Positions 1 to 40,383 of a stretch of DNA of 40,383 nucleotides are shown one piece after another (the stretch's first letter is position 1; every line of letters starts with the position of its first letter). The notes under the pieces are model-generated. The model saw only the letters and a program-made list of their open reading frames with translations, did not search any database and was not told the origin of the DNA. The stretch covers positions 1 to 40,383 of the IMG/VR virus record IMGVR_UViG_3300025108_004173. One strand, written 5' to 3'. Origin of the DNA: a virus. The translations under genes and the position numbers were made by a program.

Positions 1-462
1 GATAAAGAAGTGTATAATGATGGTGTTGGTGAAAATTTTGAGAAGCGTATTAACTTTTCTCTGTACAAAGACATTGTCCACGAACCAGTTTGTGAACACT
101 TGTTCCTTGGTACGAACAGAGAATACTATGATACGGTTCTTGGACAGTATGAAAATTATGCAGATCCAGCAGTGATTGTATATGAGAATCAGAAGGGACT
201 AGAAGTATTCAGACATGATTTGAAACACATCTACGTTCCAGTTGACAACCTGTGTGGTCTGTTCGAGAAGTATGTTTACACCAAGACTGCATTTGATCCA
301 GCGCCAAGACTTTTGCAAGAATGCAAGTACTATGGCAAGGAACTGATCTACGCAAGAGATCCGTCTATGGTAGACGGTGGTAGTGTCTATTATAAACGTG
401 ATCTGAAAGAACCAGATCTTACAGCGGTGTTTAACGCCATTGATATATTGAAGAGGAAGTAA
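1..462 (+). CDS. 3' part of a glycosyltransferase-like protein (partial)
   Basis: The reading frame is open from the first base of the window (Asp-Lys-Glu-Val...), so the gene begins upstream; the GTG at position 10 is probably an internal Val codon. The visible C-terminal 153 residues contain the stretch YVYTKTAFDPAPRLLQECKY followed by YGKEL. This resembles the C-terminal region of polysaccharide glycosyltransferase-like proteins, where a YTPT...D.SPR..ECKYYGKEV pattern recurs; that comparison is from memory. The stop lies 3 nt before the next gene, a sugar-type aminotransferase, which supports a role in surface-polysaccharide or glycan synthesis. No catalytic residue can be identified in the fragment. 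Confidence 0.5.
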   Translation, partial: DKEVYNDGVGENFEKRINFSLYKDIVHEPVCEHLFLGTNREYYDTVLGQYENYADPAVIVYENQKGLEVFRHDLKHIYVPVDNLCGLFEKYVYTKTAFDPAPRLLQECKYYGKELIYARDPSMVDGGSVYYKRDLKEPDLTAVFNAIDILKRK

Positions 463-465
463 AAA

Positions 466-1572
466 ATGAGTATCTCATATGATGCATGGGATCGTGAGTG
501 GAAAGCCAATGAAGTCGCATACTACGGTCTACTTGATAAAGCAATGCAAAAACCATATGATGGTAGTGTTGAGTTTTTGGAACAGAACATTGAGATGTTC
601 ACTGGACGTTACTATGCGGTAGGTGTTGCCAATGCAACTGATGCGTTATACTTTGCACTCGTGTCAAAAGGTATTGGACAGGGTGATGAAGTTATTGTAA
701 CTAACTTCTCATGGATATCTTCTGGTACTTGCGTAACACGTTGTGGTGCAACGCCTGTGTTCTGTGACATCGATTTGGATACTTATCACCTATCTTTTGA
801 ATCTGTGAAACGTATGGTTTCTCCAAAAACCAAAGCACTGATCTGGACACATCTGTTTGGTTCAATGTCAGACACTCGTGAAGTTGAGGAATGGTGCAGA
901 GACAAAGGTATTCTCTTTGTAGAAGATGCAGCGCAGTCTGTTGGTTCATCTTTGGATGGTCGTAAAGCAGGCAATATCGGTGACTGTAGTGTATTCAGTT
1001 TCAATTCAAATAAAGTTATCGCAGGTATCGCAGGCGGTGGGATGTTCTTGACAAATGATAAAGATCAGGCAAATGCCGTTATGTCTCTACGTAGACATGG
1101 TAAAGTCGGTGAGTCATTTGATACTGAACACGGTGTAAACTCCAAACTGTATGTACCAAACGCAGAGGTTATCGCCCATCGTCTTAAGTTCATGACGGTA
1201 TGGCAGAGTAAACGTCAAGAGATTGCAAAACTATATGACGCTGCATTCAAAAAGATGCCGATAGAAATACAGAAACAAAAACCTCGTTCTGTTCTCCAAC
1301 ACAACTACCACAAGTACGTTGTACGTTTTGAGGATCGGGAGACTCGTGACTTTATTAAGAAGTCTATAAAACAAACAGGGAAGTTCAAACCATCTGTTCA
1401 CTACGGTTGTCCACTTTCAGATCATGGTTGTTTTGATAACATAAACTTTCGTAAAGATGACACGCCTAATTCCAAGACCGCATCACAGACGATAATGTCA
1501 CTACCTATCCATCCTTTCCTTACAGACGATGAGATAAATACCGTTATAGAATCAATCGTGGGAATATTATAG
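466..1572 (+). CDS. DegT/DnrJ/EryC1/StrS-family PLP-dependent aminotransferase
   Basis: 368 residues, typical length for sugar aminotransferases that convert a nucleotide-linked keto-sugar to an amino-sugar in the cytoplasm. Diagnostic pieces are the N-terminal cofactor-binding stretch VGVANATDALYFAL, the VEDAAQSVGSS motif with the Asp that contacts the PLP pyridine nitrogen, and SFNSNKVIAGIAGGG, where Lys183 is the expected Schiff-base lysine. The ATG follows GAGGAAG by a suitable spacing. It sits 1 nt upstream of a radical SAM gene and two genes upstream of a carbamoyltransferase, suggesting one biosynthetic operon. The sugar substrate cannot be deduced. Confidence 0.92.
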   Translation: MSISYDAWDREWKANEVAYYGLLDKAMQKPYDGSVEFLEQNIEMFTGRYYAVGVANATDALYFALVSKGIGQGDEVIVTNFSWISSGTCVTRCGATPVFCDIDLDTYHLSFESVKRMVSPKTKALIWTHLFGSMSDTREVEEWCRDKGILFVEDAAQSVGSSLDGRKAGNIGDCSVFSFNSNKVIAGIAGGGMFLTNDKDQANAVMSLRRHGKVGESFDTEHGVNSKLYVPNAEVIAHRLKFMTVWQSKRQEIAKLYDAAFKKMPIEIQKQKPRSVLQHNYHKYVVRFEDRETRDFIKKSIKQTGKFKPSVHYGCPLSDHGCFDNINFRKDDTPNSKTASQTIMSLPIHPFLTDDEINTVIESIVGIL

Positions 1573-1573
1573 T

Positions 1574-2386
1574 ATGAGTTCAGAAAAATTTGGATTTGGT
1601 ATCGACTTCTATTTGACAAAGTCGTGTAACAAATCTTGCCATTATTGTACTGCATGGACAACTGAGATGAGAAATCTCGACATTGACATGGAGTTCGCAG
1701 CCCCTCTTCTTAAATGGTTATCACCATACAAAGCAAGAATCAATCTTCTTGGTGGAGAACCTGCACTTACAAACAACTTAGATGAGATGATTGCAGAGAT
1801 TAAGAAGTATCCTAATCTCACACCAGTTGTATTGTCTAACAGTTTGATCAGAAAATTTTACCCTCACATCTTAGAAGATCCAGCCGTCCACTATGTGGAA
1901 CATTTGGTATTGGACTTCTATGAAGATCGTATTGAGAAGTTGGGCAACTATGACTTCCTAGAGGAAAACGAAAATAATAATTACAATGTGATTATCATGA
2001 CTCCTAACTTCGAATTGTATAAGAAGAAGCATGGACTCATGGAACTGCATCACAAGAATACCTTGTTTAAAGAGTATAACTCAAGATCGCCCACTTACTC
2101 TACATTTGATCAGGAACCAGAGATGGTGAGACGTTTGTGTTCTCTCTTCCCTCGTGTTCCAGTAATTGATTTTGAAATGAAAAAAATCCGACACTGTAGT
2201 AAAAAAGTTATCAACGGTTCTCGTCACTTTGATGTGACACAGGAGAACATTGATAAGATGATGAACTTCGATCTATTTGAATTCGAAAAGTACTGTCAAA
2301 TGTGTACAGAGAAACTGTCTCGCAGAGGTAGTAAGATCGAAGCAGTGATGATGGATAAAATACTTGATAGGATGACAACAGCATAA
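1574..2386 (+). CDS. Radical SAM protein with C-terminal cysteines
   Basis: 270 residues. The N-terminus carries CNKSCHYC (Cys18, Cys22, Cys25), the CX3CX2C motif that binds the [4Fe-4S] cluster used to cleave S-adenosylmethionine. NLLGGEPAL follows, corresponding to the GGE motif that holds the SAM amino group. Later cysteines (RRLCSLF, IRHCSKK and YCQMC near the C-terminus) could bind an auxiliary cluster in the manner of SPASM/twitch domains; that is inference. The stop overlaps the ATG of the carbamoyltransferase by one base (TAATG), so the two are probably co-translated. The substrate is unknown; the neighbours suggest a sugar or a small molecule. Confidence 0.85.
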   Translation: MSSEKFGFGIDFYLTKSCNKSCHYCTAWTTEMRNLDIDMEFAAPLLKWLSPYKARINLLGGEPALTNNLDEMIAEIKKYPNLTPVVLSNSLIRKFYPHILEDPAVHYVEHLVLDFYEDRIEKLGNYDFLEENENNNYNVIIMTPNFELYKKKHGLMELHHKNTLFKEYNSRSPTYSTFDQEPEMVRRLCSLFPRVPVIDFEMKKIRHCSKKVINGSRHFDVTQENIDKMMNFDLFEFEKYCQMCTEKLSRRGSKIEAVMMDKILDRMTTA

Positions 2387-3984
2387 TGGCACAGATCTTT
2401 GCCCAACCCCTAAACTTACATGATCATAACACATTCGACGGAAAGACACACATACAGTACGAGAGATACCCTGTATCATATCGTCGTAAACACTGTCACT
2501 GGCGGATAAAATATAACGAGAAGAATCCAGAACATCTCAGAATGTTGGATCAACAAATTCCTTTTCAAGACATGTATAATGAATTGTTTGATCAAAACGC
2601 TGACTCTGAAACTATCCTCGCAATGAACCACACACTGAATGGTCTGAAACTGTACGGTGCGGATAGGTTTATTGAGAAGTTCGATGAATTTGGTAAAGAT
2701 ACCATTGGGTTCAGACCAAAAAACTTGTGGGACTATCAGGCACAAGGTAATGTGTATTACACTGATCACCACCTCGCCCATGCAGCGCACACGTTCTTGT
2801 CTTCTGGTTACGAAGAGTCGGATATTTTTATCATCGATGGCGGTGGTAATATGTTCCGTTCTATCTTCGTTGACTCTAAAAAACAAGAAGTCGTTGATCT
2901 AAGTGATCATCTACCATTGGGCTGGTTGTGGAATGTCATGACAAAAATTGGAGACTTTGGTGTACTTCAAGAAGGTAAACTTATGGGACTCGTGGGGTAC
3001 GGTAAGTTCGACATTCGTTGGTATGAGATATTCCATCTTATGTTTGAAGAGTTCTGGAATCAGTCAGGTAAGTATTGGCCAGATCATCCATACTTCGAAT
3101 CCTTCATGAAGAATGATAGTTGGAAAGTTGACATGGCTCATACTCTACAACAGTTTACCTTAGACAAGATTGAAGAGATTGTATTACCATTGAAGACATC
3201 TAACAACCTATGTGTTGCAGGGGGTGTTGCATACAACGGTTATATGAATGAGATGTTAACCAAACACTGGGATAACGTTTATGTACCTTGTGCGCCTGGC
3301 GATGAGGGACAATCTATTGGTCTGTACATGCACGCTAACTATGTTCTCAATGGAGAGGTAGACATCCCACCAATTTATATGGGGGATGAGTATGAAGTCG
3401 ATCCACAGATCTTTGAAGGTTTGTCTGCAGAAGAGATGGACTTTGATGACATCTGTTTAGTCGTTGCAAAAGAGATTGCGAATGGTGCAACAGTTGGTTG
3501 GCACCAAGGACGTGCGGAGAGTGGTAATCGTGCACTGGGTAATCGTAGTATTCTTGCAGATCCACGTGATGCTAGAATCAAAGACATTATCAATGGACGT
3601 ATCAAGATGCGTGAAGACTTCCGTCCGTTTGCACCTAGTGTTCTGGTTGAACATTATCAAGACTATTTTGATACAAACCAACCAAGTCCATTCATGTCAC
3701 GTATCATGCCTGTCAAGGAAGATAAGAAAGAGGTAATCCCTGGCGTCACTCACGTCGATGGAACCGCTCGTATCCAGACTGTTGATAAAGAGACTAATGA
3801 GAGATACTACAAAGTTATCGATGCATTCTATAAAGAGACAGGTGTTCCTATGCTTGTTAACACTAGTTTCAATTGCCAAGAACCTGTGGTGGAGACACCG
3901 AAGAATGCAGTGGATACATTCAAGAGAACAGGACTTGATATTCTTGTGGTAGGGAATTGGTTAGTTAGAAAATGGAAAAAATAA
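2386..3984 (+). CDS. NodU/CmcH-family carbamoyltransferase
   Basis: 532 residues. These enzymes transfer a carbamoyl group from carbamoyl phosphate, through carbamoyl-adenylate, to a hydroxyl on a sugar or natural product. The protein shows the family hallmarks in order: DHHLAHAAHTFLSSG (metal-binding histidines near residues 128-132), the ASKHA nucleotide-fold motif FIIDGGGN, GKLMGLVGYG, and the C-terminal domain signature GRAESGNRALGNRSILADPR (starting at Gly375) followed by REDFRPFAPSV. The length is close to that of NodU-type enzymes. The 3' end overlaps the next gene by 13 nt. With the aminotransferase and radical SAM gene it forms a compact modification cassette. Confidence 0.9.
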   Translation: MAQIFAQPLNLHDHNTFDGKTHIQYERYPVSYRRKHCHWRIKYNEKNPEHLRMLDQQIPFQDMYNELFDQNADSETILAMNHTLNGLKLYGADRFIEKFDEFGKDTIGFRPKNLWDYQAQGNVYYTDHHLAHAAHTFLSSGYEESDIFIIDGGGNMFRSIFVDSKKQEVVDLSDHLPLGWLWNVMTKIGDFGVLQEGKLMGLVGYGKFDIRWYEIFHLMFEEFWNQSGKYWPDHPYFESFMKNDSWKVDMAHTLQQFTLDKIEEIVLPLKTSNNLCVAGGVAYNGYMNEMLTKHWDNVYVPCAPGDEGQSIGLYMHANYVLNGEVDIPPIYMGDEYEVDPQIFEGLSAEEMDFDDICLVVAKEIANGATVGWHQGRAESGNRALGNRSILADPRDARIKDIINGRIKMREDFRPFAPSVLVEHYQDYFDTNQPSPFMSRIMPVKEDKKEVIPGVTHVDGTARIQTVDKETNERYYKVIDAFYKETGVPMLVNTSFNCQEPVVETPKNAVDTFKRTGLDILVVGNWLVRKWKK

Positions 3985-4691
3985 ACTTATATAATAACAC
4001 CATAGATCTTGACTATATGCGAACGTTAGTCAAATTTGGAGAAAGGTTTCCAGATCGTCAAAGTGATATCTGGGACTCTGTTTCTGCAAATCAGTTTGTT
4101 TCTAAAAAAGAACTGTTGACAACCATACTAGAAAGTGGTATATTAACAGAGAAACTAACGGTAATAGTTATTGGATCTTGGTATGGATCTATCATCGTTC
4201 CTGTAATTGCGCCTTTGGTGAAGAAAGTAGTCTTGTTTGATATTGACGAACAGACAACACATATGGCGTCAAACCTACACGATTATGATAACTGTGTTTA
4301 CAGTACAGTGGACGTTACAAAATATAAGTCTGGAGAATTCGACACCGACAATCTGTTAATTATAAACACATCGTGTGAACATATGCAATCTATGTGTGAT
4401 GTATTGGCACTTCAAAAATGCCCTTGGAATCACAAAAGAACGCACTTTGCGTTTCAATCAAATAACATGTACGGTATCGAAGGACATGTGAACTGTAAAG
4501 ACACAATAGATGATTTTAAGAAAGAACTGCCACTTCGTCATCTAATTTTAAAACAACAAGGAATAACTGAAGAACGTGGCACCAGATATTTCTTATTCGG
4601 CATGTTACCGCCCAATCAATCGATGAGATCAAATGGATCACGTCAGTTGAATTTGAGGCAGAGAACAGAGCAAGGGGTTAAAAGAAAATGA
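3972..4691 (+). CDS. Class I SAM-dependent methyltransferase-like protein
   Basis: 239 residues. VIVIGSWYGSIIVPVI looks like the glycine-rich SAM-binding motif I, followed about 20 residues later by VVLFDIDEQT with the acidic residue expected to hold the ribose. LLIINTSCEHM occupies the position of motif IV. This supports a Rossmann-fold methyltransferase, although the GSWYG form is unusual. The gene overlaps the carbamoyltransferase by 13 nt and the heme oxygenase by 4 nt (ATGA). A candidate sigma70-type promoter (TTGACA at 4116, 17-nt spacer, TATATT ending at 4144) lies inside it and could feed the bilin genes, but it may be chance. Substrate unknown. Confidence 0.65.
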   Translation: MEKINLYNNTIDLDYMRTLVKFGERFPDRQSDIWDSVSANQFVSKKELLTTILESGILTEKLTVIVIGSWYGSIIVPVIAPLVKKVVLFDIDEQTTHMASNLHDYDNCVYSTVDVTKYKSGEFDTDNLLIINTSCEHMQSMCDVLALQKCPWNHKRTHFAFQSNNMYGIEGHVNCKDTIDDFKKELPLRHLILKQQGITEERGTRYFLFGMLPPNQSMRSNGSRQLNLRQRTEQGVKRK

Positions 4692-5224
4692 GTAATTTAA
4701 AAGAACTTACGTGGGAACATCATGAGAAGGCTGAGACATCTCAGTTCGCAACAACACTGATGAGTGGTGATATTACACCAAAAGAGTATCAGGAGTATTT
4801 GTTCAATCAGATGGTTTGTTATGGTGCACTTGAAGGTGCGGTAGATCTACCAGAAGAATACAAACGTGTGTTTCGTGCAAACGCAATCTTCGAAGACATG
4901 CATGAACTGATGAAAGAATTCAATCTTCAACCGATTGAAACTGCACTAGAAACAACTGTAGAATACGTGAACTATATTGAGAGCATTAAGAATGACAACC
5001 ATCGTCTTCTTGCACACTTGTATGTACGTCATTTTGGTGACTTGCATGGTGGTCAGATGATCTCAAAGAAAGTGCCAGGCAGTGGTAAGTATTATCAGTT
5101 CGAAGATAGATATGAACTAATCAAAGGGATGCGTACATTACTTGATGATTCGATGGCAGACGAAGCAAGAATTTGTTTTGATTTTGCATTTCGATCTTTC
5201 GAGGAAATGAGCACAGATGAGTGA
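4688..5224 (+). CDS. ho1: Heme oxygenase (biliverdin-forming)
   Basis: 178 residues, a single-domain soluble heme oxygenase that opens heme to biliverdin, Fe2+ and CO using reduced ferredoxin and O2. The proximal-ligand motif is near the start (HHEKAE, His12 the likely iron ligand). The distal helix is RHFGDLHGGQMI (Asp118 equivalent to the catalytic Asp of the GDLSGG motif, with His120 where most homologues have Ser). At about 178 residues it is shorter than the cyanobacterial HO1 I remember (near 240). The ATG overlaps the upstream stop (ATGA), and the 3' end overlaps the bilin reductase by 8 nt. This coupling suggests biliverdin is passed straight to the reductase. Confidence 0.9.
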   Translation: MSNLKELTWEHHEKAETSQFATTLMSGDITPKEYQEYLFNQMVCYGALEGAVDLPEEYKRVFRANAIFEDMHELMKEFNLQPIETALETTVEYVNYIESIKNDNHRLLAHLYVRHFGDLHGGQMISKKVPGSGKYYQFEDRYELIKGMRTLLDDSMADEARICFDFAFRSFEEMSTDE

Positions 5225-5897
5225 GCACGCTGATAAGTTAAAAGGATTCGCATTTTTTCTCGAAACACAATTCGATAAATACCTCAACCAATGGGATAAT
5301 AAAAAACACTTCCAACACCTTCATGGGTGGCAAGATGATTTTTGGAATAGTGATCTCGTTGAAAAATGTCATCTTAAAACGATTGACTTGTTAGAAGAAC
5401 GTAAACTATGGTTACTACATCTTAATATATTTCCACGGCCAGGCTGGGACATCCCTATCCTTGGTTGTGATATTGTTGCAGGCCCTAATAAGATTAGTGG
5501 TGCGTTCTTTGATTTTTCTCCAGTTGTCCATGATGATCACGAAATGTGTAAACACTTCAATGATCAGACACAAAAGTTTACTTGGAAGAAACCACGTGAA
5601 CTGCCTCCTTGGGCAAAGGAGATCTTCAGTGACCACATGATGGCAATCGGAAACGTGCGTGGTGAGGAAACAGATAACTTCCTTCTTGCCATTTCCCAAT
5701 TAATATGTTATTATCTAAAGAACATGGAAGATAAAGCAGTGCAGGTAGATTTCTCTACACGAGAGATCCTCAACAAGTATTGTATTAATCAGAAGAAGAA
5801 TGATCAGTTGCACAACAGTATACGTGCAATGGGTATCAGTGACGAAGCAAAAGACTACTATGTAAACAACGTATTATTTGAAGAGATCAATGACTAA
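5217..5897 (+). CDS. pcyX: Ferredoxin-dependent bilin reductase, PcyX-like
   Basis: 226 residues with the HY2/FDBR signature FPRPGWDIPILGCDIVAGP followed by SGAFFDFSP. Asp99 of DFSP aligns with the conserved catalytic Asp of PcyA and PebS. The enzyme should reduce biliverdin with electrons from host ferredoxin. From memory, PcyX enzymes of uncultured marine phages are PcyA-like in sequence but make phycoerythrobilin by a four-electron reduction. The PcyA-like FPRP/GCD core together with the heme oxygenase neighbour fits PcyX better than PebS, but PcyA activity (phycocyanobilin) cannot be excluded by eye. The start overlaps heme oxygenase by 8 nt and GAGGAAA upstream can serve as its ribosome site. 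Confidence 0.82.
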   Translation: MSEHADKLKGFAFFLETQFDKYLNQWDNKKHFQHLHGWQDDFWNSDLVEKCHLKTIDLLEERKLWLLHLNIFPRPGWDIPILGCDIVAGPNKISGAFFDFSPVVHDDHEMCKHFNDQTQKFTWKKPRELPPWAKEIFSDHMMAIGNVRGEETDNFLLAISQLICYYLKNMEDKAVQVDFSTREILNKYCINQKKNDQLHNSIRAMGISDEAKDYYVNNVLFEEIND

Positions 5898-6654
5898 AAC
5901 TTTACTTACTCTTGGGGATAGTTGGACAGACAGTGAATATCCTGGCTATGCACCCAACGGTGTAGTAACTTGGGCTGAACAAGTAATAGAAAATATGGAA
6001 GGTTGGAAACTCGTCAACCTTGCAAAAGAAGCATCTGGTAATGAAAAAATTATGAAGATTGGTGTAGACTATCTTCGTGACAATACACCAGATGCAATCT
6101 GCGTGTTGTGGTCAGAACAACATAGAGAGGATTTCTACAATCGTCATAACTTGATGCCTATCTCTGCACTGTATAATAAATTGTGTGATCCGAAGACTAC
6201 AGAGATATACAACGTTCAGGCGGTTTATGATTCTCTTGTGAATACAAACTTACACTTAAATGTGCCTAGAGAATATTTTAGAAACCTCTACATTCTTCAA
6301 AGTTTTGCAGACATGAAGGGTATACCGATATATCACGGACAGGGTACTAAGTTGTGGTCGAAATGGATCTACAATAAGATGGGCAAGAAAGTTGGAAACC
6401 GATTGTGGCGAGAATGGTTAACTGCATTCATAGAGTGTGAGTACTTTGAGATGTTTGATAAAGATCCCAAAAACTTTGTGGGATGGCCTATGCAAATTGG
6501 TATTACCAGTAAGGGGTTTTCTTTCACCGAAAGGTTTGATGGTAGACACAGAATATCTGGTGATGATCCACACCCTAATACAAAGGGACATGAAATGATT
6601 GCTTATGAGTTCTTGAAGAAACTAAAGGCAAAGGAAACAATCGTCAATGCCTAA
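5890..6654 (+). CDS. SGNH/GDSL-like hydrolase, copy 1
   Basis: 254 residues from the ATG at 5890; a TTG 12 nt upstream is possible but the ATG has a GAAGAG ribosome site. The N-terminus carries TLGDSWTD, matching block I of SGNH hydrolases with Ser11 as nucleophile, and the C-terminus has DDPHPNTKGHEMIA, matching block V with Asp and His of the triad. Such folds include esterases and glycan O-acetyl-modifying enzymes. No signal peptide, so it probably acts in the cytoplasm or in the virion. It overlaps PcyX by 8 nt and is followed by a paralogue. The substrate is unknown; deacylation of a glycan is one possibility. Confidence 0.68.
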   Translation: MTKTLLTLGDSWTDSEYPGYAPNGVVTWAEQVIENMEGWKLVNLAKEASGNEKIMKIGVDYLRDNTPDAICVLWSEQHREDFYNRHNLMPISALYNKLCDPKTTEIYNVQAVYDSLVNTNLHLNVPREYFRNLYILQSFADMKGIPIYHGQGTKLWSKWIYNKMGKKVGNRLWREWLTAFIECEYFEMFDKDPKNFVGWPMQIGITSKGFSFTERFDGRHRISGDDPHPNTKGHEMIAYEFLKKLKAKETIVNA

Positions 6655-7417
6655 ACTTCTTGCAGTAGGATGCAGTTGGACAGATCAGAACTACAACACT
6701 CCAGTTAACGACGAACATGGTATAAAGACATGGCCGACACTTCTTGGTGAGTCCTTGGGGTACGAAACCATTAACATGGGCATATCTGGTTCTGGTAACA
6801 ACAGTATTATGAAACAGGCAATCAATGGTATCCACAGAGAGAATCCCGATTTGATCTGTGTCTTGTGGTCGAACCAAGGCAGAATTGATCTATGGAACTT
6901 CGAACACCTCTTGCCATTCAATCTATTTTTTGGTAATATACAGAATATAGAAAGGTGGTCATCGTTAACTCAAAAGTTTGCGGCCACGATGGTAAGGAGA
7001 CTTATACACGATGAGGAAGATTTAAATGTTATTGACGAGTTCTTTAGAAATATGTTTATTCTTAATGACATTGCAACTCATAGGAACATACCGATATACT
7101 TTGGTACGGCTATAAAAATATGGCCTCACACTCATTATAAGGTTCAAAGCAAGAACGTTGATGAGGTTAAACGATATAAAAGATTCATGAAAGAGTGGAT
7201 TAGAAACTCCTACTTTAATGAGTTCGATAAGAAAAAGTATAAAGAAAAATTTATCGGGTGGCCGTGGTTAGAAGAAGCGGGTGGTTTTACGATGGAAGAA
7301 TTGTTGAAGGATAAAGATCGAAATCCGATACATCGTATCTCAGAAGAAGATAGTCACCCCAATACAAAAGGACATGAGGTAATCGCAAATGAGTTTCTTA
7401 AGAAGATTAAAATATAA
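6647..7417 (+). CDS. SGNH/GDSL-like hydrolase, copy 2 (paralogue)
   Basis: 256 residues, clearly related to the preceding protein: AVGCSWTD at the N-terminus (Ser10 as likely nucleophile), shared ICVLWS and EFFRN(M/L)(F/Y)IL segments, and EEDSHPNTKGHEVIANEFL at the C-terminus. Block I reads GCSWT rather than GDSWT, a known variant in phage SGNH-like proteins. The two probably arose by tandem duplication and have diverged widely while keeping the triad positions. The gene overlaps its predecessor by 8 nt. No signal peptide or membrane segment is visible. Confidence 0.66.
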   Translation: MPKLLAVGCSWTDQNYNTPVNDEHGIKTWPTLLGESLGYETINMGISGSGNNSIMKQAINGIHRENPDLICVLWSNQGRIDLWNFEHLLPFNLFFGNIQNIERWSSLTQKFAATMVRRLIHDEEDLNVIDEFFRNMFILNDIATHRNIPIYFGTAIKIWPHTHYKVQSKNVDEVKRYKRFMKEWIRNSYFNEFDKKKYKEKFIGWPWLEEAGGFTMEELLKDKDRNPIHRISEEDSHPNTKGHEVIANEFLKKIKI

Positions 7418-7499
7418 AATCCGAATTTTTTTCGCAAGATGGGATAAAGATGAGGAACCAGAAACATTCATCTATGAAGAGGAAGATACAGGCAAATGA
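7389..7499 (+). CDS. 36-residue micro-protein, unknown function
   Basis: Short gene encoding a basic N-terminal half (MSFLRRLKYKIRIFFARW) and a strongly acidic C-terminal half rich in Glu. It starts inside the end of the SGNH copy 2 gene and ends with an ATGA overlap onto the gp33-like gene, the arrangement used by its neighbours, which is the main reason to believe it. The amphipathic basic and aromatic start could contact a membrane. I recognise no family. Confidence 0.55.
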   Translation: MSFLRRLKYKIRIFFARWDKDEEPETFIYEEEDTGK

Positions 7500-7750
7500 A
7501 TACAACTGTGGTGTCACTAACACCAGAAAAAATACATCACGCTATTGCAGAACAAATCGCAAGAGGCGTACCATACATTGACGCATTGATTACTTACGCA
7601 GAAAAGAACAATCTGGAAATAGAATCTGTGGCTGATGTGATTAAAAAGTCCTCTATTCTGAAGGAAAAGATTCGCAGAGAGGCAACTGAACTTAGAATGG
7701 TAAAGAAACCCGAAGAAGAACAGCTTGATGTAACAACATTATGTGATTGA
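7496..7750 (+). CDS. 33: Late transcription coactivator, gp33-like
   Basis: 84 residues. In T4, gp33 binds the RNA polymerase beta flap and links the sliding clamp to the late sigma factor gp55, allowing activated late transcription. This protein shows the pattern I associate with gp33 of marine T4-like phages: an N-terminal LTPEKIHHAIAEQI helix, VPYIDALITYAEKNNLEIES and a following LKEKIRREATEL helix. The position just upstream of gp59 and gp32 genes matches the T4 order 33-59-32, apart from one inserted PP-loop gene. T4-type late promoters elsewhere in the window are consistent with its function. No gp55 is in this window. Confidence 0.72.
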   Translation: MNTTVVSLTPEKIHHAIAEQIARGVPYIDALITYAEKNNLEIESVADVIKKSSILKEKIRREATELRMVKKPEEEQLDVTTLCD

Positions 7751-7751
7751 T

Positions 7752-8453
7752 ATGGCCAACTTGGAACCTCTAGGACTTCGATCATCAGAAGATCCTATTG
7801 AAAATATTAAAACAGTACTTGACAACTATGACCATATTGGTATATGGTTGAGTGGTGGTGCAGACTCAGCGTTGGGTTTGTATTTACTTCAGATGTATAA
7901 TACGAATACAACTATCTTGCCTTTGCATGGTATGGACATTCGTAGATGGAGAGATGGTCAAACAAAACTTTCTGAGGGTGCAACTGAAGACATCATAAAG
8001 GTGATAAGGAAAAGACAACCAGAAAAGTCTCATCTACTTCACGATATGTATTGTTTTGATTATGAAAAAGAGGACTGGGAGACTAAGGCAAAATATCACC
8101 AACCAGTTGAAGATGGGTTACGTGCAGATGGGACAATACAAGTCGCACTTAATTTTGTGACAAAGAACCCTCCAATCCAACTCCATAATCAACAAGAACC
8201 ACGTAGAGATAATAAGAAAGCAAAGGTTCGGAGACCTTTCGCTCGACGTGATAAAAAATGGGTTGCAAGTTTGTATGAAGAATATGACTTGATGAAAGAC
8301 CTATTCCCACTAACTGTATCTTGCATTTCGCCATGGGATGAACCATGCAAACAATGTTTCTGGTGCAAGGAAAAGAAGTGGGCTTTTGGAATGTATGATG
8401 GTGGAATTAAAAATGATCGAATTACCAAAATATATAAACGACGAGTCGTATAA
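7752..8453 (+). CDS. QueC-like PP-loop ATPase
   Basis: 233 residues from ATG 7752 (a GTG at 7743 overlapping gp33 is an alternative). GIWLSGGADSALGLYLL carries the SGGxDS PP-loop that binds ATP in QueC, tRNA thiolases and related adenylating enzymes. Near the C-terminus C-x7-C-x2-C-x2-C (CISPWDEPCKQCFWC) resembles the zinc site of QueC, which makes 7-cyano-7-deazaguanine. No queD, queE or folE is in the window, so a role in deazaguanine DNA modification is only a suggestion; another amide- or thio-forming reaction is possible. It interrupts the gp33-gp59 pair, and its 3' end overlaps gp59 by about 40 nt. Confidence 0.7.
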   Translation: MANLEPLGLRSSEDPIENIKTVLDNYDHIGIWLSGGADSALGLYLLQMYNTNTTILPLHGMDIRRWRDGQTKLSEGATEDIIKVIRKRQPEKSHLLHDMYCFDYEKEDWETKAKYHQPVEDGLRADGTIQVALNFVTKNPPIQLHNQQEPRRDNKKAKVRRPFARRDKKWVASLYEEYDLMKDLFPLTVSCISPWDEPCKQCFWCKEKKWAFGMYDGGIKNDRITKIYKRRVV

Positions 8454-9009
8454 GGTATACGTAACATACCTTGCAATGAAGAGACATTTCACTTCACCAA
8501 AGTACGATTATCATAAATATAATGGTAGAGTAAGTGCATCGTTTGACTCTTTTAAGAAGCGAACGGATGCATATTATTTTGCAAAACTGTCAAAGAATGA
8601 TGACTATGAGAACGTCCTTCTCGCACACATGATCAAGAATCCAAACACTTGGATACGAGACGTTGTCGAGGATGACTACATTTACTTTGACTGGAAGAAA
8701 AAGATAGATGCGCTTGGCTATACCTTCAAGTCTGAACTCAAAAATTTAGACGACGACTGGAAGACAAATTTCATATCGCATGGTGGACAACACCCTTTGA
8801 TTTTGACGTTGCGTTTGCAACAGAAGATCTCCTTGGAGACGTTTACCATATTGACCCATGTCGCAAATATTTTTGATTATTGGGAGCAGAATTTGCTTGA
8901 CAAATACGTGGCTTCTGATATAATACAACAATCAAGAAAGTACTTTCCCTTCTTGATGTTGGATGTGAAACGATTCAAGACTATGGTCAAGGATCACTTT
9001 GACATATAA
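8413..9009 (+). CDS. 59: DNA helicase loader, gp59-like
   Basis: About 198 residues from the ATG at 8413 (GGTGGAA upstream); the frame stays open to 8338, so a longer form is possible but would overlap the PP-loop gene by over 110 nt. T4 gp59 loads gp41 helicase onto gp32-coated forks. The N-terminal pattern YLAMKRHFTSPKYDYHKYNG, then KKRTDAYYFAKLS and DWKKKIDALGYTF, matches the family as I know it. Immediate linkage to gp32, as in T4, supports the call. An apparent sigma70 promoter for gp32 lies in its last 120 nt. Confidence 0.82.
   Translation: MIELPKYINDESYKVYVTYLAMKRHFTSPKYDYHKYNGRVSASFDSFKKRTDAYYFAKLSKNDDYENVLLAHMIKNPNTWIRDVVEDDYIYFDWKKKIDALGYTFKSELKNLDDDWKTNFISHGGQHPLILTLRLQQKISLETFTILTHVANIFDYWEQNLLDKYVASDIIQQSRKYFPFLMLDVKRFKTMVKDHFDI
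8897..8924 (+). promoter_or_regulatory. Sigma70-type promoter for gp32
   Basis: Exact TTGACA at 8897-8902, a 16-nt spacer and exact TATAAT at 8919-8924. It lies inside the 3' end of the gp59-like gene, with predicted start near 8931, giving gp32 a leader of about 125 nt that includes the ACAACG repeats. It would allow high, separate expression of gp32. Coding overlap means chance cannot be fully excluded. Confidence 0.6.
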
Positions 9010-9010
9010 C

Positions 9011-9055
9011 ACAACGCAAATACAACGTAATACAACGCTATAAAGGAGAATAATT
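9011..9055 (+). promoter_or_regulatory. gp32 leader with three ACAACG repeats; possible translational operator
   Basis: ACAACG occurs at 9011, 9022 and 9032 (10-11 nt spacing, joined by A/T bases), immediately followed by a strong AGGAG ribosome site at 9044-9048 and the gp32 ATG at 9056. T4 gp32 represses its own translation by cooperative binding to an unstructured A/U-rich repeat leader next to the start codon. The repeated, hairpin-poor leader here occupies the same place, so autogenous control is a reasonable inference. Confidence 0.45.
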
Positions 9056-10000
9056 ATGGCATCAGACTTTAACGCACTCAAGAAGAACCGTTCTAAGTCA
9101 TTAGACAAGTTGAATGCTCAACTTGACAAAATCACCACAAAATCATATGCAGATCCCAATGAAGGGAAGTTTTGGAAACCAACTCGTGACAAAGCGGGTA
9201 ATGGGTTTGCAATCATTCGTTTCTTGGCACCAACCCAAGGGGAAGAAGTGCCGTTTGTACGTATCTGGGATCATGGTTTCCAAGGGCCAACAGGTCAGTG
9301 GTATATCGAAAACTCTCTGACTACACTGAATCAAGACGATCCAGTATCAGAGTATAACTCAAAACTGTGGAACTCTGGTGTGGAGTCCGACAAGGAACTC
9401 GCACGTAAACAGAAACGTCGACTGAAGTATGTGTCGAACATCTTGGTGATCAAGGATTCAGCGAATCCTGAGAACGAAGGTCAAGTCTTCATGTATCAGT
9501 ACGGTAAGAAGATCTTTGATAAACTCAACGATCTGATGAACCCTCAGTTTGAGGACGAGACTCCAGTAAACCCATTCGACTTCTGGGAAGGTGCAAACTT
9601 CCGTCTGAAGATTCGTAAGTTCGAAGGTTACCCAAACTATGACAAGTCAGAGTTTGATGCGCCATCAGCACTATTCGAAGATGATGCAGAAATCGAATCA
9701 GTATGGCAAAAGCAACACAAGTTGCAAGACCTTCTGGATCCGTCAAACTTCAAATCATATTCTGAGTTGAAGGAAAAGTTGTACCGTGTCCTCGCATTGG
9801 ATGACGCTGGCCCAACTGCACCTAGTGCATATGATGATGAAGACGATGGACTGAATCTTGGGGCATCAATGCCTTCATCCGCTCCTACTCCATCACCTAC
9901 GATGGCGGACGATATCCCTTTTGATACCGCTCCTAGTTCAATGAATGTTGATGACGATGATGATGATCTTTCAATCTTCAAGGAACTCGCTAAAGGATAA
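9056..10000 (+). CDS. 32: Single-stranded DNA-binding protein gp32
   Basis: 314 residues. Organisation matches T4 gp32: a basic N-terminal LAST-like region (KKNRSKSLDKLNAQLDK), an OB-fold core with WDHGFQGPTGQWYIEN, SNILVIKDSANPENEGQVF and QYGKKIFDKLNDLMNP, then an acidic low-complexity tail (DDDDDDLSIFKELAKG) that in T4 contacts replication proteins. It coats ssDNA at forks and recombination intermediates. Unlike T4 gp32 it has no cysteine, so the structural zinc site (His-Cys-Cys-Cys in T4) is absent. Strong AGGAG ribosome site; its own promoter and possible translational operator lie upstream. Confidence 0.95.
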   Translation: MASDFNALKKNRSKSLDKLNAQLDKITTKSYADPNEGKFWKPTRDKAGNGFAIIRFLAPTQGEEVPFVRIWDHGFQGPTGQWYIENSLTTLNQDDPVSEYNSKLWNSGVESDKELARKQKRRLKYVSNILVIKDSANPENEGQVFMYQYGKKIFDKLNDLMNPQFEDETPVNPFDFWEGANFRLKIRKFEGYPNYDKSEFDAPSALFEDDAEIESVWQKQHKLQDLLDPSNFKSYSELKEKLYRVLALDDAGPTAPSAYDDEDDGLNLGASMPSSAPTPSPTMADDIPFDTAPSSMNVDDDDDDLSIFKELAKG

Positions 10001-10006
10001 GACGGT

Positions 10007-10321
10007 ATGAGTAGTAAACAAACTTCTGATATTATCGATTTCGATTTTGGATTCAGCTTTATTGATGATGAAATCGAAGAGGTAAAAGAAAAAGCAGCGT
10101 CCGCTGAGGGCACTGCTGAAGAACTTGAAACACAACTCAGTAATCTCATGAATGAGAAGATTAGCTTAGAAGCAAGACTGGATAAACTGTTTAACTCAGT
10201 TGTTCCCTTCCTTGACAATCTATGTAAATCACCAGAGAAGAGTACAATTTTCTGGCCTGACCGTGTTGACAAGATCGACAACTACAAACAAAAGTTAAAG
10301 GCTATCGCTGAAGGAGATTAA
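10007..10321 (+). CDS. Acidic coiled-coil protein between gp32 and UvsX
   Basis: 104 residues, not recognised as a named family. The N-terminus is rich in Asp and aromatic residues (IIDFDFGFSFIDDEIEE). Residues about 25-65 form a likely coiled coil (EELETQLSNLMNEKISLEAR), and the C-terminus contains an IFWPDRVDKIDNYKQKL segment. It follows gp32 by 6 nt and precedes uvsX by 1 nt, so it is co-expressed with recombination proteins and may be an accessory factor. The FWPDR motif seems a good handle for homologue searches. Confidence 0.6.
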   Translation: MSSKQTSDIIDFDFGFSFIDDEIEEVKEKAASAEGTAEELETQLSNLMNEKISLEARLDKLFNSVVPFLDNLCKSPEKSTIFWPDRVDKIDNYKQKLKAIAEGD

Positions 10322-10322
10322 G

Positions 10323-11384
10323 GTGAGTCTATTAGATAAAATGCTCAAATCAGGAGCAGTGAAGACTTCTTCAATTCTTTCTAAGTCAAAGTTTTTCGAG
10401 GCGAAGGATCCCATTCAAACGGAACTTCCCATCGTTAACATTGCATTTAGTGGATCATTGAAGGGGGGATTAATCCCCGGCCTAACTGTAGTTGCAGGGC
10501 AGTCAAAGTCATTTAAGACTTTGCTGTCTCTGTACTGCATGAAGGCATATCTAGATAAGTACGAAGAAGGCGTGGCATTATTGTACGACTCTGAGTATGG
10601 TATTACACCAGAATATCTAGAAAGTTACAACATCGACACCAACCGTGTTATACATATTCCTGTAGAAGATGTTGAACAACTAAAGTTCGACATCACTAAG
10701 AGGTTGGACGAAGTAGACAAAGGTGATCGTGTATTCGTCATGATTGACTCTGTTGGTAATCTTGCATCTAAGAAAGAAGTCGAAGACGCTAAGAACGAGA
10801 AGGCAGTTGCCGACATGTCTCGTGCGAAAGCGTTGAAGTCTCTCTTCCGCATTATTACACCTAAGTTGACTGCAAAAGACATCCCTTGTCTTGCAATCAA
10901 CCACGTCTATCAGGAAATCGGAATGTTTCCTAAGGCGATTGTATCTGGTGGAACTGGTATCTATTACTCCGCAAACCAAATCTTTATCATCTCTAAATCG
11001 CAAGAGAAGGATGGTACAGATCTCGCAGGGTTTAAGTTTACTATCAACATCGAAAAGTCACGCTTCGTGAAAGAGAAGTCCAAACTTCCATTCACAGTTC
11101 TCTATGAGTCAGGTATTCAGAAGTGGTCATCATTATTTGACCTCGCACTGGACGCAGGGTTCATTGCCAAATCTACACAGGGATGGTATAATCTCGTAGA
11201 TATGGATAGCGGTGAAGTTATCGAACCACGTCGACGTTTGAAAGATATCGAACAAGATGACGCATTCTTTGAGAAATTGGTTGCCAACGATGACTTTAAC
11301 GTGTATATTGAGCGCAAGTTTAAATTAAACATGGCACAGGCTGAAGATGATAGAAACAACGATACTGACGAACCTGATTCTTAA
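10323..11384 (+). CDS. uvsX: RecA-like recombinase UvsX
   Basis: 353 residues with a GTG start preceded by GAAGGAG. UvsX catalyses strand exchange on gp32-coated DNA and drives recombination-dependent replication. Walker A is GQSKSFKT at residues 59-66, nearly identical in position and form to T4 UvsX (GPSKSFKS). VFVMIDSVGNL is Walker B, and SGGTGIYYSANQIFII and INIEKSRFVKEKSKLPF match the RecA core and L2-like region. Acidic C-terminus (EDDRNNDTDEPDS). A 14-nt perfect palindrome (10465-10478) and a TTGCCA-17-TATAAT match (11164-11192) lie inside the gene; the latter could serve the helicase gene, which starts 38 nt before the uvsX stop. Confidence 0.95.
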   Translation: MSLLDKMLKSGAVKTSSILSKSKFFEAKDPIQTELPIVNIAFSGSLKGGLIPGLTVVAGQSKSFKTLLSLYCMKAYLDKYEEGVALLYDSEYGITPEYLESYNIDTNRVIHIPVEDVEQLKFDITKRLDEVDKGDRVFVMIDSVGNLASKKEVEDAKNEKAVADMSRAKALKSLFRIITPKLTAKDIPCLAINHVYQEIGMFPKAIVSGGTGIYYSANQIFIISKSQEKDGTDLAGFKFTINIEKSRFVKEKSKLPFTVLYESGIQKWSSLFDLALDAGFIAKSTQGWYNLVDMDSGEVIEPRRRLKDIEQDDAFFEKLVANDDFNVYIERKFKLNMAQAEDDRNNDTDEPDS

Positions 11385-12765
11385 TGAGGAATACTACCGA
11401 AAGGTATATCCTTATCTGAAACCAGATTACTTTGAAGACTCAAATCTGCGCAAGGTGTTTGACACCTTCGCAGACTACGTTGAGAAGTACAAAGAGCAAC
11501 CTTCCTTGGAAGCTCTTAAACTCACACTAGACAAAAGAAAAGACTTCAACGAAGACAGTTACTCACAAGTGATGTCTGTGGTCAATACTTTTGCACGTGA
11601 TGAGGAAACAGATAACAAGTTCTTGGTTGATGAAACTGAAAAGTTCTGCCAAGACCGTGATCTGTATAATTCTATACGGCAATCAATTCAGATTCTTGAG
11701 GGTGAAGGGGGTGGACTCGAAAAGGGTTCCATCCCCAAACTTCTTTCAGACTCTCTTGGGATTAGTTTCGACACCAGTGTTGGACACGACTTCCTAGAAG
11801 ACTTTGAAGGTAGATATGAATTCTATCACCGTAAAGAAGAACGCATCCCCTTTGATATTGACATCCTTAATAAGATTACCAAAGGTGGTCTGCCTCGTAA
11901 GTCTATGACTGTACTACTCGCCACGACTGGTGGTGGTAAGTCATTGATCAAATGTCACATGGCTGCGAACCATCTCATGTACGGTAAGAATGTTCTGTAC
12001 ATCACTATGGAGATGGCAGAAGAAGAGATTGGTAGACGTATTGATGCAAACATCATGGACGTGACTATTGATGAGATATCAATCACTCCACGTGATGTGT
12101 TCGAGAAACGTATGAACAGGTACAAGTCTAAGACGCCAGGCAAGTTGGTCATTAAAGAATACCCAACTGGTTCTGCACACGTTGGACATATGCGACATCT
12201 GTTAAACGAACTTCGTATGAAAAAGAATTTTCAACCAGATATCATATTTGTTGATTACCTCAACATCTGTTCATCTGCACGTGTTCGTGGCGCAGCCGCA
12301 GCCAATTCATACACATTGGTGAAATCTATAGCAGAAGAGGTACGTGGTCTTGCGATGGAATTTAATTGTGCTGTGGTTACTTCGTCTCAATTCAATCGTG
12401 ATGGTTATGGGAATAGTGACGTTGACCTTACTAATACTAGCGAAAGTATGGGGATAACACACACAGCAGACGCAATCTTTGGTCTAGTTACGACAGAAGA
12501 ACTGGATGATCTTGGTCAGATTATGATCAAACAACTCAAAAATCGTTGGGGAGATCTTGGTTATTACAGAAAGTTCCTTGTAGGGGTTGACAGATCCAAG
12601 ATGAAGATATATGATTTAGAAGAGAGTGCACAGGACAATATCGGTCAGTCAAGTGACGATAAAGTAAATGGAAACAAGCCTGATGACACTCCCCTATTTG
12701 ATAAAACTTCTATTGGTACAACCAAGAAGAAGGACATTTTCAGTATGACTGAAGGCCTTCAATAA
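11347..12765 (+). CDS. 41: Replicative DNA helicase gp41 (DnaB family)
   Basis: 472 residues. The hexameric helicase unwinds the fork 5'-3' on the lagging strand with primase gp61. The N-terminal segment (LILNEEYYRKVYPYLKPDYF) matches the T4 gp41 start. The RecA-like core has Walker A TGGGKS at residues 194-199, DIIFVDYLNICS as Walker B (H2), SSQFNRDGYGN (H3 Gln), and late LKNRWGDLGYY with the arginine finger/H4 region. It overlaps uvsX by 38 nt. The stop TAA is followed directly by a late-promoter-like GATAAATA, marking the boundary between replication and late head genes. Confidence 0.94.
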   Translation: MIETTILTNLILNEEYYRKVYPYLKPDYFEDSNLRKVFDTFADYVEKYKEQPSLEALKLTLDKRKDFNEDSYSQVMSVVNTFARDEETDNKFLVDETEKFCQDRDLYNSIRQSIQILEGEGGGLEKGSIPKLLSDSLGISFDTSVGHDFLEDFEGRYEFYHRKEERIPFDIDILNKITKGGLPRKSMTVLLATTGGGKSLIKCHMAANHLMYGKNVLYITMEMAEEEIGRRIDANIMDVTIDEISITPRDVFEKRMNRYKSKTPGKLVIKEYPTGSAHVGHMRHLLNELRMKKNFQPDIIFVDYLNICSSARVRGAAAANSYTLVKSIAEEVRGLAMEFNCAVVTSSQFNRDGYGNSDVDLTNTSESMGITHTADAIFGLVTTEELDDLGQIMIKQLKNRWGDLGYYRKFLVGVDRSKMKIYDLEESAQDNIGQSSDDKVNGNKPDDTPLFDKTSIGTTKKKDIFSMTEGLQ

Positions 12766-12766
12766 T

Positions 12767-12774
12767 GATAAATA
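12767..12774 (+). promoter_or_regulatory. Candidate T4-type late promoter (GATAAATA)
   Basis: One mismatch to the T4 late consensus TATAAATA, placed just after the gp41 stop. The last base of the box lies exactly 33 nt before the ATG at 12807, the same spacing seen for the two perfect late boxes at 18629 and 28098, which supports both the promoter and the choice of that ATG. Confidence 0.6.
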
Positions 12775-12806
12775 GGATTACAGAAACACCTAAAACGAGT
12801 GAAAAG

Positions 12807-13865
12807 ATGAAATCCTTTAAACAACACCTCACCGAATCTATTAAGGCAGAGGACTTTGAGGCTGCTATTGTAATTGGTTGGCACGAAATCACAGGACAGG
12901 AACTGAATCCTAGTGATGCTGGTATATCTGATAAGGTATACCAGTCTCTCGTTGCACAACCAGAATATATCGAAGCAGGCAAAAAGATTGCCACGTCTAT
13001 CCAGAAACATTTCAAGTTAGGTAATAATGTGAAAGCAGAACAGTACGGACGTGCCAAGTCCAAACTGACTGGTTTTTGGAAAGGATACGGTGCTTCAGAT
13101 ATCACACCAAAGACTGATATCCTAATCGGCGACAAAAGATTGTCTCTAAAGATTGGTATGGCACAGTTGATGTCTGGTGGTAAATCAGAGTCAACTGCAA
13201 CCTTTTATGCGGCTCTAGAAAAATCACAGATCAATGAATCTGCACAACTGGGTAAGGTAACAAAGATCTTTGACGACTTCGTCACTGCATCACTTGCGCC
13301 AGGCAAACTAAGACCTATCATCAAGTCAGGCGAGAATGAACTCGTCAACCGTGGTGAGAAGGCACACAAATTAGTTATGCAAGAACTTGGTACTCTGTTC
13401 GAAGAGAACGAGAAGTTCAAGATTGAATTTGCACGTGAAGCAATGTCTGGTTTCATGAAGTACGGTGAGAACGCAAATGCTGCTGCAGAATTCATGGTGG
13501 TATCAGATCACTCAGGTTCCTCTACAAAGATTACATCAGTATATGACGATGCGTACTGTAAGAAGATCGCAGATCAGATGAAACTACAAGCACGTTTCAA
13601 AACGTCATCACGCAAACTCAAAGGTAAGAAGACAGGCGAGTATAACTTCTGGTCTGTCATTTCTCTTATCGTAGATGCGAAACTAAACGAAGACGTTGAC
13701 ACTCTTGATGAGAACATGTTTAAACGTATTGTTTCTAAAATCAAAGGTAAACTGGGTAACGCACTTAAGAAGGCGAAGTCTTTTGTTAAATCAAAGGCAT
13801 CAAACGTTCTTAAGTTTTTCGGCGTTGAACCCGATATCAAAGTAAACGACAAGGTAGAATTCTAA
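12807..13865 (+). CDS. Head protein with T4-like capsid-targeting N-terminus; possible nuclease fold
   Basis: 352 residues from ATG 12807; an in-frame ATG at 12765 would lie upstream of the late promoter box. The first ten residues, MKSFKQHLTE, match the T4 internal-protein capsid-targeting pattern MKTxxEF(I/L)xE, with LTE|S as a gp21-type cleavage site. The central part has TPKTDILIGDKRLSLK (Asp104...Ser113-Leu-Lys115) and then GMAQLMSGGKSESTATF. This is reminiscent of the D...(E/S)xK core of PD-(D/E)XK nucleases, but the match is weak. The C-terminus is very basic (KGKLGNALKKAKSFVKSKAS). The next gene's ATG overlaps the stop. Probably packaged in the head; enzymatic role uncertain. Confidence 0.6.
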   Translation: MKSFKQHLTESIKAEDFEAAIVIGWHEITGQELNPSDAGISDKVYQSLVAQPEYIEAGKKIATSIQKHFKLGNNVKAEQYGRAKSKLTGFWKGYGASDITPKTDILIGDKRLSLKIGMAQLMSGGKSESTATFYAALEKSQINESAQLGKVTKIFDDFVTASLAPGKLRPIIKSGENELVNRGEKAHKLVMQELGTLFEENEKFKIEFAREAMSGFMKYGENANAAAEFMVVSDHSGSSTKITSVYDDAYCKKIADQMKLQARFKTSSRKLKGKKTGEYNFWSVISLIVDAKLNEDVDTLDENMFKRIVSKIKGKLGNALKKAKSFVKSKASNVLKFFGVEPDIKVNDKVEF

Positions 13866-15109
13866 TGCAAAAGTTCAGTCAGTTTACTAATTTGTTATCA
13901 GAAGAAAAAAACCTTCACATGACACATGCAGAGGATGCAGTGATAGATGGTGGAGTGACTGGTACACGCAACGTAATTAATTACCTTCGTGCAATTAGAG
14001 ATATGTTAGGTGGTAATACCAAAGCGCCTGTAAACCTTTCAGTGAAGTGGGATGGTGCGCCTGCAATCTTTGCAGGGGTTGATCCATCAGATGGTAAATT
14101 CTTTATTGCAAAGAAAGGTGTATTTAACAAAAACCCAAAAGTCTATAAGACTGCCCAAGAAATTGATGATGATAGTTCTATTAAAGGTGACCTCAACTCC
14201 AAATTTAAAGTAGCACTTTCAGAGTTCTCAAAACTTGGAATTGAAGGAGTGATACAAGGTGATTTCCTCTATACTACGGAAGATCTTTCGACAGATGCTA
14301 TTGATGGAGAATCGTATGTTACTTTCCATCCTAATACGATTGTTTATGCGATACCAAAGAAAAGCGAACTCGCTAAAAAAATATCAAGATCCAAGATCGG
14401 TGTGGTCTGGCATACAGTCTACAGAGGAGAATCTCTTGAGACAATGTCTGCAAGTTTTGGAGAGAAGATTACACCTAATCTCAAAGAAATAAAATCTGTA
14501 TGGGCAGTTGATGCCGTATTCGAAGATAAGTCTGGTAGTGTAACCATGACTGCAAAAGAAACGGCGGCGGTGACTAAGAAACTGAGTGCCGCTGGAACGA
14601 TCTTCAGAACAATCAAAAAAGATATCCTTAATGAGTTGGGAAACAACGAAGAGTTGAACCTACGTGTTAACACGTTCATTAATACTAAAGTTCGTGAAGG
14701 ACAACGTATTGGTAATCCTAAAACATTCGTTAAGGGACTTGTAAAATATATTCAAGACTACTATCAAAAAGAAGCCGACAAAAAGAAAACTGAAAAGGGT
14801 AAGAAGACGCAGACAGATAAGATGTCTAAAGCGTTGACAATGTTCAGTGACAAGAATACCAAAGAGATCGAAAAGGTATTCGAACTCTACAATCTATTAG
14901 TCGACACCAAGTTGATGGTTCTTGACAAACTTAATAAAGTAGATAGTCTAAAGACATTCTTAAAAACCTCAAAAGGATACGAAGTAACCAACCCAGAGGG
15001 TTTTGTTGCAATGGATCACTTGGGTAAGAACTCTCTTAAACTCGTTGATCGTCTTGCATTCAGTAAGGCAAACTTTGATCCACAATATATCAAAGGGTGG
15101 CAGAAATAA
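13865..15109 (+). CDS. Nucleic-acid-ligase/nucleotidyltransferase-like head protein
   Basis: 414 residues. VKWDGAPAIF has the KxDG nucleotidylation motif I of DNA/RNA ligases and capping enzymes, with Lys61 as candidate. FIAKKGVFNK could be motif Ia, EGVIQGDFLY (from Glu127) motif III, EGFV (378-381) motif IV and SLKLVDR (Lys392) motif V. All are in the right order, although the spacing between III and IV is long, with a basic helical insertion (about 280-350). The N-terminus MQKFSQFTNLLSE|E resembles a capsid-targeting peptide with a gp21-type LxE site. Related phage proteins carry a DUF-type annotation (DUF6267, from memory). It may be a packaged ligase or a catalytically dead structural derivative. 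Confidence 0.6.
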   Translation: MQKFSQFTNLLSEEKNLHMTHAEDAVIDGGVTGTRNVINYLRAIRDMLGGNTKAPVNLSVKWDGAPAIFAGVDPSDGKFFIAKKGVFNKNPKVYKTAQEIDDDSSIKGDLNSKFKVALSEFSKLGIEGVIQGDFLYTTEDLSTDAIDGESYVTFHPNTIVYAIPKKSELAKKISRSKIGVVWHTVYRGESLETMSASFGEKITPNLKEIKSVWAVDAVFEDKSGSVTMTAKETAAVTKKLSAAGTIFRTIKKDILNELGNNEELNLRVNTFINTKVREGQRIGNPKTFVKGLVKYIQDYYQKEADKKKTEKGKKTQTDKMSKALTMFSDKNTKEIEKVFELYNLLVDTKLMVLDKLNKVDSLKTFLKTSKGYEVTNPEGFVAMDHLGKNSLKLVDRLAFSKANFDPQYIKGWQK

Positions 15110-15477
15110 TGGCAAACGTACACTACCTTAAACGATCACATAACGAAGCAGTAATAAAAGTATACGTGACAGACTCATCTGGTGACACAATTGATGTGGC
15201 ATTGTCAGACCTTATTGCTGATGGGGAAACATTTGACGCAGGTACGGCTTCGGTAACTATTAAAGAAATCTTCTGGGGTTGTAAACACAATAAACACATA
15301 GACATCTCACGATGGGATGGAGCAAATGCGCACGGTCATTACTATCTCGTAAACTCAGGTTCTCACGAATATGTTGGCTTTGTGGATGACGTGTACTCAG
15401 ATAGAGATATAAGAATCATAGGTGATAGTGAATTCCATTGTATAATGAAATTGACTAAGGTTAGTGGATACTCGTAA
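15109..15477 (+). CDS. Conserved phage protein, probably virion-associated
   Basis: 122 residues from ATG 15109, which overlaps the preceding stop (TAATG) and has AAGGGTGG upstream; an in-frame GTG at 15097 is possible. The sequence is beta-rich: YLKRSHNEAVIKVYVTD, TIKEIFWGCKHNKHIDISRW, AHGHYYLVNSGSHEYVGF, DRDIRIIGD. I recall similar short proteins in T4-like marine phages near structural genes but know no function. Co-transcription with the ligase-like late gene suggests a virion component. Confidence 0.6.
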   Translation: MANVHYLKRSHNEAVIKVYVTDSSGDTIDVALSDLIADGETFDAGTASVTIKEIFWGCKHNKHIDISRWDGANAHGHYYLVNSGSHEYVGFVDDVYSDRDIRIIGDSEFHCIMKLTKVSGYS

Positions 15478-15501
15478 CAGTGTTAGAAACGGAGAACAGT
15501 T

Positions 15502-15852
15502 ATGTTGAGAAGAATACCAGCAGTATTGTTAGGTATTTTCCTAACAGTACCATTTAATGCACAGGCTGAACAGTTTGTGATGCCCATTGGGTTGAGGTGT
15601 GACACTGATGTCAACAACATCATAGACATGGTTCAAACAAAATATGGTGAAATTCCTTTCGCCAGTTCCGAAACTTTGGTACAAGTAGTACCACAGGGTA
15701 CATGGTTGCCAGGCGTTACCTTGCAGTTTATCAATCCCACATCTGGTTCATTCAGTATGATTATGATGGACGAAGCAACAGGTGCAGGGTGTATGGTACT
15801 CGCAGGTCAAAAAATGACTTCCGTTAACGGTTATAAACCAACTACTAAATAA
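15502..15852 (+). CDS. Secreted small protein with Sec signal peptide
   Basis: 116 residues. A classic Sec signal is visible: MLRRIP, hydrophobic core AVLLGIFLTVPF, and a cleavage site after AQA (residues about 20-22), leaving a 94-residue periplasmic domain. The mature part has two Cys residues (GLRCDTD and GAGCMVL) that could form a disulfide. Ribosome site CGGAG. I do not recognise the family. A phage-encoded periplasmic protein could act in lysis timing, superinfection exclusion or envelope remodelling; none is shown by the sequence. Confidence 0.65.
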   Translation: MLRRIPAVLLGIFLTVPFNAQAEQFVMPIGLRCDTDVNNIIDMVQTKYGEIPFASSETLVQVVPQGTWLPGVTLQFINPTSGSFSMIMMDEATGAGCMVLAGQKMTSVNGYKPTTK

Positions 15853-15875
15853 AAGAAAAACTTGGAGATTAGATT

Positions 15876-16439
15876 ATGGGAATGATACGTGATCGTGGAC
15901 ATGATGGTGGAAATACTTGGCGGTGGTTAGTCATCGAAAAGATGGTACGTCAAAACGGATGGACTAAGGGCGCAGAACTTGGTGTGTGGCAGGGACAAAC
16001 CTTCACGCATCTTGTACGTACTTGTAAAAACCTAAATTTGATTGGGGTAGATCTTTATGCACCTCAACCACAAAATAATGGGCCAGAGAAATGGACTGCA
16101 GGTGAAAACGGACACCCTTGGGATCACGAAACATATTACAATCGTATGAAACAGTTTTGCGCACAGTATCCAGATCGTGCATTTATTCATAAGGATTATA
16201 CTACAACGGTAGCAGACACATTAGAAGACGAGAGTCTCGACTTTGTTTTTATCGATGCAGATCATGGTTATGAAGGATGTTCACGTGATATTGACGCATG
16301 GGCTCCAAAGGTGCGTAAAGGTGGATATGTCATGGGACATGATATTCACTTTGACACTGTTCTCAAAGCCGTGACAGAACGTTACGGTGATAACTATAAC
16401 GTAGAAGACGACTTCATTTGGTGGGTAGAAAAACAATGA
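15876..16439 (+). CDS. Class I SAM-dependent methyltransferase
   Basis: 187 residues of the class often associated with glycan or small-molecule methylation (Methyltransf_24 type). GAELGVWQGQTF holds motif I (Glu34 to Gly40), LIGVDLYAP carries the acidic ribose-binding residue, and FVFIDADHGYEG corresponds to the motif IV/metal region. WAPKVRKGGYVMGHDI follows as motif VI. A good ribosome site (GGAGA) precedes the ATG. It begins a four-enzyme group (methyltransferase, GT32-like, sulfotransferase, GT25-like) embedded among late genes. ATGA overlap with the next gene. Confidence 0.8.
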   Translation: MGMIRDRGHDGGNTWRWLVIEKMVRQNGWTKGAELGVWQGQTFTHLVRTCKNLNLIGVDLYAPQPQNNGPEKWTAGENGHPWDHETYYNRMKQFCAQYPDRAFIHKDYTTTVADTLEDESLDFVFIDADHGYEGCSRDIDAWAPKVRKGGYVMGHDIHFDTVLKAVTERYGDNYNVEDDFIWWVEKQ

Positions 16440-17086
16440 ATATCGAAAAGAAAATAACTCAGATCTGGATTGGGCCAAACCCTGCGCCGAAGGCATGGAT
16501 GGATACTTGGAAAGAAAAACATCCAGAATGGGAATATGAAATATTTACAGATCAGATGTTGAAGGATCGCAAATGGATGAACCAACATCTCATCGAACAC
16601 TATTATAATAACAAGAGATGGGCAGGCGTTTCAGATCTTATCCGTTACGAACTACTACTAGAACGTGGGGGTTTCTTTCCAGAGGCAGACATGGAGTGTT
16701 ATCATAACACTGATGAACTGTTTACTTCCCCACCACATATTGCATATACTTGTTATGAAAATGAATTGTATCGTGCAAACTTTGTACAACCAATTCTTGC
16801 TTGCAATCCTGGCAATATGTTTGTTCGTATGTTGGTAGAGACACTACACCAACTTCGTGCAGATCAACTGCATTACGAACCATTCAGATCTACAGGTAAT
16901 GAGTTCTTGAGTAAACATATTCCAATGAACCTAGACAAAGTAAAAGTCTGGCCTTCACATTACTTCATCCCACAGTTCTATGTACGTGAGTCGAAGAGAT
17001 ATGACGGTACTGATAAGGTCTATGCGGAACATCATTGGGGTTCTACTGGAATGCCTTGGACAAAACAGTACTCAACTGCTACCTAA
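16436..17086 (+). CDS. GT32-like glycosyltransferase
   Basis: 216 residues from the ATGA-overlapping start at 16436. KITQIWIGPNPAPKAWMDTW and WEYEIFTDQ form the N-terminal nucleotide-sugar fold, and WAGVSDLIRYELLLERGGFF precedes the metal-binding position. Typical GT32 enzymes read GG(I/V)YxDxD there; here it is FPEADMEC, so the DxD is degenerate (E-A-D). It may be a divergent active enzyme or may have lost metal dependence. Likely transfers a hexose onto an envelope or virion glycan, in keeping with its neighbours. Confidence 0.72.
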   Translation: MNIEKKITQIWIGPNPAPKAWMDTWKEKHPEWEYEIFTDQMLKDRKWMNQHLIEHYYNNKRWAGVSDLIRYELLLERGGFFPEADMECYHNTDELFTSPPHIAYTCYENELYRANFVQPILACNPGNMFVRMLVETLHQLRADQLHYEPFRSTGNEFLSKHIPMNLDKVKVWPSHYFIPQFYVRESKRYDGTDKVYAEHHWGSTGMPWTKQYSTAT

Positions 17087-17196
17087 TGCACGGTGACAGA
17101 GGAAATATGCTCACCGTAAAGGTAATGGTTATTCTATGTGTGGTTTTACACTTTGTAGTCATACCAATATGGATGTGGAGTTTAGGATTACATTGA
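17086..17196 (+). CDS. 36-residue single-span membrane micro-protein
   Basis: Fills the gap between the GT32-like and sulfotransferase genes exactly: its ATG overlaps the upstream stop (TAATG) and its TGA touches the next ATG. A later in-frame ATG at 17107 with GAGGAAAT upstream may be the true start (29 residues). The product is one hydrophobic helix (VMVILCVVLHFVVIPIWMW). Function unknown; a membrane anchor for neighbouring enzymes, a small lysis regulator or an exclusion peptide are all conceivable. Confidence 0.55.
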   Translation: MHGDRGNMLTVKVMVILCVVLHFVVIPIWMWSLGLH

Positions 17197-17958
17197 ATGT
17201 TTATATCACACAAATACAAATTTATTTTTCTTAGAGTTCCGAAGACTGCCTCAACTAGTCTTTCGGAATTCTTTGTTCGTAACATAGACGATCCAGATGC
17301 ATTTTACACAGACGTAGATGATGCAAATCTTGATGGGACTGTGCCTCATGGTAAACTCAAAGAGATTAGAGGAGTACACGAACACTACAAACCTTTCTCA
17401 CACCTACATTTAAATCTAAAAGAACTCGTTGATTATGGTATAGTAACACCAGAACAAATCAACGAGTATTATTGTTTTGCGGTTCTCAGAGATCCTATTG
17501 AAAGACAAAAGAGTTTTTACTACTTCTTTAAGAAGTGGGAAGATGAGAGATCTGGTAAGAAACCCTATGATATAGACGATTACAAATTCATGGCACCTAA
17601 TGGGTGGTTCGATGGTGACAAGGCAACAGGTGAAGATAACTCTAAACTACTTCAGTCCGATTTCCTCATGTATGATGGTAAACAACAAGGTGAGTATTGG
17701 TTATATGAAAACCTATTGGTTCATATACAGTCCTTTATGGACGATATTGGCGTGCCTATAAATCATAAGTTGAAAAAACACAAATCAAATTTTAGAGTAG
17801 ATAAAATTGATGAGTCCAAGTCATTTAATTTTGATCACCAAGCAATCACCACAATGAGACATTATTATAAAAACGACTTCAACTTATATTCATTATTAAA
17901 GAGACAATATCATGCAGACACAACGAGCTTACATACTTACAATAGACAAACCAATTAG
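17197..17958 (+). CDS. Sulfotransferase family protein
   Basis: 253 residues. FIFLRVPKTASTSLSEFF contains the 5'-phosphosulfate loop (Lys16-Thr-Ala-Ser-Thr-Ser) and FAVLRDPIERQKSFYYFF the 3'-phosphate-binding motif (Arg98 with a downstream Ser), both diagnostic for PAPS-dependent carbohydrate sulfotransferases. It would transfer sulfate from PAPS to a sugar hydroxyl in the cytoplasm. The 3' end overlaps the GT25-like gene by 47 nt. Context suggests decoration of a glycan made or modified by the flanking transferases. Sulfotransferases occur in some marine phages. Confidence 0.82.
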   Translation: MFISHKYKFIFLRVPKTASTSLSEFFVRNIDDPDAFYTDVDDANLDGTVPHGKLKEIRGVHEHYKPFSHLHLNLKELVDYGIVTPEQINEYYCFAVLRDPIERQKSFYYFFKKWEDERSGKKPYDIDDYKFMAPNGWFDGDKATGEDNSKLLQSDFLMYDGKQQGEYWLYENLLVHIQSFMDDIGVPINHKLKKHKSNFRVDKIDESKSFNFDHQAITTMRHYYKNDFNLYSLLKRQYHADTTSLHTYNRQTN

Positions 17959-18637
17959 TCGTGAATACGCACAACACGCATCTGCTTCTTGTGATGAGAT
18001 AGGTCTCAACTGGGAGTACTTCGAAGGTTGGTGTGATATCCCTGGCGTTCTTGCATGGGCAAGATCGGGGATTAATTTGCGTATAAACGAGGGGAGACCA
18101 ATTAAACTTCCCCCTGCAGATCTGGATTACCCACCAAATCCAAACTTACCTATGGGTGAGAAAGCAGAGTGTTGTACGGTTGGTCATGCTGCAATATGGA
18201 AAAAGATTGCAGAGGGTGAAGAGGATGTAGGTATCGTGTTAGAACATGATGCAATTATGTTACATCCTGTGAACATTGAAATACCAGAGAATAATATGGT
18301 TGTTTTGGGATACAAACTAGACAAACCTAATAGGTACGATCATTTGACTGCAGGCCCTGCAGTGAGACTTGTACCAATCAGAGGACATGAAGGTGCACAT
18401 GCATATGCGATGACTAAGAAAACAGCGCAGATATTGATTGATGAGATCGAAACAGGTGGTCGATTGGGGTGTGTAGATAATGCATATTTCATCTTAAATC
18501 AAAGACGCACAAAGGTTCCTCTATGTATCGCAGACCCAACACCCGCTTTAGGTTGGTTAAGGGCATCTACTATTTGGCAGGAATCTGCACATGTTAACTA
18601 CGAATTTCTTGATTCATTCAAACAGAATTATAAATAA
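17912..18637 (+). CDS. GT25-like glycosyltransferase (LPS type)
   Basis: 241 residues. The pattern MGEKAECCTVGHAAIWKKIA followed by VGIVLEHDAIM (Glu111-His-Asp113) matches GT25, where G(E)xGCxxSH and VLEDDA are typical; here the acidic motif is EHD. GAHAYAMTKKTAQILI matches the conserved GxxAYxxS/T region. GT25 enzymes add galactose to LPS or similar acceptors. The final codons Asn-Tyr-Lys-stop contain a perfect late promoter box (18629-18636) for the giant head protein downstream. Confidence 0.75.
   Translation: MQTQRAYILTIDKPISREYAQHASASCDEIGLNWEYFEGWCDIPGVLAWARSGINLRINEGRPIKLPPADLDYPPNPNLPMGEKAECCTVGHAAIWKKIAEGEEDVGIVLEHDAIMLHPVNIEIPENNMVVLGYKLDKPNRYDHLTAGPAVRLVPIRGHEGAHAYAMTKKTAQILIDEIETGGRLGCVDNAYFILNQRRTKVPLCIADPTPALGWLRASTIWQESAHVNYEFLDSFKQNYK
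18629..18636 (+). promoter_or_regulatory. T4-type late promoter TATAAATA
   Basis: Exact match to the T4 late promoter box, embedded in the last codons and stop of the GT25-like gene. The last base is 33 nt upstream of the ATG at 18669. In T4 such boxes are read by gp55 with gp33 and the sliding clamp. Confidence 0.8.
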
Positions 18638-18668
18638 ACAGTAAAACACAAATTACAAGAGAATAATC

Positions 18669-21600
18669 ATGTACAACCTCAAAGAAACTGACAAAAAAGA
18701 AAAGAAGTCCAAGAAGAAGGATGTGTTGAAATTCAAAGAGTTTGACCCTTCTCAGTACATCGAAACAGAACCGACACTCAAAGAAGCAAAGAGTGATACG
18801 GTTGTGTTTTCTTTTGGTCGTATGAATCCAGTGACTATCGGTCACGAGAAACTTGTTAACAAGGTTAAGTCTGTTGCTAAATCCATGTCAGCCGATTCAC
18901 GTGTCTATCTATCGCACACGCAGAATAATCAAAAAGATCCCCTCAGTTATAAAGACAAATACCGATTTGCGAGGAAAGCATTCGGGCCAATCATTATACA
19001 ATCAAAAGCGAGACAAGTATTCCAAATCGCAGCCGAACTCGAAAAGGCGGGATACAAGAACATCGTCATGGTTGTTGGATCTGATCGTGTAGAAGAGTTC
19101 AAAAGAATTCTAGACAAGTACAACGGTAAGGACTACGACTTCGCATCTATCAAAGTTGTATCTGCAGGTGAACGTGATCCTGATGCAGAAGGTGTTGAAG
19201 GAATGTCAGGTACAAAACTAAGAGGTATTGCCAAAAAGGGACAGTTTGACGACTATACAGATGAGAAAGGTAAGAAACAATTCGGTTTCAAAAGTGCCGC
19301 TGCATCTAAGTTGTCAGACAAAGACAAGATGGCAATGATGAAACTTGTTCAGAAGAACCTCGCAGAGGCGGAACTTCAAGAAGCGTTGACCAGACAACAA
19401 CGTATGCAACGTGCACGTACATTCCGTAGAATCAAACATAAGATTAAAAAGGGACGTGAACGGGCGGCAAGAAAACGTGCAGGTATCGACAAGTTGCAGA
19501 AACGTGCCGCAAAGGGTGCAAGAAATCTCTTGAAAAAGAAAATGACTAAGGGACAAGACTACAAACAAATGTCTTATGGTCAAAGACAACAGGTCGATAA
19601 TCGTCTGAAGAAAGTATCTCCTGCCCGTCTAAAAGCATTATCTAAACGTCTCTTACCTTCAGTGAAGAAGAAAGAGATGGAACGTATTAAGAACCGTAAT
19701 AACAAATCTGAGGGTGTTGCACAGGACAGACAAGTCAAGGACATGCCGGGCACACAGCCAAAAAAGTACTATAGCGGGCTTGATAAAAAGGATAAGGAAT
19801 CACGTGCAAGACAGTTTGCACGACAGGCGAAAATGTCTGATGATGATCCACGTGCTTACAAACCCGCTCCTGGCGATAAGGAAGCGAAGACCAAACCGTC
19901 AAAACATACTAAGAAGTTTCAACAGATGTATGGTGAAGCAGATGCAGTTGCGGCTGCAAGAGAACGCATCAAACGTGAGAAACAGTCTGATAAAGATAAA
20001 CACGATGCAATGATGGATCGTGCAAGAACTCAGGATACCAGATCTAAGAATCAAAAGACTGAGGCAATCTCCCCTGCACAACAGGCTGCGATTGCTATTG
20101 CAAAGAAAGCAAAAGGTCAGAAACCTAAGAATGAAGATGGCGATCCATGTTGGGATACTCACAAACAAGTTGGTATGAAGAAAAAGGGCGGCAAGATGGT
20201 TCCAGATTGTGTCCCTAAAAACGAATCAATTGCAGAAGAAGTTTCTCAGAAACAGATCAATGACCTAGAGAAATTTGCAGATCGTATTCTTGCGAAGTTC
20301 AAGATTGACGTGGAGTTTACTAAACACTTCGTTGATAGAATGAACGACAAGAGAAACACACCAGAAATTAAAGTTGCAGAACTTCAAAAGTTATTTAAAA
20401 AGATACAGAAGAATAAGGGCAAAGATGTTAAAGACAATGAGGGTATTGAAGCAGTTCTTAAAGATCTGTCATCTGACTTAAACCTTCCAGTTGTAATTAA
20501 AACAAAAGGTGACGAGATCGAACTCGTCAATAAGACCATTATGAGAAAAAAAGATTTTAAAACACCTTCTAAGGTAATCAAGTACGAACAGTTTTCAAAC
20601 ATGGACGAAGCATCACGGGCGGACATGAGAGTACGTAAAAGACCACACATGATGTTGAAGGCAGGGAATGCTGGAGTCAAGTTCGATGGTCGTTTCAAAA
20701 TGTACAAGAAGAAACAGGTACTGAAAGACGAAGAGAAACCGTTGGAAGAATCATTTGAATCTATGGAGAACATGATCTTCGATCTAATGGAATCAACTGA
20801 AGCCGTGATTGCGGAAGATTCAGGCGAAGCACTTAAGAAGAAAGCAGAAAAATCTGGAATGCCTCTTGGTATTCTAAAGAAGGTTTTTGATCGTGGTGTT
20901 GCCGCATGGAGAACAGGACATAGGCCTGGCACTACTGCAACTCAGTGGGGTCTTGCACGTGTCAACTCATTTGTAACTAAGTCTAAAGGTACTTGGGGTA
21001 AAGCAGACTCTGATCTTGCCGCAAAGGTTAGAAAAGAATCTGTTGATGAGGAAAAAGAATTAGAAAAAATCTTAACTACGGATGGTCGCATGAAATCGTT
21101 TAAAGAAAAACTCAGAAAACTGGGTTATAAAAAAATCGACGAAGGAAAGTCTTCTTCTGGATACGAACTGTACCACAATGATTTCTCCTCTGCAATGAAA
21201 CATGCATACAAACATGCGAAAGACAAACTGAAAGTGGATATCGATCCTAATGAGATCGATGACAAAGTTGCGACTGGGCCTCGTAAACCTTCTAAGGGTA
21301 AAACGAATTCATATCGTTTGATGGATAAGTCTGGTAAGAAAGCTGTACAGATTCAAGTGTACAACATGGACGGTAAAAAATACGAACTGAACATGTACAA
21401 GGAAGACTTGGATGAAGCACCTAGACGTAAAAGAGCACCTAAAATTGGTGTTGACTCTATTGCTGTTCAACGTGCAAAAGATAGAGCACACAACGATGCT
21501 ATGGGTCGTACAAAGACTGGACGTAAGAAACCAGTACGTACAATGACATCTACACAGAGGTCTCTTGCGTCATTACGTGGGGAAGAAGTAGAAAACATTG

Positions 21601-22724
21601 ATGATCAGTTTGACGCCATCATCAAAGAGGCAGAAGCAAACAAGAAATCTTATGGTGACCTTGTAGTAGAACTGACTGCCGCCGAGAAAAAACTTGTCAA
21701 CCAAATGTATGACAAGAAAGGTAACCTCACACCACTTGGTAAAAAGGTTATGAATCATGGTAAGAAAAAAGGTGACAAGGGTTACGTAGAATCAGTGGAA
21801 ACACTAGAGGAAGGTGTAAACGATCCTGGCATCTTTAAGGCAGTGTTCCTTGCAGGTGGGCCAGGCAGTGGTAAATCATTTATGGTTGGTAAGACTGCAT
21901 TGACTTCAATGGGATTGAAACTGATCAACTCAGATCCTGCCTTCGAAGCGCAGTTGAAAAAAGTTGATTTGAAACCAACACCAGAAGACATCTTCACCGC
22001 TAAAGGACAGGATGCACGTGCAAAGGCGAAAGCACTTACTGACAAAAAACAGGCACTTGCACTCGCAGGTAGACTTGGTCTGGTAATTGACGGTACTGGT
22101 AAGGACTACGAGAAAATTGCAAACCAAGCGATGTCACTTAAGAAGTTGGGTTATGAAGTAGGAATGATCTTCGTAAACACAAACTTGGAGACTGCAATCT
22201 CACGTGATGAAAAACGTTCTAGAACACTTGGTGCGAAAGAAGTAACCAAGATGTGGAATGCAGTACAGAACAACATTGGTAAGTTCTCATCACTGTTTGG
22301 TGCGAACATGCAGATCGTTGATAACTCAGAAGGTGCAGACTTTGAGAAGGGTGCAACCAAAGCATATAAACAAATGAAGAAATGGGTTGCAAAAGAACCC
22401 AAGTCTCCAATGGCGAAAAAATGGATTGCCTCTGTGAAAGCACAACGTGGTATCACAGAAGACGATTTAGGTAAAATGATTAACAGTATGGTAGAGAGCA
22501 AAGATCAGGAAGATCTTTCAAAAACAGCTTCACTATTTGAAAAGGATATTGTAATGGTTCGTGAAGGTTTGGACGTGAAGGAGAGTAAAGTACTTGAGTT
22601 GGGGAAACCAGAGACTACGAAGAAATATAAAACTGAAACGCCTGGCGAGAAGCCGACGACAGAACCTCAGAGGTTTTCGCAGAGAATTAGAGAAAACATT
22701 CTCCGAAACCAAAGAAGAAAATAG
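18669..22724 (+). CDS. Giant multidomain head protein: nucleotidyltransferase, uncharacterised modules, P-loop kinase
   Basis: 1351 residues. Modules: a short basic leader ending TLKE|A; residues 40-233 a cytidylyltransferase-like domain (SFGRMNPVTIGH with TxGH at 56-59, and GMSGTKLR as the second signature); a long basic region with DPCWDTHKQVGMKKKGGKM near 490; about 524-690 a domain with FTKHFVDRMNDKRN; about 710-790 a domain with FDRGVAAWRTGHRPGTT (DUF5824-like, from memory); 1049-1264 a kinase or zeta-toxin-like domain with Walker A GGPGSGKS (1063-1070) and VIDGTGKDY. (L/I)-x-E|(A/S/G/E) motifs lie at these borders (after residues 39, 233, 238, 523, 694, 708, 916, 987, 1048 and 1264), as in T4 gp21 substrates. 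Perfect late promoter upstream. Likely packaged and processed. Confidence 0.75.
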   Translation: MYNLKETDKKEKKSKKKDVLKFKEFDPSQYIETEPTLKEAKSDTVVFSFGRMNPVTIGHEKLVNKVKSVAKSMSADSRVYLSHTQNNQKDPLSYKDKYRFARKAFGPIIIQSKARQVFQIAAELEKAGYKNIVMVVGSDRVEEFKRILDKYNGKDYDFASIKVVSAGERDPDAEGVEGMSGTKLRGIAKKGQFDDYTDEKGKKQFGFKSAAASKLSDKDKMAMMKLVQKNLAEAELQEALTRQQRMQRARTFRRIKHKIKKGRERAARKRAGIDKLQKRAAKGARNLLKKKMTKGQDYKQMSYGQRQQVDNRLKKVSPARLKALSKRLLPSVKKKEMERIKNRNNKSEGVAQDRQVKDMPGTQPKKYYSGLDKKDKESRARQFARQAKMSDDDPRAYKPAPGDKEAKTKPSKHTKKFQQMYGEADAVAAARERIKREKQSDKDKHDAMMDRARTQDTRSKNQKTEAISPAQQAAIAIAKKAKGQKPKNEDGDPCWDTHKQVGMKKKGGKMVPDCVPKNESIAEEVSQKQINDLEKFADRILAKFKIDVEFTKHFVDRMNDKRNTPEIKVAELQKLFKKIQKNKGKDVKDNEGIEAVLKDLSSDLNLPVVIKTKGDEIELVNKTIMRKKDFKTPSKVIKYEQFSNMDEASRADMRVRKRPHMMLKAGNAGVKFDGRFKMYKKKQVLKDEEKPLEESFESMENMIFDLMESTEAVIAEDSGEALKKKAEKSGMPLGILKKVFDRGVAAWRTGHRPGTTATQWGLARVNSFVTKSKGTWGKADSDLAAKVRKESVDEEKELEKILTTDGRMKSFKEKLRKLGYKKIDEGKSSSGYELYHNDFSSAMKHAYKHAKDKLKVDIDPNEIDDKVATGPRKPSKGKTNSYRLMDKSGKKAVQIQVYNMDGKKYELNMYKEDLDEAPRRKRAPKIGVDSIAVQRAKDRAHNDAMGRTKTGRKKPVRTMTSTQRSLASLRGEEVENIDDQFDAIIKEAEANKKSYGDLVVELTAAEKKLVNQMYDKKGNLTPLGKKVMNHGKKKGDKGYVESVETLEEGVNDPGIFKAVFLAGGPGSGKSFMVGKTALTSMGLKLINSDPAFEAQLKKVDLKPTPEDIFTAKGQDARAKAKALTDKKQALALAGRLGLVIDGTGKDYEKIANQAMSLKKLGYEVGMIFVNTNLETAISRDEKRSRTLGAKEVTKMWNAVQNNIGKFSSLFGANMQIVDNSEGADFEKGATKAYKQMKKWVAKEPKSPMAKKWIASVKAQRGITEDDLGKMINSMVESKDQEDLSKTASLFEKDIVMVREGLDVKESKVLELGKPETTKKYKTETPGEKPTTEPQRFSQRIRENILRNQRRK

Positions 22725-22735
22725 GGAGTAACTAA

Positions 22736-22891
22736 ATGATTAACTGGATTACAAAACGTTTAACTGAACGTACCACATGGGATGGAGCAGTATTGGTTGC
22801 AACAGGTGTTGCAATGATTCTAGTTCCTGTAGATCTAATCGCATATGCCGCAATCTTCTACGGTGCATGGACAATGTGGAAGTCAGAGTAA
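22736..22891 (+). CDS. 51-residue small membrane protein
   Basis: ATG with a GGGAG ribosome site, ending directly before the nuclease start. Sequence MINWITKRLTERTTWDG then a hydrophobic stretch (AVLVATGVAMILVPVDLIAY) and AAIFYGAWTMWKSE, probably one long or two short membrane helices. I recall similar short proteins in marine T4-like phages. Function not known; located between two late genes. Confidence 0.65.
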   Translation: MINWITKRLTERTTWDGAVLVATGVAMILVPVDLIAYAAIFYGAWTMWKSE

Positions 22892-23326
22892 ATGTATGAA
22901 TACAAAGTTAAAATCCTTCGTGTAGTAGACGGTGACACAGTAGATGTGGACATCGATCTAGGTTTTGGTGTATGGTTAAAGAAGGAACGTGTACGTATTA
23001 TGGGTATTGATACTCCAGAGTCACGTACGAGAGATAAGGTCGAAAAGAAGTTCGGTATGGCTGCAAAGAAATGGGTAAAAGATCATATGCCTGTTGGTAG
23101 TCATCAGATTCTGAAGACTGAGATCGATAAGTCTGGTGAAGACAAAAAAGGTAAGTTTGGTCGCATCTTGGGAGACTTCCTCTTAGATGATGGTGAGGAA
23201 AGACTCACTGAAAAGATGACCGCCGCAGGGCATTGTGTCCCTTACTTTGGTGGATCTAAAGAAGAAGTTCAGGCGTTACATATGAAGAACAGAGAACGTC
23301 TAATGCTGGAAGGTGTTGTAAAGTGA
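22892..23326 (+). CDS. Staphylococcal-nuclease-like thermonuclease
   Basis: 144 residues. The family core is intact: VVDGDTVDVDIDLG (Ca2+-binding acidic residues), RVRIMGIDTPESR with Arg35, Asp40, Thr41 and Glu43, at the same numbers as in the S. aureus enzyme, and KFGRILGDF with Arg91 corresponding to Arg87. It should hydrolyse DNA or RNA phosphodiesters with calcium. No signal peptide, so action is intracellular or in the virion. Placed in the late region between head-protein genes, and the stop overlaps a GTG start of a capsid-targeted protein. Confidence 0.88.
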   Translation: MYEYKVKILRVVDGDTVDVDIDLGFGVWLKKERVRIMGIDTPESRTRDKVEKKFGMAAKKWVKDHMPVGSHQILKTEIDKSGEDKKGKFGRILGDFLLDDGEERLTEKMTAAGHCVPYFGGSKEEVQALHMKNRERLMLEGVVK

Positions 23327-23715
23327 AACGTTTTAAACAATATACTGTAGAAAATTTTGGTTTGTACGAGGGGGTAACAGTTCCCCTCGAATCTCCTATG
23401 ATAGAAATAGATCCTATCGTATGTGAAGAGAAAGAACCAGAACTCAACTCTCCAAAAAGAAATAGTGGGGATGGCAAAAAGTATGTTGTTTATGTAAAGG
23501 ATCCGAAGACAGGTAATGTCAGAAAGATAACATTTGGGGATGAAAAGGGTGGATTGACATCTAAGATTGGTGACAGAGATGCAGCACGTGCATTTGCAAG
23601 TCGTCATAGTTGTGATACTAAGACCGATAAGATGACGCCTGGATATTGGGCGTGTCGTCTACCGAAATATGCAAAACAGTTAGGATTAAGTGGTGGCGGA
23701 GATTACTTTTGGTAG
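23323..23715 (+). CDS. Small head protein with capsid-targeting N-terminus (DUF5872-like)
   Basis: 130 residues from a GTG start overlapping the nuclease stop (GTGA). N-terminus MKRFKQYTVENFGLYE|G resembles the capsid-targeting peptide of T4 internal proteins, with an LYE|G cleavage motif. The remainder has NSPKRNSGDGKKYVVYVKDP, GNVRKITFGD and PGYWACRLPKYAKQLGL with two Cys, a compact module recurrent in phage structural proteins (called DUF5872 as I remember it). A strong 7-bp stem (CGAGGGG at 23367 with CCCCTCG ending at 23389) lies early in the gene. Likely packaged with the DNA. Confidence 0.6.
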   Translation: MKRFKQYTVENFGLYEGVTVPLESPMIEIDPIVCEEKEPELNSPKRNSGDGKKYVVYVKDPKTGNVRKITFGDEKGGLTSKIGDRDAARAFASRHSCDTKTDKMTPGYWACRLPKYAKQLGLSGGGDYFW

Positions 23716-23959
23716 GCCATTTCGTGATGATGGGGGGTCAAGACGGTTTGACCATTTACGGGATGACTATGTTTGGCACAGAGATCATTACGACAGAACA
23801 GTACGTGTCATTGATGGGAACGGATGGCAGTTCCAGTTCGACGGATGTTTGCCCTTCCTCATCAGAAAGGGAACAACCTTCAGAATAGAACGTGGTGTGT
23901 ACCACAGACTTATAAAGGGCGTTGACGAACTTCACATCAATATTATAGAACATAAATAG
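23690..23959 (+). CDS. Small cupin-like protein
   Basis: 89 residues from GTG 23690 (GTG 23693 equally possible), overlapping the previous gene by 26 nt; AGGA upstream. WQFQFDGCLPFLIRKGTTF and RIERGVYHRLIKG have the two-half pattern of a small cupin barrel, with His in the GxYHR segment as a possible metal ligand, but the full cupin metal site is not evident. Another open frame (23646-23888) overlaps it; this frame has the ordered beta-rich sequence and is preferred. Its last codons (His-Lys-stop) contain a late promoter box. Confidence 0.6.
   Translation: MVAEITFGRPFRDDGGSRRFDHLRDDYVWHRDHYDRTVRVIDGNGWQFQFDGCLPFLIRKGTTFRIERGVYHRLIKGVDELHINIIEHK
23951..23958 (+). promoter_or_regulatory. Candidate T4-type late promoter (CATAAATA)
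   Basis: One mismatch to TATAAATA, located over the stop codon of the cupin-like gene, as is the perfect box at 18629. The leader to the ATG at 24002 is 43 nt, 11 nt longer than at the other sites, and includes AAGGA as ribosome site. Confidence 0.55.
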
Positions 23960-24001
23960 ATATAGTTAATTAACGATCCAAATAACCTTAAGGATAAAAC
24001 A

Positions 24002-26134
24002 ATGGACTTTAAAGATAAAATAGACAGTCTTTTCGGTACTCTGGTGAACCAGAAACTAGAAGAGAAAAAGAACACAGCAGAAGACGCATCAAACGACAAG
24101 TCTGATGACGGCGAAGGTCTGGACAAAGCAGATCCTAAAGCTGCGAAAAAGAAATTCAAAGATCGTAAAGATAAAGATATCGACAACGATGGGGATATAG
24201 ACAGTTCTGATAAGTTCTTGCACAAGAGACGCAAGGCAATCGGTAAAGCTATGGCCAAAGATCAGAAAGACGAATCTGTAAAAAAGTCTGATGCGGTAGA
24301 CCTCAGTGAAGGTGACATGAAGTCTGCCGCTAAAGAACTGGAATCATATGCCAAGAAGTCTGGTGGAATCGATAAGAAAGATTTCATGAAAGCAGTGGCG
24401 ATGATGAAAAAGGGTGATGCAAAGGGTCTTGCGAAGTTTACTAACGATCAAGATACAGAACCACGTGATAAGATCATCGATATAGTTGCAAAACAAATCG
24501 GTGTACCCCAAGCAGAAAAGTTGTTTAGTGTCAGTATTCGTGAAGCAAAAGAGATGACTTCAGCGCAGAAGAAAGCGTTTGATAAACTGTACAAGAAACT
24601 AGATGGTGGCCCAGAACACCGTAAGATCAGACAGAAGATTCAGAATCCTGTCAAAGCAGATGATGCATTTCATGCAATGGTTAAGAAGATGGTTATGGGT
24701 GAGGATTACTCTCCACAGGCTATCGTAACTGAAGCGGAAGTCGAAGAAGGTAAACGTGGGTTTATCATGGCTGCAAAAGCTGCGAAGGCAAAAGGTGAAA
24801 AGACCTTTATGTTTGCAGGTAAAGAATATAACTGTGAAGACATCGATCTTGACGAGGCATCTAAAACTGTTGATGCAATGAAACAAATCGTTGACAAAAA
24901 ACAGGCGATGAAAATCGACGGTGTTATGGTTGACATGTTCACTGCTTCTGCAGTTACGCAGATTTACGACAAAGTAAATGATGCGAACAAGGCGAAGATG
25001 GACAAGATGAAAGCAACTCAACTTGCAAACGTTGCAATGAAGTTGTTGAAGAAAGAAGAACTAGAGGAAGCTGCACAGATGTGTGAGCACTGTGGTAAAG
25101 TCCATGAAGGTTCTTGCATGGAAGAGATGAAGAACACTCATGCGCTTATCAACACTGCAGACGGTAACAAAGTTGTTGCAATGGCATCATCTGAAGATGG
25201 TGTTAAACAATCTAAAGCATCTGCACAACGTCCACCTATGTCAATCAAAGATAAGAACACTCTGAAGATTGTTAAACTCAAAAAACCTCTAAGTCAAAAG
25301 GCATCTGATAAAATAATGGGTCGTCCTTTGAATGAGGAAACACTTGATGAGAAAATGTCATTCTCACCTAAAGAGGTTAAGATGGCAATTGGTGTTGCAT
25401 CAGATAAAAGATATGCTGGTGGTAACATGACAGGTGCAGTCAAGGCAATCGATAAAATCAAAAAGGGTTTGTCAGACCATCCACAAGTCGCTGCAGTTCT
25501 AAAGAGACAGAACGAAGAGAAGGTGGAGTGCCCTGAGTGCGGAGGTAAAGGTTGTGATCATTGTGATAACAAAGGTTACCACACAGAATCTAAAAAGATG
25601 GCACTTGCAAAAAAACTTGCAAAGGTATCTGCGACTTCTAAAAAGGGTAAATCAAAAGTAACTCTTAAGAAGGCGCCTTGGGACAAGAAAGAAACAGTCA
25701 ATACTGAACCAGAATTAGAAGAAGCAAAAAACTATGAGTACAAGGGCGGTAAAGTCCATATCTCTAAGAAAGACTTCCGCAAGGTTCACAAAGACTTTAA
25801 GAATGCAACAAAGGGTAAAGAACGTATGATGATTCTTGATCCTAAAACGCAAGCATCTATATCTGTACCAGTTGTGTTTAAAGAAAGTTCTTTTAAAACC
25901 AAATTTAAGAATACCCTAAGTAAGAGACTTGCAGAAACAACTAAAACAGAAGAAAAATCTGATGAAGTTGCAAACAGATATAATGAACTTAAAACAATGC
26001 CGCCAGTGGAATTGATGAAACTTTATCAAAAGCATGAAAGCGATGCCGACATAGATAAGGTTAAGAAAATGAGCAAAGACGAGATGATCTCGAAAATTGT
26101 TGAAAAAGAATTTCAAAACCAAGGAGAAGAATAA
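24002..26134 (+). CDS. Large modular head protein with EF-hand and zinc-cluster motifs
   Basis: 710 residues, very rich in Lys, Glu, Asp and Ala, and largely helical or disordered. A leader ends KLEE|K (residue 21). A canonical EF-hand loop DIDNDGDIDSSD occupies 59-70, probably Ca2+-binding. CEHCGKVHEGSC (from Cys361) could bind zinc, and CPECGGKGCDHC (510-521) copies half of the DnaJ CxxCxGxG zinc domain. gp21-type (L/I)-x-E|A motifs follow residues 181, 285, 356 and 574, dividing it into blocks. No enzyme domain is recognised. Late promoter upstream; related in style to the 1351-residue protein. Probably a head-core or internal protein, possibly processed. Confidence 0.6.
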   Translation: MDFKDKIDSLFGTLVNQKLEEKKNTAEDASNDKSDDGEGLDKADPKAAKKKFKDRKDKDIDNDGDIDSSDKFLHKRRKAIGKAMAKDQKDESVKKSDAVDLSEGDMKSAAKELESYAKKSGGIDKKDFMKAVAMMKKGDAKGLAKFTNDQDTEPRDKIIDIVAKQIGVPQAEKLFSVSIREAKEMTSAQKKAFDKLYKKLDGGPEHRKIRQKIQNPVKADDAFHAMVKKMVMGEDYSPQAIVTEAEVEEGKRGFIMAAKAAKAKGEKTFMFAGKEYNCEDIDLDEASKTVDAMKQIVDKKQAMKIDGVMVDMFTASAVTQIYDKVNDANKAKMDKMKATQLANVAMKLLKKEELEEAAQMCEHCGKVHEGSCMEEMKNTHALINTADGNKVVAMASSEDGVKQSKASAQRPPMSIKDKNTLKIVKLKKPLSQKASDKIMGRPLNEETLDEKMSFSPKEVKMAIGVASDKRYAGGNMTGAVKAIDKIKKGLSDHPQVAAVLKRQNEEKVECPECGGKGCDHCDNKGYHTESKKMALAKKLAKVSATSKKGKSKVTLKKAPWDKKETVNTEPELEEAKNYEYKGGKVHISKKDFRKVHKDFKNATKGKERMMILDPKTQASISVPVVFKESSFKTKFKNTLSKRLAETTKTEEKSDEVANRYNELKTMPPVELMKLYQKHESDADIDKVKKMSKDEMISKIVEKEFQNQGEE

Positions 26135-26697
26135 TGCCACAATGGGGAGACACTGATACTCTGGCGGACGCACCAAAGTTCGAAACGCCAGTATTCACAA
26201 TCGATGGATCCGATTCTGCAGTAGTAAGTGCAGTAGCGGACACTATCGTTCTACCAAATCACGCACTGGAAACAGGCGTAAGAATAAGATATGATGCATC
26301 AAACGTAACACCAATCGTTGGTCTTACAGATGGTGAAATGTATTTTATCATTCGTGAAGACGAAAACACAGTTAAACTTGCAACATCGTTGTCAAATGCG
26401 AATGCAGGTACACAGGTAAACATCACTAACGTTGGTGATGGTACTGAAGATACTATTCAAGTTGCACCTGCTGATCTGTTCTTCGTTGACCAAGACGAGG
26501 CCGCAGTAGAAAGTAACCGTAATAAAGGTATCCGTACTGCAGGTTGGAATAGTGTAGTAGAATATACTGATCAGAATGGTAACACACGCAGACGCATCGA
26601 ACCACTGGTTGCAATGCGTAAGACTTCAGCAGATGCTGGAGACGCAGGTTTGACTGGAACAACTGGTGACGAAGACGCAACAGTTGCAGATAGTTAA
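26134..26697 (+). CDS. Virion structural protein (tail/neck-type beta domain)
   Basis: 187 residues starting MPQWGDTDTLADAPKF, a start I associate with structural proteins of T4-like marine phages. Residues about 35-110 (VLPNHALETGVRIRYDASN, GLTDGEMYFIIREDENTVKL and NVGDGTEDTIQ) match a beta domain common in phage tail and decoration proteins. The end has RRRIEPLVAMRKTSADAGDA. GGAGAA ribosome site; ATG overlaps the previous stop (TAATG). Exact position in the virion unknown. Confidence 0.65.
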   Translation: MPQWGDTDTLADAPKFETPVFTIDGSDSAVVSAVADTIVLPNHALETGVRIRYDASNVTPIVGLTDGEMYFIIREDENTVKLATSLSNANAGTQVNITNVGDGTEDTIQVAPADLFFVDQDEAAVESNRNKGIRTAGWNSVVEYTDQNGNTRRRIEPLVAMRKTSADAGDAGLTGTTGDEDATVADS

Positions 26698-26719
26698 TCT
26701 GGAAGTAGTTACCTAAATT

Positions 26720-27094
26720 ATGATATTAACAGAATCAACCTTTTTAATGTATGCAATGAAACACTATGAGAATCCTCACTGTTCAGACATATCTGAATTC
26801 GAGGAAGACATGAAACGTTTCCAATATCTCAGGAAACTCTTTGGTCGATATAGACAAGAGAACGAGTTGAAGGAAAGGTTGATTCTGAATCATATGATAA
26901 TCATATATAATGTGTTTGGGGAACAGGGAACGCCCATGTTATTCATGAAGTTGCCTGAATACCACGAATATTTAAAACCTTTTGTAGAGTACTTAAACTA
27001 TATGCCAACAATCATACGGTATGATGGCATTGGAATACATCAAGATAGTATCAATGCAGACAGGCATATAATTCAAGTACTTAAGGAAATCTGA
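26720..27094 (+). CDS. Conserved T4-like phage protein, unknown function
   Basis: 124 residues, helical: LTESTFLMYAMKHYENPHC, FEEDMKRFQYLRKLFGRYR, ERLILNHMIIIYNVFGEQG. I recall close counterparts in marine T4-like phages, but no function. The last base of the stop is the first base of the next ATG (TGATG). Expressed with virion genes, so perhaps an assembly or structural protein. Confidence 0.6.
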   Translation: MILTESTFLMYAMKHYENPHCSDISEFEEDMKRFQYLRKLFGRYRQENELKERLILNHMIIIYNVFGEQGTPMLFMKLPEYHEYLKPFVEYLNYMPTIIRYDGIGIHQDSINADRHIIQVLKEI

Positions 27095-27474
27095 TGGTAG
27101 TCGATTTATTTCTAGTATATTCTTTCATAAGGAAACTTGTCACACCATTTGACAAGTGGCCTGCATATGAACAGGGTATCATAGATGATAAGGGTAAGAT
27201 CCTTATCAAGAGAAAGAACTTTCTGAAGAAAGCTCAACGTGATGCGTTTGGGATCTTCGATCTCATGATATTGAACCTCAAAAAAATACTTGCAAAAGTC
27301 CCTGGCGGACAATCAAAACTTGCATCCTATGCGGCTGCATTGTTTTTAATTAGAGAATGGCAACACTTTAGTGATGATTCGCTGTTGACAGAAGAAGTCA
27401 ATGATGATATAATAGAGGAGTCACTAAAGAGATTTGAATGTGAATATTTGAATCCTCTACTAAAGAAGGAATAG
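27094..27474 (+). CDS. Conserved T4-like phage protein, unknown function
   Basis: 126 residues: LFLVYSFIRKLVTPFDKWPA, NFLKKAQRDAFGIFDLMILN, KVPGGQSKLASYAAALFLIR. Mixed helical protein without signal or membrane span, also familiar from marine T4-like phages and without assigned function. A perfect TTGACA-17-TATAAT promoter match lies inside its 3' end. Three nt separate it from the next gene. Confidence 0.6.
   Translation: MVVDLFLVYSFIRKLVTPFDKWPAYEQGIIDDKGKILIKRKNFLKKAQRDAFGIFDLMILNLKKILAKVPGGQSKLASYAAALFLIREWQHFSDDSLLTEEVNDDIIEESLKRFECEYLNPLLKKE
27385..27413 (+). promoter_or_regulatory. Sigma70-type promoter match within coding sequence
   Basis: Exact TTGACA at 27385-27390, a 17-nt spacer and exact TATAAT at 27408-27413. 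Predicted start near 27420, 58 nt before the next ATG. It is a full consensus match, but inside a coding region and upstream of genes that look virion-related, so function is uncertain. Confidence 0.4.
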
Positions 27475-27477
27475 ATT

Positions 27478-27675
27478 ATGGCAATTGGTATGGCATTTAT
27501 CGCAAGGTATTTTGGTGGTAGTACACCCCATGCGATTAGAGAATATTATGGGGTGGCGCCTGGCATCCCATCTAGTGGAACAATTAGATGGTCGGATTTC
27601 GACACGTATTTTCGTAACAGGGGTATTACGCCTGGCTTGACATCAGTGGAATTCGAATTAACTGCAGACGTATAA
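27478..27675 (+). CDS. 65-residue small protein, unknown
   Basis: MAIGMAFIARYFGGSTPHAI, then IREYYGVAPGIPSSGTIRWS and DFDTYFRNRGITPGLTSVEF. No family recognised. The SSGTIRWSDF element recalls short segments found in phage tail-associated proteins, a weak similarity. Tight spacing (3 nt upstream, 9 nt downstream) supports expression with the neighbouring virion-related genes. Confidence 0.55.
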   Translation: MAIGMAFIARYFGGSTPHAIREYYGVAPGIPSSGTIRWSDFDTYFRNRGITPGLTSVEFELTADV

Positions 27676-27684
27676 GGTAAAGTA

Positions 27685-28110
27685 ATGGCAAAGGGAACCA
27701 TATTCAGAAAACCAGAGACTGCCAAAGAGTGGTCAAACCCTGAAGTACTCATTCAGGGTTATGGTCGTTTGAACCTTGAGACTTTGAAAAAGAAGATCGC
27801 CAAGGATCATGCAGACGCAATGCGTTTTTTGAAGATGGAGAACTATGATAATTACGAATATGCCATGAAAAACCTCATGGAGTTTGTTCAAGCAGTCTTA
27901 GATGTTGAGACTGAAATGAACGCACCCAGATACAAACGTATGAAAAAGAGACTTAAAGAAGAACCTGCTAACAATGTAGGTGGTGGTAAAGTCGCTGGAC
28001 TGGGAGTTGGTGCACAAGGAGAGCCTGGCTTTACTAAGGCACAACAACGCAGATGGGTTAAGAAAAATCGTTCTAAAAGAAAAGATTTTGCCCAATTTAT
28101 AAATAAGTAG
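27685..28110 (+). CDS. Conserved phage protein with basic C-terminus
   Basis: 141 residues: KGTIFRKPETAKEWSNPEVL at the start, a helical middle (NLETLKKKIAKDHADAMRFL), a glycine-rich hinge (NNVGGGKVAGLGVGAQGEPG) and a basic end (QRRWVKKNRSKRKDFAQFIN). The end could bind nucleic acid. I recall similar proteins in marine T4-like phages with no assigned role. The late promoter for the prohead core gene sits in its last codons. Confidence 0.6.
   Translation: MAKGTIFRKPETAKEWSNPEVLIQGYGRLNLETLKKKIAKDHADAMRFLKMENYDNYEYAMKNLMEFVQAVLDVETEMNAPRYKRMKKRLKEEPANNVGGGKVAGLGVGAQGEPGFTKAQQRRWVKKNRSKRKDFAQFINK
28098..28105 (+). promoter_or_regulatory. T4-type late promoter TATAAATA
   Basis: Exact T4 late box in the final codons of the upstream gene. 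Its last base is 33 nt before the ATG at 28138, identical to the spacing at 18629 and 12767. The leader contains AGGAG as ribosome site. Confidence 0.8.
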
Positions 28111-28137
28111 ACAATTAACTTTTATTAGGAGATAACA

Positions 28138-28440
28138 ATGTCTGTAGAAAGTATTATTCAGTCGGCACTAGCGAATAATCCAATGCAAATGAAAAAAGAT
28201 TTTGCGGATGAAATTTCTGGACGTGTACAGACTGCACTAGAAGCAAAGTATCAAGAAATGGTTGATGCACAGGAATCAGTTGAAGAGTCCGTAGAGGACA
28301 TGATCGACGCAGAACTCGACGAAGGCAAAGTCAAAGAAGAAGATGACATGGAGTCTGATGAAGACGAAGATGATGATGAAATGCCTAAGAAGAAGAAAAA
28401 GTCTGACGACGATGAAGACGAAGATGAGGACGACGAATAG
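28138..28440 (+). CDS. 67: Prohead core protein, gp67-like
   Basis: 100 residues. An N-terminal helical half (SVESIIQSALANNPMQMKKD) leads into a very acidic tail of Asp/Glu runs broken by a KKKKK block and ending EDEDEDDE. T4 gp67 (PIP) is a small prohead core protein of the same build, needed for head-length control and cut by gp21. Marine T4-like phages have a similar acidic protein annotated as prohead core. Perfect late promoter and AGGAG ribosome site indicate strong late expression. Gene order differs from T4, where gp68, gp21, gp22 and gp23 follow; here spanins follow. Confidence 0.65.
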   Translation: MSVESIIQSALANNPMQMKKDFADEISGRVQTALEAKYQEMVDAQESVEESVEDMIDAELDEGKVKEEDDMESDEDEDDDEMPKKKKKSDDDEDEDEDDE

Positions 28441-28451
28441 TCGTTAAATGA

Positions 28452-28943
28452 ATGTTTGCCTCAATTAAAATTGCTGCAGTAATTGTAGTCCTCGCTACCG
28501 GCGGGGTGGGTTACCTATACGTAACCAAACTTCAATCAGACTTAGAAACTGCACGTGCAAACGTGGCTAAGATGGAAGTTGCAGTTCAGACTGCAGAGGC
28601 AAGCATCAAAACTCTCCAAGAAGATACACAAAGACTTAATGAGTTAAATCAGGGTCTACAGAATAATCTTCAGAGAGCGGAAGAGTACGGAGACGATCTC
28701 CGTCTAAAACTCCAGAGACATAATTTAACTGCAAGGGCTTTGAAAGACCCTGCTGATCTTGAAGGATCTATGAATGGTGCGACAGCAAAATTATGGCGTG
28801 AGTTGGAACAAGACACTGGTGGTAGTGGGAACGCTCCTCTGCCTAACTGGTTGCAGTCTGGTGACTCCAGAACCGAAAGTAGTGACGGTGACGGAGATAC
28901 AGAAGACGACAATTCCGACAGTAGCACGTCCAAAACCGATTAA
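28452..28943 (+). CDS. i-spanin (Rz-like) lysis protein
   Basis: 163 residues. N-terminal signal-anchor (IKIAAVIVVLATGGVGYLYV, residues about 5-24), then a long periplasmic coiled coil (LQSDLETARANVAKMEVAVQ through LNELNQGLQNNLQRAEEYGD) and an acidic, Ser-rich tail. This is the i-spanin plan: an inner-membrane subunit that spans the periplasm and joins the outer-membrane lipoprotein to disrupt the outer membrane at lysis. Decisive context: the next gene, encoding a lipoprotein, begins inside it in another frame, as in Rz/Rz1 pairs. No holin or endolysin is recognised nearby. Confidence 0.75.
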   Translation: MFASIKIAAVIVVLATGGVGYLYVTKLQSDLETARANVAKMEVAVQTAEASIKTLQEDTQRLNELNQGLQNNLQRAEEYGDDLRLKLQRHNLTARALKDPADLEGSMNGATAKLWRELEQDTGGSGNAPLPNWLQSGDSRTESSDGDGDTEDDNSDSSTSKTD

Positions 28944-29157
28944 CTTATCTGACACACGACTATATGTCGTTAATGAGGGTAACATTGACGAATTCTTAGA
29001 GGAGTTCGAAAGTGTTAATGGTAATCGTGCGTTTGTTGCATTCTCAGTTAAAGATTATGAGAACCTTGCCCTTAATATTTCTGAACTGCGACGATATATA
29101 AAGCAACAAGGTGAAATTATTTTGTATTATGAGGACGCTGTGAAACCTTCCCCTTGA
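28774..29157 (+). CDS. o-spanin (Rz1-like) outer-membrane lipoprotein
   Basis: 127 residues. Starts within the i-spanin gene in a different frame (170-nt overlap) with AAGGA about 7 nt upstream of ATG 28774. Lipoprotein signal: WNKTLVVVGTLLCLTGCS, lipobox LTGC, so the mature protein starts at Cys26 and is lipid-anchored. The early mature region is Pro-rich (TPEPKVVTV, IPTVARPKP), typical of Rz1. The C-terminal 70 residues (EFLEEFESVNGNRAFVAFSV) extend beyond the usual short Rz1, which is unusual. It completes the two-component spanin and points to a Gram-negative host. Confidence 0.78.
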   Translation: MVRQQNYGVSWNKTLVVVGTLLCLTGCSLVTPEPKVVTVTEIQKTTIPTVARPKPINLSDTRLYVVNEGNIDEFLEEFESVNGNRAFVAFSVKDYENLALNISELRRYIKQQGEIILYYEDAVKPSP

Positions 29158-29163
29158 TAAATA
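29156..29163 (+). promoter_or_regulatory. Possible late promoter (GATAAATA)
   Basis: Same one-mismatch box as at 12767, overlapping the o-spanin TGA stop. But a terminator-like hairpin follows at 29204-29223, and no ATG lies at the 33-nt spacing (nearest at 29201), so support is weaker than for the other sites. Confidence 0.35.
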
Positions 29164-29203
29164 TCCTTAGTAATTAGGTATACTATTATTTGCGTAACAA
29201 ATG

Positions 29204-29223
29204 AAACCCCGATTAGGGGTTTT
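29204..29223 (+). terminator. Hairpin resembling an intrinsic terminator after the spanin genes
   Basis: AAACCCC (29204-29210), loop GATTA, GGGGTTT (29216-29222) and one more T: a perfect 7-bp stem with a short T run. It follows the late lysis genes by about 50 nt. The U-tract is short, so termination may be partial. Its presence argues that the next gene starts downstream of it rather than at the ATG at 29201. Confidence 0.5.
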
Positions 29224-29248
29224 ATCAATTCCATCAAGGGGAATGAAC

Positions 29249-29704
29249 TTGTCAGAAGAATTAAACCAATTAAAAATAGACATTGCTTTAATTAAAAAAG
29301 ACATCCGTCAAATCGAGCGTTTCTTCAACAAGGTTGATGAGACTGTCGACGCTATGGCTGGGATTGCAAAAGATCTGGCAGTTCAAGAACAGAAGAATGT
29401 TAACGCTAATCAAAAAATAAAGTTTCTTGATGCCAAGATTGATGAGAACACCAAGTCTCAGCTTGAAGCACGTCTTGTATTGGCAGACCAATTGGATGAT
29501 ACACGTATAGAATTTCGTGATGCACTCGCCAAGGTCTCCTCTGTGGACGAGGACGGTATCAATGAGGTATTCGAAAAGATCCAGTCGTTAGAAGACCGTG
29601 TAGTCGATCTAGAACGTGCCAGATGGTACGGTATGGGAGTCGCAGGCACAATTATCTTTATCCTAGGCATAATTTCTTTGGACTTTCTGCCTTTTAATGG
29701 TTGA
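29249..29704 (+). CDS. Coiled-coil protein with C-terminal membrane anchor
   Basis: About 151 residues from TTG 29249, which has AAGGGGA with ideal spacing; ATG 29243 (same frame) is too close to that site and ATG 29201 would place the hairpin inside the gene. Residues up to about 125 are heptad-rich (LSEELNQLKIDIALIKKDIR, then EKIQSLEDRVVDLERARWYG). The end is one hydrophobic helix (GVAGTIIFILGIISLDFLPF), giving a tail-anchored layout with a cytoplasmic rod. Function unknown; placement beside spanins could hint at lysis or membrane control. Its stop is part of the primase promoter. Confidence 0.6.
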   Translation: MSEELNQLKIDIALIKKDIRQIERFFNKVDETVDAMAGIAKDLAVQEQKNVNANQKIKFLDAKIDENTKSQLEARLVLADQLDDTRIEFRDALAKVSSVDEDGINEVFEKIQSLEDRVVDLERARWYGMGVAGTIIFILGIISLDFLPFNG

Positions 29705-29729
29705 CAAAGCTTTAATCTAGTGTTATAAT
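29701..29729 (+). promoter_or_regulatory. Strong sigma70-type promoter for primase and the nucleotide-metabolism genes
   Basis: Exact TTGACA at 29701-29706, a 17-nt spacer and exact TATAAT at 29724-29729: full consensus in a true intergenic position. Predicted start near 29736, about 33 nt before the primase ATG at 29769. The host polymerase should read it immediately on infection. The downstream genes (primase, ThyX, NrdA, NrdB, glutaredoxin, ALAS, PP-loop) have no clear terminator between them. Confidence 0.85.
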
Positions 29730-29768
29730 CTCTCTAACAGTTAAACACACTTGGATACTTTTTATATT

Positions 29769-30782
29769 ATGGTTGACTTTACAGATCTTCAGTACGCCCA
29801 GATGTTGTCTGGGCGCTTACAGAACTTTCGCATACGCAACACAAATCCCTACAAGATAAACTTTAGATGTCCTATCTGCGGTGACTCTCAGAAGTCACGC
29901 AGTAAGTCACGTGGTTGGTTGTTAGAGAAGGAGAACAAGTTCTTCTACTATTGTCACAACTGTGGCGCCAGTCACAACTTCTCCAACTTCCTCAAGACTG
30001 TAGACCACCTCATGTACAATGATTGGGTGGCTGAGAAGTTTATCAAAAAGGATAAAAAAGAACCTTTTTCTTTCAAAGATACTACCGAAAAGAAACTGAC
30101 TGTTCTAAAGAAAAATCCCCTACGTTCTATAAAAAAAGTCTCTCAGTTGCATCACAATCACGCAATCAAAAGATATATAAGTAAGAGACACATTCCGGCA
30201 CGTCACCATTATCGTCTGTATTATACCAAGACGTTCAAGAAATGGATTAACGGAATTATACCTAATAAATTCGACAACGTAGAGAAGGACGATCCTCGCC
30301 TAATTATCCCATTCATTGATCAAAACGGTAAAGTATTTGGGGTATCGGCACGTGGATTTGATCCTAATGGTCTTCGTTATTTGACTATAATGTTCGAAGA
30401 TCGTCCAAAGGTTTTCGGTCTCGATACTGTTGACTTTAGTAAAGAGTATCATGTTGTTGAAGGAGCTATTGACAGTTTATTCCTCTCGAATGCGGTTGCG
30501 ATGGCAGGCGCTGAAGGAAACGTCGACGGTTTCGATAATATTGAGAATGCTGTATTTGTCTTTGACGCAGAACCACGCAACAAAGAGATACACAAACGAA
30601 TGGAGAAGGTGATCAACAAAGGATACAGAATTTGTATCTGGCCTGAACAGACTTCGACAGTCGGTAAAGACATAAATGAGATGTATCTAAATGGCATGTC
30701 AAATGTCGAAGATATAATACGTGACAATACGTTCAAAGGTTTAGAAGCAACCTTTAGATTACAAAAGTGGAGAAGAACATGA
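29769..30782 (+). CDS. 61: DNA primase gp61
   Basis: 337 residues from ATG 29769; a TTG at 29751 is in frame but lies closer to the promoter start site. An N-terminal zinc-binding domain is evident, with CPIC (34-37) and CHNC (62-65), used for template recognition. The catalytic TOPRIM-like part includes HVVEGAIDSLFLSNAVAM (EGxxD) and AVFVFDAEPRNKEI (DxE-type acidic cluster). It makes RNA primers with gp41. Its 3' end overlaps thyX by 4 nt (ATGA). Confidence 0.9.
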   Translation: MVDFTDLQYAQMLSGRLQNFRIRNTNPYKINFRCPICGDSQKSRSKSRGWLLEKENKFFYYCHNCGASHNFSNFLKTVDHLMYNDWVAEKFIKKDKKEPFSFKDTTEKKLTVLKKNPLRSIKKVSQLHHNHAIKRYISKRHIPARHHYRLYYTKTFKKWINGIIPNKFDNVEKDDPRLIIPFIDQNGKVFGVSARGFDPNGLRYLTIMFEDRPKVFGLDTVDFSKEYHVVEGAIDSLFLSNAVAMAGAEGNVDGFDNIENAVFVFDAEPRNKEIHKRMEKVINKGYRICIWPEQTSTVGKDINEMYLNGMSNVEDIIRDNTFKGLEATFRLQKWRRT

Positions 30783-31474
30783 AAGTTAGATTAATATCTT
30801 GCAGTCAACCTATCAAGGACAGCATCATTGGATTAGACGATGTACAGGACTTGATTGCATACTGTGCCAGAGTATCTAACCCCGATAACCAACTGAACTC
30901 TAAGACTTCAGACAAATTACTCAACTACCTTGCAAAACATAAACATTGGTCACCGTTTGAAATGGTGAACGCATGTATCGAAATTGAAACAACTCGTGAT
31001 ATTGCAAGACAACTACTACGACATCGTTCTATGTGTTTTCAAGAATTTTCTCAGAGATATGCTGATCCTGTAAAAGAACTGGAATTCGTAAAACGTGAAT
31101 GTCGTTTACAAGATCCAAAGAACCGCCAGAACTCTATCGAAATAGAAGGTGACCCCTCCTTGATTGACAATCAGCAGAACCAAGACTTGATTGCTGAGTG
31201 GAATCGTAAACAGACTGGTGTAATTGAATTGGTGAAGAAGAACTACCAATGGGCAGTTGAACAGGGTATTGCAAAAGAACAAGCACGTGCCCTACTGCCA
31301 GAAGGTTTGACTGTATCAAGACTATATGCAAACGCAACAATCCGTTCGTGGATTCATTACGTTGACTTGCGTTCTGCCAATGGTACACAAAAAGAACATA
31401 TGGAACTTGCGAAGGCAGTAGGTAAGGCAATTACTGAAATATTCCCTCTCGCAGACAATTACATTAACAACTAG
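30779..31474 (+). CDS. thyX: Flavin-dependent thymidylate synthase ThyX
   Basis: 231 residues from ATG 30779 (GGAGAAG upstream; an in-frame ATG at 30767 is further from it). Makes dTMP from dUMP with FADH2 and methylene-tetrahydrofolate. The ThyX signature RHRxxSxxxxSxR appears as RHRSMCFQEFSQRY with Cys instead of the first Ser, and the C-terminal ARALLPEGLTVSRLYANATI and RSWIHYVDLR segments match the family. Replaces the ThyA-type enzyme of T4. Part of the dNTP-supply operon with nrdA and nrdB. Confidence 0.92.
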   Translation: MKVRLISCSQPIKDSIIGLDDVQDLIAYCARVSNPDNQLNSKTSDKLLNYLAKHKHWSPFEMVNACIEIETTRDIARQLLRHRSMCFQEFSQRYADPVKELEFVKRECRLQDPKNRQNSIEIEGDPSLIDNQQNQDLIAEWNRKQTGVIELVKKNYQWAVEQGIAKEQARALLPEGLTVSRLYANATIRSWIHYVDLRSANGTQKEHMELAKAVGKAITEIFPLADNYINN

Positions 31475-31490
31475 AACATTAGGATCAACT

Positions 31491-33809
31491 ATGACGCAAG
31501 TAACCAAGAGAGACGGCTCTAAAGAACTCCTCGACATCGAAAAACTTCACAAGGTAGTTTTTCACGCATGTGATGACATCACTGGTGTAAGTCCAAGTGA
31601 AGTAGAAATTAAAAGTCAAATTCAATTTTATGATGGTATAACGACGAAGGAAATCCAAGAGACGTTAATCAAGGCTGCGGCTGATCTGATTGATGAGGAC
31701 ACACCGAACTACCAATACGTTGGTGGACGTTTGATTAACTATGCACTTCGTAAAGAAGTATATGGCCAGTACGAACCATGCACTGTAAAGGAATTGGTTG
31801 TCAGGAACATCGAAAGTGGTTTCTATGATGAAGAACTTATAGATAAGTATAATGACGAAGAGTGGGCAAAGATTGACTCATTCATCAAACATGGTCGTGA
31901 TGAGAACCTAACATATGTTGCCATGGAACAACTACGTGGTAAATACCTATGTCAGAACCGTGTCACAGGAGAGATCTTTGAGACTCCACAGATGTGTTAT
32001 GCATTAATTGCAGCCACGTTGTTCGCAGACTATCCTAAAGAAGAAAGATTAAAATGGGCGAAAGATTATTATGACGCTATTAGTTTACACGATATTAGCC
32101 TTCCTACGCCCGTCATGGCCGGTGTCCGTACGCCTATGCGTCAGTTTTCCTCTTGCGTTCTTATTGAGTCTGGGGATAGCCTTGATAGTATCAACGCAAC
32201 TAGTTCTTCTATTGTCAAATATGTAAGTCAGAAAGCAGGTATTGGTATCGGTGGTGGTCAGATCCGAGCGATTGGATCTCCCATTCGTAAAGGTGACGCA
32301 TACCATACAGGCATCATTCCTTTCTACAAACACTTCCAGTCTGCAACTAAGTCCTGTTCACAGGGCGGTGTTCGTGGTGGTGCGGCGACTATCTACTATC
32401 CTATCTGGCACTATGAAGTCGAAGATATGTTGGTATTGAAGAACAACAAGGGTACAGAAGAGAACCGTGTGCGTCATATGGATTATGGTGTGCAGTTCAA
32501 CAAACTCATGTACGAACGTCTCATCTCTGGTGGTGACATTACTTTGTTCTCTCCTAGTGACGTGCCTGGCTTGTATGATGCATTCTTTGCAGATCAAGAT
32601 GCCTTCAAAGAAATCTATGAACGTGCAGAACGTAATACACGACTTCGTAAGAAAACTATCAAGGCAATTGATTTGTTCAGTTCCTTTATGGAAGAGCGTA
32701 AGAACACAGGACGTATCTATCTACAGAACGTAGACAATGCAAATGATCATGGTTCATTCCTACCAGAGGTTGCACCAATCAGACAATCGAATCTTTGTGC
32801 CGAAATAGACTTGCCAACCAAACCATTACATGATATAAATGACCCTGATGGTGAGATTAGTCTCTGTACACTGTCTGCAATCAACTGGGGTAATGTTCGT
32901 TCACCAAGAGACTTTGAACGTGCCTGTACTCTCGCTGTTCGTGGACTGGATGCGTTGTTGTCTTATCAGAACTATCCTATCCTTGCGGCACAACTCTCTA
33001 CGGAGAAACGTAGACCTCTTGGAGTGGGCATTATTAACTTCGCATACTTCATGGCGAAAAACGATTTGACTTATCAGGACATCACCCCACAAGGTTTGTC
33101 ACTGATTGATGAGTACGCTGAAGCATGGTCATACTATCTGATCAAAGCATCTGCAGATCTCGCAGCTGAGAAGGGCGCACCAAGTGGTGTTATGGAAACA
33201 AAATATGGACATGGTATCACACCAAACATGACATACAAAACTGATCTTGATGAGTTGGTTAAACATAAAGAACGTATGCCATGGAAGAGTCTGCGTAATC
33301 AGTTGAAGAAGACTGGTATCAGAAACTCTACTCTGATGGCGTTGATGCCTAGTGAAACAAGTGCGCAGGTTGCAAATGCGACGAATGGTATCGAACCACC
33401 TCGTTCATTGATTTCAGTAAAACAGTCAAAACATGGCGTTTTGAAACAAGTTGTGCCTGAGTACAAAAGATTAAAGAATAAATATGATCTCCTATGGGAT
33501 CAAAAGTCTCCTGTAGGTTACCTTAAAATTATGGCTGTACTACAGAAATATATTGACCAAGGTATTAGTATCAACACCAGTTATAACCCTATCTTCTCAG
33601 AGAATGAAAAAATTTCTATGAGTGAGATGTTGCAACACGTATTAATGTTTTACAAGTACGGTGGAAAACAACTGTACTACTTCAATACGTATGACGGTCA
33701 GGGCGAAGTTGATGTCGACAAGATGATGCAAGAGACACCGATAGAACGATCTGAGTTCGAAGGTTCGGACGAAGAATATGACGATTATTGCGAAAGCTGC
33801 ACGATATAG
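31491..33809 (+). CDS. nrdA: Class Ia ribonucleotide reductase, alpha subunit
   Basis: 772 residues, full length. Contains an N-terminal ATP-cone-like region (TKRDGSKELLDIEKLHKVVF), active-site cysteines in QFSSCVLIESGDSLDSI, SNLCAEIDLPTKP (Cys/Glu radical pair) and SLCTLSAINWGNV, MALMPSETSAQVANATNGIE, and a redox-active tail ending CESCTI, which is reduced by glutaredoxin or thioredoxin. Converts NDPs to dNDPs with NrdB. No intein or intron disrupts it. Followed by nrdB and a glutaredoxin gene, a complete set. Confidence 0.96.
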   Translation: MTQVTKRDGSKELLDIEKLHKVVFHACDDITGVSPSEVEIKSQIQFYDGITTKEIQETLIKAAADLIDEDTPNYQYVGGRLINYALRKEVYGQYEPCTVKELVVRNIESGFYDEELIDKYNDEEWAKIDSFIKHGRDENLTYVAMEQLRGKYLCQNRVTGEIFETPQMCYALIAATLFADYPKEERLKWAKDYYDAISLHDISLPTPVMAGVRTPMRQFSSCVLIESGDSLDSINATSSSIVKYVSQKAGIGIGGGQIRAIGSPIRKGDAYHTGIIPFYKHFQSATKSCSQGGVRGGAATIYYPIWHYEVEDMLVLKNNKGTEENRVRHMDYGVQFNKLMYERLISGGDITLFSPSDVPGLYDAFFADQDAFKEIYERAERNTRLRKKTIKAIDLFSSFMEERKNTGRIYLQNVDNANDHGSFLPEVAPIRQSNLCAEIDLPTKPLHDINDPDGEISLCTLSAINWGNVRSPRDFERACTLAVRGLDALLSYQNYPILAAQLSTEKRRPLGVGIINFAYFMAKNDLTYQDITPQGLSLIDEYAEAWSYYLIKASADLAAEKGAPSGVMETKYGHGITPNMTYKTDLDELVKHKERMPWKSLRNQLKKTGIRNSTLMALMPSETSAQVANATNGIEPPRSLISVKQSKHGVLKQVVPEYKRLKNKYDLLWDQKSPVGYLKIMAVLQKYIDQGISINTSYNPIFSENEKISMSEMLQHVLMFYKYGGKQLYYFNTYDGQGEVDVDKMMQETPIERSEFEGSDEEYDDYCESCTI

Positions 33810-33819
33810 GGAAAAAGAA

Positions 33820-34953
33820 ATGGGCGTTTTTGACACACAAAACAAAGCAGATCACACAAAAGTAAAAATGTTTTTGGATCCCACAGGGGGCCCAACCATT
33901 CAACGTTATGATCAGTTGAAATACAAATCCTTTGATAAACTGACTGATAGTCAACTTGGTTTCTTCTGGCGTCCAGAGGAAGTTGATATCTATAAGGATG
34001 CAAAGGACTTCAAAAGTCTTACTGAACATGAACAACATATTTTTACAAGTAACCTAAAGAGACAGATCCTATTGGACTCTGTACAAGGTCGTGCGCCCGT
34101 AGAGGCGTTCGCACCTATTGTAAGTTTACCAGAGATTGAGAACTGGATACAGACATGGACATTCTCTGAGACAATCCACAGTCGTTCGTACACACACATC
34201 ATTCGTAACGTGTACAGCAACCCAAGTAAAGTCTTTGATGAACTTATGGACATCCAAGAGATTGTTGAATGTGCAGATGATATCTCTTACTATTACGACA
34301 AATTAATTGAAATGAGTATGTGGTACAACTTGTTAGGTGAAGGTACACATCAGATTAATGGCACACGTAATGTGAAAGTAGATCTCTACGAACTGAAAAA
34401 ACTTCTTTGGTTGACATTGATGAGTGTGAACATTCTTGAAGGCGTACGTTTTTACGTATCTTTTGCATGTTCATGGGCATTCGCAGAACTCAAGAAGATG
34501 GAAGGTAATGCGAAGATCATTAAATTGATTGCACGTGATGAGAACCTTCACTTGGGTTCTACTCAGTTGATGTTACGTACACTCAAGAATAAAGACGATC
34601 CAGACTTTGCAAAGATCGCAGAAGAAACAAAAGACGAATGTATTAAAATGTTCGTCGACGCAGTAGACCAAGAGAAAGCATGGGCTAACTATTTGTTTAA
34701 AGATGGTTCCATGATTGGTCTTAACGCAGCCTTACTAAGTGATTATATTGAGTATATCTGCACTCGACGTATGAAACACGTTGATCTTGAATCTCCTTAC
34801 AATGTTAAAAACAATCCTCTTCCTTGGACACAGAAGTGGATCTCAGGTGCAGAAGTCCAAGTCGCACCACAAGAGACAGAGATTACATCTTATGTTTCTG
34901 GTGGAACTAAACAAGACGTATCAGACGAAACATTCAAGGGGTTCAGCTTATGA
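33820..34953 (+). CDS. nrdB: Class Ia ribonucleotide reductase, beta subunit
   Basis: 377 residues from ATG 33820, which has AGGGA upstream; an in-frame ATG at 33778 overlaps nrdA. Provides the di-iron tyrosyl radical for NrdA. Diagnostic segments: EQHIFTSNLKRQILLDSVQG, FSETIHSRSYTHIIRNVY (radical Tyr region), DIQEIVECADDISYYYD, LEGVRFYVSFACSWAFAELK and IARDENLHLGSTQLM with the iron-ligand Glu and His. The end overlaps the glutaredoxin gene (ATGA). Confidence 0.95.
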   Translation: MGVFDTQNKADHTKVKMFLDPTGGPTIQRYDQLKYKSFDKLTDSQLGFFWRPEEVDIYKDAKDFKSLTEHEQHIFTSNLKRQILLDSVQGRAPVEAFAPIVSLPEIENWIQTWTFSETIHSRSYTHIIRNVYSNPSKVFDELMDIQEIVECADDISYYYDKLIEMSMWYNLLGEGTHQINGTRNVKVDLYELKKLLWLTLMSVNILEGVRFYVSFACSWAFAELKKMEGNAKIIKLIARDENLHLGSTQLMLRTLKNKDDPDFAKIAEETKDECIKMFVDAVDQEKAWANYLFKDGSMIGLNAALLSDYIEYICTRRMKHVDLESPYNVKNNPLPWTQKWISGAEVQVAPQETEITSYVSGGTKQDVSDETFKGFSL

Positions 34954-35180
34954 CAGTAGAAATATACGGTAAAGACAATTGTGCATATTGCACGAAGGCA
35001 ATTAATCTTGCGGAAATTCAACATATGAATTTTACCTATAAGAAACTTGGTGTGGACTTTAATCGTGACGAAATGTTATCCATGTTTCCATCTGCAAGAA
35101 CTTTCCCTCAAATTAAAGTTGATGGACATTCGATTGGTGGGTATGAACAGTTCATGGAGTATGTCAAGAAGGCAGCCTAA
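34950..35180 (+). CDS. Glutaredoxin (NrdC-type)
   Basis: 76 residues. IYGKDNCAYCTKAINLAEIQ carries the CxxC active site (CAYC). ARTFPQIKVDGHSIGGYEQF carries the cis-Pro and GG glutathione-binding region. Full-length glutaredoxin fold. Overlap with nrdB and position in the operon indicate that it reduces the NrdA tail disulfide. A second, more divergent glutaredoxin is encoded at 38364. Confidence 0.92.
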   Translation: MTVEIYGKDNCAYCTKAINLAEIQHMNFTYKKLGVDFNRDEMLSMFPSARTFPQIKVDGHSIGGYEQFMEYVKKAA

Positions 35181-35219
35181 ATACTTCTAGATATTCTAGA
35201 GTAATGGTAAAGCGAAAAA

Positions 35220-36413
35220 ATGATATCAAAAGATTATTTTGAAGACGTAATTCATCAATTTAAAACCGAAGGCAAATATAGAGTCTTCAACGATATACTC
35301 AGAGAGCGGGGGAAGTTTCCCCGCTCAATCTGGTATGGAAAATATGCACCAAAAAACATTGTTAACTGGTGTTCTAATGACTATCTCGGCATGGGACAAA
35401 ATCAATATGTTATTGATGCCATGCATACCGCACTAGATCAGACTGGTGCAGGTTCTGGTGGAACCAGAAATATCGGTGGTACATCACATTATCATGTGAC
35501 ACTTGAAGCAGTTCTTGCACAACACCACCAAAAAGAAAGTGCACTATTATTCTCCAGTGCATATGTTGCAAATGAGTGGTCACTCATTGCACTCAGTCGT
35601 ATCATCCCCAACATAAGATTTATTTCAGATGACAAGAATCATGCCTCATTGATTATGGGTATGAAACATAGTCGTGCGAGTAAGATGATCTTCAAACACA
35701 ATAACATGGAAGATCTAGAACACTGTCTCAAACTGGCACAGATGGAAAACAAAACTCCATGTGTCGTGTTTGAATCTGTGTATTCTATGGATGGTGACGT
35801 AGGGAAAATTGAAGAAATATGTGATCTTGCAGATAAATATGGTGCAATCACTTATATCGATGAAGTACATGCAGTGGGTCTATATGGAGACACTGGTGGT
35901 GGTTATTGTGAAAAGTTAGGTTTAGTAGAGAGGGTAGATATTATAAATGGAACACTGGGAAAAGCCTTTGGGGTTCAAGGTGGTTATATTGCTGGGGATA
36001 GTATTGTCGTTGACGCTATTAGGGCCTTGGCTTCTGGGTTCATCTTTACAACAAGTATCTCGCCCGTCATCTGCGCTGGAGCAATCGCCTCAATCAAATA
36101 TCTCAGTGACCACACTACCATCCGTCAAGTCCATCAAGAAAGAGCAAGCACCCTAAAAGAAATGTTGAAGTACGCAGGCATTCCAGTACATGAGAGTGCC
36201 TGTACTCATATCGTTCCTGTGATGGTAAACAATGCATTCAAGTGTAAAGAAGCATCTGACGATCTTCTAAATAATCATGGGATTTATATCCAACCTATTA
36301 ATTATCCCACTGTCGAAGAAGGAACCGAAAGATTGCGAATTGCACCAACCCCATTCCATGATGATGTGATGATGGTGGAACTCGTTCAAGCCTTGAAGAA
36401 AGTTTTGTTATGA
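35220..36413 (+). CDS. hemA: 5-aminolevulinate synthase (ALAS)
   Basis: 397 residues, full length for bacterial ALAS of the alphaproteobacterial C4 (Shemin) pathway: glycine + succinyl-CoA to 5-aminolevulinate, the committed step of heme synthesis. Signature segments: [67 protein letters not shown] and [16 protein letters not shown], with Lys248 the PLP Schiff-base lysine, the same number as in Rhodobacter ALAS as I recall. [15 protein letters not shown] favours ALAS over related KBL/BioF enzymes. It follows glutaredoxin and is coupled (ATGA) to a PP-loop gene. An 8-10 bp stem lies at 35304-35326. Functionally it links to heme oxygenase and bilin reductase at 4688-5897. Confidence 0.9.
35304..35326 (+). 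other. Strong GC-rich stem-loop inside the ALAS gene
   Basis: GAGCGGGG pairs perfectly with CCCCGCTC, extendable by G-T and A-T pairs to a 3-nt loop. It starts 85 nt into the gene (residues about 29-36) in an otherwise modest-GC region. No T run follows, so it is not an intrinsic terminator; it could slow translation or protect an mRNA end. Confidence 0.5.
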
Positions 36414-37096
36414 TTTATGAAAACAAATTTGGTAAGGTAGATATTCTACCAGATCCAGATTTTTGGGATGGACATATTATTGGTATTGCCATGTCAGGCG
36501 GTGCAGATAGTCTTATGTTATGTTACCTTGTTGCAAACACAATCAAGAAACTAAAACTAAATTCTTCTATACAACCTTACAATGGGTATGACATTCATGT
36601 ACCACATGATTCTAATGCCGCCGTAAAAACTCTCCCTACTCTTATCAGAAAATTTCCTACTGTAGATATCAAGTGGCCTATCTCTACAGTGTTTAATTCT
36701 AATGGTGAGGATAACAAAATGGATTATATCACAAAACTCAGGAAGGCGCTTGCAGGTGCAACATTCACGAGACACATTACTGGGATAACTCTTGGGCCAC
36801 CATACAAGGTGCAGAACAGTTGGCCAAAAACGGTGAGTAACCAGAGGATTCGTAGAATACCAAATTACATGAGTGAGTCAGAAAGTGCATGGGATGACTG
36901 GCCTTTAGAGACTACTCCATTCAAGAATATAGATAAAAGATTTGTAATACAATGTTACAAAGACTTTAAACAAATGAAATTGTTTCATCAAACAGTTTCG
37001 TGCACCACACCAACCAATGGAAATAAACCATGTGGTAAGTGTTGGTGGGATTACGAGAGGGAATGGGCCCTCAACGAAGTACAGAAAAGATTATAA
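36410..37096 (+). CDS. Second QueC-like PP-loop ATPase
   Basis: 228 residues, start overlapping the ALAS stop (ATGA). [20 protein letters not shown] has the SGGxDS ATP-binding loop. The C-terminus [20 protein letters not shown] has Cys-x9-Cys-x2-Cys, one Cys fewer than the QueC-like zinc site and than the paralogue at 7752, with Trp-Trp-Asp at the missing position. Only the PP-loop and the C-terminal region look alike between the two, so they may use different substrates. Coupling to ALAS is curious and may reflect operon assembly rather than pathway. Confidence 0.68.
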
Positions 37097-37154
37097 CATG
37101 AATCAATTAGAATCAGCATTCTTTGGAAAGAGGATCTGGGAAAAGGAAAGTAAA

Positions 37155-37574
37155 ATGAGTAAAATTAAAAAGGCGTTTTGGTTTGTCTGTGGTATCCTGT
37201 GTTTAGGTATTGCTTATCTGGGAGTTATTCTGCCAGGCATTCCTTGGAGTACTCCTATTCTAGGTGCAGCGTTCTGTTTCGCAAAGTCTAGTGAGAAGTT
37301 CCACAACTGGATCATGAACCATAAGACCTTTGGCCCGTTTATCACAGAGTGGCAGACTTATAAAGTATATCCACAGAAGGCAAAGTATTTGATGATGGCA
37401 GTAATGTCAACATCCTTGGCGGCAATGTATTTCGGTACAGGCAATCCAAAGGCAACCTTATACCTGTTCATCTTGTTCGCATTAATTGTGACATGGGCAT
37501 GGAGATTTCCTGGCTCAAAAGAAGAGTCGCAGAGACGAATTGATGCAGGTGAAAAACTGGGTTGGTTTAAATAA
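37155..37574 (+). CDS. DUF454 (YbaN-like) inner-membrane protein
   Basis: 139 residues from ATG 37155, chosen for its AAGGAAAG ribosome site and because DUF454 proteins start close to the first helix; an in-frame ATG at 37098 would add 19 residues. First helix FWFVCGILCLGIAYLGVILP, then the family pattern GIPWSTPILGAAFCFAKSSE and FHNWIMNHKTFGPFITEWQ, and two more helices (YLMMAVMSTSLAAMYFG and ATLYLFILFALIVTWAW). Function of DUF454 is not known; a host-derived membrane protein in a phage is notable. One-base overlap with the next gene (TAATG). Confidence 0.8.
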   Translation: MSKIKKAFWFVCGILCLGIAYLGVILPGIPWSTPILGAAFCFAKSSEKFHNWIMNHKTFGPFITEWQTYKVYPQKAKYLMMAVMSTSLAAMYFGTGNPKATLYLFILFALIVTWAWRFPGSKEESQRRIDAGEKLGWFK

Positions 37575-37777
37575 TGGATGAGAGGGAGAAAACCATCAGG
37601 GACTTGAAGGTTAGGATAGAGGAGTTGCGTGTTCGTACTGGATACTACAACAACCCACCATCCAAACCCAACACTGATGACATTCCCCCTCTAACACCAA
37701 AGAGTCAGGCTCGTAAGAATGTTGCCACATCAGAGATGGATTCGTTAAAAGCAAAACTCATGGCAAAAAAGACTTGA
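37574..37777 (+). CDS. 67-residue small coiled-coil protein
   Basis: MDEREKTIRDLKVRIEELRV forms a short coiled coil, followed by a Pro-rich linker (NNPPSKPNTDDIPPLTPKSQ) and a basic helix (MDSLKAKLMAKKT). Not recognised. The stop sits over the -35 element of the next promoter. Confidence 0.55.
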   Translation: MDEREKTIRDLKVRIEELRVRTGYYNNPPSKPNTDDIPPLTPKSQARKNVATSEMDSLKAKLMAKKT

Positions 37778-37802
37778 CAAGACTTTTAATGTAGGATATA
37801 AT
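37774..37802 (+). promoter_or_regulatory. Strong sigma70-type promoter for the 37840-39734 genes
   Basis: Exact TTGACA at 37774-37779, a 17-nt spacer and exact TATAAT at 37797-37802. Predicted start near 37809, which lies after the ATG at 37804; translation of the next gene must therefore begin later, at 37840. Very similar in build to the primase promoter at 29701. Confidence 0.82.
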
Positions 37803-37839
37803 TATGGATGATTTGAAATTTACAACGTGCGGAGATTTT

Positions 37840-38196
37840 ATGAAAGATCAAGAACAAGACAAATATGCTGTCGTGACAGTCATATCTCAATTCAGGCAAC
37901 GGTATGTAATGCCTGTGAGTAAACTACAAGAAAAGAATACAACCATTAGTCTGAAGGATCATCCAGAACAGATCGTTCCTTGGGCAGAAGACGCAGTCAC
38001 ATGCGAAGAATCAAAAGAGTTCTCTCAAAAATGGTTGGGTGAACAGATTGTGGATACCTTTATTCTTGATGAAGAAAGAGCTCTTCAGTTGTTTGATCGT
38101 GATAATTCATACCTGTTGGAATGGACAACGGAAAAGAAATTAGAAAGTATTCAAGATTGTTGGGAGAAAAAGAAAGATGTCAACTCTAAGAAATAA
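37840..38196 (+). CDS. Conserved early phage protein, unknown function
   Basis: 118 residues from ATG 37840 with GGAG 7 nt upstream; the in-frame ATG at 37804 precedes the expected transcript start and is rejected. KYAVVTVISQFRQRYVMPVS, LKDHPEQIVPWAEDAVTCEE, FSQKWLGEQIVDTFILDEER and LFDRDNSYLLEWTTEKKLES: a compact alpha/beta protein with no recognised motif. First gene of an early transcription unit, so possibly a host-takeover or replication accessory protein. Confidence 0.6.
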   Translation: MKDQEQDKYAVVTVISQFRQRYVMPVSKLQEKNTTISLKDHPEQIVPWAEDAVTCEESKEFSQKWLGEQIVDTFILDEERALQLFDRDNSYLLEWTTEKKLESIQDCWEKKKDVNSKK

Positions 38197-38374
38197 ATTT
38201 CATACGTATTTGGAAAAGTATAAAACGGCAATTCAGTCAGAAATTGAATTAGGGCCTGATCACGAAGATACTAAGAATTATTTTCTTATAGCTAATCAGA
38301 CAAAGAGATCGCTCCAAACTGATTTGCAGAAAGCAGAAGAATATCTAGAAAGTTTGGTAACAGATGATGGTTGA
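38177..38374 (+). CDS. 65-residue helical protein, unknown
   Basis: MSTLRNKFHTYLEKYKTAIQ followed by IANQTKRSLQTDLQKAEEYL, mostly amphipathic helix. It overlaps the preceding gene by 20 nt and the glutaredoxin gene by 11 nt. No family recognised. Confidence 0.5.
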   Translation: MSTLRNKFHTYLEKYKTAIQSEIELGPDHEDTKNYFLIANQTKRSLQTDLQKAEEYLESLVTDDG

Positions 38375-38624
38375 AATTTTTGGAACTCCGAACTGCGTTA
38401 ACTGTGAGAAGGCGATGCGGATTTCAAAGGAATATGGATATGACTACGAGTACAAGAACATCACGTATAAACAATATCGTGACGAACTTGAGTCGTATGT
38501 CGGTGTTGCAGAGTATTACAATTTACCACTAGTCTTTGTTAATAAAAAGTACGTTGGACATTACTCTGAATGGGCGCAATATATTGAAGATCATATGGGG
38601 GGATTCGGGGATCAACCGATTTAA
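38364..38624 (+). CDS. Second glutaredoxin-like protein
   Basis: 86 residues (start may be the second of two adjacent ATGs). VEIFGTPNCVNCEKAMRISK carries a CxxC site (CVNC), and YNLPLVFVNKKYVGHYSEWA has the cis-Pro loop and a YVGH variant of the GG motif. It differs from the NrdC-type copy at 34950 (CAYC, GGYEQF), so it may serve another electron acceptor. Located in the early group after the 37774 promoter. Confidence 0.85.
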   Translation: MMVEIFGTPNCVNCEKAMRISKEYGYDYEYKNITYKQYRDELESYVGVAEYYNLPLVFVNKKYVGHYSEWAQYIEDHMGGFGDQPI

Positions 38625-38627
38625 GTT

Positions 38628-38855
38628 ATGGCAGGTAGAAAACTCAGAGAAGAAGCAGTTGGTGAACTGCAATTAGAAAAGAACGAGTTGGTTAGAGAAA
38701 ACAAAGATCTCGTTTTTGAAAATGAATTAATTAGACGACAGAATACTATGTTGATGGAGACATTGGAAGCAGTTACAACTGATGAAATTATCTCAGATCC
38801 TAATGTTCTCTTTCGTCTCAAAACTGTTTTAAAAAATATTGAGGAAATGCAATGA
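38628..38855 (+). CDS. 75-residue coiled-coil protein
   Basis: Heptad-rich MAGRKLREEAVGELQLEKNE, LVRENKDLVFENELIRRQNT, then a C-terminal VLFRLKTVLKNIEEMQ helix. No known family. ATGA overlap with the next gene. Confidence 0.55.
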   Translation: MAGRKLREEAVGELQLEKNELVRENKDLVFENELIRRQNTMLMETLEAVTTDEIISDPNVLFRLKTVLKNIEEMQ

Positions 38856-39070
38856 CGTGGGTATTAGTATTCGTCTATCTTTATGGTGGGGTGTCTTATG
38901 CGGAAACGTATGATGAATATCCCTCTATGGTGACATGCTTTCAAGCCAGAGAAGAACTTGGTGCGGCCCAATCTGGACGCAGAGGGTATTTTCCAAATGG
39001 TCAACAGGCGCTGTGCATTCCGTACGATATCACAGCTGATGGAGTTACTCCATACGAACTAGATGAATAA
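38852..39070 (+). CDS. Small secreted protein with signal peptide
   Basis: 72 residues: signal-like WVLVFVYLYGGVSYAE with probable cleavage after SYA, then about 55 mature residues including YPSMVTCFQAREELG and QQALCIPYD, with two Cys likely to form a disulfide in the periplasm. I recall similar short proteins in marine T4-like phages. Unknown function. Overlaps phoH by 8 nt. Confidence 0.6.
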   Translation: MTWVLVFVYLYGGVSYAETYDEYPSMVTCFQAREELGAAQSGRRGYFPNGQQALCIPYDITADGVTPYELDE

Positions 39071-39734
39071 ACTTCCTCAACTCAAAAAAATTCGTCCTCT
39101 TACAGACAATCAACAACTAACGTTTGATGCTTGGGAAAGAGGAAACAATCTGGTACTTGCAGGATCTGCAGGTACAGGTAAAACCTTCCTTGGATTGTAT
39201 CTTGCACTGAAAGATGTGTTTGATGGAAACACTCCATATAGGAAGGTTATTGTCGTACGTTCAGTCGTACCTACAAGAGATATGGGATTCTTGCCTGGCG
39301 ATGAACAGGAAAAGAAAGACGCATACACTCGTCCCTACATTGGCATCACTGCAGAACTCTTTGGGAGATCTGATGCATGGTTAGGACTTCAAGTGAGTGA
39401 GAAAGTGCAGTTTGAATCCACATCTTTTATTAGGGGATTGACGTGGGACGATGCAATCATCGTAGTTGATGAAATGCAGAACCTCAACTTCCACGAACTT
39501 GACTCTGTCATAACACGTGTAGGTGAGAATACTAAACTCATCCTCTGTGGTGATTATTACCAGTCTGATTTCCACTGGGATACAGACAAAAAAGGGATCA
39601 GTAAATTTATCAAGATTATGAAAATGCTCGATAGGTTTAAAGTGATTGAATTCACATGGGAAGACATCGTAAGATCTGATCTTGTGAAAGATTACATTAT
39701 GGTTAAAGAACAAATGAAAATAAAAGGAGTATAA
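39063..39734 (+). CDS. phoH: PhoH-like P-loop ATPase
   Basis: 223 residues. LVLAGSAGTGKTFLGLYLAL contains Walker A (GSAGTGKT, residues 34-41). VIVVRSVVPTRDMGFLPGDE and DAIIVVDEMQNLNFHELDSV (Walker B) are PhoH hallmarks, and TKLILCGDYYQSD completes the helicase-like core. phoH is common in marine phages; RNA-related roles and phosphate-stress links have been proposed but its job in phage is unclear. It ends the early group begun at 37840. Confidence 0.9.
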   Translation: MNKLPQLKKIRPLTDNQQLTFDAWERGNNLVLAGSAGTGKTFLGLYLALKDVFDGNTPYRKVIVVRSVVPTRDMGFLPGDEQEKKDAYTRPYIGITAELFGRSDAWLGLQVSEKVQFESTSFIRGLTWDDAIIVVDEMQNLNFHELDSVITRVGENTKLILCGDYYQSDFHWDTDKKGISKFIKIMKMLDRFKVIEFTWEDIVRSDLVKDYIMVKEQMKIKGV

Positions 39735-39737
39735 TAC

Positions 39738-39842
39738 TTGCAACGCCGTGTAAGAAAGAAAACATCGATTGGCAAATCGGTTCGATCAAAACTTTTACGT
39801 AAAGGGAATGTACGTAAAAAATATAGAGGACAGGGAAAGTAA
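39738..39842 (+). CDS. 34-residue highly basic micro-protein
   Basis: TTG start with AGGAG 8 nt upstream. Nearly half the residues are Lys or Arg (QRRVRKKTSIGKSVRSKLLR then KGNVRKKYRGQGK). Fits exactly between phoH and the next ATG (stop TAA, one base, ATG). I recall small KKTSIGxS...YRGQG proteins in other T4-like phages. It probably binds nucleic acid. Confidence 0.65.
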   Translation: MQRRVRKKTSIGKSVRSKLLRKGNVRKKYRGQGK

Positions 39843-40043
39843 ATGTTTAGCAAACAGTGCAAGGCTCACTTAGAAGAAGTGGGTGAGACTGGACTTCAAC
39901 ATATGGGGAAGGCACTAAAGATTGCAGTTACGCTGCAACTACTCGTTCCAGTCGTATTAGTTCATGCAGTCGCACCACGTTTTTTCACGAAGACTGCTTC
40001 AACTGTAATGAAAGATATCGTTAAAGATAGGAATAAAACATGA
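39843..40043 (+). CDS. DUF6356-like membrane-associated protein
   Basis: 66 residues. HLEEVGETGLQHMGKALKIA and a hydrophobic stretch (VTLQLLVPVVLVHAVAPRFF) followed by TKTAS match the short DUF6356 pattern (HL...YxxH...H...P) as I remember it, a family found in proteobacteria and phages. One membrane helix. ATGA overlap with the next small gene. Function not known. Confidence 0.6.
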   Translation: MFSKQCKAHLEEVGETGLQHMGKALKIAVTLQLLVPVVLVHAVAPRFFTKTASTVMKDIVKDRNKT

Positions 40044-40132
40044 CTTTAATTTTTGAAAGAGTGGGCAACACTGTGTACGCACGAGAGTTTGGTTCACACC
40101 CTAGTACGAGGTGGGTATATAAAACGTTATGA
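40040..40132 (+). CDS. 30-residue micro-protein
   Basis: MTLIFERVGNTVYAREFGSH followed by PSTRWVYKTL. Bracketed by two ATGA overlaps, which argues it is translated. The VYARE(F/V)G segment occurs, from memory, in short proteins of related phages, here probably shortened. No function known. Confidence 0.55.
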   Translation: MTLIFERVGNTVYAREFGSHPSTRWVYKTL

Positions 40133-40383
40133 AACGATTTATCTTCGATGTAGATGGGACACTCACACCTAGTCGTTCAAAGATCAATACAGAATTTCTG
40201 GATTGGTTTCTTGATTTTTGCGACAGAGAAAAAGTGTGGTTAGTAACTGGTTCTGATTACCCAAAAACTCTTGAGCAGTTGGGTAAAGAACTATGTGAAA
40301 AAGTTGTGACTGTTTATAACTGTTCTGGTAACGATGTCTTCTTTAAAGGAAAACGTGTTAACACTAAATCGTTTGAACCGCCC
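40129..40383 (+). CDS. HAD-superfamily phosphatase (5' part)
   Basis: Truncated by the window end after 85 residues. FIFDVDGTLTPSR is HAD motif I, with Asp nucleophile and acid/base Asp, and VWLVTGSDYPKTLEQLG is motif II (Thr/Ser). The DGTLTPSR form and the following VYNCSGNDVFFKGK resemble the phosphomannomutase-type HAD group, so a sugar phosphatase or mutase role is plausible. Start overlaps the previous stop (ATGA). Confidence 0.82.
   Translation, partial: MKRFIFDVDGTLTPSRSKINTEFLDWFLDFCDREKVWLVTGSDYPKTLEQLGKELCEKVVTVYNCSGNDVFFKGKRVNTKSFEPP

Follow-up and report, generated by a model that had tools for sequence, protein, structure and literature searches.

Wegner et al. (2024; PMC11480375) described viral 5-aminolevulinate synthase (ALAS) genes on phage contigs of marine and freshwater origin. 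Some of these genes stand by themselves, others belong to a three-gene cassette or share a broken cassette with hemO and pcyA/X. In the portions of that paper drawn on here, one phage ALAS was shown to produce 5-ALA and to complement an E. coli strain auxotrophic for it, and the heme oxygenase (HO) and bilin reductase of the same phage are active as well; co-expression of phage HO and ferredoxin-dependent bilin reductase (FDBR) left the porphyrin build-up caused by the viral ALAS (vALAS) undiminished. Many viral ALAS proteins are without one and/or the other of the heme-feedback residues His342 and Cys400, the phages were assigned to alpha- and gammaproteobacteria, and the metagenomic viral reductases cluster within PcyX (PMC11480375). 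Viral alaS has also been followed in a 2026 estuary study (PMC13390420, excerpt).

Among the FDBRs, PcyA needs Glu76, His88 and Asp105, of which Glu76 is PcyA-specific, is needed for 18-vinyl reduction and is missing from PcyX (PMC10151467, excerpt), while Asp55 has been named as the specific catalytic residue of PcyX (PMC11480375). Structure/function relations in this enzyme family are, according to the portion of a further study consulted, not reliably predictable (PMC13193486). A set with the same three functions, likened here by description, is the hemO-pcyA-alaS island of Bradyrhizobium ORS278 named in PMC11480375; unlike the set studied here, it is bacterial, occupies one genomic island and includes a phytochrome gene.

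The stretch analysed here, called the window, is IMG/VR virus record IMGVR_UViG_3300025108_004173, positions 1–40,383 (40,383 b). It resembles the sets of PMC11480375 in combining a phage ALAS with HO and bilin reductase, in the "broken" (non-adjacent) arrangement of the set and in being a metagenomic phage contig; its ALAS groups with viral ALAS, has Lys341 at the place of His342 and possesses no residue 400. It differs from the sets in the consulted text of that paper in its lysine-type reductase, in a DUF454 gene near ALAS, and in the position of ALAS beside nrdAB and a glutaredoxin gene; the terms DUF454, YbaN, nrdA and ribonucleotide reductase do not appear in its main text. Relatives of the window phage may be among the supplementary contigs of that study, and its PcyX-clustering viral reductases may include lysine-type sequences. 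The co-occurrence of the three genes, to which the initial annotation drew attention, was therefore already in print. The phenomenon is known, and the window is a variant of it, set apart by the lineage of its reductase, which is unusual, and by DUF454 as a recurrent partner; no description of this lineage and partner was found in the literature searched, which was covered in part and with supplements outside its scope.

Gene content and reproducibility of the phage genome

The window record is a bacterial virus with T4-type genes, encoding a late-transcription coactivator, gp59, gp32, uvsX and a DnaB-type helicase. Its uvsX is closest to that of Synechococcus phage BUCT-ZZ01 (58%), followed by those of Sinorhizobium phages (about 53%). 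The features discussed below are as follows.

4688–5224, + strand: heme oxygenase, 178 aa; PF01126, 65.3 bits (cut-off 23); solved heme oxygenases matched at E 8e-12
5217–5897, + strand: ferredoxin-dependent bilin reductase, 226 aa, lysine type; PF05996, 76.2 bits (cut-off 31)
5376–5378, + strand: codon of reductase residue Lys54, which occupies the PcyA Glu76 / PcyX Asp55 position
31491–33809, + strand: nrdA, class Ia ribonucleotide reductase alpha (profile search); upstream neighbour of ALAS on the same strand
33778–34953, + strand: nrdB, class Ia ribonucleotide reductase beta (profile search)
34950–35180, + strand: glutaredoxin-like protein; overlaps nrdB and ends 39 b before ALAS; glutaredoxin models matched, all under their cut-offs
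35220–36413, + strand: viral ALAS, 397 aa; ATG start, no internal stop; assigned by TIGR01821, active-site residues and tree
36240–36242, + strand: codon of Lys341 of ALAS, aligned to the heme-feedback residue His342 of R. capsulatus ALAS
36410–37096, + strand: PP-loop / QueC-like protein between ALAS and DUF454; PF06508, E 1.1e-4
37098–37574, + strand: DUF454 (YbaN-like) membrane protein; probable start at 37098 (ORF listed from 37017), a start conserved in close relatives
37774–37802, + strand: perfect sigma-70-like promoter match, TTGACA-17-TATAAT, downstream of DUF454; consensus match only

The HO and reductase genes overlap by 8 b. ALAS lies about 30 kb from this pair, and the two gene neighbourhoods differ, one being nrdAB-glutaredoxin and the other replication genes. 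A separate record of 117,770 b, IMGVR_UViG_3300006990_000013, is 99.9% identical to the window over the two stretches compared (217–10894 and 25220–40383) and represents nearly the same phage. The FDBR-to-ALAS spacing of 30,003 b is identical in both records, which makes an assembly chimera an unlikely source of the combination. Four more IMG/VR records match one end of the window at 99.2–99.98%. By the evidence of the longer record and these four, the ALAS/HO/reductase gene set is reproducible.

Promoter-like matches in the region numbered 10, compared with 14.9 in shuffled sequence; the perfect match at 37774–37802 is a possible start of the next transcription unit. The PP-loop gene at 36410–37096 was considered as a conserved partner of ALAS and discarded, because among 80 ALAS-scan loci it was present only in two copies of the window phage (L002, L003). 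The window encodes a second QueC-like PP-loop protein (7743–8453, upstream of gp59), about 29% identical to the first over the matched part. Upstream of the HO-reductase pair, positions 466–3984 hold genes for a DegT aminotransferase, a radical SAM protein and a carbamoyltransferase, partly kept in relatives, and a sulfotransferase-family gene and a glycosyltransferase family 25 gene stand in a row at 17197–18637.

Identity of the phage 5-aminolevulinate synthase

With the NCBIfam model TIGR01821 (5-aminolevulinate synthase, EC 2.3.1.37), the ORF at 35220–36413 reached 553.1 bits, where the cut-off is 338.55 (E 3.4e-166). The solved chains nearest to it, 7x98 and 2bwn, are both ALAS. The fold family is common to ALAS, 2-amino-3-ketobutyrate CoA ligase (KBL) and BioF, and profiles of the latter two also match the ORF, but every rival profile stayed below its cut-off: KBL at 312 vs 460 bits (NF005394) and 268 vs 493 (TIGR01822), and BioF at 303 vs 426 (TIGR00858). 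Serine palmitoyltransferase models likewise matched below their cut-offs. The PLP lysine is Lys248 (codon 35961–35963), and Arg21, Thr82, Asn84, Lys248 and Thr364 of the window protein correspond to Arg21, Thr83, Asn85, Lys248 and Thr365 of R. capsulatus ALAS, residues found at these places in the window and in all 58 viral representatives. The Thr83/Asn85 pair is replaced by V/F in a KBL of Salmonella and by S/H in a BioF of E. coli. Arg21, Thr83 and Asn85, the last two of which differ in KBL/BioF, presumably bear on the choice of succinyl-CoA.

A maximum likelihood tree (quick search, 96 rows) separated 92 ALAS rows from four outgroup rows by a branch with SH-aLRT 100, the outgroup branches being long; KBL, BioF and two Omnitrophota sequences fell outside the ALAS side (100). 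The grouping with KBL or AONS that the initial annotation had named as fatal to its proposal is not seen, and its assignment of the ORF to ALAS is borne out by the profile score, the active-site residues and the tree, which together rule out a KBL or BioF identity. We regard ALAS as virtually certain, and a KBL or BioF relative as extremely improbable. PHROGs returned no family for the protein (E <= 0.01), and 19 INPHARED records matched it with at best 35% identity, the annotated ones being named KBL or BioF.

Viral ALAS sequences were merged at 93% identity into 59 clusters, the window's own cluster being shown by the window row alone, and 27 of 49 cellular ALAS clusters were entered. Rows shorter than 370 aa (L194, L196, L197, L202, L217, L273, L324 and L327) were left out, and the short outgroup rows L200, L201, L285 and L286 were kept. 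The window ALAS grouped in a set of 66 rows (SH-aLRT 99) with all 58 viral representatives, with five contigs that are catalogued as bacterial MAGs or genomes (L140–L144) and with one Pelagibacteraceae contig, entered twice (L145/L318). The viral label required eight changes on the tree, whose long branches include KBL, BioF and L164; therefore, either exchange with cells occurred or bins are mixed. A single origin of viral ALAS is not proved by this tree.

With regard to heme feedback, residue 392 of the window protein aligns to R. capsulatus 393 and the chain ends at 397, so that a residue 400 is absent as well as His342. The histidine is missing from all 58 viral representatives, but 30 of the 33 rows from cells or MAGs do not have it either, so that its absence argues only weakly for a change peculiar to phages. 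The window ALAS is probably free of heme feedback, to judge by these positions.

Several assembly loci merit separate mention. The ALAS of Neisseriaceae bacterium PsAf (L143:8001–9188, WNLJ01000010.1) is nested in the phage ALAS clade, on a stretch that carries LptD, patatin and ABC-transporter genes and in a genome with no GluTR match over cut-off, a possible case of phage-to-bacterium transfer replacing the C5 route. Phage-type ALAS with DUF454 just downstream was also found in Rhodobacteraceae, Neomarinimicrobiota and Flavobacteriales assemblies (L140, L141, L142, L144, L195). These are likely phage contigs in MAG bins, as shown only for L144, which also has T4-type primase and thyX relatives. 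Among 26 sampled Pelagibacteraceae genomes (G121, G229–G253), seven gave a strong match to phage ALAS and none a GluTR match over cut-off, which reflects either incomplete genomes or a divergent route.

Heme oxygenase and a lysine-type bilin reductase

The AF2 model of the bilin reductase has a pLDDT of 90 and a good FDBR fold, with PcyA as the best Foldseek match (E 7e-12), and by sequence the closest solved structure is PcyX (EBK42635, 5owg; E 4e-34). The place of Glu76 is the third residue of the motif HLE, established from PDB chains 2d1e and 3i95, of which 3i95 carries the title of an E76Q mutant; in 5owg the motif reads HLD at chain residue 63, which is Asp55 if an 8-residue tag offset is assumed. 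The window reductase reads HLK, with Lys54 at this place, and keeps His68 and Asp85, the equivalents of His88 and Asp105.

The reductase set combined a scan with the window protein (48 loci) and the reductases of the vALAS and DUF454 records, with identical rows merged. In the alignment of 48 rows, lysine occupies the Glu76/Asp55 place in 27 of 27 sequences, these being the window reductase and the 26 closest to it whose alignment extends over the position; two more near relatives do not span it. In 5owg and the remaining phage rows the residue is Asp or Glu, with one Asn and one Ser. The asparagine and the serine belong to the phage reductases L087 and L261, while L235 is an example of the Asp type and L233 of the Glu type. 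A careful-search tree of 47 rows, without those shorter than 190 aa (L136, L137), placed the 27 lysine rows on one side of a branch that is not strongly supported (79/88) and recurred in 80% of bootstrap trees. A PcyX clade of 10 rows, 5owg and Pelagibacter phage Mosig among them (100/99), excludes the window reductase and the lysine rows. The trees hold one cyanophage PcyA and were built without alphaproteobacterial PcyA and pre-PcyA.

The initial annotation had called this protein PcyX; it remains a bilin reductase, but PcyX is ruled out by the features tested, since the protein falls outside the PcyX clade and has Lys54 instead of Asp55. It shares with PcyX the histidine and aspartate named above and, as in Mosig, a position adjoining HO, whereas its identity to the Mosig reductase is 33%. 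The protein does not match PcyA either, having lysine at the Glu76 place, although the fold and the His88 and Asp105 equivalents are kept. We accordingly treat it as an FDBR of lysine type in a separate phage lineage. Its bilin product is probably not phycocyanobilin, because lysine replaces Glu76.

Co-occurrence of the three genes

The initial annotation had proposed a search of viral contigs for the three genes together. The window ALAS had 154 relatives in an IMG/VR scan, and the 80 with the highest scores were taken. HO and bilin reductase were found, in whole records, in the same 10 of these best 80 of 154, and neither was found in the other 70; 59 of the 80 records are shorter than 40 kb. 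At 60 kb or more, 9 of 12 records among the best 80 of 154 hold both genes, and the other three are without HO, FDBR and DUF454.

The presence of ALAS, HO and bilin reductase in one phage genome, as first claimed, holds by profile matches in the window record. The accompanying idea that the phage encodes both entry and exit of tetrapyrrole flux and leaves the middle steps to the host stands as far as the enzymes are concerned, no tetrapyrrole enzyme beyond these three being found among the window ORFs scanned; its naming of PcyX does not. An alphaproteobacterial host with the Shemin pathway does not follow from ALAS, as was first claimed, given that one vALAS phage in PMC11480375 has a gammaproteobacterium as its assigned host; the host is not readable from ALAS when such phages are assigned to both classes. 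In Pelagibacter phage Mosig (L287), a putative ferrochelatase gene lies near the HO-reductase pair and is another phage way into heme metabolism.

DUF454 as a recurrent neighbour

The DUF454 protein of record G002, 100% identical to that of the window, scored 98.9 bits against PF04304 (cut-off 35.1), and the window protein matched NF007818, the NCBIfam YbaN equivalog, under its cut-off (E 3.4e-20; 72 vs 163). The gene lies one gene further on from ALAS in the window and directly adjoins it in many relatives. It is present in 39 of the best 80 of 154 vALAS records, and none of the 10 that carry HO and reductase is without it; among the 12 of at least 60 kb it occurs in exactly the nine with HO and reductase. 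Some of these records are close relatives of one another. Counted by ALAS clusters (93% identity) having at least 6 kb of downstream sequence, DUF454 lies within 6 kb in 16 of 28.

A reverse scan, in which the best-scoring 80 of at least 594 DUF454 relatives were taken, yielded 78 new loci. ALAS was found in 42 of them, in 35 cases directly upstream of DUF454 on the same strand, and the ALAS-DUF454 pairs include ALAS just 53–66% identical to that of the window. Six other loci from these best 80 of at least 594 lack ALAS and hold HO and reductase. Of the 78 new loci, 36 are without ALAS in the fetched stretch, two of these having it elsewhere in the record, which leaves 34 records of the best 80 of at least 594 in which no ALAS was found. 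Because 18 of the 36 hold nrdB, DUF454 may go with ribonucleotide reductase, and what it is linked to may be that enzyme or iron, not tetrapyrroles. Another phage lineage (L236, L248, L250, L252, L258 and others) has the order nrdA-nrdB-glutaredoxin-DUF454 with ALAS not nearby; for L252 and L258, ALAS occurs in another part of the record.

In bacterial and archaeal assemblies, DUF454 stands just downstream of ALAS in 5 of 67 ALAS loci, and in all five the ALAS belongs to, or clusters with, the phage clade. Around 20 alphaproteobacterial DUF454 regions, no heme family was among the 25 commonest neighbour families (of 143); 110 of 138 called ORFs were scanned with Pfam, one of which, in L341, is DUF454 itself. 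A fold search with DUF454 found nothing in the PDB at E <= 0.001, the best hit being at E 1.3, PHROGs held no family for it (E <= 0.001), and seven INPHARED records matched at no more than 39% identity, four named ybaN and three unannotated. Among titles and the opening parts of abstracts, we found no work treating DUF454 as a phage gene.

Proposed pathway and alternative explanations

We consider it fairly probable that a functional phage ALAS feeds a dispersed pathway in which host enzymes make heme and phage HO and reductase make bilin. In the infected cell, the phage-adapted ALAS would condense glycine with succinyl-CoA to 5-aminolevulinate, host enzymes would carry it to heme, and HO and the bilin reductase would convert the heme into a bilin, the set being split between ALAS and DUF454 beside nrdAB-glutaredoxin and the HO-reductase pair 30 kb away beside replication genes. 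At the level of sequence, an intact ALAS with an ALAS-type active site and intact HO and reductase are present in one reproducible genome, the set recurs in other phage records, and the feedback position is without histidine. Enzyme activity, flux into bilin, the identity of the bilin and a service of DUF454 to the pathway at the membrane are what we infer, the pathway steps resting on family knowledge and the activity of relatives. Flux to bilin in particular is called into question by the observation that phage HO and FDBR did not lower porphyrin build-up (PMC11480375, excerpt).

In the main proposal of Wegner et al. for vALAS (PMC11480375, as excerpted), the enzyme mainly upholds host heme, for respiratory cytochromes and other heme enzymes, during host shutdown, and HO and reductase would then have a separate function with another target. 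The distance of 30 kb and the differing neighbourhoods fit such a division, as does the frequent lack of HO/FDBR among the vALAS records (70 of the best 80 of 154, with 59 of the 80 under 40 kb, and 3 of the 12 of at least 60 kb). However, both genes are held by nine of these same 12 long records, and HO would destroy the heme that ALAS helps make, so that we think this account rather unlikely for the window phage. A role in iron supply, with HO freeing iron for the phage class Ia ribonucleotide reductase, ALAS replacing the tetrapyrrole and DUF454 handling iron or heme at the membrane, draws on the position of ALAS directly after nrdA-nrdB-grx and on nrdB in the 18 of 36 DUF454 loci noted above (best 80 of at least 594). 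In Avibacterium, DUF454 goes up when iron is restricted (PMC7970244, excerpt), and in the excerpted T11SS neighbourhood survey DUF454 (118 of 1,111) and haem oxygenase (137 of 1,111) are among the commonest co-occurring domains, both found with cluster 1 T11SS outer membrane proteins (PMC12282271). The survey also speaks, as independent evidence, for the link between DUF454 and phage ALAS. Yet new heme takes up as much iron as HO frees, which makes a net-iron role unlikely, and iron release needs no bilin reductase; we hold this to be quite improbable.

The dispersed pathway from ALAS to bilin may be extended, tentatively and with doubts about the whole, to T4-type phages that combine a feedback-free ALAS, HO, a lysine-class reductase making a bilin other than those of PcyA and PcyX, and a DUF454 protein that would move or shield a tetrapyrrole at the membrane. 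If true, this four-part pathway would give DUF454 a function. The lysine, at a position reported to set PcyA regiospecificity, makes the product of the phage reductase lineage directly testable, and the recurrence of DUF454 beside phage ALAS ties an uncharacterised bacterial membrane family to tetrapyrrole metabolism.
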